The notes under the pieces were generated by a model. The model saw nothing but the letters and a program-made list of their open reading frames with translations. It was not told where the DNA came from and ran no database searches. The translations under genes and the position numbers were made by a program. This document shows positions 1-64,000 of a stretch of 64,000 bases of DNA, piece after piece. This DNA comes from Candidatus Avispirillum faecium. Lineage in GTDB: Bacteria > Bacillota > Clostridia > Oscillospirales > CAG-272. Location: contig CAJFOI010000050.1 in NCBI GenBank assembly GCA_904396155.1, positions 1-64,000 of the forward strand, written 5' to 3'. How positions within the stretch are numbered: position 1 is the stretch's first letter; each line of letters begins with the position of its first letter.

Positions 1-122
1 CTTTAGTTTGCAGTGTTTTCCCTGTGACTTTGGTTTGCGTTGCTTCCCTTGTAAGGGGAGGCTTTAGTTTGCAGTGTTTTCCTTGTGGTTTTGGCTTGCG
101 TTGCTTCCCTTGTAAGGGGAGG
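1..122. repeat. Two near-identical ~61-bp tandem repeat units
   Basis: 'ctttagtttgcagtgttttcc..gtg..ttgcgttgcttcccttgtaaggggagg' starts at 1 and again at 62 with few mismatches. Confidence 0.85.
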
Positions 123-149
123 CTTTAATTAGTGCTGTTTCTCTCCGCA

Positions 150-323
150 ATGTTTGGCAAGCATAACGCCACAAGGAAAGGCATCGTTTCCTTTGCACAA
201 AGAGAGACTCTGGCTCATGTCGTTTCCTTCTGCAGTGTTTCGCAGGCATAACGCCACGGGGGAAGGCTCTCCTTGTGACCGCTTTGCCTCCCTCTGATGA
301 GGGAGGTGTCAGCGTTAGCTGAC
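150..323. repeat. Degenerate repeats ('gcataacgccac') followed by an interspersed hairpin repeat copy
   Basis: 'gtttggcaagcataacgccacaaggaaaggc' (~150) and 'gtttcgcaggcataacgccacgggggaaggc' (~236); hairpin GTCAGC-GTTA-GCTGAC at 308-323. Confidence 0.65.
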
Positions 324-525
324 GGAGGGAGAGATACGAAAACGATCATTCGTTTACAGTAACAGAGTTTTTTGTATTGTACCACACTCCCTGACGCTTT
401 TCCATAGATTTCTCCGATTTTCCCAGGGAGAAAAAGAAAAATTTTGGCAATTCTGCGCTTGCATTCCTATAAACATAGTTGTATAATAGGTTTATGAAAA
501 TAACAAATATTTTCATGATATGCGA

Positions 526-555
526 TTGACAGTATATAATAAGAGGTGGTATACT
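526..555 (+). promoter_or_regulatory. Predicted sigma-A promoter for nifS-nifU operon
   Basis: TTGACA (526-531), 18-bp spacer, TATACT (550-555). Confidence 0.6.
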
Positions 556-629
556 GTTTTATCGTATGGAAAATAGGATGCGGAACATTCCGCTTGCATA
601 AACAGCAGGATGCAAAAAGGAGGTATGAC

Positions 630-1802
630 ATGAAGGTTTATGCCGACAACGCTGCGACGACGCCCATTTCTAAACATGCACTGGAAGAAATGGTCCGATA
701 TTACGCCCCGGAATATGAAAATGCTTCCAGTCTCCACACCCAGGGACAAGCTGCTGCGGACGCGCTGGAGGATGCAAGAACGCGCATTGCCGCGTGTCTG
801 CACTGCGACGCGGGGGGCATTTATTTTACTTCCGGAGGAAGCGAGGCGGACAATCAGGCGCTGATCTCTGCGGCCCACCTGGGGGCGAAGAAGGGAAAAC
901 GACACCTGATTTCCACAAAGATCGAGCATCATGCGGTGCTGCACACTCTGGACCGGCTGAAAAAGGAAGGCTTTGAGGTGACGCTGCTGGATGTCTCGCG
1001 AGAGGGACTGGTCACGCCGGAGCAGGTCGCCGGGGCCATTCGGGAGGATACGGCGCTGGTGAGCATCATGTTTGCCAACAACGAAATCGGCACGGTGGAG
1101 CCCATTCGGGAGATCGGCAGGATCTGCCGGAAACACAAAGTGATTTTTCACACAGATGCGGTGCAGGCGATGGGGCATGTGCATATCGATATCGAAGACA
1201 TGTGCATCGATATGCTCTCCGCTGCTGCGCATAAGTTCCACGGGCCCAAGGGCACAGGATTTTTGTACTGCAGAAGAGGCATTTACCTGGAGCCGCTGAT
1301 CTGCGGCGGTGCGCAGGAGCGGGGCAAGCGGGCCGGGACGGAAAATCTGCCGGCTATCATGGGCATGGCCGCGGCCCTGGAAGATGCATGTGCAAATCTG
1401 GATGCCTATACAAAACGGGTATCCGTCCTGCGGGACAAGATTATCCGAGAGCTTTCCAAGATCCCCCGCACCATTCTGAACGGGGATCCTGTGCGGCGTC
1501 TGCCCAACAATGTAAATATGTGTTTTGAAGGAATCGAAGGAGAAAGTCTGCTCATGATGCTGGATATGTACGGCATCTCCGCATCCTCCGGATCCGCCTG
1601 CACTTCCGGGTCTCTGGATCCCAGCCATGTGCTGCTGGCCATCGGTCTGCCCCATGAAATTGCACACGGATCCCTGCGGATTACCCTGTCGGAAAGTACC
1701 ACAGAAGAAGAAGCGGATTATATCATCGAAAAGGTTCCCGGCGTAGTGGAACGCCTGCGGGAAATGTCTCCCGTATGGGAACGGATGATGCAGACACAAT
1801 AA
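630..1802 (+). CDS. nifS: Cysteine desulfurase (NifS/IscS family)
   Basis: MKVYADNAATTPIS..., PLP lysine region 'SAAAHKFHGPKG', 'SSGSACTSGSLDPSHVL'; RBS aaggagg upstream of ATG 630 (ORF track extends further 5'). Confidence 0.93.
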   Translation: MKVYADNAATTPISKHALEEMVRYYAPEYENASSLHTQGQAAADALEDARTRIAACLHCDAGGIYFTSGGSEADNQALISAAHLGAKKGKRHLISTKIEHHAVLHTLDRLKKEGFEVTLLDVSREGLVTPEQVAGAIREDTALVSIMFANNEIGTVEPIREIGRICRKHKVIFHTDAVQAMGHVHIDIEDMCIDMLSAAAHKFHGPKGTGFLYCRRGIYLEPLICGGAQERGKRAGTENLPAIMGMAAALEDACANLDAYTKRVSVLRDKIIRELSKIPRTILNGDPVRRLPNNVNMCFEGIEGESLLMMLDMYGISASSGSACTSGSLDPSHVLLAIGLPHEIAHGSLRITLSESTTEEEADYIIEKVPGVVERLREMSPVWERMMQTQ

Positions 1803-1829
1803 CTACCAAAAGTCAGGAGGAAAATATAT

Positions 1830-2264
1830 ATGGCAATGGGATACAGTGAAAAGGTGATGGATCACTTCCAGCATCCCCGCAATGTGGGGAAAATGGACGA
1901 TGCAGATGGCATCGGAGAAGTGGGCAACGCCAAATGCGGCGATATCATGAAAGTGTACTTGAAAATAAAGGACGATGTGATCGAAGATGTAAAATTCAAC
2001 ACCTTCGGCTGTGCTTCCGCTATTGCGACCAGTTCCATGGCGACGGAGCTGATCAAGGGCAAGCCCCTGAGCGAAGCGCTTGCTCTGACCAATCAGGCGG
2101 TCGTAGAGGCACTGGACGGACTGCCTCCGGTGAAGATCCACTGCTCTGTGCTGGCGGAGGAGGCCATCAAGGCTGCCATCAAGGATTATTACGACAAAAA
2201 CGGCATCTCCTATGATCCCGACACGTTCAAAGAGAGCGGCTGTACGCACTGCTGCCACAACTAA
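1830..2264 (+). CDS. nifU: Fe-S cluster scaffold protein NifU/IscU-like
   Basis: 'MGYSEKVMDHFQHPRNVGKMDDADGIGEVGNAKCGDIMKVYLKI' with conserved Cys residues, directly downstream of nifS. Confidence 0.93.
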   Translation: MAMGYSEKVMDHFQHPRNVGKMDDADGIGEVGNAKCGDIMKVYLKIKDDVIEDVKFNTFGCASAIATSSMATELIKGKPLSEALALTNQAVVEALDGLPPVKIHCSVLAEEAIKAAIKDYYDKNGISYDPDTFKESGCTHCCHN

Positions 2265-2281
2265 AACAGCGGAGACAATGT

Positions 2282-3193
2282 ATGCTTAGACAGATTCAGG
2301 ACGAAATCCTGCGGCTGAAAAAAGAGCGGGATGTCACCATCCTTGCCCACAGCTATCAGTCGGCGGATGTCACCGAAGTGGCGGACTTTGTGGGGGATTC
2401 CTATGCTCTGGCGCAGGCAGCCGCAAAGGTAAAAAGCGAGACAGTTATTCTATGCGGCGTGCGGTTCATGGCGGAAGGGGTCAAGCTGTTGTGCCCGGAC
2501 AAGCGGGTGTTTTTATCCCACGGGGGCGCGGGATGTCCCATGGCGGAACAGCTCTCGCCTGAGGAAATCCGCGCATATAAACGGGCCCACCCGGATTGTA
2601 CCGTGGTGGCTTACATAAACACTACCGCCGCGCTGAAAGCGGAGTGCGATGTGTGTGTTACCTCCTCCTCGGCGGTAAAAATTGTATCTGCCCTTCCGGG
2701 GAAGGAAATCCTGTTTATCCCGGACCGCAACTTGGGCGCCTATGTGGCGGCCCGCGTGCCGGATAAGACCTTTACCTTTATGGACGGGGGCTGCCCCATT
2801 CACGGCGCCGTCGGAAGGGAGGAAGCTCTTGCCGCAAAGGCTGCCCATCCGGACGCCCTGCTGCTGGTTCATCCGGAGTGTCCCCCGGATGTCTGCAGCC
2901 TTTCGGACTTTGTGGGCTCCACCACAGACATTATGCGCTATGCAAAGGATTCCTCTGCGGGTGAATTTATCATCGGAACGGAAAATGCCATCGTAGCGCA
3001 TTTGCAGATGCAGTGTCCCCAAAAGACCTTTTATCCGATGTCCAAGCATCTGATCTGCGCCGATATGCGGCTGACCACCCTTTCTGACGTATTGAACTGC
3101 GCAAAGGGCGCCGGAGAAGAAATCACGCTGGATCCGGATACTGCCATAAAAGCCCGCCGGTGTATCGAGGAGATGATCCGGCTGGGCGGCTGA
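2282..3193 (+). CDS. nadA: Quinolinate synthase NadA
   Basis: 'ILAHSYQSADVTEVADFVGDSYALAQAA', 'FIPDRNLGAYVA', 'VHPECPPDV', 'IGTENAIVAHLQ' motifs. Confidence 0.92.
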   Translation: MLRQIQDEILRLKKERDVTILAHSYQSADVTEVADFVGDSYALAQAAAKVKSETVILCGVRFMAEGVKLLCPDKRVFLSHGGAGCPMAEQLSPEEIRAYKRAHPDCTVVAYINTTAALKAECDVCVTSSSAVKIVSALPGKEILFIPDRNLGAYVAARVPDKTFTFMDGGCPIHGAVGREEALAAKAAHPDALLLVHPECPPDVCSLSDFVGSTTDIMRYAKDSSAGEFIIGTENAIVAHLQMQCPQKTFYPMSKHLICADMRLTTLSDVLNCAKGAGEEITLDPDTAIKARRCIEEMIRLGG

Positions 3194-3246
3194 TCATACG
3201 ATGCCCGGCTTGCAGCCGGGCAAAACTTGTATATATGGAGACAATC

Positions 3247-3951
3247 ATGAAAACGATCGATCAGGTCATTCGCCCGGGTCTTTTCGGAGACTTCGGTCCC
3301 TCTGCCGACAGGCGGCGCGTGGAATTTGACATCAAGAACTCCGCCGCTGTCTGCTCTGAGACGCCGGTGGATTTGGTGCTGGCGGGAGATTCCATCGTCC
3401 ATTTCTGGGACGAAAATATCTATTTCAGAGACAGAGGGGTCGTGCTGAACCGGGGGATCGAAGGCGATCAGGCCCATGTGCTGGTCCGCCGATTCCAGGC
3501 AGATGTGATCCAGCTGCGTCCTCGTGTCTGCGTGCTCCTCATCGGCATCAACAACACCTGGGCTATTTTGGACGGGCCCAACTGTACCGATGGATTTTAC
3601 GATGAACAGCTGATCTGCGGATGGGTGCTTCATCTGAAAATGTGCTATCAGCGCATGCTGCACATGCTGCAGGCAGCGGGAATCCAGGCTGTGCTGTGCT
3701 CCCTTTTGCCCATGGGCGAGCCTGTGCCTACGTATCTTGCCCGCAGCCGGGCCGCCGCCAGAGCCAACGGGATGCTGCGGGCGCTTGCAAAGGAAGAAGG
3801 CTGTGCCTTTGCAAATTTCTTTGATGCCATGACGGGGGACGACGGGGAAACCCTGCGGGAGGGTCTTTCCTGGGATGGGATCCATCCCCACTGGGCCGGT
3901 TATTCCATTATGACGGAGATTTTGAATCCCATTTTGGATGTATTACTATGA
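3247..3951 (+). CDS. SGNH/GDSL-type hydrolase
   Basis: 'LAGDSIVHFW', 'NRGIEGDQ', 'IGINNTW', 'WDGIHPHWAGY'; stop overlaps the mnmA start (ATGA). Confidence 0.8.
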   Translation: MKTIDQVIRPGLFGDFGPSADRRRVEFDIKNSAAVCSETPVDLVLAGDSIVHFWDENIYFRDRGVVLNRGIEGDQAHVLVRRFQADVIQLRPRVCVLLIGINNTWAILDGPNCTDGFYDEQLICGWVLHLKMCYQRMLHMLQAAGIQAVLCSLLPMGEPVPTYLARSRAAARANGMLRALAKEEGCAFANFFDAMTGDDGETLREGLSWDGIHPHWAGYSIMTEILNPILDVLL

Positions 3952-5045
3952 AGAAGGTTCTGATCGCCATGAGCGGCGGCGTAGATTCCTCCGCCGCGGC
4001 GCTGCTGCTGCAAAAGGAAGGATACGACTGCGCCGGCGCCATGATGCGGCTGTATGTACCGGGAATGGATCTGCAAAAGGAATCGGGAAGGGTTTTGTCC
4101 GGCGCAGATGCCGTCACCGACGCAGAACGGGATGCGGCGGCCGCGGCCGCCGCGTTGGGAATCCCTTTTTCCATATACGATATGCGGGGGGATTTTTTTC
4201 GTTGGGTCATTCAGGATTTCATCGACGTGTACAAAGCCGGCGACACGCCCAATCCCTGTATTACCTGCAATCGAACGATGAAATTCGGTGCATTTTTGGA
4301 TATGGCCCGGCGGATGGGATATGACAAAATTGCCACCGGCCATTATGCCAGAGTTTCCTGTGAAAACGGCCGGTATACGTTATATAAGGCAGATGACCCT
4401 GCTAAAGACCAAAGCTATGTGCTCTGGTCTCTTGGGCAAGAGCAGTTATCTTCCCTATTGCTCCCTCTGGGAAGCCGAAACAAGGAAGAAGCCCGGGCAG
4501 CTGCCAGGGCCGGTGCTTTGGGCACGGCGGACAAAAAGGAAAGTCAGGACATCTGTTTCGTCCCGGACGGAGACTATGCGGGTTTTATCGAACGCACACT
4601 GGGGATCTCCTTCCCGGAGGGGGACTTTGTAGACGAGCAGGGCAGGGTCCTGGGACGGCACCGGGGGATCATCCGCTATACGGTGGGCCAGCGCCGGGGA
4701 CTGGGGATTTCCGCTGGAGAACCCCTGTATGTGCTTTCCAAGGATGCAAAGAAAAACCAGATCGTGCTGGGACCGGAGAAGGGACTGTTTTCCGGCGGAC
4801 TTTCGGCGGTGCGCGCCAATTGGACCTGCGGACAGGCGCCCGCCTCTCCCCTTCGGGTGCAGGCGCGGATCCGGTACAATCAAAAGGCATTTCCCGCCAC
4901 AGTGGTCCGGGCAGGGGAGGATGCCTTCTGCCTGGCATTTGACGCGCCGCAGCGGGCGGTTTCGCCTGGACAGTCTGTAGTGCTGTATGCGGGTGCCCGC
5001 GTTCTGGGCGGAGGGATCATCGCCGCCGCACAGCCTACAGGGTGA
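3948..5045 (+). CDS. mnmA: tRNA-specific 2-thiouridylase MnmA
   Basis: 'AMSGGVDSSAAALLLQKEGYD' PP-loop, 'GDTPNPCITCNRTMKFG', 'ATGHYARV', 'KKESQDICFVPDGDY'. Confidence 0.96.
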   Translation: MKKVLIAMSGGVDSSAAALLLQKEGYDCAGAMMRLYVPGMDLQKESGRVLSGADAVTDAERDAAAAAAALGIPFSIYDMRGDFFRWVIQDFIDVYKAGDTPNPCITCNRTMKFGAFLDMARRMGYDKIATGHYARVSCENGRYTLYKADDPAKDQSYVLWSLGQEQLSSLLLPLGSRNKEEARAAARAGALGTADKKESQDICFVPDGDYAGFIERTLGISFPEGDFVDEQGRVLGRHRGIIRYTVGQRRGLGISAGEPLYVLSKDAKKNQIVLGPEKGLFSGGLSAVRANWTCGQAPASPLRVQARIRYNQKAFPATVVRAGEDAFCLAFDAPQRAVSPGQSVVLYAGARVLGGGIIAAAQPTG

Positions 5046-5052
5046 CGCAGGC

Positions 5053-5096
5053 AAACACAGCGCCCCTTTCGCATATGCGAAAGGGGCGCTGTGTTT
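5053..5096. terminator. Bidirectional terminator, perfect 44-bp palindrome
   Basis: AAACACAGCGCCCCTTTCGCAT/ATGCGAAAGGGGCGCTGTGTTT between convergent mnmA and glnN. Confidence 0.8.
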
Positions 5097-5105
5097 ATGG
5101 AAGAA

Positions 5106-7190
5106 TCACTTGATGGAAAACAGCATGTCCCCATAGCTGGGATAAGGCCAGAAGTCCGCCGCAGTCAGCTGCTCCAATGCGTCTCCGTCACTGCGCAGCG
5201 CATCCATTGCAGACAGTACGGTGTCCTTGTAATAGAAGGCGGCATCTTTGGAGTTTGTATACTTGTCCGCTTCTGCAAGGGCCGCTTCCAGGGTTTCCAA
5301 TTTTCCGTAAAAAGAGTCTGTCAGGGCAGAGATACGCTCCAGGAGCTTTTTTTCTGCGCTGCAGGAGACAAAGGCCTCTTTGGACGCTGCGTTTGCCGCC
5401 AGCTGTGACGCGTATGCGCTTGCGGCGGGGAAAATATCGTGCCTTGCCATGTCGATCATGGTGAGGGCTTCAATGTTCAGCGTTTTGCAGTAATTTTCCA
5501 GGTTGATCTCGTAGCGGGACTTCATTTCCGGGAGAGAAAATACGTTGTGTGTTGTAAACAGCGCAATATTTTTATCATCCAGCAGGTGGGAGAGAGCCTC
5601 CGGCGTGCTCTTCAAATTGGACAGTCCCCGCCGCTCTGCTTCTGCAATCCAGCTTTCATCGTAGCCGTTGCCGTTGAACAGGATTCGCTTGTGCTGTGCG
5701 ATCGTCCGTTTGATCAGTTCGTGGAGCGAAGAGGTGAAATCCTGCGCCCCTTCCAGTTCGTCGGCAAAGATGCGCAGTTCTTCCGCGACGGCGGTATTCA
5801 AAACAGTATTGGGCGTGGCGATAGACTGAGAGGAGCCTGCCATGCGGAATTCAAACCGGTTTCCCGTAAAGGCGAAGGGGGAGGTCCGGTTGCGGTCCGT
5901 ATTGTCCTTTGGAAACCTGGGCAGCACGTGCACGCCGATTTTCATCAGCAGTGTTTCCTTGGAGTCGTAAGGGCGGTCGGCCTCGATTGCCTCTAAGATT
6001 TCCATTAACTCGTCGCCTATGAATATGGACATCACTGCCGGGGGAGCTTCGTTTGCCCCCAGACGATGGTCGTTGCCGGCACTTGCCACGGAAATGCGGA
6101 GCATGTCCTGGTATTCGTCCACCGCCTTGATCACGGCGCACAAAAACAGCAAGAACTGGGCGTTTTCATAAGGGGTTTGTCCGGCTTCCAGCAGGTTGGT
6201 GCCGGTATTGGTGATCATGGACCAGTTGTTGTGTTTGCCGCTTCCGTTGACACCTTCAAAGGGCTTTTCGTGGAGCAGACAGACCATGCCGTGCCGACGG
6301 GCAACCTTTTTCATCATTTCCATGGTCAGCTGATTGTGGTCTACGGCAATGTTGCTGGTAGTAAAGATAGGCGCCAGCTCATGCTGCGCCGGAGCTACCT
6401 CGTTGTGCTTGGTTTTTGCCAGCACCCCCAGTTTCCACAGGGTTTCATCCAGGTCCTTCATGTAATCTGCCACTGCAGGCTTCAGCGTGCCGAAATAGTG
6501 ATCGTCCATTTCCTGCCCCTTGGGAGGCTTGCAGCCGAACAGGGTACGGCCCGTATAAATCAAATCCTTGCGCGCTTCATACATTTCCCGGGAAATCAGG
6601 AAATACTCCTGTTCCGGCCCCACGGTGGTTTTTACACCGGTCACATCCTCGTTGCCGAAGAGCTTCAAAACCCGCAGTGCCTGCTTGTTGAGGGCTTCCA
6701 TAGAGCGGAGCAGGGGCGTTTTTTGGTCCAGCGCCTCTCCTCCGTAGGAGCAGAAGGCAGTGGGGATGCACAGCGTCCCTTCCTTAATAAAGGCGTAGGA
6801 GGTGGGGTCCCAGGCGGTATAACCTCTGGCCTCAAAGGTGGCACGCAGTCCGCCGGAGGGGAAGGAAGAGGCGTCGGGCTCTCCCCGAACCAGCTCCTTG
6901 CCGGAAAATTCCATGATCACATTTCCGTTGTCTGTGGGGGAAATGAAACTGTCGTGCTTTTCTGCGGTGATTCCGGTCATGGGCTGGAACCAGTGCGTAT
7001 AGTGGGTCGCCCCGTTTTCAATGGCCCAGTCCTTCATGGCATTTGCCACGACGGTGGCCACTTCCAGGCTCATACGCTTGCCGTCCAGGAAGGATTTTTT
7101 CATCAGCTTGTACGTTTCTCTGGGCAGTCGCTCCTGCATCACCTTGTCGTTGAAAACAAGGCAGCCAAACATTTCCGGTACTGTTGCCAT
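5106..7190 (-). CDS. glnN: Glutamine synthetase type III
   Basis: 694 aa; '[23 protein letters not shown]', '[21 protein letters not shown]', 'GPEQEYFLI', '[16 protein letters not shown]', '[12 protein letters not shown]'. Confidence 0.95.
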
Positions 7191-7425
7191 AAAAAATATA
7201 CCCCCGTAAATCCTGTGTGAAACAAAAACAATAGAGAAAGCGCCGCAGAAATTTTACAGCGCCGAACCATTTATCTACATTCATTATACTTGCCGGAAAA
7301 AACTCTATCAAGGCTTTTTGGGAAAAAAAGTGTGAAATTCATAGGTTTTTGCATCTTATACAAGGAAAGCTTTTCGGAAAAGAGAGCCTTTGTAGAATTT
7401 TGTGATGCAAAATCCAAAAAGAATA

Positions 7426-7454
7426 TTGACACCGTGTCAGAAACGTGCTATAGT
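7426..7454 (+). promoter_or_regulatory. Promoter of the alcohol dehydrogenase operon
   Basis: TTGACA (7426-7431), 17-bp spacer, TATAGT (7449-7454). Confidence 0.75.
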
Positions 7455-7482
7455 ATATATGCTGTATTTTGACATCGTGTCA
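7427..7482. promoter_or_regulatory. Twin palindromic operators, likely TetR-type
   Basis: TGACACCGTGTCA (7427-7439, overlaps the -35) and TGACATCGTGTCA (7470-7482); a TetR gene lies in the same cluster. Confidence 0.7.
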
Positions 7483-7532
7483 GAAAATGGACTGCTGCCC
7501 AAACGCTCTGGAAGAACGAAGGAGGAGAAACC

Positions 7533-8705
7533 ATGCTTGGAAATTTTTCGTATTGTAATCCCACGAAGCTCTATTTCGGAGAGGACGCACTGGACGGCTT
7601 GCAGGCAGAGCTGCCCAAATACGGCAAGAATGTGGTACTGATTTACGGAGGCGGATCCATCAAAAAAAACGGCATCTATGAGGCAGTCGTCAAAATTCTG
7701 AAGGCCAACGGCAAGGATGTGGCGGAGATTTCCGGCGTCATGCCCAACCCCACGGTGGATAAACTTTATGAGGGAGTAAAGATCGCCCGCGGGCATAAAG
7801 CCGACCTGCTGCTGGCGGTGGGCGGCGGATCTGTCTGTGACTATGCAAAGGCGGTCTCTGTTTCGGTGCACTGTACAGAGGATCCTTGGGAGAAATATTA
7901 CGTTCGGTTTGAGGAACCCTCCTGCGAGACGCTGCCGGTGGGCTGCGTGCTCACCATGGTGGGCACCGGCTCCGAGATGAACGCCGGCGCGGTAATCACC
8001 AATCCCCACACCCACAGGAAAATCGGTCATGTGTTTGCTGATGAAAAGATCATGCCGAGATTTGCCATTCTGAATCCCAGGTATACCCTGACCCTGCCCC
8101 ATTACCAGATGGTGGCCGGTATTTATGACATCTTTAACCACATCTGTGAGCAGTATTTTTCCGGAGAGGACGACAATGTGAGCGATTATATCAGTGAAGG
8201 TCTTATGCGTTCGGTGATCTACGCCAGCCGTATTGCAAACAAGGATCCGCAAAACTACGAGGCCCGCAGCAATTTGATGTGGGCGGCCACCTGGGCACTG
8301 AACACGCTGGTTTCCCGGGGCAAATCCACCGACTGGATGGTGCATATGCTGGGCCAGTCGGTAGGGGCCTATACCAACGCCACTCACGGAATGACCCTGG
8401 CGGCCGTTTCCCTGCCTTATTACCGGTACATTCTGCCCTGGGGGCTGAAGAAATTCCAGCGGTTTGCCGTAAATGTGTGGGATGTGGATCCCGCAGGCAA
8501 AACGGATGAACAGGTTGCAAAAGAAGGACTGGCTGCCATGGAGGCCTGGATGCGGGAGCTGGGTCTTGCAATGCATATTTCGGAGCTTGGTGCCACAGAG
8601 GACATGCTGGAGGGCATCGCCGACGGTACCCTCCTTATGAACGGCGGGTACAAGGTTTTGACCCATGAGGAGATCGTCTCCATTTTGCGGGAGAGTCTTG
8701 CATAA
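7533..8705 (+). CDS. Iron-containing alcohol dehydrogenase (butanol dehydrogenase-like)
   Basis: 'NFSYCNPTKLYFGEDALDGLQ', 'VVLIYGGGSIKKNGIYEAV', 'DLLLAVGGGSVCDYAKAV', 'YTNATHGMTLAAVSLPYYRY'. Confidence 0.9.
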   Translation: MLGNFSYCNPTKLYFGEDALDGLQAELPKYGKNVVLIYGGGSIKKNGIYEAVVKILKANGKDVAEISGVMPNPTVDKLYEGVKIARGHKADLLLAVGGGSVCDYAKAVSVSVHCTEDPWEKYYVRFEEPSCETLPVGCVLTMVGTGSEMNAGAVITNPHTHRKIGHVFADEKIMPRFAILNPRYTLTLPHYQMVAGIYDIFNHICEQYFSGEDDNVSDYISEGLMRSVIYASRIANKDPQNYEARSNLMWAATWALNTLVSRGKSTDWMVHMLGQSVGAYTNATHGMTLAAVSLPYYRYILPWGLKKFQRFAVNVWDVDPAGKTDEQVAKEGLAAMEAWMRELGLAMHISELGATEDMLEGIADGTLLMNGGYKVLTHEEIVSILRESLA

Positions 8706-8727
8706 AAACTTTTTTGGAGGGCTTTTT

Positions 8728-9618
8728 ATGAAATCACGTGTCTATTTTACACGGGAAATTTCTCCCGAGGCAGTGGTGCGGCTGTACCGGGCGCTGGGTG
8801 TGTCGCTTCCCGGAAAGGTGGCCGTAAAGGTACACTCCGGAGAAAAAGGAAACCAGAATTTTTTGCGTCCGGCGTTCTGGCGGCCTATGGTGGAGGAAGT
8901 TGGCGGCACTGTAGTAGAGTGTAATACCGCCTACGGGGATGCAACCGGCGGTGTGCGCGACCACACCGATACCCACAGAAAGCTGTTGGAAGACCACGGC
9001 TGGACAAAGTATTTTGACGTGGATCTGATGGATGCCGAGGACCCGGATGTGGTCTGGCCGATTCCCGGCGGCAAAGTTCTGCGGGAAAACCATCTGGGAA
9101 AAAATATTGAAAACTATGATTCCATGCTGGTGCTGGCGCACTTCAAGGGTCATCCCGCCGGCGGATACGGCGGTGCGCTCAAGCAGCTTGCCATTGGCTG
9201 TGCCAGTGCGCGGGGCAAGGCGCTGATCCACTCCGCAGGGAAGACGGACGACCGCTTTGAAACCTGGCGGCAGCACGCCGACAATGTGGCGTTTCCGGAG
9301 GCCATGGCAGATGCGGCCTTCAGTGTGGCGGAGCACTTCAAGGGGAAAATCGCGTATATCAATGTAATGAAAAATCTCTCCGTGGACTGTGACTGCTGTG
9401 TCGTGGCGGAGGATCCCTGTATGCAGGATATCGGTATCCTGGCTTCGCTGGATCCGGTGGCCATCGACCAGGCCTGCATTGACCTCGTTGTGGGCTCTGA
9501 TGACCCGGGGAGGGAACATTTTATGGAGCGGGTCAACAGCCGCAACGGGATCCACACCATCGAAGCGGCCGCAGAACTGGGCATGGGCAGCCGGGCGTAC
9601 GAACGGATCGAACTGTAA
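8728..9618 (+). CDS. DUF362-like domain protein
   Basis: 'KVAVKVHSGEKGNQNFLRPAFWRPMVEEVGGTVVECNTAYGD', 'LVLAHFKGHPAGGYGGALKQLAIGCASARGK'; RBS ggagg before ATG 8728. Confidence 0.78.
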   Translation: MKSRVYFTREISPEAVVRLYRALGVSLPGKVAVKVHSGEKGNQNFLRPAFWRPMVEEVGGTVVECNTAYGDATGGVRDHTDTHRKLLEDHGWTKYFDVDLMDAEDPDVVWPIPGGKVLRENHLGKNIENYDSMLVLAHFKGHPAGGYGGALKQLAIGCASARGKALIHSAGKTDDRFETWRQHADNVAFPEAMADAAFSVAEHFKGKIAYINVMKNLSVDCDCCVVAEDPCMQDIGILASLDPVAIDQACIDLVVGSDDPGREHFMERVNSRNGIHTIEAAAELGMGSRAYERIEL

Positions 9619-9659
9619 AGAACGGGGGTGCGTGCGGCGGGGAAAGGAGAGGAGGCAAT

Positions 9660-10295
9660 ATGCCTAAGGGATCAAAGGCGCGGACGGATGCGAGAAAAGA
9701 GGAGATCGTCAATGCCTGCAGAGCTTTGTATAAGTCCATGGGCTTTAGGGATATTACCCTTCGGGATATTGGAGAAAAGACTTCCTTTACCCGCACCTCG
9801 ATCTACAATTATTTTCAGACCAAGGAAGAGATTTTTCTGGCATTGCTCCAGCAGGAGCACGAGGCGTGGACTGCGGATTTGGAGAGCATCCTGGAAACCT
9901 GCGCGTGTCCCTCTGCCGCCGAGTTTTCTCTGGCGCTTGCCCGTACACTGGAACCGCGCAGCTGTATGCTGAAGCTGATGTCCATGAATCTCTACGACAT
10001 GGAGGCAAACAGCCGCCTGGAAAATCTGGTGGCCTTCAAACTGGCGTACGCCGGTGCGAAGGATGCCGTCACCCGCTGCCTGCAAAAATTCTTTCCCCTT
10101 ATGACAGAGGCGGACATCCGAGGGTTTCTCTATGCTTTTTTTCCGTTTTTGTTCGGCGTTTATCCGTATACGACGGCCACGGAAAAGCAGCGGAAAGCAA
10201 TGGAGCGCGCCGGAGTGGAGATTGTCCCCTACTCTGTCTGTGAGATCACAAGCGCCCTGGCAGCAAAGCTTCTAAAGGGTTTTGAGAGGCGGTAA
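9660..10295 (+). CDS. TetR/AcrR family transcriptional regulator
   Basis: N-terminal HTH 'KEEIVNACRALYKSMGFRDITLRDIGEKTSFTRTSIYNYFQTKEEIFLALL'. Confidence 0.92.
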   Translation: MPKGSKARTDARKEEIVNACRALYKSMGFRDITLRDIGEKTSFTRTSIYNYFQTKEEIFLALLQQEHEAWTADLESILETCACPSAAEFSLALARTLEPRSCMLKLMSMNLYDMEANSRLENLVAFKLAYAGAKDAVTRCLQKFFPLMTEADIRGFLYAFFPFLFGVYPYTTATEKQRKAMERAGVEIVPYSVCEITSALAAKLLKGFERR

Positions 10296-10350
10296 AACGA
10301 AGAAAAGCAAAGGAAATGCATATCGTCAGAGAAAAAGGAGGGGCACGTCT

Positions 10351-10863
10351 ATGGATTTTACAAAGGTGATAAGGGAGCGGTATTCCTGCAAAAAATTTGA
10401 CGGGCGGCAGATCCAAAAAGAACAGCTGGACGCCATTTTGGAAGCGGGTCGACTGGCTCCGACAGCCAGGAATCTGCAGGAACAGAAGATCTATGTGGTA
10501 CAGTCGGACGCGGGGCTGGCAAAGATCGACCGGATCACGCCCTGCCGGTATGGCGCCCCAACGGTGCTGATCGTGGCATTTGATAAAGAAAATGTCTTTG
10601 TTTATCCCGGGGGGAAACGCGATTCCGGCATTGAGGACGCGACGATTGTAGCCACACACATGCTGCTGGCAGCGAAGGCGGCCGGGGTGGAGAGCTGCTG
10701 GATCAACTTTTTTGACCCCAAAGCGGCGGCAGAGGAATTTGCGCTGCCGGAAAATGAAGAAGTGTTGATGCTGCTGGATCTGGGGTATGCGGCAGAAGGC
10801 ACGGGTCCCCTTGCCCCGCACAGTCAGCGCAAAGAACTTTCCCAAACCGTTCGGTATCTTTGA
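10351..10863 (+). CDS. Nitroreductase family protein
   Basis: 'FTKVIRERYSCKKFDGRQIQKEQLDAILEAGRLAPTARNLQEQKIYVV'; RBS ggagg upstream of ATG 10351. Confidence 0.9.
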   Translation: MDFTKVIRERYSCKKFDGRQIQKEQLDAILEAGRLAPTARNLQEQKIYVVQSDAGLAKIDRITPCRYGAPTVLIVAFDKENVFVYPGGKRDSGIEDATIVATHMLLAAKAAGVESCWINFFDPKAAAEEFALPENEEVLMLLDLGYAAEGTGPLAPHSQRKELSQTVRYL

Positions 10864-10882
10864 TTTAGAGGAGGAATTTGCC

Positions 10883-11356
10883 ATGCGTAATGTGTTGGTC
10901 GCTTATTTTTCGGCCAGCGGTACCACTGCCCGGATGGCCAGAAGTCTGGCCCGGGCCGCTGGTGCCGATTTGTATGAAATCAGGCCCGCCGTCCCCTATA
11001 CTTCGGCAGATCTGGACTGGAACGATAAACAATCCCGCAGCTCGGTGGAAATGAACGACAAAAGCTTTCGCCCGGCCCTTGCGGATCACGATGCCCCCAT
11101 TGACCGGTATGATACGATCCTTCTGGGATTCCCCATCTGGTGGTACACAGCCCCAACGATCATCAATACCTTTCTGGAGGCCTATGATTTTACCGGCAAG
11201 GATATCGTGCTTTTCGCCACTTCCGGCGGCAGCGGGCTGGGTCATACGGCGGCCGATTTGACCGTTAGCTGCCCGGGTGCGCACATTGTAAACGGCAGGC
11301 TTCTCAACGGAACGCTTTCCAGGGAAGCTCTGCGGCAGTGGGTGGAATCCCTATGA
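10883..11356 (+). CDS. Flavodoxin family protein
   Basis: 'VLVAYFSASGTTARMARSLARAAGADLYEI', 'DTILLGFPIWWYTAPTIINTFLE', 'LFATSGGSGLGHT'. Confidence 0.92.
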   Translation: MRNVLVAYFSASGTTARMARSLARAAGADLYEIRPAVPYTSADLDWNDKQSRSSVEMNDKSFRPALADHDAPIDRYDTILLGFPIWWYTAPTIINTFLEAYDFTGKDIVLFATSGGSGLGHTAADLTVSCPGAHIVNGRLLNGTLSREALRQWVESL

Positions 11357-11431
11357 TGTAAGGGAGGAAAACAGAGCTGTTCATACGCCGGTGAAATTGC
11401 TTTTTATGAGGGCACAAGCAGAATATATATC

Positions 11432-11468
11432 GCTGCCGCCCCCGGAAGACTCTTCCGGGGGCGGCAGC
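11432..11468. terminator. Intrinsic terminator after flavodoxin gene
   Basis: GCTGCCGCCCCCGGAAGA-C-TCTTCCGGGGGCGGCAGC followed by tttttg. Confidence 0.9.
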
Positions 11469-11595
11469 TTTTTGTATGGTCATCTGTTTTATTTTGTGAT
11501 ACAATAGACGCAAACAAACCTTAAAACATTTTTAAGATTTTAGCCGATTGCTTCTTAAAAAGGATGCTGGCATAATAAATGCAGGAGGTGCGGAT

Positions 11596-12291
11596 ATGTA
11601 CAACATTTTGATTTGTGACGACGAGAAGGACATTGTCTCGGCTTTGAAAATATACCTCACGCCCGAGGGCTATACCCTGTATGAGGCCTATGACGGCCTG
11701 CAGGCGCTGCAGATCCTGCGGGAAAACGAGATTCATCTGGTGCTCATGGATATCATGATGCCGGGGCTGGACGGAATTGCCGCTACGGCAAAAATCCGGG
11801 AGGAGAGCAATGTGCCGGTTATCCTGCTCACAGCCAAAAGCGAAGATACCGACAAGGTGCTGGGGCTGAACATCGGGGCGGACGATTACATCACCAAACC
11901 CTTTAATCCGGTGGAGGTACTGGCCAGGGTGCGTTCGCACCTGCGCCGGTACATGCAGCTGGGCGGCGGAGGAGCCATGCAGGACGTGTGCACTGTGGGT
12001 ACCGTGACGCTGGACAACCGGCAAAAGCGGGTCACTGTGGACGGGGAAGAGGTCAGTCTCACCCCCACGGAATTTGAAATCCTGCGGCTTTTTATGGAGT
12101 CTCCCGGCAAGGTGTTCTCTCCCAAGGATATCTACCAAAAGGTGTGGAAGGACACGCCTCTGGGATCGGAGGGCACCGTGGCCGTACACATCCGCCATTT
12201 GCGGGAGAAGATTGAAATCAATCCTGCGGAGCCCCGGTACTTGAAAGTGGTGTGGGGGCAGGGATACAAAATGGAAGGCGGCGGCAAATGA
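11596..12291 (+). CDS. OmpR/PhoB-type response regulator
   Basis: 'MYNILICDDEKDIVSALKIYL', 'VLMDIMMPGLDG', 'VILLTAKSEDTDKVLGLNIGADDYITKPFNPVEVLARVRSHLRR', winged-helix C-terminus. Confidence 0.95.
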   Translation: MYNILICDDEKDIVSALKIYLTPEGYTLYEAYDGLQALQILRENEIHLVLMDIMMPGLDGIAATAKIREESNVPVILLTAKSEDTDKVLGLNIGADDYITKPFNPVEVLARVRSHLRRYMQLGGGGAMQDVCTVGTVTLDNRQKRVTVDGEEVSLTPTEFEILRLFMESPGKVFSPKDIYQKVWKDTPLGSEGTVAVHIRHLREKIEINPAEPRYLKVVWGQGYKMEGGGK

Positions 12292-12318
12292 TGCGCTCCT
12301 TTCGGAAAGGATTTTTGT

Positions 12319-14412
12319 ATGTATAAAATTCGTTACAGCGTCGGACTTAAAATCCTGGCGGTGTTTCTCTTTGCCGTCAGCTTTACTTTTGCGGTGCTGT
12401 CTGCGGCGGGAATCTTTGTGATGGCTGCCGAAAACGTGTATTTGGATGGCGGCAGGTCCTTTATGGATGCGCTCTGGGAGGATACGCTCCGGTCCCAGGC
12501 TGCCGCGGCGGCGGACGATGTGTATACCCACTACAGGTACGCTATGGAGTACGATACATCGGGGGAAGAGGCCGCGTATTTGCTGGAGGATTACCAAAAG
12601 ACCTACGGCCCGGACGAGACAAACATGCGCTTTTCCATAGAAGCTGATGGGGAGGAAGTTTTTTCCACCGGGCAGGGTGAGGGAACATACGCGGATGTCT
12701 CCTTTGACTACTGGTTTTATTGGACCCACACAGAGGAGTATACAGAAGAATTTGAAACATTTCAGGAGATGGATGCCTATATAGGCAGTCACGCAGATGC
12801 GTGGGACGATTATAACTATGAGATTATCTATCCCGCAGAGGGAGGCGAAGCGACCTACTACCTGTACTATCAGGTTACGGAGGAGGTCGAGGAGCCGGTC
12901 CATGTGAACGCCTGGGTGGACGACATCCAGGTGATGGATGTCTTCTACTGGGTGTATTCTTTGTCCGGCTCCCTGTCCGGTATGCGTTGGAGCCTCATTG
13001 TCATCGCCTTTGTCAGCCTGGCTCTTTGTGTGACCTCACTGGTGTACTTGTTCTGTGGCGCAGGACACAAATCCGGCTCGGAGGAAATCGTATTGCATGG
13101 ACTGCATCGAATCCCCTTTGATCTGTACACTGTAGGGATCGTCCTGTGCTGTACGTTTCTCGGGTATTTGATCAGCGAAGCTGCCGTGTCGTTTTTCGCG
13201 ATAGAGGCCGTGCTTCTTGTGGGTTTGCTTCTTTTGGGAATCGTGCTGCTGGCGCTGACGCTGCTCCTTTCCATGGCGGCGCGGCTGAAGGCCGGGGTTT
13301 TGTGGAAAAATACCGTTTTGTATCGTATCCTGTCTTTTTTGTGGCGGATCCTTCGCCGCATAGGAAAACGAGTCTCCTATATTTGCAGGGGCCTGCCTCT
13401 GGTGTGGAAGGCGGGGCTGATCTACGGAGTGGTGAGTATTGTGGAATTGATTTTTGTCGCCAGTGTTGGGCGGGGGTATCTGCTGCTGGCATGGTGTGTG
13501 GAGAAAATGCTGCTCACACCTTTGCTGGCCTTGGCGCTGATCAATATGAAGCAGTTGAAAAAGGGAGCGGAGGAGATCGCCGACGGCAATCTGCAGTATC
13601 AGATAAAGCTGCCGGATTTGGTCGGCGACTTTCGCAGGCACGGAGAGACACTGAACCGGATCGGGGACGGCATGCAGGTGGCGCTGGAGCGGCAGATGCA
13701 AAGCGAACGGCTGAAGACGGAACTGATTACCAACGTGTCTCACGACATCAAGACGCCGCTGACCTCTATTATCAATTATGTGGATCTCTTGAAAAAGGAA
13801 GGGGTGGACTCTCCCAATGCACCCCGGTATTTGGAGGTGCTGGAGCGGCAGTCTGCCCGGCTGAAGAAGCTGACGGAGGATCTGGTGGAGGCATCGAAAG
13901 CGTCTTCCGGGTCTATCCATGTGGTAAAAGTGCCCACCAATATCCAGGTGCTGCTGGAGCAGGCGGCGGGAGAATACGAAGAGCGGCTGGCGAAAAGCGG
14001 CATTTCGGTGGTGTTTTCTCCCTGGGAAGAGCAAATTTGCATTCTGGCAGACGGAAGACTGCTCTGGAGGGTATTCGACAATTTGATGAACAACATCTGC
14101 AAATATGCCCTTGCCGGTACCCGGGTGTATGTAGACATGAAGCGCACCGGCGCAGAGATTTGCATTACCTTCAAGAATATATCTGCGTATCCCTTGAATA
14201 TTTCCGGTGAGGAGCTCATGGAGCGGTTTGTCCGGGGCGACCGGTCCCGAAACACAGAGGGCAGCGGACTGGGGCTTTCCATCGCCCGCAGCCTCATGGA
14301 GCTGCAGGGAGGTGCATTGGATATCCAGATCGACGGAGATCTGTTTAAGGCAGTGATCACGATCCCGGCTGTGCCGTGCTCCGGTGCAGAACCGGAAGAG
14401 GTCTCCTCCTGA
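12319..14412 (+). CDS. Multi-TM sensor histidine kinase
   Basis: 'ELITNVSHDIKTPLTSIINYVDLLKKEG' H-box, HATPase motifs 'RVFDNLMNNICKYA', 'GSGLGLSIARSLMELQGG'; adjacent response regulator. Confidence 0.93.
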   Translation: MYKIRYSVGLKILAVFLFAVSFTFAVLSAAGIFVMAAENVYLDGGRSFMDALWEDTLRSQAAAAADDVYTHYRYAMEYDTSGEEAAYLLEDYQKTYGPDETNMRFSIEADGEEVFSTGQGEGTYADVSFDYWFYWTHTEEYTEEFETFQEMDAYIGSHADAWDDYNYEIIYPAEGGEATYYLYYQVTEEVEEPVHVNAWVDDIQVMDVFYWVYSLSGSLSGMRWSLIVIAFVSLALCVTSLVYLFCGAGHKSGSEEIVLHGLHRIPFDLYTVGIVLCCTFLGYLISEAAVSFFAIEAVLLVGLLLLGIVLLALTLLLSMAARLKAGVLWKNTVLYRILSFLWRILRRIGKRVSYICRGLPLVWKAGLIYGVVSIVELIFVASVGRGYLLLAWCVEKMLLTPLLALALINMKQLKKGAEEIADGNLQYQIKLPDLVGDFRRHGETLNRIGDGMQVALERQMQSERLKTELITNVSHDIKTPLTSIINYVDLLKKEGVDSPNAPRYLEVLERQSARLKKLTEDLVEASKASSGSIHVVKVPTNIQVLLEQAAGEYEERLAKSGISVVFSPWEEQICILADGRLLWRVFDNLMNNICKYALAGTRVYVDMKRTGAEICITFKNISAYPLNISGEELMERFVRGDRSRNTEGSGLGLSIARSLMELQGGALDIQIDGDLFKAVITIPAVPCSGAEPEEVSS

Positions 14413-14421
14413 GGGAGTTTC

Positions 14422-14946
14422 TCAAAGCAGAATTCTGCACAAATAGCAGGACAAAAGCACACAGATCACCATGACAATAGCTGCAACGGGAAACGCATGA
14501 CGGGTGCCGCGCACGCCTTTGGCCCCGGAGAAGTACACGCTGATCACATAGATCAGCGTGTCGGAGGAGCCCATCATCACCGAGGCTGCCAGTCCCGCCG
14601 GACTGTCCGCTCCGTGCGCGGCGATGAGATCTGCAAAAGTGGCGGTAGATGCCGATCCCGACACCGGCCGGGTGACGATCAAAGGAAGCAGCTCCGAAGG
14701 GATCCCGAGGGCGCCGCACACGGAAGAAAGGGTTCGAGCCAGCCAGTCTACCGCTCCGGAGGCGGTGAACATCGTGAGCCCCACCGTCAGCATCAGCATG
14801 GCCGGAATCAGAGAAATTGTGGTGGAAAGCCCGTTGCGCGCCCCTCGGACAAACGCTTCTCCTCCCCGCTTACCCAGCCGGAGCATAAGGACAGCTGCCA
14901 GAAGGATCACGCCGGGCAAAACAATAACAGCAATTTTTTCAATCAT
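14422..14946 (-). CDS. spmB: Spore maturation protein B-like
   Basis: 'PRSGSAST' homologous stretch 'RPVSGSASTATFADLIAAHGADSPAGLAASVMMGSSDTLIYVISVYFS'; overlaps the spmA 3' end. Confidence 0.88.
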   Translation of the reverse strand: MIEKIAVIVLPGVILLAAVLMLRLGKRGGEAFVRGARNGLSTTISLIPAMLMLTVGLTMFTASGAVDWLARTLSSVCGALGIPSELLPLIVTRPVSGSASTATFADLIAAHGADSPAGLAASVMMGSSDTLIYVISVYFSGAKGVRGTRHAFPVAAIVMVICVLLSCYLCRILL

Positions 14947-15580
14947 GCTGTGCCACCTTTCGGGGCTGTAAAGCGGCTTTTTTCAGCCGCTTTTTTTGCC
15001 GTTTATATGTGACAAGGGCGCAAAGTTTTGACAAGAGCACACCTGTCACCGCACATACGGCGGAACAGATCCAGACCGGCATGAGGATTTTATAGGGCGC
15101 GCTGCTCCCTGCTGCCCGGCGCAGAGCGATGAGGGTGGTGGGCAAAAGATCCAGCGAGGAGGCCCCCAGGATGGCAAAAGTCACCATGTCGTCGGTAGCT
15201 CGTTCCTTATCCGGATTGGCACTTTGCATTTTTTCCATAGCGGCCAGAGCCAGCGGCGTGGCTGCATTGCCGATACCCAGGATGTTTGCAGACAGGGCTG
15301 CGCAGATTTCCTCTTTTCCCTGTCCGGATTTCCAGGTCTTGGGGAATACCCGGCGAAGTATGGGGGACAGAATTTTGGAAAGTTTTTGTACCGCGCCTGC
15401 CTCCCGCAGGACCTCCATGATGCCACTCCACAGGCACATGGCGCCCGCAAGGGAAAAAATCAGAGAAATCGCCTTTGTTGCCCCATCTACGACAGCATTC
15501 GACACCTCAGAGAGGTTTCCTGTCGAAACAGCGAAAAAAACAGATATCGAAACCAGAACAAAAAAGCACTTTTCCATCAT
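14939..15580 (-). CDS. spmA: Spore maturation protein A-like
   Basis: 'GATKAISLIFSLAGAMCLWSGIMEVLREAG', 'ALSANILGIGNAATPLALAAMEKMQ', 'TFAILGASSLDLLPTTLIALRRAAGSS'. Confidence 0.88.
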   Translation of the reverse strand: MMEKCFFVLVSISVFFAVSTGNLSEVSNAVVDGATKAISLIFSLAGAMCLWSGIMEVLREAGAVQKLSKILSPILRRVFPKTWKSGQGKEEICAALSANILGIGNAATPLALAAMEKMQSANPDKERATDDMVTFAILGASSLDLLPTTLIALRRAAGSSAPYKILMPVWICSAVCAVTGVLLSKLCALVTYKRQKKRLKKAALQPRKVAQHD

Positions 15581-15660
15581 AAAATTACACCAACCTCTTG
15601 ACAATCTATGTAAAAATGATATAATTTTTTCCAGAAAGATAAATAATTGGGAGGAATTAT

Positions 15661-15906
15661 ATGAGATCTTTAGGAATGGTGCGGAAGGTAGACGAGTTGG
15701 GTCGAATCGTGCTGCCCATTGAAATTCGCAGAATGATGGAACTAAATCCCGGCGACGGGGCAGAGATCTTTGTGGAGAAAAATCGGGTGATTTTGCAAAA
15801 GTATTCTCCCTCCTGTATTTTTTGCGGCGAAGCAGATGACATTATAACATACAAGGATAGAAAGATCTGTAAAGGATGCCTTGCGGAGTTGAAAAAGCAA
15901 GGATAA
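15661..15906 (+). CDS. AbrB-family transition-state regulator with C-terminal zinc-ribbon-like CxxC pairs
   Basis: 'MRSLGMVRKVDELGRIVLPIEIRRMMELNPGDGAEIFVEKNRVILQKY' then 'CIFCGEAD...ICKGC'. Confidence 0.92.
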   Translation: MRSLGMVRKVDELGRIVLPIEIRRMMELNPGDGAEIFVEKNRVILQKYSPSCIFCGEADDIITYKDRKICKGCLAELKKQG

Positions 15907-16028
15907 GAAATCATTCAGCCGATGGATATGGAACGCCTCCCTGCAAAGATATCCGGTTTACCGGCTGCGAGAGGGGCCAGGATGGGACACATTTGGGCCA
16001 CCGCTGAAAGAAGCATCGCAAAAAAGGG

Positions 16029-16082
16029 ATTCCCCGGCCATTGCCCGTCACGTTGTGACGGAAATGGTGCGGGGAATTTTTC
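16029..16082 (+). terminator. Terminator hairpin after abrB-like gene
   Basis: ATTCCCCGGCCATTGCCCGTCAC-gtt-GTGACGGAAATGGTGCGGGGAAT followed by ttttctttt. Confidence 0.75.
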
Positions 16083-16202
16083 TTTTGTCCCTTTCCCGTC
16101 ACGGAATCCGAAAACAAGTGGTTTGACGATACGACGATTTGACCAGGTTTGCGCACCAACCAGAGTACAATCGGTTCATATCATATATACCGCGGCACAG
16201 AC

Positions 16203-18614
16203 ATGAATATGTCTGGGGTGGGGATTTTTCCGCGGAAGAAGGGAAAGACGAGGTCAGGGAAGATGGACAAAAAAAGAATGCCGGCGTCTGCCGGCCAGGC
16301 GATCCGGGATACGATCCGGCGCGTGGGGGAGAAAATCAAGGGGAGTGATGTGTCCTCCCTGCGCCGGGCATTTTTTCCGGCGGGGGTTTTTCTTGCGGGG
16401 ATTCTTTCCGGCTCTACCGATATCATCGCGGGTGTGTATCCGTTTGGTGCGGCGCTCCTGTGCGCAGTTTCCGGGTGGACCGGCGCCGCCTGTGCCTATG
16501 CAGGCGCAGTGCTGGGGACACTGGGCATGTCCGCAGGCGGATTGTGGTACGTGCTGATTTACACGGGGATCCTGGCGGCGCGCATCGGGGCGGGGCTTTT
16601 TGCAAATCGTGCCCACTGGAAGGACAAGCGCTCCATGATACACCGACTGTTTTTTGAAGGCGGCGGTGTGCGGAGTCTGATCGCCATGTCTGCCGGGGTC
16701 GCAGCGGGCTGTGTTTCCATATTCGGTGGAGTAAGCCTGTATTACGATATATTTCAAGCGATCCTTGGGGTTGTGTTGTATCCGCTCTTTTGTGCGGCCT
16801 TTCAGATGGCGGGAAGCCGACAGGTTTCCCGAGAGCTGCGACTGGCAGGGATGTGCGGTGTGCTTTTTGCACTGACGATGGCGCTGGATTCCATCCCTGT
16901 TCCCTTTAGTATCGGGATCCTGTTTTCCTACTTTGTAACGCTGTACGTCACCTATGCGGGCGGAATTCCATATGGCATCGCCTGGGGACTATTCTGCGGT
17001 ATCGCCTTGGAGGCCATCTATGCACCTATGTATCCCATCGCTGCGCTGTGTGCGGGACTGTTGTATCAAATGTCTGCCGGAGGTGCGGTGCTGATTGCCG
17101 GTGCAATCAGTATGAGCTGGGCCCTGGGAGCCGGAGGCTTTGCAGCTATTACGGATGTGGCGCCGGAGCTGGCGCTGGTCTGCGCGGTGATGGCACCACT
17201 GCTTTCTTTTCACCTGCTCCCACAAAAATTGCCTGCCTTCCTTGTTCCGTCACAGGAGGATACGGCTGCACAGGTGATTGTCCGAACAAACAAGCCGCAG
17301 CTCCGGTATGCCCGGATCTGCCGTTCCCTGGAATCCCTGTCGAAGCTTCTGTTTCGTGTATCGGACAAGCTGCGGTGTCCTGCACCCAAGGAGGCCTGTC
17401 AGATGTGCACCGCGGTGCGTGCCCGGTATTGCTGTGGCTGTCCCCACGAAGGGATCTGTACGGGCCGTGAGGAGGAAGAGGTACAGTCCTTTTTCGACAA
17501 TATGGCGCACCGCCTGTCCACCCATGGCAGGGTGAGCGCCCAAATCGTGCCGGAGGCACTGGCACGGCGCTGCCATCATATGGATGCCATTTTGGATGCG
17601 GTAAACATGTCGGCCAGACGAGCGGCGGGCGCCAGTGATGCGTCGGAGAGAACGGAGCTGTTTGCCTCGGATTATGCGGTGATCGCAGAGATGCTCCGGG
17701 AGACCGGAGAGACAGATGTCCAGTGGGAGCGGGATGAAAAAACAGAAGGGGCGCTGCGCCGGGCGTTGCAGCGGCAGGGATTTTCCTATACCGACGCATC
17801 GGTGTACGGCGTGCGTCAGCGGCACATATATATGCACGGAGTGCATTTGTCCGGCGGCTCCGGTGCGGAGGATATCCGCCAGTGTGCGGAGGAGGTCCTG
17901 GGAGGACGGCTGTCCACGCCGGAGTTTTCCCTGGACGGTGCATACGTCTCCGCCGCCATGCACTCTGTTCCCATGTTTGGAATCAAAAGCGGACGCTACT
18001 GCTCTGCCGGTATTCGGGATGAGACCAGCGGAGACAGTGTGTGTTCCTTTCAAAACAGCGAGGGATATTTTTATACGCTTGTCTCCGACGGGATGGGCAG
18101 CGGCCGGGAGGCCGCACTGACCAGTGGGATCTCTGCGGTATTTTTGGAAAAGCTGCTGATGGCCGGATGCCCGATGAAGGGGGCACTGGAGATGCTCAAC
18201 TGCTTTATCCGGGGCAGCGAAGGAGAATGCTTTACTACAGTGGATCTGATGGAAGCGGATCTGCTCACGGGAAGGGCACGCTTTATCAAGAGCGGCGCGG
18301 CGCCCTCTTTTGTGATCCGCGGCGGACAGCTGTTCAGACTCCATTCCAAAACGGTGCCGGTGGGGATCATTCGGGCACTGGACGCGGAAGCGATCTCTTT
18401 TGACCTGCAGGACGGAGATACGGTGATCATGATGAGTGACGGCGTCACGGGAAATTATGAGGATTGTCCCTGGCTGTACGAGCTGCTTTCCAGCGGGCTT
18501 ATGCATATGGATTCCCCGGCGGCAGCTGCCCGTCTGATTGGGGAGCGGGCTGCCCAGGCGATGGGGAGAGAAGACGACATCACTGTCTGTGTCATGCAGG
18601 TGGAGCGCGCATAG
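16203..18614 (+). CDS. spoIIE: Stage II sporulation protein E (PP2C-type phosphatase)
   Basis: Polytopic N-terminus, C-terminal PP2C 'YFYTLVSDGMGSGREAALTSGISAVFLEKLL', 'GDTVIMMSDGVTGN', 'GREDDITVCVMQV'. Start uncertain (16149, 16203, 16209 or 16263). Confidence 0.92.
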   Translation: MNMSGVGIFPRKKGKTRSGKMDKKRMPASAGQAIRDTIRRVGEKIKGSDVSSLRRAFFPAGVFLAGILSGSTDIIAGVYPFGAALLCAVSGWTGAACAYAGAVLGTLGMSAGGLWYVLIYTGILAARIGAGLFANRAHWKDKRSMIHRLFFEGGGVRSLIAMSAGVAAGCVSIFGGVSLYYDIFQAILGVVLYPLFCAAFQMAGSRQVSRELRLAGMCGVLFALTMALDSIPVPFSIGILFSYFVTLYVTYAGGIPYGIAWGLFCGIALEAIYAPMYPIAALCAGLLYQMSAGGAVLIAGAISMSWALGAGGFAAITDVAPELALVCAVMAPLLSFHLLPQKLPAFLVPSQEDTAAQVIVRTNKPQLRYARICRSLESLSKLLFRVSDKLRCPAPKEACQMCTAVRARYCCGCPHEGICTGREEEEVQSFFDNMAHRLSTHGRVSAQIVPEALARRCHHMDAILDAVNMSARRAAGASDASERTELFASDYAVIAEMLRETGETDVQWERDEKTEGALRRALQRQGFSYTDASVYGVRQRHIYMHGVHLSGGSGAEDIRQCAEEVLGGRLSTPEFSLDGAYVSAAMHSVPMFGIKSGRYCSAGIRDETSGDSVCSFQNSEGYFYTLVSDGMGSGREAALTSGISAVFLEKLLMAGCPMKGALEMLNCFIRGSEGECFTTVDLMEADLLTGRARFIKSGAAPSFVIRGGQLFRLHSKTVPVGIIRALDAEAISFDLQDGDTVIMMSDGVTGNYEDCPWLYELLSSGLMHMDSPAAAARLIGERAAQAMGREDDITVCVMQVERA

Positions 18615-18635
18615 CTGTACAAATGCTAAAAGAAC

Positions 18636-19045
18636 AATCCCCCAGTCAGCTTCGCTGACATCCCCCTTTACACAAGGGGGACTTTATTACTTAGCCTCCC
18701 CTGTGGTGCAGCTCCGCAGGAGATGCTGGGGTGGCGGCTTGCCGTAGGCAAGTCGAAGGGGTTGTAAAGAGGGACAATCCCTCAGACTCCACTTACGCAA
18801 AGCCAGATCCCTTGGCGGCTCTGCAAGAGACGCCCACATGGGAGCCTTTCTTTACTAAGCCTCCCCTTTATAAAGAAGGGAAGCTGACGGAAGGGTTGTG
18901 TATAACAATCCCTCACCCGTTTCGCGGGATTGGCCCCCAAAGTTGCCTTGCATCTCCCCACAAGGGAGCCTAAATATGAAAAGCCTCCCCTTCTTTTTCT
19001 TCGTGAAGGGGAGGTGTCGGTGAAACCGACGGAGGGGTTGCCGCA
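18636..19045. repeat. Cluster of interspersed palindromic repeats (several copies)
   Basis: Hairpins GTCAGC-TTC-GCTGAC (18645-18659), CTTGCC-GTA-GGCAAG (18738-18752), GTCGGT-GAA-ACCGAC (19016-19030), embedded in 'cctcccct...ggaggggttg' and 'agcctcccctgtggtgcagctccgcaggagatgctggggtgg'. Confidence 0.8.
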
Positions 19046-19074
19046 GGCCCACTTTCAGATATGATTCTTCCTCA

Positions 19075-19890
19075 TTACTCACTCAGAAGAATCCGGTCCG
19101 TTGCAAACTCCTCTTTTTTCTTTTCCGTATAGAGTTTCATCAGCCCGTCCATTGTCATTTCTTTTCGCGCCTTGCCTTCCAGGGAAAGAATAATCGAACC
19201 GCTGTCCATCATGATGGTTCTGCTTCCGGTGGCCAGTGCCTGCTTCATGTTGTGGGTGATCATCAGTGTGGTCAGATGGTTTTCCCGCACAATATCATTG
19301 GTGATTTCCATAATTTTTTCGGCAGTGGCCGGGTCCAGCGCGGCGGTGTGTTCGTCCAGCAGCAGCAGATCCGGCATGACGATGGTGCACATGAGCAGTG
19401 TCACCACCTGCCGCTGGCCGCCGGAGAGCAGCCCCACTTTTGTCTTCATTCTGTCTTCCAGTCCCATGTTGAACCTTGCAAGAGCCTGGCGGAACAGGGC
19501 GGCTTTCTTTTTGGTGAGCGCGGGTGCAAACGGGCCGCTGTGGGCACGGGTGTAGGCCAGGGCAAGATTTTCTTCGATGGTCATGCCCGGGGCCGTTCCC
19601 TTCATGGGATCCTGGAAAACCCGGCCGATCCTGCGGGCGCGCTTGTACTCCGGCAAAAATGTGATGTCTTCTCCTCCCAGTCGAATGGAGCCCCTGTCCG
19701 GCAGATAGGTTCCGCAGATTGCATTGAACAGCGTGCTTTTTCCGGCGCCGTTGGAACCGATGATGGTGACAAAGTCTCCCTTTTCCAGAGAAAGCGTTAC
19801 GTCTTTCAGGGCCACGTGCTCATTTACTGTTCCCTTGCCAAAGGTTTTGGACAAATGGGAAATTTTCAGCATCGGTACTTGTGTATTCAT
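19075..19890 (-). CDS. ABC transporter ATP-binding protein (TrpZ-like)
   Basis: Walker A 'IGSNGAGKST', signature 'LLSGGQRQ', Walker B 'LLLLDEHTAALDP'; probable start MNTQVPMLKISHLSKTF at 19890. Confidence 0.9.
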   Translation of the reverse strand: MNTQVPMLKISHLSKTFGKGTVNEHVALKDVTLSLEKGDFVTIIGSNGAGKSTLFNAICGTYLPDRGSIRLGGEDITFLPEYKRARRIGRVFQDPMKGTAPGMTIEENLALAYTRAHSGPFAPALTKKKAALFRQALARFNMGLEDRMKTKVGLLSGGQRQVVTLLMCTIVMPDLLLLDEHTAALDPATAEKIMEITNDIVRENHLTTLMITHNMKQALATGSRTIMMDSGSIILSLEGKARKEMTMDGLMKLYTEKKKEEFATDRILLSE

Positions 19891-20816
19891 GCCCGTCGTG
19901 CCTCCCGTTTGTTTTTCCATGTGGCAACTGTATCTTTCATGGCGGGGATGATCAATGTAATGGCCACGATCACCGCACACAAAAGTTTCATCAGATTGGC
20001 ACTGTTGTCTCCGAACAGTTCCGCATCCACTACAAAGGTGACGATCATTTTGTAAATGATGGAGCCGCACACGGCAGAGACAAGGCCCAGAGTGACGCCG
20101 CGTCTGCCCCGGGGAAACAGAGAGAACAATGCTTCCCCGATGATTACCGCCGCAAGGCCGTAGATCAGGGTGCCGCTGCTGGAACTTGCATCGGAGTACC
20201 CCACGTAGTGGGCGATGAGCGCACCGGAGAGGGCGATCAGGCCGTTGGAGATGCAAAGGCCGATGATTTTTGTCCGGTCCACATTGATGGAGGAAGCCCG
20301 CACCATGTCCGGATTGTCTCCGGTGGCCCGAATGCACATACCCAGGTGGGTTTTGAAGAACAGGATCATGAGGACAATCACGCCTATGCACAGAATGGCG
20401 GCGAGAACGGCGCCGGCGATCTTCTTGTCATCCCGGGAGGCGTCTTCTCCAAGGACGGCGTAGGCGATTTTGAACAGTGCCTGGTCCCCGATGGCCAGGT
20501 TGGGGCCGTGCCGCACCATGAGGTTGATCGAATACAGGCCGCTCATGGTGATGATTCCGGCCAGCACCGGATGGACCTTCAGCTTTGTCTGCAAAATCCC
20601 GGTGGTAAATCCGGCGGCCACACCTGCCAGCAGTGCAAACAGCAGGGAAAGCCGCGGGTATCCCAGGACGGCGGTGGCTGCAGCTACCGCGTTTCCAAAC
20701 CCGAAGGAACCTTCCGTCGTCAGGTCCGGGATGTTCAGTACGCGCAGGGAGATGAAGACGCCGATCGCCAGAAGTCCGTACAGGAAGCCTTCCTGCAGGG
20801 CTGTTACGTATAACAT
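19887..20816 (-). CDS. ABC transporter permease (TrpY-like, branched-chain-type fold)
   Basis: 'QEGFLYGLLAIGVFISLRVLNIPDLTTEGSFGFGNAV...'; hydrophobic; overlaps the ATPase gene start. Confidence 0.88.
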   Translation of the reverse strand: MLYVTALQEGFLYGLLAIGVFISLRVLNIPDLTTEGSFGFGNAVAAATAVLGYPRLSLLFALLAGVAAGFTTGILQTKLKVHPVLAGIITMSGLYSINLMVRHGPNLAIGDQALFKIAYAVLGEDASRDDKKIAGAVLAAILCIGVIVLMILFFKTHLGMCIRATGDNPDMVRASSINVDRTKIIGLCISNGLIALSGALIAHYVGYSDASSSSGTLIYGLAAVIIGEALFSLFPRGRRGVTLGLVSAVCGSIIYKMIVTFVVDAELFGDNSANLMKLLCAVIVAITLIIPAMKDTVATWKNKREARRA

Positions 20817-20849
20817 GATTCTTTATCCTTCTACTTTTCCATAAAATGT

Positions 20850-21869
20850 TCAGTTTTCGTACAGGTTGACGGTGTACCCAAGGGTGTCCTCGTCAGGGAT
20901 GGCAACTTCCAAAGTCTCTGCCAGTGCTTTGTTGATGGTGCAATAGTCGATCTCTACAACGATCGAGGGGATCTGTGTCAGCGCCGTTCCTTCCAGATAT
21001 TTCACCGCCATGGCAGCAGTTTTTTCTCCGATCCCCTTGTCGTCAATAGCCAGGGTGGCCAGGCATCCGGACGCCACTGTCGTCGCGGAGGAACAGTAAG
21101 TGGGGATTTTTTCGTCCTCGCAGATTTCCACAAGGGCGGAAATACCGGATTGGACGACGGCGTCATTGGGGATGAAGATCACATCTGCGCCGTCTGCGAT
21201 CAGGGCTTCCGTTACGCTGCCCACGTCGTCGGAGGTCTCCACGGTCTTTACAGTGTAGTCGATATTTTGGGAATCCAGGTACGCGCAGGCGGACGTCACC
21301 GTGTCTGTGGCATTTGCCTGGGCGGTGCAGTAGATGAAGCCGAATTTTGAAATATCCGGTGTGAGGGTGTACGCCAGATCTATGATATCAGAGGTGGGAA
21401 TGGCATTGGAAGTGCCGGTGGCATTTTTGTCCGGATGTTCCATGTCTGTGATCACCTCAGCGGCTTCGGGAGCGGACACGGCACAGAAGAAATTGGGCGT
21501 CTCCGATTCCATGCTGACGTAGGCCTGGGTGGCGGGGGTGGCGATGGTAAATACAGCGTCATAGGTGTCGTCGTCCATGGTTGCACAGATCGTGGACAAA
21601 GTGGTGGCGTCGCCCTGGGCGCACTTGTAGTCGATGGTGGTGTTTCCCTTGGTGTAGCCGGCTGCCTCCAGACCGGCGATGATGCCGTCCCGCATATCCA
21701 GGAAAGCGCCGTTCTCGATTTGGGAGATAATGCCGAATTTGTAGGTCTCTCCCGCACTGTCTTGATTGTCCCCTGCATGGTCCGGAGCGTCTTCCTTTGC
21801 GCATCCGCCTGCGAGCAGGGGTACTGCCAGCAAAGTGAGCAGCAAGAGAACAGAAATCAGTTTTTTCAT
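20850..21869 (-). CDS. ABC transporter substrate-binding lipoprotein (PF04392-type, TrpX-like)
   Basis: Lipobox 'LLAVPLLAGGCAKE'; 'KFGIISQIENGAFLDMRDGIIAGLEAAGY', 'YDAVFTIATPATQAYVSM', 'SKFGFIYCTAQANATD'. Confidence 0.9.
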   Translation of the reverse strand: MKKLISVLLLLTLLAVPLLAGGCAKEDAPDHAGDNQDSAGETYKFGIISQIENGAFLDMRDGIIAGLEAAGYTKGNTTIDYKCAQGDATTLSTICATMDDDTYDAVFTIATPATQAYVSMESETPNFFCAVSAPEAAEVITDMEHPDKNATGTSNAIPTSDIIDLAYTLTPDISKFGFIYCTAQANATDTVTSACAYLDSQNIDYTVKTVETSDDVGSVTEALIADGADVIFIPNDAVVQSGISALVEICEDEKIPTYCSSATTVASGCLATLAIDDKGIGEKTAAMAVKYLEGTALTQIPSIVVEIDYCTINKALAETLEVAIPDEDTLGYTVNLYEN

Positions 21870-21979
21870 AGTAATCCTCCAAAATTAAGTTTTTATATTC
21901 AGCCGCAAAAGCGGAGTCTGACTTGTTTTTTATCCCTTGCTCCGGTATACTTTACATATACGAAAGAGGAGGGACGCCT

Positions 21980-22276
21980 ATGATCCACATGGTGTTTATG
22001 AAATTTGAAGCGGGCTTTTTCACACCGGCGGTATTTCAAAGGATCGCCGGCGCATTCAAAAGCTTGCAGGAGGCGCTGCCGGAGCAGATTTTGTCTGTGC
22101 AGGTCCTGGAAAACTGTGTTTGTCGAAAGGAAAACATGGATCTGCTGATCCGCATGGAACTGAGCGGTCCGGATGCGCTGGAGGCATATCTCCGCCATCC
22201 GGTGCATCGGGGGATCGGAGAAGAGATGAATCCTCACATCGTGCAGCGCTGCTCCTTTGATTGCAGGGAGCAGTAA
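21980..22276 (+). CDS. Dabb (stress-responsive alpha/beta barrel) domain protein
   Basis: 'MIHMVFMKFEAG...LQEALPEQILSVQVLENC...DLLIRMELSGPDALEAYLRHPVHRGIGEEMNPHI'; putative promoter TTGTTT-17-TATACT upstream. Confidence 0.75.
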   Translation: MIHMVFMKFEAGFFTPAVFQRIAGAFKSLQEALPEQILSVQVLENCVCRKENMDLLIRMELSGPDALEAYLRHPVHRGIGEEMNPHIVQRCSFDCREQ

Positions 22277-22280
22277 AAAC

Positions 22281-22566
22281 AAAAAGATCCTGCCCACAAA
22301 GGACAGGATCTTACCTGCGGTACCACCTTTTTTGCATGCAAAAACACATGCCGCTCGTCAGAGTGCCAACACACCCCTTGCCTTTAACGCAGGCATACGG
22401 TCCGGGTACTAAACACAAAAAATTACAGATGTGCTGTTCTCCATTCCCTCAGCGATCCATTTGCCGGGCGACCTGCCGCGGGGCTTTCACCCTCCCCCGC
22501 TCTCTGTAGACGTCCACGTCGGTTTGATCTTCGCTTCACAGGTTTCATCACACTATTGATGGGGGC
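22281..22566 (-). ncRNA. T-box riboswitch, predicted specifier UGG (Trp)
   Basis: Minus strand: AGAGAG and GGGTG apical Stem I motifs, specifier context 'AAA-UGG-A-UCGCU-GAG', T-box sequence 'GGTGGTACCGC', terminator AAGATCCTGTCC-tttgt-GGGCAGGATCTT-TTTG (22284-22312). Confidence 0.9.
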
Positions 22567-22595
22567 ATTATACTACACCACGGAGACGTTGTCAA
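22567..22595 (-). promoter_or_regulatory. Consensus sigma-A promoter of the T-box leader
   Basis: Minus strand TTGACA (22595-22590), 17 bp, TATAAT (22572-22567). Confidence 0.88.
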
Positions 22596-22624
22596 GAGGA
22601 AAATGAAAAAAATTTATTTTGCAG

Positions 22625-22826
22625 TCAATACAACCTCTCCGTCATGGCTGCGCTGACACCACCCCCGGGTCTGCTGCGCAGCCCCACACAGGGGAGGCAA
22701 GGAACGAAATGGCTCCCTTGTAGGCAGCTGCGTAGCAAAACAAAAGGCCCCCATGTGGGCGTCTCTTATAGAGCCGCTAAGGGGGCTGTCTGCGTTAGCA
22801 GACTGAGGGATTGTTTTGTTAAACTT
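22625..22826. repeat. Interspersed palindromic repeat copies
   Basis: 'gggggct-GTCTGC-GTTA-GCAGAC-tgagggattgt' (hairpin 22798-22813), plus 'cccccatgtgggcgtctct..agagccgctaaggggg' shared with other copies. Confidence 0.75.
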
Positions 22827-22832
22827 TGATTT

Positions 22833-23696
22833 TCATGCCAGATTGAGCCTGCGCTTGATCAGCCGGTTGCACAATGCAAATCCTCCCGCAGACAGCGCAA
22901 GGTAAAGCACAATGAAGAACAGAAGGCTGAAATGTATGACGCCTTCCGGATGTGAGAACAGACTGCCTGCAAGCATCAGGTTCCCCGAAGATGCGAAAAT
23001 GACGATGAAAAAGAGCAAAACCGTTACAACGGAGACCACCATATTGATCAAATAGTAAAACCCGATGGCCGCCAGGATCTTGTGTTTTTTTGCCACTACA
23101 GCGCCGATGGTGATGGCGGTGAAGATCATAAAGGTGGCAAACACGATGGAGGTAAGTATCATCAGGACGGTTTCTATTCCGATCAGCAGACGGGACGGCG
23201 TCATGGTAGCGCCCAGCGTCTGGAAAAAGCTTCCGATGTCCCGGAGCACTTCCGTATCAAACAGAGATCCGTGGGGCGCCGCGCCGATGAGCATATAGAT
23301 AAAGACAAAGAAGACGACGGCCAGAAGGGTGATGATCACCCACAAAAGCGTGGACCATGTTTTGGAAAACATGTGAGTAGAGCTTTTTACCGGCAGGGTG
23401 TGGGTGAGGTACCCTTCGTCGGAAAAAAAGTTTTTATAAAAGCGGACAAACACGATAAACGAGGAGATCACCGCGAAAGCCACAAGGATGAAAATGGAAC
23501 CTGCGACGATGAGCCCCAGCGCGATGGTCAAAAGGATCCGGCCCATCGTTTCGTCCCCGCCTCCGGTATATCCCATGTTTGTGAGCAGTTTCATGGCGAT
23601 GCTGCCCAGCAGCGTCGTGCCCAGAGTGAGCAGCATCAGGGGCAGCACCAGCCTGGCGGTATACTTCATATCATAGCGAAATAGTTTCTTCAGCAT
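22833..23696 (-). CDS. ABC transporter permease protein
   Basis: 'MLKKLFRYDMKYTARLVLPLMLLTLGTTLLGSI...'; several TM helices; overlaps the ATPase gene. Confidence 0.8.
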   Translation of the reverse strand: MLKKLFRYDMKYTARLVLPLMLLTLGTTLLGSIAMKLLTNMGYTGGGDETMGRILLTIALGLIVAGSIFILVAFAVISSFIVFVRFYKNFFSDEGYLTHTLPVKSSTHMFSKTWSTLLWVIITLLAVVFFVFIYMLIGAAPHGSLFDTEVLRDIGSFFQTLGATMTPSRLLIGIETVLMILTSIVFATFMIFTAITIGAVVAKKHKILAAIGFYYLINMVVSVVTVLLFFIVIFASSGNLMLAGSLFSHPEGVIHFSLLFFIVLYLALSAGGFALCNRLIKRRLNLA

Positions 23697-24394
23697 CTGA
23701 AAACCTCCCGAAACAGTTCGTCGATCCCCTTGCCCAGCTCTTCCCGGACGTTGTCGGCGGAATTGTACATCACCAGCGCGCCGTTGTGGATGAACATGAA
23801 TTCATCCAGCACTTTTTCCACGTCGGAGATCAGGTGTGTGGAGATAATTACGGTAGAAGTCTGATTGTAGTTGGAGACAATGGTGTTCAAAATATAATCT
23901 CTGGTGGCGGGGTCAACGCCGCCGATGGGCTCATCCAGCAGGTACAGCTGCGCGTCCCGGGACATCACCAGTACCAGCTGCACTTTTTCCTTGGTGCCCT
24001 TGGACAGCGCCTTCATCTTTTTGCTCATGGGAACGCCCAAATCCTCCAGCATGGCCCGCGCCTTGTCTGCATCGAAATCCTCATAAAAATCTTCAAAATA
24101 TCGGATCGTTTCCTCTACCCGCATCCCGGGGTCGAAGTAGGTACGCTCCGGCAGATAGGAGACGATGCGCTTGGTCTCCACACCCACGGGCATCCCTGCG
24201 ATAAACAGCTCTCCGGACGTGGGTGTGAGCAGCCCGGCTGCCAGCTTGATCAATGTGGTTTTCCCGCTTCCGTTGGGACCCAGCAGCCCGATCACTTTCC
24301 CCTTGGGAAGTGCGATGCTGAAGTTGTTCAGCGCCAGGTCGCCCTGCCCGTAGCTTTTGCTTAAATTGCGGCATTCAAGAATCGGAAGATCCAT
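23690..24394 (-). CDS. ABC transporter ATP-binding protein
   Basis: 'GLLGPNGSGKTTLIKLAAGLLTPTSG', 'LSKGTKEKVQLVLVMSRDAQLYLLDEPIGGVDP'. Confidence 0.93.
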   Translation of the reverse strand: MDLPILECRNLSKSYGQGDLALNNFSIALPKGKVIGLLGPNGSGKTTLIKLAAGLLTPTSGELFIAGMPVGVETKRIVSYLPERTYFDPGMRVEETIRYFEDFYEDFDADKARAMLEDLGVPMSKKMKALSKGTKEKVQLVLVMSRDAQLYLLDEPIGGVDPATRDYILNTIVSNYNQTSTVIISTHLISDVEKVLDEFMFIHNGALVMYNSADNVREELGKGIDELFREVFRC

Positions 24395-24794
24395 CCGGTT
24401 GTGCCTCCTTTTTCAAATGATTTGTTCCCGCTGCCTTGCTGCAGCAGACCTTGGTGAGCTGTGCGGCCTCCTCCGGAGTGTATCCCAGCTCTGTCATTTT
24501 TTCTGCGAACCCCTGCACAAGCTCCCTTGCGATTTTGTCCCTGGCCCGGGTGATGACCGTGTCGTCTGCTGTGACAAATCGTCCCGCGGTGCCCTGGGTG
24601 ACGACCAGCCCCTCTTCCTCCAAAAGGCCGAAGGCCCGCTGGATGGTGTTGGGATTGATGGATGCGGTCAGCGCAAATTCCCGCACGGAAGGCAGCTTTT
24701 CATTTTTGCTGTACCGCCCGCACACGATGTCGGAACGAATTCGATGCGCAGCCTGCAGGTATATGGGAATCGTCGACTCGAAGGTCCATGCCAT
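24375..24794 (-). CDS. GntR-family regulator (YtrA-like, short C-terminus)
   Basis: 'STIPIYLQAAHRIRSDIVCGRYSKNEKLPSVREFALTASINPNTIQRAFGLLEEEGLVVTQGTAGRFVT'. Confidence 0.92.
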   Translation of the reverse strand: MAWTFESTIPIYLQAAHRIRSDIVCGRYSKNEKLPSVREFALTASINPNTIQRAFGLLEEEGLVVTQGTAGRFVTADDTVITRARDKIARELVQGFAEKMTELGYTPEEAAQLTKVCCSKAAGTNHLKKEAQPDGSSDS

Positions 24795-24817
24795 GGCGCT
24801 GCTCCTTTCATGTATCA

Positions 24818-24839
24818 TTGTACTAACACAATAGTACAA
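24818..24839. promoter_or_regulatory. Palindromic GntR operator overlapping the operon -10
   Basis: TTGTACTA-acacaa-TAGTACAA; minus-strand promoter TTGACA (24859-24854), 17 bp, TACTAT (24836-24831). Confidence 0.8.
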
Positions 24840-24987
24840 CAGGCACCGGCATTTGTCAACCCCTTTTGAAAAAATTTTTTCGTAAATGGTTGCGGCGGGA
24901 AAAAGAAGGGATTTTGTTGCAATGGGACGCTCATATGTGTATAATGTAATGAGATGCTTATGCCGCCTGGCAAAATGGGAGATACAT

Positions 24988-25920
24988 ATGATCTATAGCA
25001 ATATATTGGAAGCAATCGGACATACGCCGGTCATCCGGCTTTCCAGAATGACCGGACCGGATATGGCCCAGGTACTCGTAAAATTTGAAGGACTGAACGT
25101 AGGGGGATCCATCAAAACCAGAACGGCGTACAATATGATTTTGGACGCGGAAAAGAAGGGGCAGATCGGTCCGGATACCATTATTGTAGAACCCACCAGC
25201 GGAAACCAGGGGATCGGTCTGGCCCTGGTGGGTGCCGTGCGGGGATACCGTACCATTATCATTATGCCGGATTCCGTCAGCGAGGAACGTCGGAAACTGG
25301 TGCGCCACTACGGAGCGGAAGTGATTTTGGTGCACGATGCGGGCAACATCGGGGATTGTATCGAGGAATGCCTGCAGCGCGCACTGACCATGGCAAGGGA
25401 AGATCCCCATGTTTTTGTCCCCCAGCAGTTTGAAAATGTTGCCAACCCGATGGCCCACAGACACCATACAGGCGTGGAACTGCTGGAACAGGTGGCGGGG
25501 CCCATCGACGGCTTTTGTTCCGGAATCGGCACCGGGGGTACCATCACCGGGATCGGAGAGGTGCTTCGCGCCCAAAACCCGGATATTGAAATTTGGGCGG
25601 TGGAACCGGAGAACGCGGCGATCCTTGCCGGAGGGAACATCGGTACCCATATCCAGATGGGCATCGGGGACGGATTGATTCCGCCGATCTTGAACTGTGA
25701 CATTTACAGCCATGTCTGCATCGTCACCGACGACGAGGCCATCGGAACGGCCCGGGCGCTGGCCCGTCAGGAGGGGATCATGTGCGGGATCTCCGCCGGG
25801 ACGAACGTGTGTGCTGCTCTGAAGCTTGCAAAAAAGCTGGGTCCCGGAAAGACGGTGGTGACGATTTTGCCGGATACGGCGGAGCGATATTTTTCCACAC
25901 CGCTGTTTGCGGGGGAGTAA
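24988..25920 (+). CDS. cysK: Cysteine synthase-like PLP enzyme
   Basis: 'SNILEAIGHTPVIRLSRM', 'GGSIKTRTAYNMI', 'PTSGNQGIGLALVGA', 'GIGTGGTITGIGEVL', 'CGISAGTNVCAALKLA'. Confidence 0.92.
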   Translation: MIYSNILEAIGHTPVIRLSRMTGPDMAQVLVKFEGLNVGGSIKTRTAYNMILDAEKKGQIGPDTIIVEPTSGNQGIGLALVGAVRGYRTIIIMPDSVSEERRKLVRHYGAEVILVHDAGNIGDCIEECLQRALTMAREDPHVFVPQQFENVANPMAHRHHTGVELLEQVAGPIDGFCSGIGTGGTITGIGEVLRAQNPDIEIWAVEPENAAILAGGNIGTHIQMGIGDGLIPPILNCDIYSHVCIVTDDEAIGTARALARQEGIMCGISAGTNVCAALKLAKKLGPGKTVVTILPDTAERYFSTPLFAGE

Positions 25921-26048
25921 CAAATGATGGACCGACGTCCTGCCGCTTGAGAAATTTTCTAAAAAATGAGAAAACCCATTGCAATTTTTCCTGCCTTTTG
26001 CTATGCTAAAGAGCAGGATTTTTTGCTTTCCGAAAGAGAGGAAAAAGT

Positions 26049-27209
26049 ATGAAGATTTATGCACCTGAAGTGCAGCATTATCGTGTGACAAGCGATAAGC
26101 GAAACAAGTTTTTCAAGTACAACGGCTGGCCGTCTGTGTGCAGGGATGACCGGGGCGTGCTGTACGCCGTGGCGTCTTCCATGCGCCTGTCCCACGTGGA
26201 TCCCTGTGGAAAAAACTGTATGTACATAAGCTACGACGAAGGAAGAACCTGGACGAAACCCATTGTTCTCAACGATTCCTATGTGGACGACCGGGACATG
26301 GGGATCTGCTATCTGGGAGAGGGGCGGTTGCTTGTGAGCTGGTTTTCCGAGGCTCCCCAAAATTATCACGACCAGATCCAGGAATACGACTGGTTTGGCG
26401 ACGCCGACAAGGCCATTGTGGCAGGATTTTCCAAGGCCTGGAAGCTGTTTCCGAGAGAAGAGTACCTGGCCTGTGCCGGCTCCTTTGTGATGTTGAGCGA
26501 GGATTACGGTGTCACCTGGGGCGACCCCATCCGCGTTCCTCTTTTTGGTCCCCACGGACCCTGTGTCTGCAAGGACGGCACGCTCGTTTATCTCGGCAAT
26601 ATGCTGTATAACGACAGCTATTCGTACAAGGATGAAAACGGAAGTGAGGTGCGCCCGCCCATCACCTGCTATACCAGCACCGACGGCGGGCATACCTGGA
26701 ATTTTGCAGGGGAAGTGCCCGACGGGAAAGGTCCAAAAGGAGAAGCGGTGACGGCATACCATATGTACGAGCCCCATGTGGTGGAGCTGCCCGACGGCAG
26801 GCTGATGGGTGCGATCCGCACCCACAATGAGGAGATGGATCCCGCATTTACGGTGTTCATCACCTATTCCAGCGACAAGGGGAAGACCTGGACGGCACCC
26901 AGGGGGATCGGTGTGGACGGAAGCCCGCCCCATCTGATGGTACACTCCTCGGGAGCGGTCATCTGCTCCTACAGCTGCCGCACGGATGGGATCCGCTGCG
27001 AGCGAGCTGTCGTCAGCTACGATCTGGGAGAGACATGGACCCAGGATTATGCCCTGGATCACCGGCTTGGCAACCAGAAGGACATGGGATACCCCGCTTC
27101 GGTAGAGCTTTCCGACGGTTCCATCCTCACGGTTTATTACCATCCGTATTCGGACGAATATTGGACCAGCGTACAGTGTACCCGCTGGAGACTGATGAAA
27201 CAAGCGTAA
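26049..27209 (+). CDS. Sialidase/BNR-superfamily (Asp-box propeller) protein, copy 1
   Basis: Five Asp-box-like motifs: SYDEGRTW, SEDYGVTW, STDGGHTW, SSDKGKTW, SYDLGETW; no signal peptide. Confidence 0.82.
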   Translation: MKIYAPEVQHYRVTSDKRNKFFKYNGWPSVCRDDRGVLYAVASSMRLSHVDPCGKNCMYISYDEGRTWTKPIVLNDSYVDDRDMGICYLGEGRLLVSWFSEAPQNYHDQIQEYDWFGDADKAIVAGFSKAWKLFPREEYLACAGSFVMLSEDYGVTWGDPIRVPLFGPHGPCVCKDGTLVYLGNMLYNDSYSYKDENGSEVRPPITCYTSTDGGHTWNFAGEVPDGKGPKGEAVTAYHMYEPHVVELPDGRLMGAIRTHNEEMDPAFTVFITYSSDKGKTWTAPRGIGVDGSPPHLMVHSSGAVICSYSCRTDGIRCERAVVSYDLGETWTQDYALDHRLGNQKDMGYPASVELSDGSILTVYYHPYSDEYWTSVQCTRWRLMKQA

Positions 27210-27228
27210 GCCCGCGGGGAGGAAAAGG

Positions 27229-28356
27229 ATGGATTTTTATACACCGAAGGTGGAGCATTATCGGATCACTGCCGATCACGGAAACAAGTTTTTCAAGTAC
27301 AACGGCTGGCCGTCTGTGTGCAGGGATGACCGGGGCGTGCTGTACGCCGTGGCGTCTTCCATGCGCTTGTCCCACGTGGATCCCTGCGGCAAGGGCTGCA
27401 TGTACATGAGCTATGACGAGGGAAAAACCTGGACCAAGCCTATGGTTCTCAACGATTCCTATGTGGACGACCGGGACATGGGAATCTGCTATCTGGGAGA
27501 GGGGCGGCTGCTTGTCAGCTGGTTTTCCCAGGCCCCTAAAAATTACCACGACCAGATTCAGGAGTACGACTGGTTTGACGAAAAGGATCAGGCCATCTCC
27601 TGGGGCTTTTCCCAGGCTTGGAGGAAACTCTCAAAAGAAGAATACACCGGCAGTGCCGGCTCCTTTGTGATGCTGAGCGAGGATTACGGCGTCACCTGGG
27701 GCGACCCCATTCGGGTGCCGGTGACGGCGCCCCACGGCATGAGCATGTGCAAAGACGGCACACTGGTATACCTTGGAAATGTTTTTCACAGCGGAAAAGA
27801 TACCCGCCCGCCAGTTACCTGCTATACCAGCGCCGACGGCGGGCACACCTGGAGCTTTGCGGGAGAAGTGCCCGATACGCAGGGGCCGCGGGGGGAGGCG
27901 GTGACGGCGTACAACATGTTTGAGCCCCACGTGGTGGAGCTGCCTGACGGCAGACTGATGGGTGCGATCCGCACCCACAATGAGGAGATGGATCCCGCGT
28001 TTACGGTGTTCATCACCTATTCCAGCGACAAAGGGAAGACCTGGACGGCACCCAGGGGGATCGGTGTGGACGGAAGCCCGCCCCATCTGATGGTGCACTC
28101 CTCGGGAGCGGTCATCTGCTCCTACAGCTGCCGCACGGACGGCAAGCGCTGCGAACGTGCCGTGGTCAGCTACGATCTGGGAGAGACATGGACCCAGGAT
28201 TATGCCATCGACGACCGGCTGGATTTCTTCTGCGATATGGGGTATCCTGCTTCGGTGGAGCTTTCCGACGGATCGATTCTCACGGTTTACTATCAAAAGT
28301 TCCCCGGCGAATGGTGGACCAGTGTCCTTTGCTCCAGATGGAGACTGCATGAGTAA
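27229..28356 (+). CDS. Sialidase/BNR-superfamily (Asp-box propeller) protein, copy 2 (tandem paralog)
   Basis: Same five Asp-boxes (SYDEGKTW, SEDYGVTW, SADGGHTW, SSDKGKTW, SYDLGETW); long near-identical DNA segments shared with copy 1. Confidence 0.82.
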   Translation: MDFYTPKVEHYRITADHGNKFFKYNGWPSVCRDDRGVLYAVASSMRLSHVDPCGKGCMYMSYDEGKTWTKPMVLNDSYVDDRDMGICYLGEGRLLVSWFSQAPKNYHDQIQEYDWFDEKDQAISWGFSQAWRKLSKEEYTGSAGSFVMLSEDYGVTWGDPIRVPVTAPHGMSMCKDGTLVYLGNVFHSGKDTRPPVTCYTSADGGHTWSFAGEVPDTQGPRGEAVTAYNMFEPHVVELPDGRLMGAIRTHNEEMDPAFTVFITYSSDKGKTWTAPRGIGVDGSPPHLMVHSSGAVICSYSCRTDGKRCERAVVSYDLGETWTQDYAIDDRLDFFCDMGYPASVELSDGSILTVYYQKFPGEWWTSVLCSRWRLHE

Positions 28357-28365
28357 AGAGGAGGG

Positions 28366-28775
28366 ACAATCCCCCAGGCGGCTTTGCCGCCATGCCCCCT
28401 TAGCGGCTCTGCAAGAGACGCCCACAAGGGGCCTATTAAACCCAAACTTCCCCTGTGATGCAGCTTCACAGGAGATGCTGGGATGGTGGCTTGCCATAAC
28501 TACCAATAAATGAGGCCTCCCCTTCGTGGGGGCTGCGCAGCAGACCCAGGGGAGGTGGCACGGCAGCCATGACAGAGGGGCAGTAAAGAACAATCCCTCA
28601 GTCGACTACGTCGACAGCTCCCTTTACACAAGGGAGCCTTTTGCTTATGTTTTCCTGCGTCCCCACCAGGGAGCCTCTTTGCTTATGTTTTCCCGCATCT
28701 CCACAAGGGGGACTTTTTCATTCTAAGCCTCCCCTGTGTAAGGGGAGGTGGGTTTTGCGTAGCAAAACTCGGAGG
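28366..28775. repeat. Cluster of interspersed palindromic repeats
   Basis: Hairpins GGCGGC-TTT-GCCGCC (28377-28391), GTCGAC-TAC-GTCGAC (28601-28615), GTTTTGC-GTA-GCAAAAC (28752-28768); 'cttcccctgtgatgcagcttcacaggagatgctgggatggtggc'. Confidence 0.8.
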
Positions 28776-28790
28776 GGTTGTATTCAAATG

Positions 28791-28818
28791 AAAAGAAGAC
28801 ACATATGTGTCTTCTTTT
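28791..28818. terminator. Perfect 28-bp palindrome, terminator of purB
   Basis: AAAAGAAGACACAT/ATGTGTCTTCTTTT just downstream of the purB stop (minus strand). Confidence 0.7.
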
Positions 28819-28828
28819 TGCATTTTTA

Positions 28829-30262
28829 TTAAACAGTCAGTTCTGCCCCATCCCCCATGGCAGACCGGTTTTTCTCCAAAACCTCGTCGACGGTTTTCAC
28901 AAAGGCGCAAACCTGATCGGCGCTGCGCCCCGTGTAGTTCTCCGGCTGCAGCTGGGCCTCGATCTCCTCCTTTGTCAGCGGGAAGAGGGGGTCTGCTTCG
29001 ATGCGCTGGATCAAATCGTGGCGCTTGCCGTATTTTTTCACCTGTTCTGCGCTGGCGATGGAATGGACACGGATGCGCTCATGCAGCTCCTGCCGGTCGC
29101 CCCCCCGTTTTACCGCCTCCATCATGATGTTTTCGCTGGCCATATAAGGGAGGTTGTCCATCACACGGGAGCGGATCACCATGGGATTGACTACGATCCC
29201 CTGGGAGATATTGATGTAGATATTGAGAATCGCATCCACTGCCAGAAACGCTTCCGCCATGGAGATGCGTTTGTTGGCGCTGTCGTCCAGGGTGCGTTCA
29301 AACCACTGGGTGCCGGCGGTGACAGCCGGATTCAGGGAGTCTGCAATCACGTAGCGGGCCAGCGCCGCAATGCGCTCGCTGCGCATGGGATTGCGCTTGT
29401 AGGGCATGGCGGAGGAACCGATCTGGTGGGTTTCAAATGGTTCTTCCATTTCCATAAAGGATTGAGCGATGCGCATATCGCCGGAAAATTTATATGCCGA
29501 CTGAGCGATGCCGGACAGAACGGACATCACCCGGCTGTCGTGCTTTCTGGTGTAAGTCTGGCCGCTGACGGGCACGCATCCGGCAAAGCCGAACTTTTCG
29601 GCAATGTAGTTTTCTGCGCGGGTGACTTTTTCGGCGTCCCCGTCAAAGAGCTCCAAAAAGCTTGCCTGGGTGCCGGTGGTTCCCTTGGATCCAAGGAGAA
29701 GCAAGCCGTCCGCCACATAGTCCAGATCCTCCAGGTCCAGCAGCAGATCATAGAGCCAGAGAGTGGCGCGCTTGCCCACGGTGGTCAACTGGGCCGGCTG
29801 GAGGTGCGTATAGGCAAGGGCAGGCATGTCCCGGTATTCCATGGCGAAGTCCCGCAGGTTCTGCATGACCCGCAGCAGCTTGCTGCGTACCAGTGCCAGC
29901 GCCTTTTTCATAATGATCATATCGGTGTTGTCTCCCACATAGCAGGAGGTGGCACCCAAATGGATGATCGGCCGCGCCGTGGGGATCTGGTCGCCCCAGG
30001 CGTGGATGTGGGCCATGACGTCGTGGCGCAGTTCCTTTTCATAGGCGGCAGCGGCGGCGTAGTCTATATCCGTGGCATGGGCCCGCATCTCGTCCAGCTG
30101 GGCATCGGTGATGTCCAGCCCTTCCCGCTGCTCCGCCTCTGCAAGGGCGATCCACAGCGCCCGCCAGGTGGTGAACTTCATATCGGCGGAAAAGAGATAC
30201 TGCATTTCCGAACTGGCGTATCTGGTGGAAAAAGGACTTTCATAATTTTTATGATTTTGCAT
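28829..30262 (-). CDS. purB: Adenylosuccinate lyase
   Basis: 'SPFSTRYASSEMQYLFSADMKFTTWRALWIALAEAEQ', fumarase/lyase signature 'GSSAMPYKRNPMRSE'; start MQNHKNYE at 30262. Confidence 0.95.
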   Translation of the reverse strand: MQNHKNYESPFSTRYASSEMQYLFSADMKFTTWRALWIALAEAEQREGLDITDAQLDEMRAHATDIDYAAAAAYEKELRHDVMAHIHAWGDQIPTARPIIHLGATSCYVGDNTDMIIMKKALALVRSKLLRVMQNLRDFAMEYRDMPALAYTHLQPAQLTTVGKRATLWLYDLLLDLEDLDYVADGLLLLGSKGTTGTQASFLELFDGDAEKVTRAENYIAEKFGFAGCVPVSGQTYTRKHDSRVMSVLSGIAQSAYKFSGDMRIAQSFMEMEEPFETHQIGSSAMPYKRNPMRSERIAALARYVIADSLNPAVTAGTQWFERTLDDSANKRISMAEAFLAVDAILNIYINISQGIVVNPMVIRSRVMDNLPYMASENIMMEAVKRGGDRQELHERIRVHSIASAEQVKKYGKRHDLIQRIEADPLFPLTKEEIEAQLQPENYTGRSADQVCAFVKTVDEVLEKNRSAMGDGAELTV

Positions 30263-30470
30263 TTTCTGGGGTTTCCTCCTGTGTCTCTTCCGGCAGCTGG
30301 ATGGCTTCCGTATTGATTTTTCCGTGCGTTTTTTCATAGTACGCCACATTGCTGCGGATGATATGTAAAAGATGGTTGTTGAGGGAGTTGTTTTCCTTTT
30401 CTGCAACATACAGAAGCTTTTTGTACAGCTGGGTGTCCAGTCGGACGGTAAATTCCCGTTTTTCCTTCAT
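30249..30470 (-). CDS. Small ribbon-helix-helix-like (Arc-type) protein
   Basis: 'KREFTVRLDTQLYKKLLYVAEKENNSLNNHLLHIIRSNVAYYEK'; RBS upstream; overlaps the purB start. Confidence 0.65.
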   Translation of the reverse strand: MKEKREFTVRLDTQLYKKLLYVAEKENNSLNNHLLHIIRSNVAYYEKTHGKINTEAIQLPEETQEETPENAKS

Positions 30471-30648
30471 GGAAAGAACCTTCCTTTCTGTCGTTTTGCA
30501 GCATACGGTCCTGTAACAGTATAGCAGAGGCGGGAAGGAAAATCAAGGGATGGATCTTCGGGAGCGCAATATTTACAAAAAAATGTGGAATGTGCTGTGG
30601 GAATATGATACAATAACAAAATCAAGTAAACGAAAAGGAAGAATACGT

Positions 30649-31176
30649 GTGAGGGATACGGATCAAAGAGAAGAACACCGTACGCTGGCGGATCGTCTGC
30701 GGGAAGCGAGAGAGCGGGCAGGTTTGTCCCCGGAAGCGCTGGCGCAGCAGCTGGAGGTGTCCCCGGAGGAATATGCCCAGTGGGAAGCGGGGACAGTGCA
30801 GCCGGATACGGCGGCAGTGGGCCGCGCTGCGAAAATTTTGCACGTTACCGGAAACTATCTTTTGTTCGGCCTGACCCGGGAGGGTATGGTGGGAGCCATG
30901 TTCCCCAACAAGGCTGTCCCGGAGGCAGTTCCCGGCTGGTACAAAGGAATGCTGGTGGGCGCCGCGCTGCTGTTTTGCGGGGGTGCGGGAGCGCTTTTGC
31001 TTTTGTTTGTGCGCAAAGCGGGAGAGGAAACGGGGGAACTTTTGTCTTTCCTTCCTTTCTGGGTATTTCTCGGGATCTTTGCTGTGGGAGCACTGGCCTG
31101 CATCGTCTCGGGCGTGTTGCGCAGCAGGGTGAAAAAACACAGTCGGCACAAGGAGAAGGGAAATGATGAAGATTGA
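30649..31176 (+). CDS. Membrane-anchored XRE-family HTH regulator
   Basis: GTG start; 'LADRLREARERAGLSPEALAQQLEVSPEEYAQWEAGTVQPDTAAVGRAAKIL' HTH followed by two TM segments. Confidence 0.8.
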   Translation: MRDTDQREEHRTLADRLREARERAGLSPEALAQQLEVSPEEYAQWEAGTVQPDTAAVGRAAKILHVTGNYLLFGLTREGMVGAMFPNKAVPEAVPGWYKGMLVGAALLFCGGAGALLLLFVRKAGEETGELLSFLPFWVFLGIFAVGALACIVSGVLRSRVKKHSRHKEKGNDED

Positions 31177-32572
31177 TCGAACCGATAAAAATACCGGGAG
31201 AAGGAGACTGTCCAAAAAAGCCGTTCTTTGGATTGTGTGCATATCTGCCGCAGTCCTGCTGGCAGTGGCAGCCGCAGTTCTGGCGTTCTTTTTTTGCGAA
31301 GACGGCGAAAGGGAGCACTCTGCCGCAGAGGAGAATCCCGAGGGTGCCGCGCTGGTGCTGGAAAATCAAAAGGAAGGGGACTTTACGTATTCTGTCTATG
31401 ACGACAACACCGTCACGCTCACCGGGTACACCGGAGACGATACGGTTGTAGAGATCCCGGAGAGCCTGGGAGGATACCCGGTCACCACCATCGGTCTGGG
31501 ATGCTTCAACCAGGAGGATCTCCCCATGGAGGAGATCCGGCTGCCGGATACGGTGACGCATTTTGAGGCGCATTCCTTCGGCAATGCGAAAAATTTGAAA
31601 AGCATCACGATTCCCGCGGGCACTACGGTGATCGAAACGGGGACCTTTGTGTACTGCTCCGCACTGGAACAGGTGCATATACCGGACAGTGTGACCCAGA
31701 TCGGCGAGGGGGCCTTTTACTACTGCAAGTCCCTTGCAAAGATCCAGCTTCCCCCCTCTCTTGAAAAGATCGGAGACTACGCTTTTTCCATGTGTACGGC
31801 GCTGTCTTCCATCACCGTTCCCCAGGGAGCGACATCGATAGGGGCGTATGCGTTTGAGGGGTGCTCCGCGCTGGCGGAGGTTTCCCTGCCGGACAGCGTG
31901 GAGACAATTGGGGAATATGCCTTTAATTTATGCGAAGCCCTGACGGAATTTGCAGTTCCCTCCGGTGTCACCGCCATTTCGGAGGCTGTTTTCAACAACT
32001 GTCTTGCGCTGGAGCAGGTCACGTTTCCCGACGGTCTGGAGACCATCGGAGATATGGCCTTTTACTACTGCGAGGCATTGCGTTCGGTGGACTTTCCCGA
32101 TACGCTCGAAAGCATTGGCGAATACGCGTTTCTCCACTGTATTTCTCTCTCACAGGTGGTGCTGCCGGATTCCGTAGATACACTGGGTGCATATGCCTTT
32201 GCGGATTGTACGGGGCTGGAACGGGTGACGCTGTCAAAGAATCTCACGGAGATCCCGGATTACGGCTTTTCCCAGTGCGAGAAGCTGGAGTCCATCGAAT
32301 TGCATGACGGGATTACCCAGATCGGCGTGTTTGCCTTTGTCAGCTGTGACGAAATTTCCGAGATTGTCGTCCCGGCGGGGGTGACTTTGCTGGATGCGTA
32401 CGCTTTCTCCGATATGCAGGGACTGCTGTCTGTTACCATACCGGACTCTGTGGAAGAGATCGGGGAAGGACTGCTGGCGTATACCGATCAGGTGACTGTA
32501 TCCTGCAAGGAAGGCAGTGTGATCGATGAATACTGTACGGCAAATGAGATCGCCGTATCCCATGTAGAGTAA
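31163..32572 (+). CDS. BspA-type leucine-rich-repeat (LRR_5) protein with N-terminal TM anchor
   Basis: N-terminal TM 'AVLWIVCISAAVLLAVAAAVLAFFF', then repeats of type 'LPDSVETIGEYAFNLCEALTEFAVPSGV'. Confidence 0.88.
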   Translation: MMKIDRTDKNTGRRRLSKKAVLWIVCISAAVLLAVAAAVLAFFFCEDGEREHSAAEENPEGAALVLENQKEGDFTYSVYDDNTVTLTGYTGDDTVVEIPESLGGYPVTTIGLGCFNQEDLPMEEIRLPDTVTHFEAHSFGNAKNLKSITIPAGTTVIETGTFVYCSALEQVHIPDSVTQIGEGAFYYCKSLAKIQLPPSLEKIGDYAFSMCTALSSITVPQGATSIGAYAFEGCSALAEVSLPDSVETIGEYAFNLCEALTEFAVPSGVTAISEAVFNNCLALEQVTFPDGLETIGDMAFYYCEALRSVDFPDTLESIGEYAFLHCISLSQVVLPDSVDTLGAYAFADCTGLERVTLSKNLTEIPDYGFSQCEKLESIELHDGITQIGVFAFVSCDEISEIVVPAGVTLLDAYAFSDMQGLLSVTIPDSVEEIGEGLLAYTDQVTVSCKEGSVIDEYCTANEIAVSHVE

Positions 32573-32583
32573 AAATATGGAAT

Positions 32584-32612
32584 AAAAAAGACGGCCTGCG
32601 GGCCGTCTTTTT
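32584..32612. terminator. Intrinsic terminator after LRR gene
   Basis: AAAAAGACGGCC-tgcg-GGCCGTCTTTTT. Confidence 0.85.
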
Positions 32613-32640
32613 GTACAAAGAGATGCAAGATGCGCAAGAT

Positions 32641-34905
32641 TTATGATATGTGCTCCAGGGTTATGGAAACCTCTGTGTCCGGGGAGCGGGCGGGAATTTC
32701 CACTGTGCCCCGGCGTGTCTTTTCGTCATATGTGCAGACGGTCCCCGCGGGGGCCTCCCTGCACCGGAAGGCGTCTATATCGTAAAGCTCCCATGTGATT
32801 GTTCGCTGTGTACATTCGCCGGCATACCCGCTGCCCGCAGGCACATAGGAAATGGTGTACAGATCACCGTCACAGGAATAGGAGAGTTTTGCCACTCTGT
32901 ATGCCCCGGACAGGTATCCCTCTGTGATCCCGTCGTCCTCAAAGAGGAGAAAGCTGTCAGACAGTGGTTCTTCCCCGGTGAAGATTTTTATTATTAAGTG
33001 GGAAAGGGGCGCCGTGGTCATTCTGTTGGTGTAGGGCTGGGTGGGCAGCGGTTTGCCTGCTTTGACAAAGAGGGGAAAGGAAAACAAATCGTTTTGCACG
33101 GTGACGGTTTGTCCGCCGCAGTACCGGATCCCGGTAAAATAGTCATACCATGTGCCTGCGGGAAGGTACACCTTTGAGGCGGTGACAAATGTCTCTCCCC
33201 CTCCCGGTCGGCAGATGGGAGAAGCCAGCAGCGCATCTCCCAGGTAATAGGTGCCCGGATGTGCATATGCCGCTTCATTTTCCCCATCGAAAAAATACAG
33301 GGACCGCAGCAGGGGGACGCTGTCCCGATAGCTTTCATAGGCGGTGGAATACAGATAGGGGATCAGCATAGCGCGCAGGTGGAACATTTCCCGCATGGCG
33401 GAGCAGTAGGGTTCTCCCCACGTCCAGGGACGCCGGTCGATTTTCTCGTTGCCGCATACATGCAGGCGCAGCGCGGCGGAGGTGATGCCGAACTGCACCC
33501 ACCGCACATACAGCTCCGCGTGCTTTTCCGGGTCCGGGTCCTCGAACCCGCCGATGTCGTGGCTCCACCAGAAGCATCCTGCATTTCCGGCACTGACAGT
33601 CATCCGGACCTCGAAGGCGAGGGCCTCCCAGGTGGATACGGTGTCTCCCGAAAAGTATATCGGGTGCTTGTGATCTCCAAATCCGCCCCAGCGGGAAAAG
33701 GACATGCCCCGCAGGCCGGCTTTTCTGGAATGTGCATAATACAGGTGGTTGAGCCAGGGCAGGTGGGCAAGGTTTTTCAGTCCGTTGACGGCGGGATACA
33801 GATAATCCTGCTGCCAGTCCAGCCACCAGAAATCCACCCCCATTTTTTCGTATCGGGCGTGGGTGCTTTCAAAAAAAGCCTCCATATAGTCTTTGCTTCC
33901 GGCGTTGAAGCGGTAGTTGGTCACGCCCCGCCCGAGATTTTCCTGCTCCCGCTGGGATTGCCGCTCCGGGATGAGCGGCACCGTTTCCCTGTAATGCTTT
34001 TTCTGGAGGAGATCCATAAATGCGGGATATGTTTCTTCGTGGTCCCGGATTCCATCTGCCGGGTGATCGTTGAGCGTGACGGTGATTCCCCGCCGGTGGA
34101 GTGTGTCCAGCAGTTTCCCCGGATCGGGGATTTTCCGCCGGTTCCAGGTGTATCCGGTCCAGCCCAGATTTCCGCCGGCGTGACCGTAGCCGAACAACGC
34201 CTTGGGATCTCCCTCTTCATACCCCCAGTCCTGATAGTGCCAGTCCATGTCCATTACCAAAATGTCCAGAGGAAAATCGTTTGCATCGTATTCGTCTACG
34301 ATCTGCAAAAATTCCCGGGCGCTGTACGGCCACCAGCGGGAATACCAGGAGCCCAGGGCGCATTTGCGGGGCAGCGCCATGTCTCCGGATACCCGGGCGA
34401 GATCCCGCAGGGCGGCGGGGTAATCGTGGCCGTAGGCGAAAAGGTACAGATCCCACAGATGGTTCTCGCTCCGGTTTTGCAGCCAGCCGTCTGCAAAAGT
34501 CGGAGCGCCGGAGTCGTCGATCACATACCATCCGTCCCGGGCAAGAAGCCCGTCGGGAAGGGGACGCGGACCGTCCACTCCATCCAGAGTGGCCAGTGTT
34601 CCTCCCAGATTTTCCCGGTTTCTGTCCCCGAATTTCCATACGGTATCCACGTTTCCCGTATGGATCCTTGCAAACAGACTGTCCTGGGAAAAGGCGGCGC
34701 CTGCCCGGTAGGTAAGGGTGCATTTTTTTGTGGAAAGGGTGACGGTGCCGTCCTTTTGCACAAACGCGGTGTCGGCAGGATACTGCCGCCGGTTTGCAAA
34801 CAGGGTCGCGCCGTCGGCAAAGACGCCGTCCTTTGCGTATTCCATGCGGATCACGCCGTCGGTGATCACGGTAAAGCGGGCGTTTCCAATGATCCATTGA
34901 TTCAT
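32641..34905 (-). CDS. Glycoside hydrolase family 31-like
   Basis: 'LDILVMDMDWHYQDWGYE', 'GVDFWWLDWQQDYLYPAVNGLKNLAHLPWLNHLYY', 'FSRWGGFGDHKHPIYFSGDTVSTWEALAFEVRMTVSAGNAGCFWWSHDIGGF'; probable start MNQWIIGNARFTV at 34905. Confidence 0.88.
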   Translation of the reverse strand: MNQWIIGNARFTVITDGVIRMEYAKDGVFADGATLFANRRQYPADTAFVQKDGTVTLSTKKCTLTYRAGAAFSQDSLFARIHTGNVDTVWKFGDRNRENLGGTLATLDGVDGPRPLPDGLLARDGWYVIDDSGAPTFADGWLQNRSENHLWDLYLFAYGHDYPAALRDLARVSGDMALPRKCALGSWYSRWWPYSAREFLQIVDEYDANDFPLDILVMDMDWHYQDWGYEEGDPKALFGYGHAGGNLGWTGYTWNRRKIPDPGKLLDTLHRRGITVTLNDHPADGIRDHEETYPAFMDLLQKKHYRETVPLIPERQSQREQENLGRGVTNYRFNAGSKDYMEAFFESTHARYEKMGVDFWWLDWQQDYLYPAVNGLKNLAHLPWLNHLYYAHSRKAGLRGMSFSRWGGFGDHKHPIYFSGDTVSTWEALAFEVRMTVSAGNAGCFWWSHDIGGFEDPDPEKHAELYVRWVQFGITSAALRLHVCGNEKIDRRPWTWGEPYCSAMREMFHLRAMLIPYLYSTAYESYRDSVPLLRSLYFFDGENEAAYAHPGTYYLGDALLASPICRPGGGETFVTASKVYLPAGTWYDYFTGIRYCGGQTVTVQNDLFSFPLFVKAGKPLPTQPYTNRMTTAPLSHLIIKIFTGEEPLSDSFLLFEDDGITEGYLSGAYRVAKLSYSCDGDLYTISYVPAGSGYAGECTQRTITWELYDIDAFRCREAPAGTVCTYDEKTRRGTVEIPARSPDTEVSITLEHIS

Positions 34906-35002
34906 AAAAGGCTCCTTTATTGCAACCTGTGTCGCTTGTTTCATCATACAGGAGCGGGGTGGGAATGTCAATGGGATCTGCGCTTTTTGCACGGGATTTG
35001 GA

Positions 35003-37327
35003 TTATTCTCTGGGAAAGACGTAAATATATGCGGATACGGGTATGCTGCCGATATGTACATATTGAAATGCATCTCCGGTGAGAAAGACGCTCTGGACGT
35101 TGGGCAGCGCAGATGCGTCTACCTCTTTTTTGTACAGCGGTCCATGGGCGCCAAACCAAAGTACGCCGGCGGATATTTTTTCTATTTCCTCCATGCCATA
35201 GGCCTCTGCATAGGAGGAACCCAGATAGACAAGCCGTTTTTCTTTTGCCTCCACATCCAATCGAATGATGGGTTGTACCGATCGGTCCAGAAAACCGCTT
35301 TCATAGGTGATGATTTTTGTCTTCCCAAAGGACAGGGTCTCTCCCGGCGTGTAGGTGACGATCTTCACGCCCGCCGCATCTGCTCTTTCATATAGCTGGT
35401 AAGCGGTTTTTGAGTCCTCCTCTGGGATCCAGACCTGCCGCACCATGTTGCGGTTCCACAGCTTTTCCAACGTCTCGATGTGCTTGCTGTGCAGGTGGGT
35501 CAGCATAACGGCTTCGATCTCTGTGGCATAAAAGGCCTCCGAGGTGGTCGCGCCCCGCCGCAGAACGGAATAGCCTCCGGAGGATATGTCCACCAGCAGC
35601 ACTTTTTCTCCTTCGGCTATGACAAGTCCGTCATTTTTCTCCGTCCATACGCCTTCGTCCATGCCGCTGTTGACCATAGCCGTTTGGGTCTGGTCTGCGT
35701 AAAAGGCGCGCCAGCCGAAGACCGCAATTCCAAATAACAGAACCATCGCCGCCGTGCCCAGGATGGGAGGGCGCCGTTTCCCCCGTGCCGCAACCAGTGC
35801 CCAAAAAACGAAGCAGAATATGGCCAGTGTCAGCACCGGCGCAAAAGGATATTGCATGGAAATGCAAATATTCCGCAGCTTTGACAGCTGTGCCGCGATG
35901 GCAAAAGTCACCTGGCAAAGGGCGCGGACAGCGGGCAGCACAAGTCCGACAAACAGAGGAGAGGGGGACACCAGCAGCAACAGGGGAATCAGCCAGAGGA
36001 GGATGGTGGTGAGCAGGGTAAAGACGACGCAGGCAGGGGATGCCAGTATGGAGACATAGCCGAAGAAAAGGCAGGAGAGGGGCAAAATGAACAGCGAAGC
36101 ACACAGAGCCAGCAAAAACAGACTGCCGGTCTCTTTTGCCAGGTTTTTCAGACGGACGAGGACTCCTCTTCGTTTTTCTGTATCTCCAAACATCGGTTTT
36201 TGGGTGGCCCGATTGTATAGCAGAACTGCCATGACGCCCCAGAAGGATAGGAGCAGCCCCACGTCCCTTGCGGCGCCGGGATTGCACAAAATGATTGTGC
36301 ACACGGAGATTCCGGCATTGGTGAAGCTGTCGCTGCCTTTTCCCAGAATGCGCAAAAACAGGCAGATCAGCAGCATGATTCCCGCACGAACTACTGATGG
36401 AGTAAATCCGGAGATCGTCATATATAAAACGGAGATCCCAATGGAAAGCCCGTTTCCCAGGCGGCGGCTGAACCGCCGTCCCAGTGCGCTGGAAAGGCCG
36501 GTGACAATGGTCAGATGCGTGCCGCTGAGAGCCAGTACGTGGGTGATGCCCAGCCGCATGAAGTCGCGGTCCACCCGATCTGGCAGCACATCCACATTTC
36601 CAAGAAACAGTGCGGCCGAGAATCCGCCGGCTTCTTCTCCCAATTTTTCCATCAGGATTCCGGAAAGATACTTTTGCACACGCTTTCCCCAGAGCTGGAT
36701 CTGTTGGACCGGCGGCACGCTTCTTTCCGACGTGTGTATCTCCATAGCGACCGCTTCGGCCCGCACTCCTTTGGAGCGGGAATACTCCCGTTGATGGGGG
36801 TCGTAGATCTCCCCCAGACCCAGGGTCTCGAAAGTGACAGTCCCACTGACGCCGATACCGGATTCCAACAGTTCTTCCGCCTGCAGGCTGATGAGAAAGC
36901 CTGCTTTTTCTCCGTCCATGGAATCGACATATACGGTGTAGTAACCGTAGTAGGAGGTGGCCCAATTTGTGTCCATCACGATGCCGGTGATCTGTGCCTC
37001 TCGTCCGTTCAAATTGTCGTAGTATTCCTGCCGGATCTCCTCTTTCCAGGTGAACCAGCAGGCGGCGCTGCAGCCTGCCAGAAAAGCAATGAGGACGGGA
37101 ATACAGGAGGTTATAAGCCTTTTGCCGCTTTTGCGTCTTGCATTTCTTCTCCACGGCGAAAGCTCCAGAACAAGCACCACTACGGCGGCAATGAGGAGAA
37201 AAATTCCCGGATACAGGAGCTTTTTCCCCCAGGCAATATACGACAAAAGACCGTTCAGGATCCAAACGCCCAGGTACATGCTCACACAGCCCACAAACAG
37301 GGGGCGCAGCCGTATTTCCTTACTCAT
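35003..37327 (-). CDS. comEC: ComEC/Rec2-family DNA uptake protein
   Basis: 'HVLALSGTHLTIVTGLSSALGRRFSRRLG', polytopic competence domain, DUF4131-like N-terminus and C-terminal MBL-like domain. Confidence 0.88.
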   Translation of the reverse strand: MSKEIRLRPLFVGCVSMYLGVWILNGLLSYIAWGKKLLYPGIFLLIAAVVVLVLELSPWRRNARRKSGKRLITSCIPVLIAFLAGCSAACWFTWKEEIRQEYYDNLNGREAQITGIVMDTNWATSYYGYYTVYVDSMDGEKAGFLISLQAEELLESGIGVSGTVTFETLGLGEIYDPHQREYSRSKGVRAEAVAMEIHTSERSVPPVQQIQLWGKRVQKYLSGILMEKLGEEAGGFSAALFLGNVDVLPDRVDRDFMRLGITHVLALSGTHLTIVTGLSSALGRRFSRRLGNGLSIGISVLYMTISGFTPSVVRAGIMLLICLFLRILGKGSDSFTNAGISVCTIILCNPGAARDVGLLLSFWGVMAVLLYNRATQKPMFGDTEKRRGVLVRLKNLAKETGSLFLLALCASLFILPLSCLFFGYVSILASPACVVFTLLTTILLWLIPLLLLVSPSPLFVGLVLPAVRALCQVTFAIAAQLSKLRNICISMQYPFAPVLTLAIFCFVFWALVAARGKRRPPILGTAAMVLLFGIAVFGWRAFYADQTQTAMVNSGMDEGVWTEKNDGLVIAEGEKVLLVDISSGGYSVLRRGATTSEAFYATEIEAVMLTHLHSKHIETLEKLWNRNMVRQVWIPEEDSKTAYQLYERADAAGVKIVTYTPGETLSFGKTKIITYESGFLDRSVQPIIRLDVEAKEKRLVYLGSSYAEAYGMEEIEKISAGVLWFGAHGPLYKKEVDASALPNVQSVFLTGDAFQYVHIGSIPVSAYIYVFPRE

Positions 37328-37339
37328 GTTTTCGCTTCC

Positions 37340-37765
37340 TCAGTGTGTTTCGGGGAAGAAATGGGGATCTGCCAGATCCTTCAGAGTGATGCCGTCCAGG
37401 TATGTCGATACAATCCGGTCCAGACCTCTCCACAGAGGAAAGGTTTTGCAGTCTCCGGCCCGATCGCAGTCTCCGTCGCCGCATGCGGGGCAGGAAACGG
37501 AGGTCATCGATCCCTCGGTCAGCTGCAGAATGCTGCCCACGGTATAGGCCTCGGGCGCTTTGGAAAGCCGATACCCGCCGCCCCGCCCACGCAGAGCGTC
37601 CACAAAGCCGGCACGGCTCAAAACTACCAGTATACTTTCCAGATACTTCAGAGAGATTTCCTCCTTTGCGGCGATTTCCTTCAGGGGGACATAGCCGCCC
37701 GACTTTTCTTCCGCCAGGGCCAGCATAACCCGCAGCGCATAGCGGCCTTTGGTAGAAACGATCAT
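37340..37765 (-). CDS. Rrf2-family regulator (IscR-like, Cys-rich)
   Basis: 'MIVSTKGRYALRVMLALAEEKSGGYVPLKEIAAKEEISLKYLESILVVLSRAGFVDALRGRGGGYRL', 'SCPACGDGDCDRAGDC' Cys cluster. Confidence 0.9.
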   Translation of the reverse strand: MIVSTKGRYALRVMLALAEEKSGGYVPLKEIAAKEEISLKYLESILVVLSRAGFVDALRGRGGGYRLSKAPEAYTVGSILQLTEGSMTSVSCPACGDGDCDRAGDCKTFPLWRGLDRIVSTYLDGITLKDLADPHFFPETH

Positions 37766-37951
37766 TTCGTATAACGCCCTCCCGTTTGCATTTTGTTTCT
37801 TCCATAATACAACAGAATTCGTCAAAAAACAAGATTTGGAAAAAATTTGAAAGGATCCTGTGTAAATTTTGGAAGTGGAAAAAAGATTGACACTTTTTGT
37901 ATGTTTGTGTACAATAATATTGAAAAACACACGAGAAGGGGAGGGAAAGAT

Positions 37952-38902
37952 GTGCATGTTGGAGGTAAGTTGCTGCAAAGACTGCTGATTTTGTGCTTCG
38001 CGTTGCTTCTTGCTGGCTGCGCGCAGCCCATCGTGCGCCCGGCTGTCCCTGCTTCTCCGGAGCAATCCGTGCAGTTGGAGACCGTGCCTTCCACAGCACC
38101 TCAGTCCGAAACTGCCGGGACGCCGCAGACAGAACCGCCGCAGACTACCGATGTGCCGCAGACTACTGTGCCGCCTCCTTCCCAGGAGTCAGAGATCACC
38201 GGAGGGGGAGAACTGGACCTCTCCCGCCCTCCTGCATATCCTGCGGAGGAAACGGAGGAATGTACTCCGTCTGTTTTGATGTATCACTTGATTTTGGAGG
38301 AGCCGTATACGGAGCTTGTCAATTTGTTTGTGCGTCCGTCGGAATTTGAGGATCATCTGCAAAAGCTGTGTGCCGCCGGCTGCCAGTTTCTGTTTGCCGA
38401 TGCATTTGGACCGCAGGAGCAGCGCAGTGTGATCCTTACGTTTGACGACGGCTATGTGGACAACTATACGGAAATGTTCCCCATTTTGAAAAAGTACGGC
38501 GCCAGGGCGACGGTATTCATGATTGCAGGCAATATCGGCGCGCCGGGATATCTCACGGAGGATATGATCCGGGAGATGGCGGCCAGCGGCCTGGTTCAGT
38601 TTGCATCTCATACCCTTACCCATTCCTCGCTGACCACTCTGTCCCCAGAGGGGCTGGAAAAGGAATTTTCTCAGTCTGCACAGATTCTCTGCAGTCTCAC
38701 CGGAGAATATCCCAAAGCGGTCTGCTATCCTGGCGGCACGGTCAATGCCTTTGTGCAGGAGATGGCGGCAAAGTATTACCAGTTTGGATATACGACGAAG
38801 AACAGTGCAGATACTTCCGGATGTGATCCCATGGCCATCCCCCGTGTGCGGGTCTCCCGGGGGATGAGCGGGGATGCCGTGCTGGCTCGCCTGGGTTGGT
38901 AA
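37952..38902 (+). CDS. Polysaccharide deacetylase (NodB-like) lipoprotein
   Basis: Lipobox 'LLILCFALLLAGCAQP', Pro/Thr-rich linker, 'SVILTFDDGYVDNYTEMFPILKKYGARATVFMIAGNIG', 'FASHTLTHSSLTTLS'; GTG start likely. Confidence 0.85.
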   Translation: MHVGGKLLQRLLILCFALLLAGCAQPIVRPAVPASPEQSVQLETVPSTAPQSETAGTPQTEPPQTTDVPQTTVPPPSQESEITGGGELDLSRPPAYPAEETEECTPSVLMYHLILEEPYTELVNLFVRPSEFEDHLQKLCAAGCQFLFADAFGPQEQRSVILTFDDGYVDNYTEMFPILKKYGARATVFMIAGNIGAPGYLTEDMIREMAASGLVQFASHTLTHSSLTTLSPEGLEKEFSQSAQILCSLTGEYPKAVCYPGGTVNAFVQEMAAKYYQFGYTTKNSADTSGCDPMAIPRVRVSRGMSGDAVLARLGW

Positions 38903-38948
38903 AGGCGGCTGATATGGAATGCCTGCCGTGATCTGCTCCACTGGGCAT

Positions 38949-38975
38949 CCTGTAAAATTGTGCAATTTGTACAGG
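38949..38975 (+). terminator. Terminator-like hairpin after the polysaccharide deacetylase
   Basis: CCTGTAAAATT-gtgc-AATTTgTACAGG followed by AT-rich tract. Confidence 0.5.
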
Positions 38976-39310
38976 CATAAAAATTTTTTCAAAATTTATG
39001 TGAAAATATCACAAAAAACAGGGTCGCAAATGTACGTTTACGACAATTTTACAATTTCATCACATTCTCTAAAAAAGTTAGTATAAAAAACATTTTGATA
39101 AAATAAACCCTGTATCCTGTGATCAAACTGTGATTAAATCCTGTATTTATAAAGAAATAGTTATTAAAATTAACATTATGGATGCATATTTTTTTGACGC
39201 GAAAAGAAAAGCTTTTGTGAATGGGTCAAAATGTGTTTTGTTGAAAAAAGGGAAGGGGGCTTCCCCCTGCTTCTCCAGCGTCAGACAGGCGCATATTATT
39301 ATGTAGCAAC

Positions 39311-39339
39311 TTGACATCGGACCGGGCTTGTGTTATCAT
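39311..39339 (+). promoter_or_regulatory. Promoter of the ABC/DUF5696 locus
   Basis: TTGACA (39311-39316), 17-bp spacer, TATCAT (39334-39339), ~150 bp upstream of the start codon. Confidence 0.6.
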
Positions 39340-39495
39340 ATCTTGTATACAAATGGGGCAAAAGGTGATATTTTGTCCCGGTGGCTTTGTCGCGGCCGAA
39401 AATATGCACAGGTTGCGGCGGCCGATATGCTGCGTTTGCGGTTTGCTCCGTCCCGGACGGATCCGTGCGCAGGGCAACATTCAGGAGGAATGCAT

Positions 39496-42400
39496 ATGAA
39501 AACAGGAAAGGCCAAAAAGCTTCTGGCGCTCTCGCTGGGCGTGCTGATGCTGATTGGATCCGTGACGCCGGTGCTCGCTGCGGATACCGACGCCACGGAG
39601 GAAGACACAGAAACGTCTTCCACCGGCGTGACACTGCAGCAGCTGCAGGATCAGTACACGCTGATGACCTATGAGACTTATAAGACACGGTATAACTACG
39701 AGGAGACCCCGCGCACGGGAGAAAGCTTTGTGGTAGATGCCCGCGATTATTCTGAGGCGACGGAGGATGCCGAGGTGGAAGCGACGACCTGGGAGGGCAG
39801 AGAGTGCCTGGTGATCGGGTCTTCCGGAAGCGTCTCCTGGACGTTTGACGTGCCGGAAACCGGGTTTTATGCCATCCGTCTCAGCTACAATGCTACCAGC
39901 GACAGCACCAACGATATTGAGCGGCTTTTCATGCTGAACGGAAAATCTCCGTATGAGGAGGCGCAGTACCTTCGCATCACCAAGACCTGGGCGTACGAGT
40001 ATGAAGGAGAAACGAGAGAAGACGCTTTTGTAAAGGACTCTCTGGGCAACGAGCTGAGCCCTGAGCCCGAGGTGGATTATGTGTGGGAAACCTACGATGT
40101 AGAGGATGCGGACGGCTACTACACGGTGCCCCTGGAATTCTATATGGAGGCAGGGGAGAACACCATCACTCTGGAGGGAATCCGGGAGCCTATTGCCATC
40201 GAAAACTTTACATTTTATACATATGAGGATCCCGTATCCTATGAAGAAGTGCTGCAGGAATATGAGGAAAAGGGATATGAAGCAGCCGACGCGGAACCCA
40301 TCAAGATCGAGGCGGAAATGCCGGATTCCGTATCCAATTATACCATATATCCCATTTATGACCGTACATCTGCGGGTACCAGCCCGCAGGATCCTTCTCT
40401 GATCTACCGGAATACGATCGGGGGAGACAAATGGCTTACTTCCGGGCAGTGGATTCGGTACACGTTTGAGTGTCCTGCTTCCGGACTGTATGAAATCGTG
40501 CTTCGATATGAACAGTCTACTGTGCGGGGAATGTATACTTCCAGAAGTCTGAAGATCAATGGAGAGTATCCCTTTGCAGAGGCGAAAAACTGCCAGTTCC
40601 CCTATGATAAGAAATGGCAGGCTGCGGCGCTCAACGATGGAGATACCACCTTCCAGTTTTATTTTGAGGAAGGGGAGACCTATGTCCTGGAGTTTGAGGC
40701 TACCAAAGGTGCGTTTACAGATATTCTCCGCCAGGTAGCCGAGACGGTGGACAGCCTGAACGACGATTATATGGAGCTGGTCAAACTGACCGGTACGGAC
40801 CCGGATCCAAACCGCGACTATGGATTCAGCCGGATTATGCCGGACGTGATCCGGGATCTTGGACGTCAGCAGTTGGTACTGGAGCAGCTGGTGGACTATA
40901 TTTTGGAAGTCAACGGTGGTCGTTCGGAGAACACCTCCACGCTGGAGCAGGCTGCACTGGTGATCGAGAAAATGGTGACGGACGAGCGGGAGATTGCAGC
41001 CAACATGAGCGAGTTGAGTACCTGGATTTCCTCTCTGGGTACCTGGCTGAACGAATCTACCCAGCAGTATTTGCAGGTGGATTACATTCAGATCCAGCCT
41101 GCCGGCAGTGAGCTTCCGGCGGGAAAAGACTCCGCATGGTCTTCCTTTGTATTTGAATTCAAAAAATTCCTGGCAAGTTTTTATACAGATTATAACTCCA
41201 TCGGTGTAGCAGGCGACGACGAGGCGGAGTCGGAGACAGAGCTGGAAGCCTGGACGTCTGTGGGGCGTGACACGGCGCAAGTGATCAAAAACCTGATTAA
41301 CAGCGGCTTTACCCAGGAAACCGGCGTCGGGGTCAATATAAAACTTACAGGCGCCAATGTGGTACTGCCGTCCATCCTTGCGGGCGTGGGGCCGGACGTG
41401 GTCCTGGATGCGGGAGATCCTACGGAAATGGCCATCCGCGGAGCGGTGCTTCCTTTGAATGACTTTGATACCTTTGATGAGGTGGTCGGGCGTTTTACGG
41501 ATGCGGCGATCAACCGGTTGAGCCTGTATGGAAAGACCTATGCGATCCCCTTTACTCAGGGACTGTCGGTCATGTTTGCCCGGGATGATGTAATGCAGCA
41601 GCTGGGGTTGGAGATTCCCGAGACGTGGGATGATGTGATTGCGCTGATTCCTACGCTGCAGTTCAATAATATGACCATCGGATTTACAGCGAACTATCGG
41701 ACTTTCGTATACCAACACGGGGGGGACCTCTGGGAAGATGAGGGAATCCGCACTGCCTTTGATTCCGATGAGGTGATTGAGGCCTTTACCTTCATCAATA
41801 ACTTGTTTCAGCAGTATTCCCTTCCCAAACAGTTTGATGCATCCAACCGTTTCAAGTCCGGCGAGATGCCCCTGATCATGTCCGGCTATGAGCTGTACAA
41901 CACGCTGGTTGTATTTGCACCGGAAATCAGTAATCTTTGGAGTATTTATCAGCTTCCCGGCGTGTTAAATGAGGAGACCGGCGAGATCAACCGCGTGTCG
42001 GAAGTCGCTGCCAATGGCATGTATATGACCAGAGACTGCAGGGATCCGGAAGCGGCTTGGGATCTTCTCGATTATATCGGCTCCAAGGACTATCAGGTGG
42101 ATTACTCTGAAGAAATGGTGGCGCTGCTGGGCCCGTCCGCAAAACAGCAGCTGGCCAATTTGGAAGCCCTGGAGGAGCAGCCCTGGACAGATGACGAGTA
42201 CCGGACGCTGGTGGCAGTTTTGGGAGATGCATACGCGATCCCCACGTATCCGGGAAGTTATTTTATCGACCGGTATGCCAACTTCGTTGTAAACCGAGGT
42301 TTTTCAGAGGGTGCAGACGCAGCGGATATGCTTCAGGAATACGCACCGGTTATGAACAAAGAGATCACCCGCAAGCGGCAGGAATTTAAGCTGATGGTGG

Positions 42401-42657
42401 ATGATGAGTGGCAGGCTGTCCGTGCATATATGGAAATGGACGATTTCAGCGAGTGGCGGGAGTACTGGAATGAGACCTACGGTATTACAGATCCCACCGA
42501 TAACTCCTGTATGCAGTATTCTGACGAATACGACTATTCCTACAGAGACTGGATGGAGGAAAACGGCGTATCTGTGAGCAATTACGAGACCTGGCAGGAG
42601 AATGTTGCGCAAGGTGATACAAACCTCTCCTATAGAGAGTGGCTCGAGCAAGAGTGA
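39496..42657 (+). CDS. Very large extracellular solute-binding protein with N-terminal carbohydrate-binding-like modules
   Basis: Signal peptide 'KKLLALSLGVLMLIGSVTPVLAADTDA'; N-terminal 'SVSWTFDVPETGFYAIRLSYNATS' and 'QWIRYTFECPASGLYEIVLRYEQST' (CBM6/35-like); C-terminal 'YGKTYAIPFTQGLSVMFARDDVMQQLGLEIPETWDDVIALIPTLQ' (family 1 SBP). Confidence 0.85.
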   Translation: MKTGKAKKLLALSLGVLMLIGSVTPVLAADTDATEEDTETSSTGVTLQQLQDQYTLMTYETYKTRYNYEETPRTGESFVVDARDYSEATEDAEVEATTWEGRECLVIGSSGSVSWTFDVPETGFYAIRLSYNATSDSTNDIERLFMLNGKSPYEEAQYLRITKTWAYEYEGETREDAFVKDSLGNELSPEPEVDYVWETYDVEDADGYYTVPLEFYMEAGENTITLEGIREPIAIENFTFYTYEDPVSYEEVLQEYEEKGYEAADAEPIKIEAEMPDSVSNYTIYPIYDRTSAGTSPQDPSLIYRNTIGGDKWLTSGQWIRYTFECPASGLYEIVLRYEQSTVRGMYTSRSLKINGEYPFAEAKNCQFPYDKKWQAAALNDGDTTFQFYFEEGETYVLEFEATKGAFTDILRQVAETVDSLNDDYMELVKLTGTDPDPNRDYGFSRIMPDVIRDLGRQQLVLEQLVDYILEVNGGRSENTSTLEQAALVIEKMVTDEREIAANMSELSTWISSLGTWLNESTQQYLQVDYIQIQPAGSELPAGKDSAWSSFVFEFKKFLASFYTDYNSIGVAGDDEAESETELEAWTSVGRDTAQVIKNLINSGFTQETGVGVNIKLTGANVVLPSILAGVGPDVVLDAGDPTEMAIRGAVLPLNDFDTFDEVVGRFTDAAINRLSLYGKTYAIPFTQGLSVMFARDDVMQQLGLEIPETWDDVIALIPTLQFNNMTIGFTANYRTFVYQHGGDLWEDEGIRTAFDSDEVIEAFTFINNLFQQYSLPKQFDASNRFKSGEMPLIMSGYELYNTLVVFAPEISNLWSIYQLPGVLNEETGEINRVSEVAANGMYMTRDCRDPEAAWDLLDYIGSKDYQVDYSEEMVALLGPSAKQQLANLEALEEQPWTDDEYRTLVAVLGDAYAIPTYPGSYFIDRYANFVVNRGFSEGADAADMLQEYAPVMNKEITRKRQEFKLMVDDEWQAVRAYMEMDDFSEWREYWNETYGITDPTDNSCMQYSDEYDYSYRDWMEENGVSVSNYETWQENVAQGDTNLSYREWLEQE

Positions 42658-42736
42658 CTGCGTGATATAAATCTGTTCTGTGCTCCGCCTTTTATGGGGC
42701 GGAGCACGACACAAATCTAAATTGGGAGAAGCAGAC

Positions 42737-43681
42737 ATGGCTAAAAAAGAAAAAGATGTCGCCGTCCATGGAGATAAAACGCGGTTCCAGTGGACGTGGC
42801 ATCTGATGAAGCAATATAAGATCGGCTATCTTATGATTGCGCCGTTTATGATTTTGTTCATCTTGATGACCGTTATCCCTGTCGTTTTTGGTATGTTCGT
42901 CAGCTTTACGGACTACAACCTGCTGCAGCCGCCCCAGTGGGTTGGTTTGGATAACTATGTCAACCTGTTTTTGAACGACGATTTGTTTGTCACCGCGTTG
43001 AAAAACACCATGATTTTTGCGGTGACGGTCGGGCCTGGGTCCTACATTCTTTCCTTTGTGGTGGCCTGGTTCATCAATGAACTCACGCCGAAGGTGCGTG
43101 CGTTTGTGACGCTGATCTTCTATGCGCCTTCCCTTTGTACCGGCGCCTATGTAGTATTTGGCTATATTTTTTCCGGAGATTCCTACGGCCTGCTCAACGG
43201 CTGGCTGCTGAACTGGGGAATTATCGACACACCGATTCTGTTTACTTCAGATGCGAATTGGATTATGCCTGTTTGTATTTTCGTCGCTCTGTGGATGTCT
43301 CTGGGTACAGCATTCCTTTCCTTCATTGCAGGCTTCCAGGGACTGGACCGCAGCCAGCTGGAGGCGGGAGCGGTGGACGGTATTACCAACCGCTGGCAGG
43401 AACTTTGGTATATCACTCTTCCCAGTATGAAGCCGCAGCTTTTGTTCGGTGCCATCATGTCCATCACCGGCTCCTTTGGGTTTGGTGCGATCGTTACCAC
43501 GCTGTGCGGCGGCATCCCCACGGACTATGTGGGATACACCCTTTCCCATCACTTGAGTGAATACGGAGGTACCCGCTGGGAGTTCGGATATGCCAGTGCG
43601 ATCTCCATGGTGCTCTTCTTCCTGATGGTGGGAACGAATATGCTGGTGCAGAAGTTGCTTTCAAAGGTGGGTAAGAGCTGA
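42737..43681 (+). CDS. Sugar ABC transporter permease (MalF-like), pair 1
   Basis: 'IGYLMIAPFMILFILMTVIPVVFGMFVSFTDYNLL'; EAA loop 'QLEAGAVDGITNRWQELWYITLPSMKPQLL'. Confidence 0.93.
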   Translation: MAKKEKDVAVHGDKTRFQWTWHLMKQYKIGYLMIAPFMILFILMTVIPVVFGMFVSFTDYNLLQPPQWVGLDNYVNLFLNDDLFVTALKNTMIFAVTVGPGSYILSFVVAWFINELTPKVRAFVTLIFYAPSLCTGAYVVFGYIFSGDSYGLLNGWLLNWGIIDTPILFTSDANWIMPVCIFVALWMSLGTAFLSFIAGFQGLDRSQLEAGAVDGITNRWQELWYITLPSMKPQLLFGAIMSITGSFGFGAIVTTLCGGIPTDYVGYTLSHHLSEYGGTRWEFGYASAISMVLFFLMVGTNMLVQKLLSKVGKS

Positions 43682-44553
43682 TGAAAAAATTAAGAACAAG
43701 AAAGCATCGAGTGGTGCTGAGCCGCTCCGCCGGCGGGGACTTTGGCGTTGCGATCTTCATGATTTTGTTGGGAATTCTGATGTTTTTCCCCATGTACTAC
43801 CTTATTATTCAGTCGCTGAAGCCGCTGGACGAATTGTTTTATTTCCCGCCTCGGATGTGGGTTTCCAATCCGTCTTTTGAGAATTTCTCCGATCTGTTCA
43901 ACTTGTTGAACACTTCCTGGGTGCCTTTTTCCAGGTATTTGTTTAACACGGTATTCATTACTGTGTGCGGAACCTTCGGCAATCTGATTTTTTCCTCTCT
44001 TTGTGCATATGCCCTGTCCAAGCTTCCTTTCCCCGGACACAGATTCGTTTTCCAGCTGATCCAGAAATCTCTGATGATCGGCTCGGAGGTAGCGTCCCTG
44101 ATGGTGTTTGTGGTCATCTCCAAAATGGGGCTTTTGGATTCCTACTGGGCGATTATCGTTCCGGCACTTGCAACGCCGCTGGGTCTGTATCTGATGAAGC
44201 AGTTCATAGACTCCAACGTGTCTACGGAGATTTTGGAGAGTGCCCGTTTGGACGGTGCCAGTGAATTTCGGACCTTCTGGTCCATTGCCATGCCCATGGT
44301 AAAGCCGGCCTGGCTGACGCTGATTATTTACTCCTTCCAGGGTCTTTGGAATACGGGACAAAATCTTTATGTTTACAGCGAGGAGCTGAAGACGCTGAAT
44401 TTCACCATCAACCAGGTGCTGCTGGAAGGCGTCGTCCGTTCCGGCGCTTCAGCGGCCGCGACCGTTGTTATGATGATTGTGCCCATTGTGGTATTTGTCA
44501 TTTCCCAGAGCAAGATCATCGAAACAATGGGTTCCAGCGGTATGAAGGACTGA
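43681..44553 (+). CDS. Carbohydrate ABC transporter permease (MalG-like), pair 1
   Basis: 'MFFPMYYLIIQSLKPLDELFYFPPRMWV'; EAA loop 'ILESARLDGASEFRTFWSIAMPMVKPAWL'. Confidence 0.93.
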   Translation: MKKLRTRKHRVVLSRSAGGDFGVAIFMILLGILMFFPMYYLIIQSLKPLDELFYFPPRMWVSNPSFENFSDLFNLLNTSWVPFSRYLFNTVFITVCGTFGNLIFSSLCAYALSKLPFPGHRFVFQLIQKSLMIGSEVASLMVFVVISKMGLLDSYWAIIVPALATPLGLYLMKQFIDSNVSTEILESARLDGASEFRTFWSIAMPMVKPAWLTLIIYSFQGLWNTGQNLYVYSEELKTLNFTINQVLLEGVVRSGASAAATVVMMIVPIVVFVISQSKIIETMGSSGMKD

Positions 44554-44563
44554 GGAGGTATTT

Positions 44564-46699
44564 ATGAAAAAAACTGTCAAAATACTCCTGGTCACGATGG
44601 CGCTGCTCTTTGTACTGCCTGTAGCGGTGTCCGCAGCGGCGCCGTATACCACTTATACATATTCCTCTACCGGCTTTGTACTGTATTCTCCGGATGCGTA
44701 TGTGCCGGATCAGGTAGTGGATGCGGCCTATATCGGGCAGGACAGAAACGGAAATTCTGTCACGATAGAGGATCCGCGGGATCTGCAGGTAGACGAGGAC
44801 GGAAACGTCTATATCGTGGACGGAAAGCAGAACGCTATTTATGTACTGGATAGGTATTATAAAAATAAATTTACCATCAATTCCTTTGTAAACGAGCAAG
44901 GTGTGCCCGACACGTTTTCCGGCGTGTCCGGCGTGTATGTCACCACTGATTTTATTTATGCCTGTGACTCGGAAAACAGCCGCATCGTCATTTTCGACCG
45001 GGACGGCAACTTTGTAAAAACAGTAGGCCAGCCGGAGAGCTCTCTGATTGAAGAGGACGCCATTTACCGGCCGGTAGCCGTTGCCGTGGATGAGTACGGC
45101 AGAATGTTTGTCGTTTCCTCCACTACCTATGAAGGGATTATCGTCATGGGAGACAACGAGGAATTTTACGGATACATTGGTGCACAAAAAGTCTCCCTGT
45201 CTCCGTGGCAGGCCTTTTGGAGAAAGCTTGGTATCAATGACGACGAGACCATTGTTTCTACAGAGTACAACAACATCACCATTGATGAAGACAACTTCCT
45301 ATATGTGACGACTTCCTCTATCGATGCAAGTGAGCAGCAAAATGCGATCACCGGCAAAAGCACTGCCAGTGCCTACGCGCCGGTGAAAAAACTGAATGTA
45401 TCCGGAACGGATATCATGCGAAGAAACGGATTTTATCCGCCTTCCGGAGAGGTAAAGGTCTCGACCGACGAGACCAGCGCGATTCAGGGTGCTTCCGTTA
45501 TCATCGATGCTGCCGTGGGGCCGGAAGGAACCTGGTCCATCATTGATGAAAAGCGTTCCAAAGTATTCACCTATGACGATGACGGCAATTTGTTGTTTGC
45601 CTTCGGCGACAGCGGCAACCAGACCGGGTCCATCGCCAGCATAGAAGCGGTGGTATATCAGGGCGACAAGATGCTGCTTCTGGATAAAGGGAACAACAGC
45701 TTTACGGTATACCGGCGGACAGAATACGGCGACATATTGATCAACGCGCTGAAGAATCAGAACGAGCGCAACAATGCGGCGGAAATCAGCGACTGGCAGG
45801 AAATTCTGAAGCGGAACAACAACTTTGACGTAGCGTATGTGGGAATTGCCAAGGCGCTGTATCAGCAGGGCAATTATGAGGACGCCATGGAATATTACCA
45901 GGCTGCCTATGACAACGCCGGATATTCCGATGCTTACGGCGAGATCCGCAAGGAATGGATATCGAATTTCTTTTTGATCATCCCGGTGGTGGTCATTGTG
46001 CTTGCCGTACTTGTGGTGAAATTTTTCGGATATGCCGCGAAGCGCAACCGAATGGTAGCTTTGAAGGTGGGGCAGAAAAATATTCGAGAGGAACTGCTGT
46101 ATGCCTTCCATGTGATTTTCCACCCCTTTGACGGGTTCTGGGATCTGAAGCATGAGAAACGGGGCAGCGTGCGCAGTGCTTTCGTCATCCTGGTTGTCAC
46201 GGTGCTGGCTTTCTTCTATCAGACGGTTGGCACGGGTTACATTTTCGGCGGGCAGGATGCGAATACGACGAACATTATCATGACGCTGCTTTCGGTAGCT
46301 GTTCCCCTGCTTTTGTGGGTCATCGCAAACTGGTGTCTGACCACTTTGTTTGACGGCGAGGGAAGCTTTGCCGATGTATTTGTGGCAAGCTGCTACGCGC
46401 TGGTTCCCCTGCCTCTGCTGATCATTCCCAGTACGCTGCTTTCCAATGTACTGGTGGCGGAGGAAGGCACCTTCATTTCCATGATCAATACAGTGGCATT
46501 CCTCTGGATGGGAATTCTGCTCTTCTTCGGCATGATGATCACACACGATTATTCTTTCGGCAAGAGCCTCATCATTGGTGCCGTGACAATTGTAGGAATG
46601 CTCTTTATCATGTTTATCGCGGTGCTGTTCTCTACATTGATCACAAGAATCGTCAGCTTTGTTCTCAGCATTGTCAATGAAATACAATACAGAGTGTAG
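44564..46699 (+). CDS. NHL-repeat beta-propeller / TPR-like / YIP1-like membrane protein
   Basis: Signal peptide; NHL-like 'DPRDLQVDEDGNVYIVDGKQNAIYVLD', 'RPVAVAVDEYGRMFVVS'; TPR-like 'AYVGIAKALYQQGNYEDAMEYYQAAYDNAGY'; C-terminal multi-TM YIP1-like 'AFHVIFHPFDGFWDLKHEKRGSVRSA'. Confidence 0.8.
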   Translation: MKKTVKILLVTMALLFVLPVAVSAAAPYTTYTYSSTGFVLYSPDAYVPDQVVDAAYIGQDRNGNSVTIEDPRDLQVDEDGNVYIVDGKQNAIYVLDRYYKNKFTINSFVNEQGVPDTFSGVSGVYVTTDFIYACDSENSRIVIFDRDGNFVKTVGQPESSLIEEDAIYRPVAVAVDEYGRMFVVSSTTYEGIIVMGDNEEFYGYIGAQKVSLSPWQAFWRKLGINDDETIVSTEYNNITIDEDNFLYVTTSSIDASEQQNAITGKSTASAYAPVKKLNVSGTDIMRRNGFYPPSGEVKVSTDETSAIQGASVIIDAAVGPEGTWSIIDEKRSKVFTYDDDGNLLFAFGDSGNQTGSIASIEAVVYQGDKMLLLDKGNNSFTVYRRTEYGDILINALKNQNERNNAAEISDWQEILKRNNNFDVAYVGIAKALYQQGNYEDAMEYYQAAYDNAGYSDAYGEIRKEWISNFFLIIPVVVIVLAVLVVKFFGYAAKRNRMVALKVGQKNIREELLYAFHVIFHPFDGFWDLKHEKRGSVRSAFVILVVTVLAFFYQTVGTGYIFGGQDANTTNIIMTLLSVAVPLLLWVIANWCLTTLFDGEGSFADVFVASCYALVPLPLLIIPSTLLSNVLVAEEGTFISMINTVAFLWMGILLFFGMMITHDYSFGKSLIIGAVTIVGMLFIMFIAVLFSTLITRIVSFVLSIVNEIQYRV

Positions 46700-46713
46700 G
46701 CAAGGAGGTAGGA

Positions 46714-49689
46714 ATGAAAATGAAACGAATAGTATCTGCCTTCCTGTCTCTCGTTACAGTGATAGGCGCCGTTGCCGCCACAGGATACGTTTCTGTGATC
46801 GATACTTCTGCGGCATATGAGGACAAAATAGACGAAGATGGAAATCCCATCATCAACTATATGACCCAGGCTTACGAAACGCCTCAGGCAAAGCTGCGGG
46901 ATATGGTTCTGGCCAGAGAGCAGGGGGACTTCCAGCTGTGGATTGAGGAATTCACGGGTGAAATCGCCTTTGTGGATACCCGAACGGGAGAAACGCTGTT
47001 TTCCAATCCCTATAATGTGGCCGGAAGCGACAACTGGGCATCTGCTTCCACCAAGCAGCAGCTGTTGTCTCAGCTTGCGGTAACGTATGAGGACAACGGT
47101 GTGGAAGCGACGATGTATTCCTATACGGAAGCAGCGCTTCGTGGGCAGATCAGCTATAAGAATATCAAGAACGGTCTGCGGGTGGAATACACCATCGGTG
47201 AGCTGCAGACGACCCGTCTGGTTCCCCGTATGATTTCCAAGACCCGTTTTGAAACCATGATCCTCAACAACATCCCGGATGGTACATATAAGGACAGACT
47301 GTTGTCCTTCTATACCCTTTACGATACCTCCGATGTTTCTCTGACAGAGCAGAATGTAAAGGAAATTCAGGCGGCATTCCCCATTACACGGCAGTTTGCG
47401 GTGTATGTCTGCGATACCAGCATCGTGTCCAAGGAACTGGAGGATTTGGAGACGATTATCAAGGCTTACTGTCCCACATATACCTATGAGGAAATGGAAC
47501 AGGACCATGCGGACTGCGACTACACCAATACGGATGAAGCGCCTGCCAACTTCAAAATGGCAATTGAGTATACCTTTACGGATACGGGTGTTCAGGCGCG
47601 TCTTCCTGCCAACGGCATTCGCTTTGACGAGTCCAATTATGTATTAAAATCTGTGACGATGCTCCCCTACATGGGCTGCGGAAGCTCGGCGAACAATGGA
47701 TATACATTTATTCCGGACGGTTCCGGTACTTTGATCCGTTTTGAGGATGTATATGGTATAACCTATAACGTATCGGGACAGATGTACGGCGCGGATTACG
47801 CGTATCACACCATTTCCGGACAGCATTCCGAGGTGATGCGTATGCCTGTGTTCGGTGTGGTGGAAGAAGTGGAAGAGGCGCCGGTTTTGAGTACGCCCGG
47901 CAGTGCGCCCAGCACCGGAGCGACCACATCTCAGCGGGGATTCCTTGCAATAATTACCGAAGGGGATTCCATGGCGAATCTCATGAGCTCTCACGGAGGA
48001 AGGCTGCATGGCTATAATACGGTCTATGCCAGTTTCAACCCCCGGCCCTCGGACTCCTACAATCTGGCAGATTCCATATCGGTAGGAACCAACGCGTCCT
48101 GGACGGTCACTACCGACCGGAAGTACTCCGGATCTTATACCATCAATTATGTATTGCTTACCGATGCAAATAAGGCTGAAGAAGCGGGGCTGGAAGAATA
48201 CTATGAGCCTTCTTACGTAGGTATGGCGGCTGCGTATCGGGATTATCTGGAGAAAAACGGCTATATTACACGTCTGAGTGAGGACGATGTGGACGATGAT
48301 CTGCCTCTCTATCTGGAGACTTTCGGATCTATCAAGACCACGGAGCGTGTGCTGTCCTTCCCCATGACGGTCAATACGCCGCTGACAACCTTTGAGGATG
48401 TGGAGACGATCTACAATGAGCTGTCCGAGGAAGGAATCTCCAATATCAATTTCCGGCTGACGGGCAGCTACAACGGCGGACTGGACAACACCTATCCTTC
48501 TAAAGTTTCCTGGGTGAAGGAACTGGGAGGAAAGTCCGGCTTTGAGGATCTTTTGGAGAGCGGAGAAGAAAACGGCTTCGGTGTCTATCCGGACTTCGAC
48601 TTTGCATATATGAAGAGTGCCGACTGGTTTGACGGCGTCTCGGAGAGACGGGATCTCATAAAATCCATTGATGACCGGTATATGTCCAAGCGGGAATACG
48701 ATGCGGCCATGCAGAGCTTTGAATCAGATTCCGCTCTGGCAATATCGTCTTCTGTATACGATTACTTCTATGAAAAGTTTGAGAAGGATTACGGAAAGTA
48801 CGAGGCAAAGGAAGTGTCCGTTTCCACTTTGGGAAAGGAACTGAACTCCGACTTTGACGAAGAGGATCCGTATAACCGAGAGGACTCCAAGGAGTTCACC
48901 ATGCAGATGCTGGAGAAGCTGTCCGAGAAATATGATGTTATGGTAGACGGCGGAAACGCGTATGTACTGCCTTATGTGGATCATATTCTGGATCTGCCCA
49001 CGGAATCCAGCAACTTCCTGCGGGCCAGTGAATCGGTTCCCTTTGTTTCCATGGTGCTTCACGGGTATGTGAATTATACAGGCAGTGCGCTCAATATGGA
49101 AGGGGACGTACAATATTCTCTTCTGAAAGCGGTAGAAAACGGTGCAAGTCTGTACTTTGTTCTCTGTTATCAGAATACGAATGCGCTGAAGGAATCGGAT
49201 ACATACAACAAGTATTTCTCTGTTGCCTACGACGTCTGGAAGGACGATATGGTTACATATTATGATACCATCAACGAAGCCCTTCGGGATCTTCAGACCG
49301 CTTGCATCGTAGACCACGAATTTATGACAGCCACGCGCGTTATGGACGAGACGGAGAATGAAGAGGCTGTCACAGAGGATGAGGAAAGTGCAGCGGAACA
49401 GGCTGCGGATGCAGAACGTGCCCAGCTGCGTGCAGAGCTGGAGGCGCAGCGGTACGGCGGCGTGCCGGAGGATTATTTGAGCGGCAGTGGTGTTACCGGC
49501 GGAACGGGCAGCAGTTCTTCCGCGCAAAATGCGCAGAGATATGAAACCGAGAGCGGTACCGTGGTGCGTGTGGAGTACGAAACCGGAGTAAGTTTCATCA
49601 TTAATTACAATTCTTATGATGTCACCGTGCAGTACGGCGGGGAAACCTATACGGTAGAAGCGCTGAACTTTGTCCGGATCGATGGTTAA
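46714..49689 (+). CDS. Large secreted DUF5696-like protein
   Basis: Signal peptide; architecture and operon context of DUF5696 proteins; 'YMGCGSSANNGYTFIPDGSGTLIRFED', 'DDDLPLYLETFGSIKTTERVLSFPMTVNTPLTTFEDVETIYNELSEEGISNINFRLTGSYNGG'. Confidence 0.72.
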   Translation: MKMKRIVSAFLSLVTVIGAVAATGYVSVIDTSAAYEDKIDEDGNPIINYMTQAYETPQAKLRDMVLAREQGDFQLWIEEFTGEIAFVDTRTGETLFSNPYNVAGSDNWASASTKQQLLSQLAVTYEDNGVEATMYSYTEAALRGQISYKNIKNGLRVEYTIGELQTTRLVPRMISKTRFETMILNNIPDGTYKDRLLSFYTLYDTSDVSLTEQNVKEIQAAFPITRQFAVYVCDTSIVSKELEDLETIIKAYCPTYTYEEMEQDHADCDYTNTDEAPANFKMAIEYTFTDTGVQARLPANGIRFDESNYVLKSVTMLPYMGCGSSANNGYTFIPDGSGTLIRFEDVYGITYNVSGQMYGADYAYHTISGQHSEVMRMPVFGVVEEVEEAPVLSTPGSAPSTGATTSQRGFLAIITEGDSMANLMSSHGGRLHGYNTVYASFNPRPSDSYNLADSISVGTNASWTVTTDRKYSGSYTINYVLLTDANKAEEAGLEEYYEPSYVGMAAAYRDYLEKNGYITRLSEDDVDDDLPLYLETFGSIKTTERVLSFPMTVNTPLTTFEDVETIYNELSEEGISNINFRLTGSYNGGLDNTYPSKVSWVKELGGKSGFEDLLESGEENGFGVYPDFDFAYMKSADWFDGVSERRDLIKSIDDRYMSKREYDAAMQSFESDSALAISSSVYDYFYEKFEKDYGKYEAKEVSVSTLGKELNSDFDEEDPYNREDSKEFTMQMLEKLSEKYDVMVDGGNAYVLPYVDHILDLPTESSNFLRASESVPFVSMVLHGYVNYTGSALNMEGDVQYSLLKAVENGASLYFVLCYQNTNALKESDTYNKYFSVAYDVWKDDMVTYYDTINEALRDLQTACIVDHEFMTATRVMDETENEEAVTEDEESAAEQAADAERAQLRAELEAQRYGGVPEDYLSGSGVTGGTGSSSSAQNAQRYETESGTVVRVEYETGVSFIINYNSYDVTVQYGGETYTVEALNFVRIDG

Positions 49690-49704
49690 GGAAAGGAGGA
49701 AAAT

Positions 49705-50697
49705 ATGGCTTTATTGAAAAAGACCAAAGCGAAGGCCACTTCGGAGCTTGGCGTTGTGAAGGAAAGAAAGCGCGGTGCAAGTCTCCAGGTAAAGAGATCC
49801 AGAGCCGGGTGGTTGTTCATCCTGCCGTTTCTGCTGGGCTTCCTCCTGATTTATATTCCCATAATTTTTGATTCGATCAAATACAGTTTCCACGAAATTG
49901 ACATTATCACTGGCGGCGGATATGAATTGGTCTGGGTAGGTCTTGGAAACTATCAGGCGGCGCTGAGTGATGAGACCTTTGTGCAGACACTGCTGTCGGG
50001 TCTTACCGGACTGATTGTGGAGATTCCGGCGATTTTGCTCTTTTCATTGTTTATTGCCATTCTGCTCAATCAAAAGATGGCCGGGCGTGCGGCTTTCCGT
50101 GCAATCTTCTTCATCCCCGTGCTGCTCACCACCGGGCTGATTGCGGATATTGACGCAGGCAACATGCTGGGCGACTATATGGGTTCCACCACAGAGGGGA
50201 TCGACACGGGAAATACCACTGGGACCAGTGTGGCAGAAATCATATCGGCAGCGGATATTCAGAATCTGTTCAGCAATATGATTGTAGGAAGCGAACTGGC
50301 CACACGGGTGACGGAACTGGTAAACAACATCTTTGATATTGTCAACCGTTCCGGTGTGCAGATGTTGATTTTCCTGGCGGGGCTGCAGGGAATTTCCCCT
50401 GCGATCTACGAGTCCTGTCAGATAGAGGGTGCTTCCTCCTGGGAGACTTTCTGGAAGATCACGCTTCCCATCATTTCACCGATGATTTTGGTAAACGCCA
50501 TCTATACGGTCATTGATTCATTTACTTCCGGAAACAATGCAGTGATGGCTTATGTGAACCAGTTGTACAGCTCTGCGGGAGACGGGAATGTAATCAGTTC
50601 TGCAATGGCATGGATGTACTTCCTGCTGGTCATGGTGATCGTAGCAGCGGTAGCGGGAATCATCAGTCTGTTCGTGTTCTACCAGAGGAAAGACTGA
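49705..50697 (+). CDS. Sugar ABC transporter permease (MalF-like), pair 2
   Basis: 'AGWLFILPFLLGFLLIYIPIIFDSIKYSFHEI'; EAA loop 'IYESCQIEGASSWETFWKITLPIISPMI'; extra ~60-aa loop 'DIDAGNMLGDYMGSTTEG...'. Confidence 0.92.
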   Translation: MALLKKTKAKATSELGVVKERKRGASLQVKRSRAGWLFILPFLLGFLLIYIPIIFDSIKYSFHEIDIITGGGYELVWVGLGNYQAALSDETFVQTLLSGLTGLIVEIPAILLFSLFIAILLNQKMAGRAAFRAIFFIPVLLTTGLIADIDAGNMLGDYMGSTTEGIDTGNTTGTSVAEIISAADIQNLFSNMIVGSELATRVTELVNNIFDIVNRSGVQMLIFLAGLQGISPAIYESCQIEGASSWETFWKITLPIISPMILVNAIYTVIDSFTSGNNAVMAYVNQLYSSAGDGNVISSAMAWMYFLLVMVIVAAVAGIISLFVFYQRKD

Positions 50698-50715
50698 GAA
50701 AGGAGGATCGTGCAA

Positions 50716-51771
50716 ATGACAAATCAAGTGCAAAATGCTCACAAAATCAAACGGGAGAGCAAAAAAAGAATCCGTGTGGAATTCGATCGCACGCCTCTTC
50801 TCGAACGGCTCAGATCGAAGTATCTGTCTCTGTACTTCCTCAAGCGGCTGGTCTGGCATGTCTTCCGGTTTTTGTTGCTTCTGGGTGTGTGCTATGTCAT
50901 CCTGTTCCCGTTTTATTCTAAGATTGCATCCTCGTTTATGAGTCCGGAAGACTTTGTGGACGTCACGGTGCGTTTGATTCCGAAATATCCGACGTTGGAT
51001 ATTTACAAAGCTATCATCATGGAAAACGGGTATCTGTCGGCACTGTTGAACACATTTATTTTAGCAGGTTCCTGTGCACTGCTTCAGACTTTTGTCTGCT
51101 GCCTGGTGGGCTATGGATTTGCAAAATTTAAGTTTAAGTTCAACAAGCTGCTGTTCCTTCTGGTAATCTTCACCATGATCGTGCCCCATTCTACACTGCA
51201 GCTTTCCATGTTTATGGAATTCCGATATTTTGATATTTTGGGGATCTTGAACCTCCTTGGAGGCGGTGTGGTAGACTGGCTGCGGCTGTTGGAGAACCCA
51301 TCTTTGAATTTGATCAACACCTACTGGCCGCTGTGGATTTTGTCTGCTACTGCGCTTGCCTTTAAGAACGGGCTGTATATCTTTATGATGCGTCAGTTCT
51401 TCAAGGGCGTGCCGGATGAGCTGGAAGAATCTGCGTATGTGGATGGAGCGGGAGTGTTCCGTACCTTTATTCAGATCATTCTTCCGCTGTCCATTCCCAT
51501 GATGATCACCGTGTTTATGTTTGCCTTCTCGTGGCAGTGGACGGACAATTTCTACACGGATTTGTTCTACACGACTTCCGGTCCTACACTGATGCCTGAT
51601 ATTGTGGCGATTCCCACATCCCTCAATATCACTACGGCTGCTGCGAACATGTACAATACTGCCATTACCAACACCTGCGGGATTCTTATTCTGCTGCCTT
51701 TGATACTTTTGTATGTTTTTGCACAGAAGTACATTATCCAGGGGATCGAGCGTTCCGGTATTACAGGCTGA
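50716..51771 (+). CDS. Carbohydrate ABC transporter permease (MalG-like), pair 2
   Basis: 'VCYVILFPFYSKIASSFMSPEDFVD'; EAA loop 'LEESAYVDGAGVFRTFIQIILPLSIPMM'. Confidence 0.92.
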   Translation: MTNQVQNAHKIKRESKKRIRVEFDRTPLLERLRSKYLSLYFLKRLVWHVFRFLLLLGVCYVILFPFYSKIASSFMSPEDFVDVTVRLIPKYPTLDIYKAIIMENGYLSALLNTFILAGSCALLQTFVCCLVGYGFAKFKFKFNKLLFLLVIFTMIVPHSTLQLSMFMEFRYFDILGILNLLGGGVVDWLRLLENPSLNLINTYWPLWILSATALAFKNGLYIFMMRQFFKGVPDELEESAYVDGAGVFRTFIQIILPLSIPMMITVFMFAFSWQWTDNFYTDLFYTTSGPTLMPDIVAIPTSLNITTAAANMYNTAITNTCGILILLPLILLYVFAQKYIIQGIERSGITG

Positions 51772-51785
51772 CGGAAAATACGAAT

Positions 51786-51822
51786 AAAACGGCGTGGCCG
51801 CAGAAGCGACCGCGCCGTTTTT
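51786..51822 (+). terminator. Terminator of the ABC/DUF5696 locus
   Basis: AAAACGGCGtGGCCGC-agaa-GCGaCCGCGCCGTTTTT. Confidence 0.75.
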
Positions 51823-51845
51823 GTGTCGTCAGGATGTATCATAGA

Positions 51846-51879
51846 AAAATCCCGCAAACACATTTGTTTGCGGGATTTT
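51846..51879. terminator. Terminator hairpin of the following minus-strand operon
   Basis: AAAATCCCGCAAACA-catt-TGTTTGCGGGATTTT. Confidence 0.8.
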
Positions 51880-51893
51880 GCGTTTGGGATGTT

Positions 51894-53171
51894 TTATATG
51901 GTAAAGTCTACATCGCGCAGCAGGCGTTTCTCCGCCTCTGGGCACCAGAGATTGTTGTTCTTTTCGCATATGTCAGCCAGGTCTTGGAAGAGCGCGGCAT
52001 TTTCTCCTCCCTGTGCCGCTGCACTGCGGAAATCTGCAATGGCGGTCAGGGGCAGTGTCACATGGGTGTAAATGAGCTTTTTGCCGCCGGGGATCTTCGG
52101 CAGATCCATGGTCGTCTGTGCATCTGCGTCCAGGCCGCCGATATGGGTAATCATGCAGGAAGGATTTACCTTCTGCTGTTCCATAAGACGAAGGGCTTCG
52201 ATCAAATCTTCGTTGTTGCCGCCAGAGGTGCCGACGATGTGCGTGGAGGCATAATGCACATTGTAAAAGTTAAATTTTGCGGAGAACGCCGGATCCGTGG
52301 GGCCTGCAAAAAAGTTGAGGCAGCCGTCCCTGCCCAGGATCGCATCTGCGGTTTCCACCACCGGCGCCACCGGCGCAAACACAAACACGTCGTCAAAGCC
52401 GTCCTTGCCGGTCAGTCCTTTTAGGTAGACGGCAGGATTCTCTATGTGCGCAGTGTTGATGTACCGCAGGTCTACACCATGTTCCTTTGCCTCTTTGGCG
52501 GTGATCAGCGATGCTGCCCGGGAAAGCCTCTCCTCGTCGATGTCGGTGACAACCAGAAGGGAAGGAGGACGGCCCCCATGAATCGCATAGTCCACGGCGC
52601 CGAGCCCCATGGGACCGGCCCCTGCCAGAATCGCCATGGCGCCGCCTTCTACCGTTCCCATGTGGTGAACATATTTGCCCGGATCCGTATGATAGTTGGC
52701 ATGGAAAGCTCCCACAATACAGCTCATGGGTTCTGCCAGGCTGCCCCAGTAGAATGCTTCTCCCCTGTAAGGCAGAAGACAGTTACATTCCATTACCTCA
52801 TTGGGAATGATCACATATGTGGCGCCGCCGCCGATATCGTGATAGGAGTATCCGGGTGCGGCCAGGGAACCCTTGTAGTTGATGGCAGGTTGAATGGCAA
52901 AGCGATCCCCTGCCTTAAATTTGCCCTGCCACTTTTTTCCTACTTGGATCAACTCTCCGCAAAATTCATGCCCCAGAATAATCGGGGACTCAGCTACATT
53001 GTCCGGCACGCGCTTGTGGGCAGCTCCCTGCAGTGCCGCCTTGTGGGAGGACATACAAATGCTGTCCGAAATCACCCTTGCCAGAATTTGATCCTCCCTC
53101 AGCGGAGGCAGTTCAAATTCTTCTGTGCGGATATCGTTTACTCCATATAATCTGACTGCTTTTGTTTTCAT
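51894..53171 (-). CDS. Zinc-type (MDR) alcohol/polyol dehydrogenase
   Basis: 'ILGHEFCGELIQVG', 'AILAGAGPMGLGAVDYAIHGG', 'VVTDIDEERLSRAASL'; start MKTKAVRLYG at 53171. Confidence 0.85.
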   Translation of the reverse strand: MKTKAVRLYGVNDIRTEEFELPPLREDQILARVISDSICMSSHKAALQGAAHKRVPDNVAESPIILGHEFCGELIQVGKKWQGKFKAGDRFAIQPAINYKGSLAAPGYSYHDIGGGATYVIIPNEVMECNCLLPYRGEAFYWGSLAEPMSCIVGAFHANYHTDPGKYVHHMGTVEGGAMAILAGAGPMGLGAVDYAIHGGRPPSLLVVTDIDEERLSRAASLITAKEAKEHGVDLRYINTAHIENPAVYLKGLTGKDGFDDVFVFAPVAPVVETADAILGRDGCLNFFAGPTDPAFSAKFNFYNVHYASTHIVGTSGGNNEDLIEALRLMEQQKVNPSCMITHIGGLDADAQTTMDLPKIPGGKKLIYTHVTLPLTAIADFRSAAAQGGENAALFQDLADICEKNNNLWCPEAEKRLLRDVDFTI

Positions 53172-53190
53172 TTTCGTCTCCAACCGATTT

Positions 53191-53457
53191 TTACTTCTTG
53201 CCTTGATCAAACAGCCGACGCAGCCGCTGCTTGTTTTGCATTTTCTGGTCTGTGTGTTCTGAAGTACGCGCCGGGCGTACCTGTACTACCTGCTGTCGTC
53301 CGTTTTGGACCGTCAGAGTGAGTACTACCGCATCCCCCTCGCGCACCTTTTCAAATGCTGCTGTGGAAAAGGTAATTTTTCTGCCGTCGCCGTCAGAAAA
53401 GCACACGGCGATCCCTTCTTCCACGCGGTCCACGACACAGACAATCGTTTCTTCCAT
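53191..53457 (-). CDS. DUF3006-like small protein
   Basis: 'CVVDRVEEGIAVCFSDGDGRKITFSTAAFEKVREGDAVVLTL'. Confidence 0.72.
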   Translation of the reverse strand: MEETIVCVVDRVEEGIAVCFSDGDGRKITFSTAAFEKVREGDAVVLTLTVQNGRQQVVQVRPARTSEHTDQKMQNKQRLRRLFDQGKK

Positions 53458-53459
53458 GT

Positions 53460-54470
53460 TCAGTACCGGGGCTGATCGGTAAAGCCGATCTTTCTGCGCA
53501 CCTTGGACAGCGTTTTTCTGGCGTCTTTGGCTGCAGCAGCCGCACCGGCGGCCATCACATCTTCCAGGTACTTTTTGTCTGCGATCAGCCGGGTGTATTC
53601 CTCCTGTACCGGCGCCAGCGCGTCGGCGCAGGCCTCACCCACCGCCAGTTTGAAGTCTCCGTATCCCTTGCCGTCAAATTCCCGTTCGATTTCCGGAAAG
53701 CTTTTGTCGGTGAGGGCGCTGTAAATGGACATGAGGTTGATGATCCCGTCTTTTCCTTCCCCGGCGCGTACAAGTGTGTCGGAATCGGTGACGGCCCGCT
53801 TGAATTTGCGGATGATCACGTCTCTGGGGTCCAGGATTCGCACAGTGGCGTTTTCATTTTCATCCGATTTGCTCATTTTCCTTTTGGGGTCCGCAAGACT
53901 CATGATCCTTGCGGAAGGGGTCCTGCTGATGAAAGGTTCGGGAACGACGAACACGTCCCCATATATGCCGTTAAAGCGCACAGCGATGTCCCGCGTGATC
54001 TCCAAATGCTGCTTTTGATCGTCTCCCACGGGAACCAGCTCTGTTTGATACAGGAGGATATCTGCAGCCATCAGCGAGGGATATGTGAACAGACCGGCAT
54101 TGACATTTTCCGCATTTTTCTTGCTTTTGTCTTTGAACTGGGTCATTCTGGAAAGCTCCCCAAACATGGTGTAGCAGTCCAGGATCCACGCCAGCTCCGC
54201 ATGGGCGGGGACGTGACTTTGTACGTATATGACATTTTTCCGGGGATCCAATCCACAGGCGATATACAGCGCAAGGGTTTCATAGGTGCGCCGGCGCAAA
54301 TCGGCCGGGTTTTGCCGAACAGTGATTGCATGTTCGTCTGCGATGCAATAGTAGCAGCGGTATTCTTCGGAAAATTTCGGGAAATTGCGAATAGCGCCCA
54401 GATAGTTTCCAATTGTCAGTACGCCGGAGGGCTGGACGCCGGAAAATACGACTTTTTTGTCCTGATACAT
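53460..54470 (-). CDS. trpS: Tryptophanyl-tRNA synthetase
   Basis: 'KKVVFSGVQPSGVLTIGNYLGAIRNF', 'IADEHAIT', 'KMSKSDEN'; start MYQDKK at 54470 (ORF track extends too far 5'). Confidence 0.96.
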   Translation of the reverse strand: MYQDKKVVFSGVQPSGVLTIGNYLGAIRNFPKFSEEYRCYYCIADEHAITVRQNPADLRRRTYETLALYIACGLDPRKNVIYVQSHVPAHAELAWILDCYTMFGELSRMTQFKDKSKKNAENVNAGLFTYPSLMAADILLYQTELVPVGDDQKQHLEITRDIAVRFNGIYGDVFVVPEPFISRTPSARIMSLADPKRKMSKSDENENATVRILDPRDVIIRKFKRAVTDSDTLVRAGEGKDGIINLMSIYSALTDKSFPEIEREFDGKGYGDFKLAVGEACADALAPVQEEYTRLIADKKYLEDVMAAGAAAAAKDARKTLSKVRRKIGFTDQPRY

Positions 54471-54656
54471 ATTGATATACTCCGTTCCTGCTTCCGGGAA
54501 CTCCCTGAAGCGGTCAATCCATAAAAACGCCTCAAAACGTCTGAGGGTCCTGCTTTTTATTATATAACCGATCCAGATCAAAGTCAATCTCTTGTTGCAT
54601 TTTTCTGCTTTTGTGTTATGATATAAATAGATGTTCATACGACGGGGGGAGATCTC

Positions 54657-55460
54657 ATGAAAAAACAAATTTTCCTGCTGGCTGTGTGCGGAGCTTTGCT
54701 GCTTGGGACAGGCGGATGCAGTGTGGGGTATACCTATGACGATGCATCCCTTTATACGCCGGGGGATGGCAGTGCAGACCCTGCCGCGGTTCGTACCATA
54801 GAGATAGATTGGCCGGCCGGCAGTGTGACGCTTTGTCCCTACGAAGGAGAATTGCTTCAGTTTTCGGATAACAGCCCCTATCCCAGCGACGACAATCTGC
54901 TTCACTCCTATTTGGATGGAGACATTCTCAGAATACGTTTTTGCAAAAGCGGCATATTGCAGCAGTCTGCCACAGAACCAAAAGATCTGGAGGTGCTGGT
55001 GCCGGCATCTCATATGGAATATCTTCAGGAGATCTCCATAGATACGGCGTCTGCCGCGGTGTTTGTGAACGATTTGCAAGTGCAGACGCTGAAAATCGCT
55101 ACCGCGTCCGGCGAGGTTACGGTGGATGGCAGCGCAGAATCTGTGGCGATTGATACGGCGTCGGGAAACATTGCTTTGTCCGGAACTTTTACAGAGATTG
55201 AGACAGATACGGTCAGCGGCGCGCTCACAGCGATCTGCACCGCCTGTCCGCAGCGTTTTACAGGGGACAGCACTTCCGGGGCTTTTCAGGTTACACTTCC
55301 GGCGGACAGCTCCTTTACGCTGGAGTATGACTCTGTTTCGGGAGAGCTGATCAGTGATTTTCCCTTGCAGGAGCGTGAGGGAGGATACACAGCAGGAGAC
55401 GGCGCATTTCCTCTTTCCTTTGATACGGTCAGCGGCGATTTGCACCTCACAAAAAGGTAA
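54657..55460 (+). CDS. DUF4097-type beta-strand-repeat lipoprotein
   Basis: Lipobox 'LLAVCGALLLGTGGCSVG'; repeated 'ISIDTASAAVFVNDL', 'KIATASGEVTVDG', 'AIDTASGNIALSG', 'ETDTVSGALTAI', 'FDTVSGDLHL'. Confidence 0.85.
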   Translation: MKKQIFLLAVCGALLLGTGGCSVGYTYDDASLYTPGDGSADPAAVRTIEIDWPAGSVTLCPYEGELLQFSDNSPYPSDDNLLHSYLDGDILRIRFCKSGILQQSATEPKDLEVLVPASHMEYLQEISIDTASAAVFVNDLQVQTLKIATASGEVTVDGSAESVAIDTASGNIALSGTFTEIETDTVSGALTAICTACPQRFTGDSTSGAFQVTLPADSSFTLEYDSVSGELISDFPLQEREGGYTAGDGAFPLSFDTVSGDLHLTKR

Positions 55461-55534
55461 AGGCGATCGAAGATATAAAAAATCAAAGGGGGACCAGTCA
55501 GTGTAAGTGAAACTTTACAAATACGGTTGTGACA

Positions 55535-55610
55535 ACCCCTCCGCCGCAACTATGTTGCGCCACCACCCCAGCATTTCCTGCGGAGCTGCACCACAGGGGA
55601 GGCTGGATCA
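55535..55610. repeat. Interspersed palindromic repeat copy (reverse orientation)
   Basis: Reverse complement reads agcctcccctgtggtgcagctccgcaggaaatgctggggtggtgg-CGCAAC-ATA-GTTGCG-gcggaggggttgt; matches the copy at ~18.70 kb. Confidence 0.88.
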
Positions 55611-55633
55611 AAAAGCCTCTCTTATATAAGTAA

Positions 55634-55665
55634 AAAAAGCCGCGGACATTTGTCCGTGGCTTTTT
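55634..55665. terminator. Bidirectional terminator (groEL / DUF4097 gene)
   Basis: AAAAAGCCGCGGACA-tt-TGTCCGTGGCTTTTT. Confidence 0.85.
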
Positions 55666-55669
55666 ATGA

Positions 55670-57301
<1,632 letters not shown>

Positions 57302-57319
57302 TCAAATCCTCCTTATCGT

Positions 57320-57643
<324 letters not shown>

Positions 57644-57670
57644 TTAGCACTCGATTCATATAAGTGCTAA
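57644..57670. promoter_or_regulatory. CIRCE operator (HrcA site) upstream of groESL
   Basis: TTAGCACTC-N9-AAGTGCTAA (one mismatch from consensus); minus-strand promoter TTGATT-16-TATAAT just upstream. Confidence 0.9.
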
Positions 57671-57853
57671 ACTATGTGTATCATTATACCACACCAAAGG
57701 AAAAAATCAAGAGGAAAATGGAATCTTTACATTTATTTAACAAATAAAAATTTCAGCGCAGCAATTCGAGTGCTAAGTGGTAAAAAAGAATGCGGGGAAT
57801 GGAAGGCGGACGGGCCGAATATATATAAATGAAGAAAAGCTGCGGGAGCGATT

Positions 57854-59191
57854 ATGGAAGCAATCAATGAAGTGCTGTCGGGGATCTTTATGCCTGCCCT
57901 TTTAATGGGGGCGGGGATCCTGTTTGCCGTTCGGCTGCGTTTTTTTTATCTTTTGCACCCTGTTCGGTTTTTTCGGACACTGGCCCAGGCACATAAAGGA
58001 GGCGGTGTCTCGCCCTTTCGCGCACTCAGCCAGGCCCTTGCAGGTACGCTGGGTGTGGGGAACATGGCGGGGGTGGCTACGGCGATCGTGGCCGGAGGTC
58101 CCGGCGCCATTTTTTGGATGTGGATCAGTGCCCTGTGTGCCATGAGCGTAAAATATGCGGAGGTACGCATGGCGGTGGAACATCGGCGGACGGGTCCTCA
58201 GGGATATTACGGGGGCGCCATGTACTATATCCGGGATATTTTTGGGAAAAAACTGCCTCGCGTGGGGGCGGTTGCCGGGGGCGGATTTGCCGTGTTGTGT
58301 ATCGCCAATTCCCTGATGACGGGAAATATCGTACAGATGTACGCTGCGGCCTCTGTATTCCCCTGGCTTTCGCCGCTGGTTTTGGGTGGCGTGATTGGCG
58401 CACTGGCTTTTGTCATCGCCTGCGGCGGTGCCGGCCGTGTGTCAGAGGTGACGATGGGGCTGATCCCTTTTTTATCCGGGATATATATCCTGATTTCCGC
58501 AGCGATCATTCTTCGTAACGGGGACAGACTGCCGGCGGTGCTGCAGGAAATCGTTGCCGGGGGTCTGTCCCTGCGTGCGGCAGTGGGGGGCACAGCGGGC
58601 TTTGCAGTAAATCGGGCGATCCGCTTTGGAGTGACCCGGGGTATTTTTTCCAACGAAGCAGGCTGTGGGACGTCGCCTACGGCCCATGCTGCGGCCAATA
58701 CAAAAAGCGCGCATCATCAAGGGTGCTTTGGAATTTTTGAGGTATTTGCGGACACCATCGTTCTCTGTTCCATGACGGCCTTTGTCATCCTTCTCTCAGA
58801 TGGCACAAAGCTGGGAATGGACGGGATCCCGCTGACGATTTATGCGTACACGTCTCTTGCGGGCAGGGGCGCAGGGATTTTCATTGGGGTATCGGTGATT
58901 CTGTTTGCCTTTGCCACTGTGATCTGCCAGACCCAGTATGGAACGGTGGCCATTGGATATTTTACAAAAAAGAAAGGCCCGCAGCGCGTTTATTTGGTAC
59001 TGAGCACCCTGTGTACCGTTTTTGGAACGGTGATCGCCGAGGGAGTTATGTGGCAGGCGGCAGATTTGATTATTTCGCTGATGACAGCACTCAATGTACT
59101 CTGCCTTTTTTGGTGTGTGAAGCGGGAAGGTATTTTGCAGGTCCCCTCTGGGGCAAGGCGGAACAAACGCACGATAAAAAAAGACCCGTAG
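57854..59191 (+). CDS. Alanine/glycine:cation symporter (AGCS) family protein
   Basis: 'PFRALSQALAGTLGVGNMAGVATAIVAGGPGAIFWMWISALCAMSVKYAEV', 'GVTRGIFSNEAGCGTSPTAHAAANTKSAHHQG'. Confidence 0.93.
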   Translation: MEAINEVLSGIFMPALLMGAGILFAVRLRFFYLLHPVRFFRTLAQAHKGGGVSPFRALSQALAGTLGVGNMAGVATAIVAGGPGAIFWMWISALCAMSVKYAEVRMAVEHRRTGPQGYYGGAMYYIRDIFGKKLPRVGAVAGGGFAVLCIANSLMTGNIVQMYAAASVFPWLSPLVLGGVIGALAFVIACGGAGRVSEVTMGLIPFLSGIYILISAAIILRNGDRLPAVLQEIVAGGLSLRAAVGGTAGFAVNRAIRFGVTRGIFSNEAGCGTSPTAHAAANTKSAHHQGCFGIFEVFADTIVLCSMTAFVILLSDGTKLGMDGIPLTIYAYTSLAGRGAGIFIGVSVILFAFATVICQTQYGTVAIGYFTKKKGPQRVYLVLSTLCTVFGTVIAEGVMWQAADLIISLMTALNVLCLFWCVKREGILQVPSGARRNKRTIKKDP

Positions 59192-59205
59192 GGTCTTTTT
59201 TTATC
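59173..59205. terminator. Bidirectional terminator
   Basis: GATAAAAAAAGACCC-gta-GGGTCTTTTTTTATC between convergent genes. Confidence 0.88.
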
Positions 59206-59209
59206 GAGT

Positions 59210-60241
59210 TTAGATCAGGTCGGCGATATCCAAAATCAGCCGTTGTGTCTTTTCCCAGCCCAGGCAAGGGTCGGTAATGGACTTTCCGTAAACACCCTCT
59301 CCGATCTTCTGGCATCCATCCTCCAGGTAAGATTCGATCATAAAGCCCTTTACCATTCGTTTGATGTCACCGTTGTGCCGGCAGGAGTGGAGCACTTCTT
59401 TGCAGATCCTGGGCTGCTCTGCGTACTGTTTTGCAGAATTGGCATGATTGGCATCTACCAGCAGTGCAATGTTTGCAAGACCCCGCTGGCAGTAGTTGTT
59501 GTACAGATGTTCCAGGTCTTCGTAGTGATAATTGGGCAGGGATTCGCCGTGGCGATTCACGTATCCCCGCAGAATGGCATGGGCCAGGGGATTGCCTGTG
59601 GTTTCCACTTCCCAGCCCCGGTAGATGAACATGTGGGGATGCTGGGCCGCCATAATGGAGTTAAGCATCACAGAAATGTCTCCGCTGGTGGGATTTTTCA
59701 TCCCCACGGGAACATCGATGCCGCTGGAGGTGAGCCGGTGCTCCTGGTTTTCCACACTGCGGGCGCCGATGGCGATATAGGAAAGCAGATCGGACAGGTA
59801 CCGGTAATTGTCCGGGTACAGCATCTCATCGGCCGTAGGCAGCCCGGTCTGCGCCAGAACAGAGGTGTGGAGCCGGCGGATGGCGATCACGCCCTCCAGC
59901 ATGTCCGGCTTTTCCTCCGGGTTGGGTTGGTGAAGAAGTCCCTTGTAACCGTCGCCGGTGGTTCTGGGCTTATTGGTATATACCCGGGGAATGAGGATCA
60001 GCTTGTCCGCCACCTTTTCCTGAAGCGCTGCCAGCCGGGTGGCATATTCCAGGACGGCGTCTTCCCGGTCCGCGGAACAGGGGCCCACCACCAGGATCAT
60101 TTTGTCCGACTCTCCCGTAAAAACCTGCGCGACACGGAGATCCCGTTCCGCTTTGATCTCTGCCAGCTCCTGGGACAGAGGGTACTGTGCCTTGATTTCT
60201 TTGGGAATGGGAAGCTTGCGTTTGAAATTCATATTATTCAT
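59210..60241 (-). CDS. 3-deoxy-7-phosphoheptulonate synthase (DAHP synthase, class I)
   Basis: 'MILVVGPCSADREDAVLEYATRLA', 'IPRVYTNKPRTTGDGYKGLLHQPN', 'ARSVENQEHRLTSSGIDVPVGMKNPTSGD'. Confidence 0.95.
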   Translation of the reverse strand: MNNMNFKRKLPIPKEIKAQYPLSQELAEIKAERDLRVAQVFTGESDKMILVVGPCSADREDAVLEYATRLAALQEKVADKLILIPRVYTNKPRTTGDGYKGLLHQPNPEEKPDMLEGVIAIRRLHTSVLAQTGLPTADEMLYPDNYRYLSDLLSYIAIGARSVENQEHRLTSSGIDVPVGMKNPTSGDISVMLNSIMAAQHPHMFIYRGWEVETTGNPLAHAILRGYVNRHGESLPNYHYEDLEHLYNNYCQRGLANIALLVDANHANSAKQYAEQPRICKEVLHSCRHNGDIKRMVKGFMIESYLEDGCQKIGEGVYGKSITDPCLGWEKTQRLILDIADLI

Positions 60242-60468
60242 CGGAATTTTACCTTCCTTTATCGGTCTTTTTATATCTTACCACCAAGCTTTTGGGATTA
60301 CAACTCATTTTCTCTTATTTTGACCTTTTTACAAATTCCTGCGTCGGGAGGAGAACGGTTTTGTTATTTTTGTCAAAAAGCTTGTGCTGTCTTGTTGACT
60401 ATCCCCCCTCTTATATGCTAAAATAAAGTATCAACGATTCCTACAGAAAAGAAGGTTGAAAAAGTACT

Positions 60469-63400
60469 ATGAAACGATTTTTATCCTTGCTTTTGTGCGC
60501 GGTGATCACCGTCGGCGGACTTTGCTTTCCTGCCGCCGCGGCGGACGATACGGCAGGGGAGACGCTGTCGTTTTATGAGGACGCTTCTCCTGTGCAGGCG
60601 GCGGAAAATGCTGCTGTATCCTATGACGCAAATCAGAGAGCGATCCGAATTGCCGCCGAGGCGGAGGGCAGTGTCCGTGTGCAGGTCGATCTGGGTGCTG
60701 TAAGTGCTGCCGGGGCGGACGGGCAGCTGCATCTGATCCTGTGGGTTCCTGCGACCAATCAGGGGATGGGAGATCTGCACCTTGCCTGCGCAGATTGGTC
60801 CGAGACCGGCACGGCCGTGCCCAGCCACAGATATGAGCTGTACACTTTTGACGGAGCCACCGGCGAAGAACTGACCCTGTCCTTTGACGGAGCCGCCGGC
60901 GACAGCGTGTACCTGTACGCAGCAGGGGGCAGTACAAACGATCTTTCTGTGACGTGGGATGCCGCGCTGGAGGCGGCGAACGGCCATACCTTTACAGAGG
61001 AGGAGCTCTTCCTGGATGCATACGAGGTGGAGCGCTACACGGAGGAATACTGGGACACGGATGCAGGGATTGTATATAATGAATCCTTTTTTGTGCTGGA
61101 GAACGAGGACGGCACCATCGATCCCATTTCCCTCATGTATGACATTGACCGGGTAATCTCCGTGCAGGATTCCTTTTTGGAGCGGGAGTACATCTATGGC
61201 GTGGATTATACCATAGAGGACGGAAAGCTGGTTATTTTGCCGGAGGGAGGGATTTCTCCCTATAAGTATTCCTATGTATACAGGGATGCCACGACCAGCA
61301 GCGGCTGGTGGGAAACGACAGACGGCAGTTATGTGTACGGCGGTCAGTATCCCATGTACATGACCGGATATCTGAACATCACCTATACATACACTCCGCC
61401 GCAGAACACGCCGCTGATCCCGGAGCCCAAGGGACATCTTCTAAACAACACCCTGACCAAACTGGAGAGCGGCGACAGTGTGAAGATCCTTACGGTGGGG
61501 GACTCCATCGCCGGAGGTGCCAACTGTTCCAGCTCCAGCGATGTAAATGCAGAGCCCTATGCGGACATCTGGCATGAAATGGCGGCAAAAAAGTTGCAGC
61601 TGCTGTATCCTGAGGCTACGGTGGAATATGAGTCGATCTATCAGGGCGGCGCTACGGCAGCGCTTTGTATAGAAAGAATGGATGAAATTTTAAAGGCTGC
61701 TCCGGATCTGATCATCATCGAGTTTGGTGTCAACGACTGTATGCAGGAGGATCCGGCCAGTCTGTATGTGGAGACGTTGCAGGAGGCCATTGCCGCTATC
61801 CGGGAAAACCTGCCCGGATGTGACATCATTTTGATGTCTCCTCTGGTGAGCAATCCCCTCATTTTCCCCACTGAGTGGTTTGACGCATATGCCGACGCGC
61901 TGTATCCTCTGGAGGAGGAAGGCGTGGCTGTGGCCGACGTCACCAGCATGATGGGAGATCTCCTTACAAGAAAGCGGTATCTGGATATGACCGGCGACAA
62001 CCTGTGTCATCCAAACGACTTTGTCAGCCGCCTGTTTGCCCAGATTTTGGTTGCCACCATCTCCCGGGGCGAGGGAACCCAGGAATATATTGCCGATACG
62101 GCCAACAGGCTGCTGCATTATCGGTATGAGAGCCGGTACTATCCGGAACAGTGGGAGGAAGTACAGGCGCTGATGGAGGAAGGTGCAGCTGCCATTCTTG
62201 CCTGCGGGACAGAGGCGGACGCGGCTGCTGCTTTGATGGAATATCGGGAGAAAATCAATGAGATTCCCACAAAGAAGCAGGTAGACGCCGACGCGGTGCT
62301 GGACTCCACACAGCTTGTTTTTGATACAAATCGGGCGATGGACGCGGTGCCGACGCCTACCATGGCATATAAGAGATATGATGCAAAGGAACAGGCGCTT
62401 GTCGCCACAGTTTCTTCTCCACGCAATCCCATCGTGTATTTTGATTATACCGCAGAGGGACAGACCATAAATGCGGACGATTACACCCACCTGGTGCTCA
62501 CCATGAAGGCACAGACGAATCGGACGGGGGTGTATTCCACAGTTCGGTACCAGATGCAGGGAATGGAGAGCGGCGCGTATTTGGAGGACATCACTGTGCC
62601 GCTGACCTTGGATGGAAGATACCATTCCTATATAGTGGATCTCACCGGACTTTCCGGATGGACGGGCTCCATTCAGCAGCTGGCGCTGAAGCTGTTCAAC
62701 ACTTCTGCTGTCAACGATGAAATGTATATCAGCTCTGTGATCCTCTGTTCCAGTGCACAGGAGGCCCAGGACACGGCTCTTGAACGGGAGCGGATCGCCA
62801 ATAAAGAATCGGCGCCCGCGATCACTGGCCTGTTTGACAGCGAACAGGCGGCTTCTGCCCTTCAGACGTCAGTTGCCTATATGCAGGGCGATGTAAACGG
62901 GGATGGATCCACCAATGCGCTGGACGCATTGGAACTTGCAAAATATCTTGCCGGCGTCGATGCGGATTATGCTGCCGTGTGGCGCATGGACGTAAACGGG
63001 GATGAGAATGTGAACGCGCAGGATGCGTTGGAGCTGCGAAAGCTTCTTGCCGGACTCTATGATGGGGAAGTCTATACCATTGATACTGCCGGCGTAGCCT
63101 ACAATGCCGATCAGGACGCAGCGGAAATTACGGCTCTGACAGCAGATCCTGTTTTGGAAATCGACGTGTCTGCGCTGGGCTGCTCCGCCGATGTATATAA
63201 ATATGTGACGCTTTGCCTGAAGACCGGGGATGCGCAGCCTCTGGATGCAACGGTCACTGTCACCACAGATACCGGCAGCGCCAGTGGGGATATCTCCTTT
63301 GGGGCAGACACCATGTTCCAGGCGAACAGCTGTGGACTGAGTGATATCAGCGGTACGGTGCAGTCGGTTTCCATCACCTTCCACACTGCTGCGGACAGCG

Positions 63401-63492
63401 TGATTTATTTGGATTCCTATGTGTTTACCGCATCCGCCGATGCGGCAAAGAATGCGGAAATCGTACGGGTGGGAGCGGCAAACCTGATCTGA
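60469..63492 (+). CDS. Secreted multidomain SGNH/GDSL hydrolase with internal dockerin type I domain
   Basis: Signal peptide 'LSLLLCAVITVGGLCFPAAAADD'; 'ILTVGDSIAGGAN', 'IIEFGVNDCMQED', 'NLCHPNDFV'; dockerin repeats 'GDVNGDGSTNALDALELAKYLAG' and 'MDVNGDENVNAQDALELRKLLAG'. Confidence 0.87.
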   Translation: MKRFLSLLLCAVITVGGLCFPAAAADDTAGETLSFYEDASPVQAAENAAVSYDANQRAIRIAAEAEGSVRVQVDLGAVSAAGADGQLHLILWVPATNQGMGDLHLACADWSETGTAVPSHRYELYTFDGATGEELTLSFDGAAGDSVYLYAAGGSTNDLSVTWDAALEAANGHTFTEEELFLDAYEVERYTEEYWDTDAGIVYNESFFVLENEDGTIDPISLMYDIDRVISVQDSFLEREYIYGVDYTIEDGKLVILPEGGISPYKYSYVYRDATTSSGWWETTDGSYVYGGQYPMYMTGYLNITYTYTPPQNTPLIPEPKGHLLNNTLTKLESGDSVKILTVGDSIAGGANCSSSSDVNAEPYADIWHEMAAKKLQLLYPEATVEYESIYQGGATAALCIERMDEILKAAPDLIIIEFGVNDCMQEDPASLYVETLQEAIAAIRENLPGCDIILMSPLVSNPLIFPTEWFDAYADALYPLEEEGVAVADVTSMMGDLLTRKRYLDMTGDNLCHPNDFVSRLFAQILVATISRGEGTQEYIADTANRLLHYRYESRYYPEQWEEVQALMEEGAAAILACGTEADAAAALMEYREKINEIPTKKQVDADAVLDSTQLVFDTNRAMDAVPTPTMAYKRYDAKEQALVATVSSPRNPIVYFDYTAEGQTINADDYTHLVLTMKAQTNRTGVYSTVRYQMQGMESGAYLEDITVPLTLDGRYHSYIVDLTGLSGWTGSIQQLALKLFNTSAVNDEMYISSVILCSSAQEAQDTALERERIANKESAPAITGLFDSEQAASALQTSVAYMQGDVNGDGSTNALDALELAKYLAGVDADYAAVWRMDVNGDENVNAQDALELRKLLAGLYDGEVYTIDTAGVAYNADQDAAEITALTADPVLEIDVSALGCSADVYKYVTLCLKTGDAQPLDATVTVTTDTGSASGDISFGADTMFQANSCGLSDISGTVQSVSITFHTAADSVIYLDSYVFTASADAAKNAEIVRVGAANLI

Positions 63493-63509
63493 CGTTACAC
63501 CCTGTGCAT

Positions 63510-63542
63510 AAGGGGACGCTTTTCTGAAAAAGTGTCCCCTTT
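63510..63542 (+). terminator. Intrinsic terminator after the dockerin gene
   Basis: AAGGGGACgcTTTT-ctg-AAAAagtGTCCCCTTT. Confidence 0.75.
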
Positions 63543-63667
63543 ATGGGTGCAGGCAGTAGGTTTTGGGAAAATGAAAAATCTGCCGGGGCTGCGACAGAAT
63601 TTTTCTTGTTTCAAGGCAAATGGCGCGTTACAATCATAACAGACAAAAAGCGCAGGGAGGATGGCGT

Positions 63668-64000
63668 ATGCATAGAGGCAGGATAGAAGTGCCGGAGTAT
63701 ATTGCCTGTCTGCTCCGGAGATTGGATGCACAGGGATACACTGGCTATCTGGTGGGCGGATGTGTCCGGGATGCGCTGCTGGGACGTTGTCCCCAGGATT
63801 ATGATATCGCTGTAGGTGCCCCGCCCCGGGAGCTGCTCCGCATTTTTTCGGGATACCATACCGTGGAGACAGGCGCCCGCTACGGGACGGTTACGGTGAT
63901 GGCAGACGGGCACCCTGTGGAGATTACGTCCTTTCGCCGGGATGGTACATACACGGATGGTCGCCATCCGCGCACAGTAGAATATACAGACAGCCTTGCA
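63668..64000 (+). CDS. CCA tRNA nucleotidyltransferase / polyA polymerase head domain, 3'-truncated by window end
   Basis: 'GYTGYLVGGCVRDALLGRCPQDYDIAVGAPPRELLRIFS...TGARYGTVTVMADGHPVEITSFRRDGTYTDGRHP'. Confidence 0.92.
   Translation, partial: MHRGRIEVPEYIACLLRRLDAQGYTGYLVGGCVRDALLGRCPQDYDIAVGAPPRELLRIFSGYHTVETGARYGTVTVMADGHPVEITSFRRDGTYTDGRHPRTVEYTDSLA

Follow-up and report, generated by a model that had tools for sequence, protein, structure and literature searches.

We think it rather probable that the seven-gene operon described here encodes a CUT1-type ABC importer for oligosaccharides, paired and reduced in comparison with its relative, the xloEFG-X-GH129-axoFGE locus of Caldicellulosiruptor bescii; one binding protein (SBP) would be shared by two permease pairs, and a DUF5696 protein would probably be non-hydrolytic. 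The operon lies within a 64,000-nucleotide stretch of DNA that was analysed at its full length (the window), and the evidence comes from its computed gene content, from the conservation of that content elsewhere, and from predicted folds.

Seven intact, co-directional open reading frames occupy positions 39496-51771 of the forward strand, in the order SBP-F1-G1-NHL/TPR/Yip1-DUF5696-F2-G2, with gaps of -1 to +22 nt between them. The first (39496-42657) encodes a giant SBP of 1053 residues, read from an ATG behind AGGAGG. It is followed by F1, a MalF/UgpA-like permease (42680-43681; BPD_transp_1 5.4e-7; EAA loop at residues 228-248) that starts with GTG at 42680 or alternatively with ATG at 42737, and by G1, a MalG/UgpE-like permease (43681-44553; BPD_transp_1 2.4e-8; UgpE-like in NCBIfam). 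Next come a membrane protein made up of an NHL propeller, TPR, transmembrane segments and Yip1 (44564-46699; Pfam Yip1 4.7e-17, NHL 3e-5, TPR weak), a predicted extracytoplasmic DUF5696 protein of GH129/GH101 fold (46714-49689; Pfam DUF5696 2.8e-156), and a second permease pair, MalF-like F2 (49705-50697; BPD_transp_1 3.2e-8) and MalG-like G2 (50710-51771; BPD_transp_1 1.6e-15). EAA loops are legible in all four permeases, and none of the seven genes encodes a nucleotide-binding protein or ATPase. In the number, order and common strand of the genes as read from ORF and Pfam analysis, in the EAA loops and in the lack of an ATPase, an earlier note on this DNA described the operon correctly, and the strong terminator that it reported is equally evident: a hairpin with a T run at 51786-51822 (+) has a predicted stability of -26.8 kcal/mol (z -5.6), matched by none of 200 shuffled sequences. 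The promoter that it proposed, TTGACA-N17-TATCAT at 39311-39339 (+), does exist and scores 11/12 in a consensus scan, with an extended -10 (TG before the -10), although 1.4 sites of such quality are expected by chance in the region scanned. The short gaps, the promoter-like sequence with its extended -10 and the stability of the terminator are together consistent with a single transcription unit. No Rfam family was matched in the 64-kb window.

Several features near the operon deserve mention in their own right. A second palindrome, CCCGCAAACACATTTGTTTGCGGGATTTT, at 51851-51880, lies between the operon and a convergent zinc dehydrogenase gene at 51894 and is likely a bidirectional terminator. 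A polysaccharide deacetylase gene (37847-38902, +) sits just 5' of the operon and is no constant neighbor in relatives. Farther away are a GH31-type glycosidase with DUF5110 (32641-35073, -) and a large GDSL esterase with a type I dockerin (60469-63492, +).

The seven genes divide into two importer modules that can occur apart: giant SBP-F1-G1 (module A) and NHL/TPR-YIP1-DUF5696-F2-G2 (module B). Linkage within module B is near-invariant: of some 150 loci, practically every one shows it. DUF5696 homologues occur in 41 of 58 genomes surveyed (26 of 39 among those of good quality), and a reading of gene neighborhoods found the same gene order across the window's order and across the Bacillota, so the system is widespread and not a local oddity. 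The genome scan was seeded on F1; the alignment of distant DUF5696 proteins is too divergent for scanning. Among the carriers with names are many Paenibacillus, Cohnella, Lederbergia, Gracilibacillus, Halalkalibacter hemicellulosilyticus and Thermobacillus xylanilyticus, and further carriers are found among Lachnospiraceae and Acholeplasmataceae MAGs and in two Treponema MAGs. The Treponema loci (L069, L080), which lie outside the Bacillota, hold the complete system together with a small SBP; they probably reflect horizontal transfer or a binning error. The NHL/TPR/Yip1 protein, which has a signal peptide and about six transmembrane segments, corresponds to two separate genes, NHL/TPR and Yip1, in Paenibacillaceae and others (split orthologues in L049), and Yip1 is also a separate gene in distant members of the window's order.

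Across the phylum, gene content was tallied for 39 DUF5696-centered loci from simple ORF calls and profile matches in fetched stretches of at most 20 kb, some of them on contigs that end inside the locus. YIP1 lies 5' of DUF5696 in all 39; 38 have F2 or G2, 33 have a small SBP and 23 have module A. Sixteen of the 39 have module B but no module A, 13 of these with their own small SBP, and the order B-A was seen in 4 loci. A small SBP of 450-600 residues usually adjoins module B: an SBP-family match was obtained for 31 of 51 upstream and 17 of 95 downstream neighbors, and such a protein is present in 69 of 80 named genomes. Two permease pairs with one SBP, as the earlier note had it, is thus not the general form, since in other Bacillota the second pair mostly comes with a small SBP of its own and can be found without module A. 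The note itself had said that separate pairs, each with an SBP, would count against its proposal, and for the system as a whole this arrangement largely prevails. For the window's family alone its description stands, because none of its 22 close loci has a small SBP. The broader idea of a linked envelope and transport system with two permease dimers is supported as well.

The giant SBP is assigned to the CUT1 binding proteins by its Pfam matches (SBP_bac_1, PF01547, 7.7e-21; PF13416, 2.6e-18). Its AF2 model (pLDDT 84) predicts two beta-sandwiches (residues ~78-245 and ~286-403), a helical spacer (407-563) and a CUT1 SBP domain (~577-960). In profile comparison the sequence of the second sandwich matches the CBM35 stretch of 5x7g. 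The CBM-like modules suspected from the letters alone are in this way borne out: there are two sandwiches in the model, and the second is CBM35-like by sequence. Among solved structures the SBP domain is closest to Lin1841 (profile 3.5e-34) and Tlet_1705, and 5ci5 and 5ysb are among the Foldseek matches. The signal peptide has no lipobox, a feature shared by 123 of 134 orthologues or loci in a simple pattern test; by the same kind of test the small SBP carries a lipobox in 76 of 123. Lacking a lipobox, the giant SBP is, to judge from its sequence, probably retained at the cell by a signal anchor, a glycan or a partner protein.

The suggestion that a shared-type ATPase is encoded outside the operon has proved sound: the window's genome (G000) contains an unlinked UgpC/MsmK-type ATPase on contig C44 (481.7 bits against a cut-off of 432). 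An SBP_bac_1/8 protein, MalF/MalG pairs with EAA loops and this candidate unlinked MsmK-type ATPase together place the system with the CUT1 importers. Searches for an SBP that might serve F2-G2 covered Pfam SBP_bac_1 and SBP_bac_8, the window's genome being examined one family at a time. A single further CUT1-type SBP came to light there, on contig C34, where the order SBP-F-G followed by a lacto-N-biose phosphorylase (L156, about 9600-15400) marks a likely uptake locus for host-glycan disaccharides; the remaining SBPs look polyamine- or ferric-type. It could be argued that F2-G2 uses an SBP from elsewhere in the genome, such as that of the lacto-N-biose locus, and that we are looking at two ordinary importers. 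The small SBP that accompanies module B in most Bacillota and the presence of one further CUT1 SBP in this genome would agree with such an arrangement, and with the genome 85% complete a distant SBP could be missing. The further SBP, however, has its own permease pair and adjoins the phosphorylase. In a relative whose genome is 97% complete (G024), the sole SBP_bac_1/8 protein besides the giant SBP is of ferric/2-AEP type and is part of a transporter that has an ATPase of its own and a fused permease. Within these two families the giant SBP is thus the one carbohydrate SBP found in that genome, where it most likely works with both pairs. We regard recruitment of an outside SBP as unlikely, and consider that in the window's lineage the giant SBP most likely serves both F1-G1 and F2-G2, a view suggested by the absence of other candidates of the SBP_bac_1 and SBP_bac_8 families from genomes that are 85% and 97% complete.

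The DUF5696 protein is the second component whose role bears on our reading. Its AlphaFold model (pLDDT 84) finds GH129 as its best Foldseek match, then GH101; ranks 1-11 are all GH129 (TMt 0.68-0.73), with 5opq, 8rzk and 5wzn as the top structures and E values ranging from 1e-26 to 1e-21 (1.4e-26 for 5opq, 2e-21 for 5wzn). Profile comparison with GH129 chains gives values of 1.8e-7 to 1.1e-6, indicating remote homology, and a fragment of NagBb, a GH129 protein, matches a Paenibacillus DUF5696 protein at 5e-4. In the window's protein DUF5696 alone exceeds its Pfam cut-off, and Glyco_hydro_129 gives no match; a Pfam GH129 search of 300 Bacillota genomes returned no matches, and its control was also silent. 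The DUF5696 proteins of some close relatives (L029, L032, L033, L035 and L026) reach 1260-2060 residues, and their large extra stretches match no informative Pfam family.

Could this protein be a genuine GH129-like hydrolase, perhaps of a new kind, which trims oligosaccharides at the membrane before import, making the operon an ordinary hemicellulose uptake locus? The fold, the homology and the GH129 annotation of the C. bescii counterpart all lean that way, as do the GH26, GH10, GH30, GH43 and esterase genes that neighbor the module elsewhere. The catalytic dyad of NagBb is D435/E478. Equivalent positions were located by barrel strand order and by the spacing of 43 residues from strand 4 to strand 5; in the window's protein they fall on T705 and N748. 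Position 705 is Asp in 79 of 97 DUF5696 sequences from outside the window's order, in keeping with hydrolysis; it is Thr, Ser or Asn in all 18 close sequences and non-Asp in the L061 sequence as well. Position 748, the presumptive acid/base, is Asn in 18 of 18 close sequences and nearly everywhere else. D713, R722, N794 and E808 are very conserved, a point in favor of a hydrolase, and N748 strongly so; on sequence grounds these five residues could form an unconventional active site. No GH10 was found in eight close relatives that carry the locus or in the window's own genome, which also speaks against a hydrolase in a hemicellulose locus. Weighing these points, we find a trimming hydrolase improbable. 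We infer from the dyad positions, as placed by strand order and spacing, that DUF5696 has probably lost GH129-type catalysis, most clearly in the window's lineage, and that it is probably a non-hydrolytic, extracytoplasmic surface component. The 'GH129' labels given to DUF5696-type proteins in biomass-degrading genomes merit re-examination.

Neighbors of the module elsewhere (GH26, GH10, GH30, GH43, CBM65 and GDSL esterases) point to several hemicelluloses as substrates. No consistent glycosidase neighbors are seen in the window's family, and GH10 is absent from all nine locus-carrying genomes examined. Xylan was considered as the substrate of the window's lineage and set aside, there being no GH10 and no linked xylanases. 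The window's genome has one GH43, away from the operon, a lacto-N-biose phosphorylase, and a set of cohesin and dockerin proteins in which GH123, DUF4838, GDSL and phosphatase domains occur. Its 18 dockerin matches and one cohesin-dockerin protein suggest a cellulosome-like system to which the phosphatase, DUF4838 and GH123 domains would belong. This lineage may take up host or mixed glycans. One genome of the same order (G044) has six DUF5696 matches whose neighbors differ (GH127, GH106-like and others; loci L039, L041, L043, L045 and L047), and these loci are a natural series for substrate assignment.

The missing glycosidase neighbors in the window's family, and accessory proteins that are never lost, would also suit a sensing or envelope-assembly device, with the propeller and pseudo-hydrolase detecting glycan and the permeases transmitting a signal or recycling material. 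Four canonical EAA-loop permeases and a CUT1 SBP domain point instead to uptake, as do the carbohydrate-enzyme neighbors elsewhere and the induction of the C. bescii counterpart on xylan; we consider a sensing device very improbable.

If the operon is a paired importer, the secreted, non-lipidated giant SBP would dock on glycan through its CBM-like sandwiches and hand oligosaccharides to F1-G1. By default it would also feed F2-G2, whose small SBP would have been lost in the window's lineage, and the unlinked MsmK-type ATPase would energize both pairs. The NHL/TPR/Yip1 and DUF5696 proteins, constant companions of F2-G2, would most likely be its extracytoplasmic docking or substrate-presenting assembly, as their linkage suggests, with DUF5696 a GH129-fold protein that may bind glycan, its hydrolysis probably lost. 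More speculatively, and with greater doubt than conviction, we propose that module B may be a class of ABC importer in its own right, one with two obligate extracytoplasmic partners (an NHL/TPR propeller anchored in the membrane by Yip1, and a retired GH129-fold protein) that bind glycan and present it to the permease; in the window's family one polymer-docking SBP would feed both pairs. Across the Bacillota, DUF5696, NHL/TPR-YIP1 and a permease pair form a unit of four genes that hardly varies, and if DUF5696 is a retired hydrolase that presents glycan, an accessory architecture of ABC sugar importers has gone unrecognized. Whether two permease pairs can be served by one SBP is a question for which the single-SBP variant would be a simple test case provided by nature.

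The operon resembles several known systems in part. Like the CUT1 importers that share an MsmK/MsmX ATPase, it combines an SBP_bac_1 domain and MalF/MalG-type permeases with an unlinked ATPase; unlike them, it has two permease pairs for one SBP and constant NHL/TPR/Yip1 and DUF5696 partners. Lin1841, a beta-1,2-oligoglucan SBP (5ysb), is the nearest solved relative of the giant SBP by sequence and near the top by fold, but it has no equivalent of the 560-residue N-terminal CBM-like and helical part, and its ligand is not transferable. GH129 (NagBb, 5wzn; ZgGH129, 5opq and 8rzk) and GH101 have overall fold and remote sequence homology in common with DUF5696; compared with GH129, the presumptive nucleophile and acid/base positions of the window's lineage are Thr and Asn, and the gene context differs.

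The nearest counterpart is the xylan degradation locus of C. bescii (Anaerocellum), Athe_0174-0185, in which xloEFG-X-GH129-axoFGE precedes xylanase (xyn) genes. This locus is induced on xylan (Rodionov et al. 2021, PMC8579813), XynR acts on it through an operator (PMC12285236), and deletion of msmK, the shared ATPase, impairs growth on oligosaccharides and polysaccharides (PMC8579813). To judge from order and content, its X and GH129 genes would be the NHL/Yip1 and DUF5696 genes. A locus in our set (L061) has the content SBP-F-G-NHL/Yip1-DUF5696-F-G-SBP-SBP-GH43/CBM; the XynR operator was not found in it, which leaves gene order and the GH43/CBM neighbor as the grounds for assigning it to Caldicellulosiruptor. 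The suggestion that the system is undescribed is not borne out: the order SBP-F-G-X-GH129-F-G is in print for C. bescii (PMC8579813), and the general arrangement is already mapped to xylan in one thermophile. Papers on the function of DUF5696, or on YIP1 with an SBP, were not found in the literature searched. Nor did that literature describe a form with a single SBP, NHL/TPR-YIP1 and DUF5696 as constant partners, or a GH129 dyad that has apparently been lost. The C. bescii locus and the window locus agree in the order SBP-F-G-X-GH129-like-F-G, in having no ATPase in the locus and in a shared-type MsmK ATPase; they differ in that C. bescii has a second SBP (axoE), absent from the window locus and 22 close loci, and has xylanase genes and xylan regulation, whereas the flanks of the window locus carry no xylanolytic genes.
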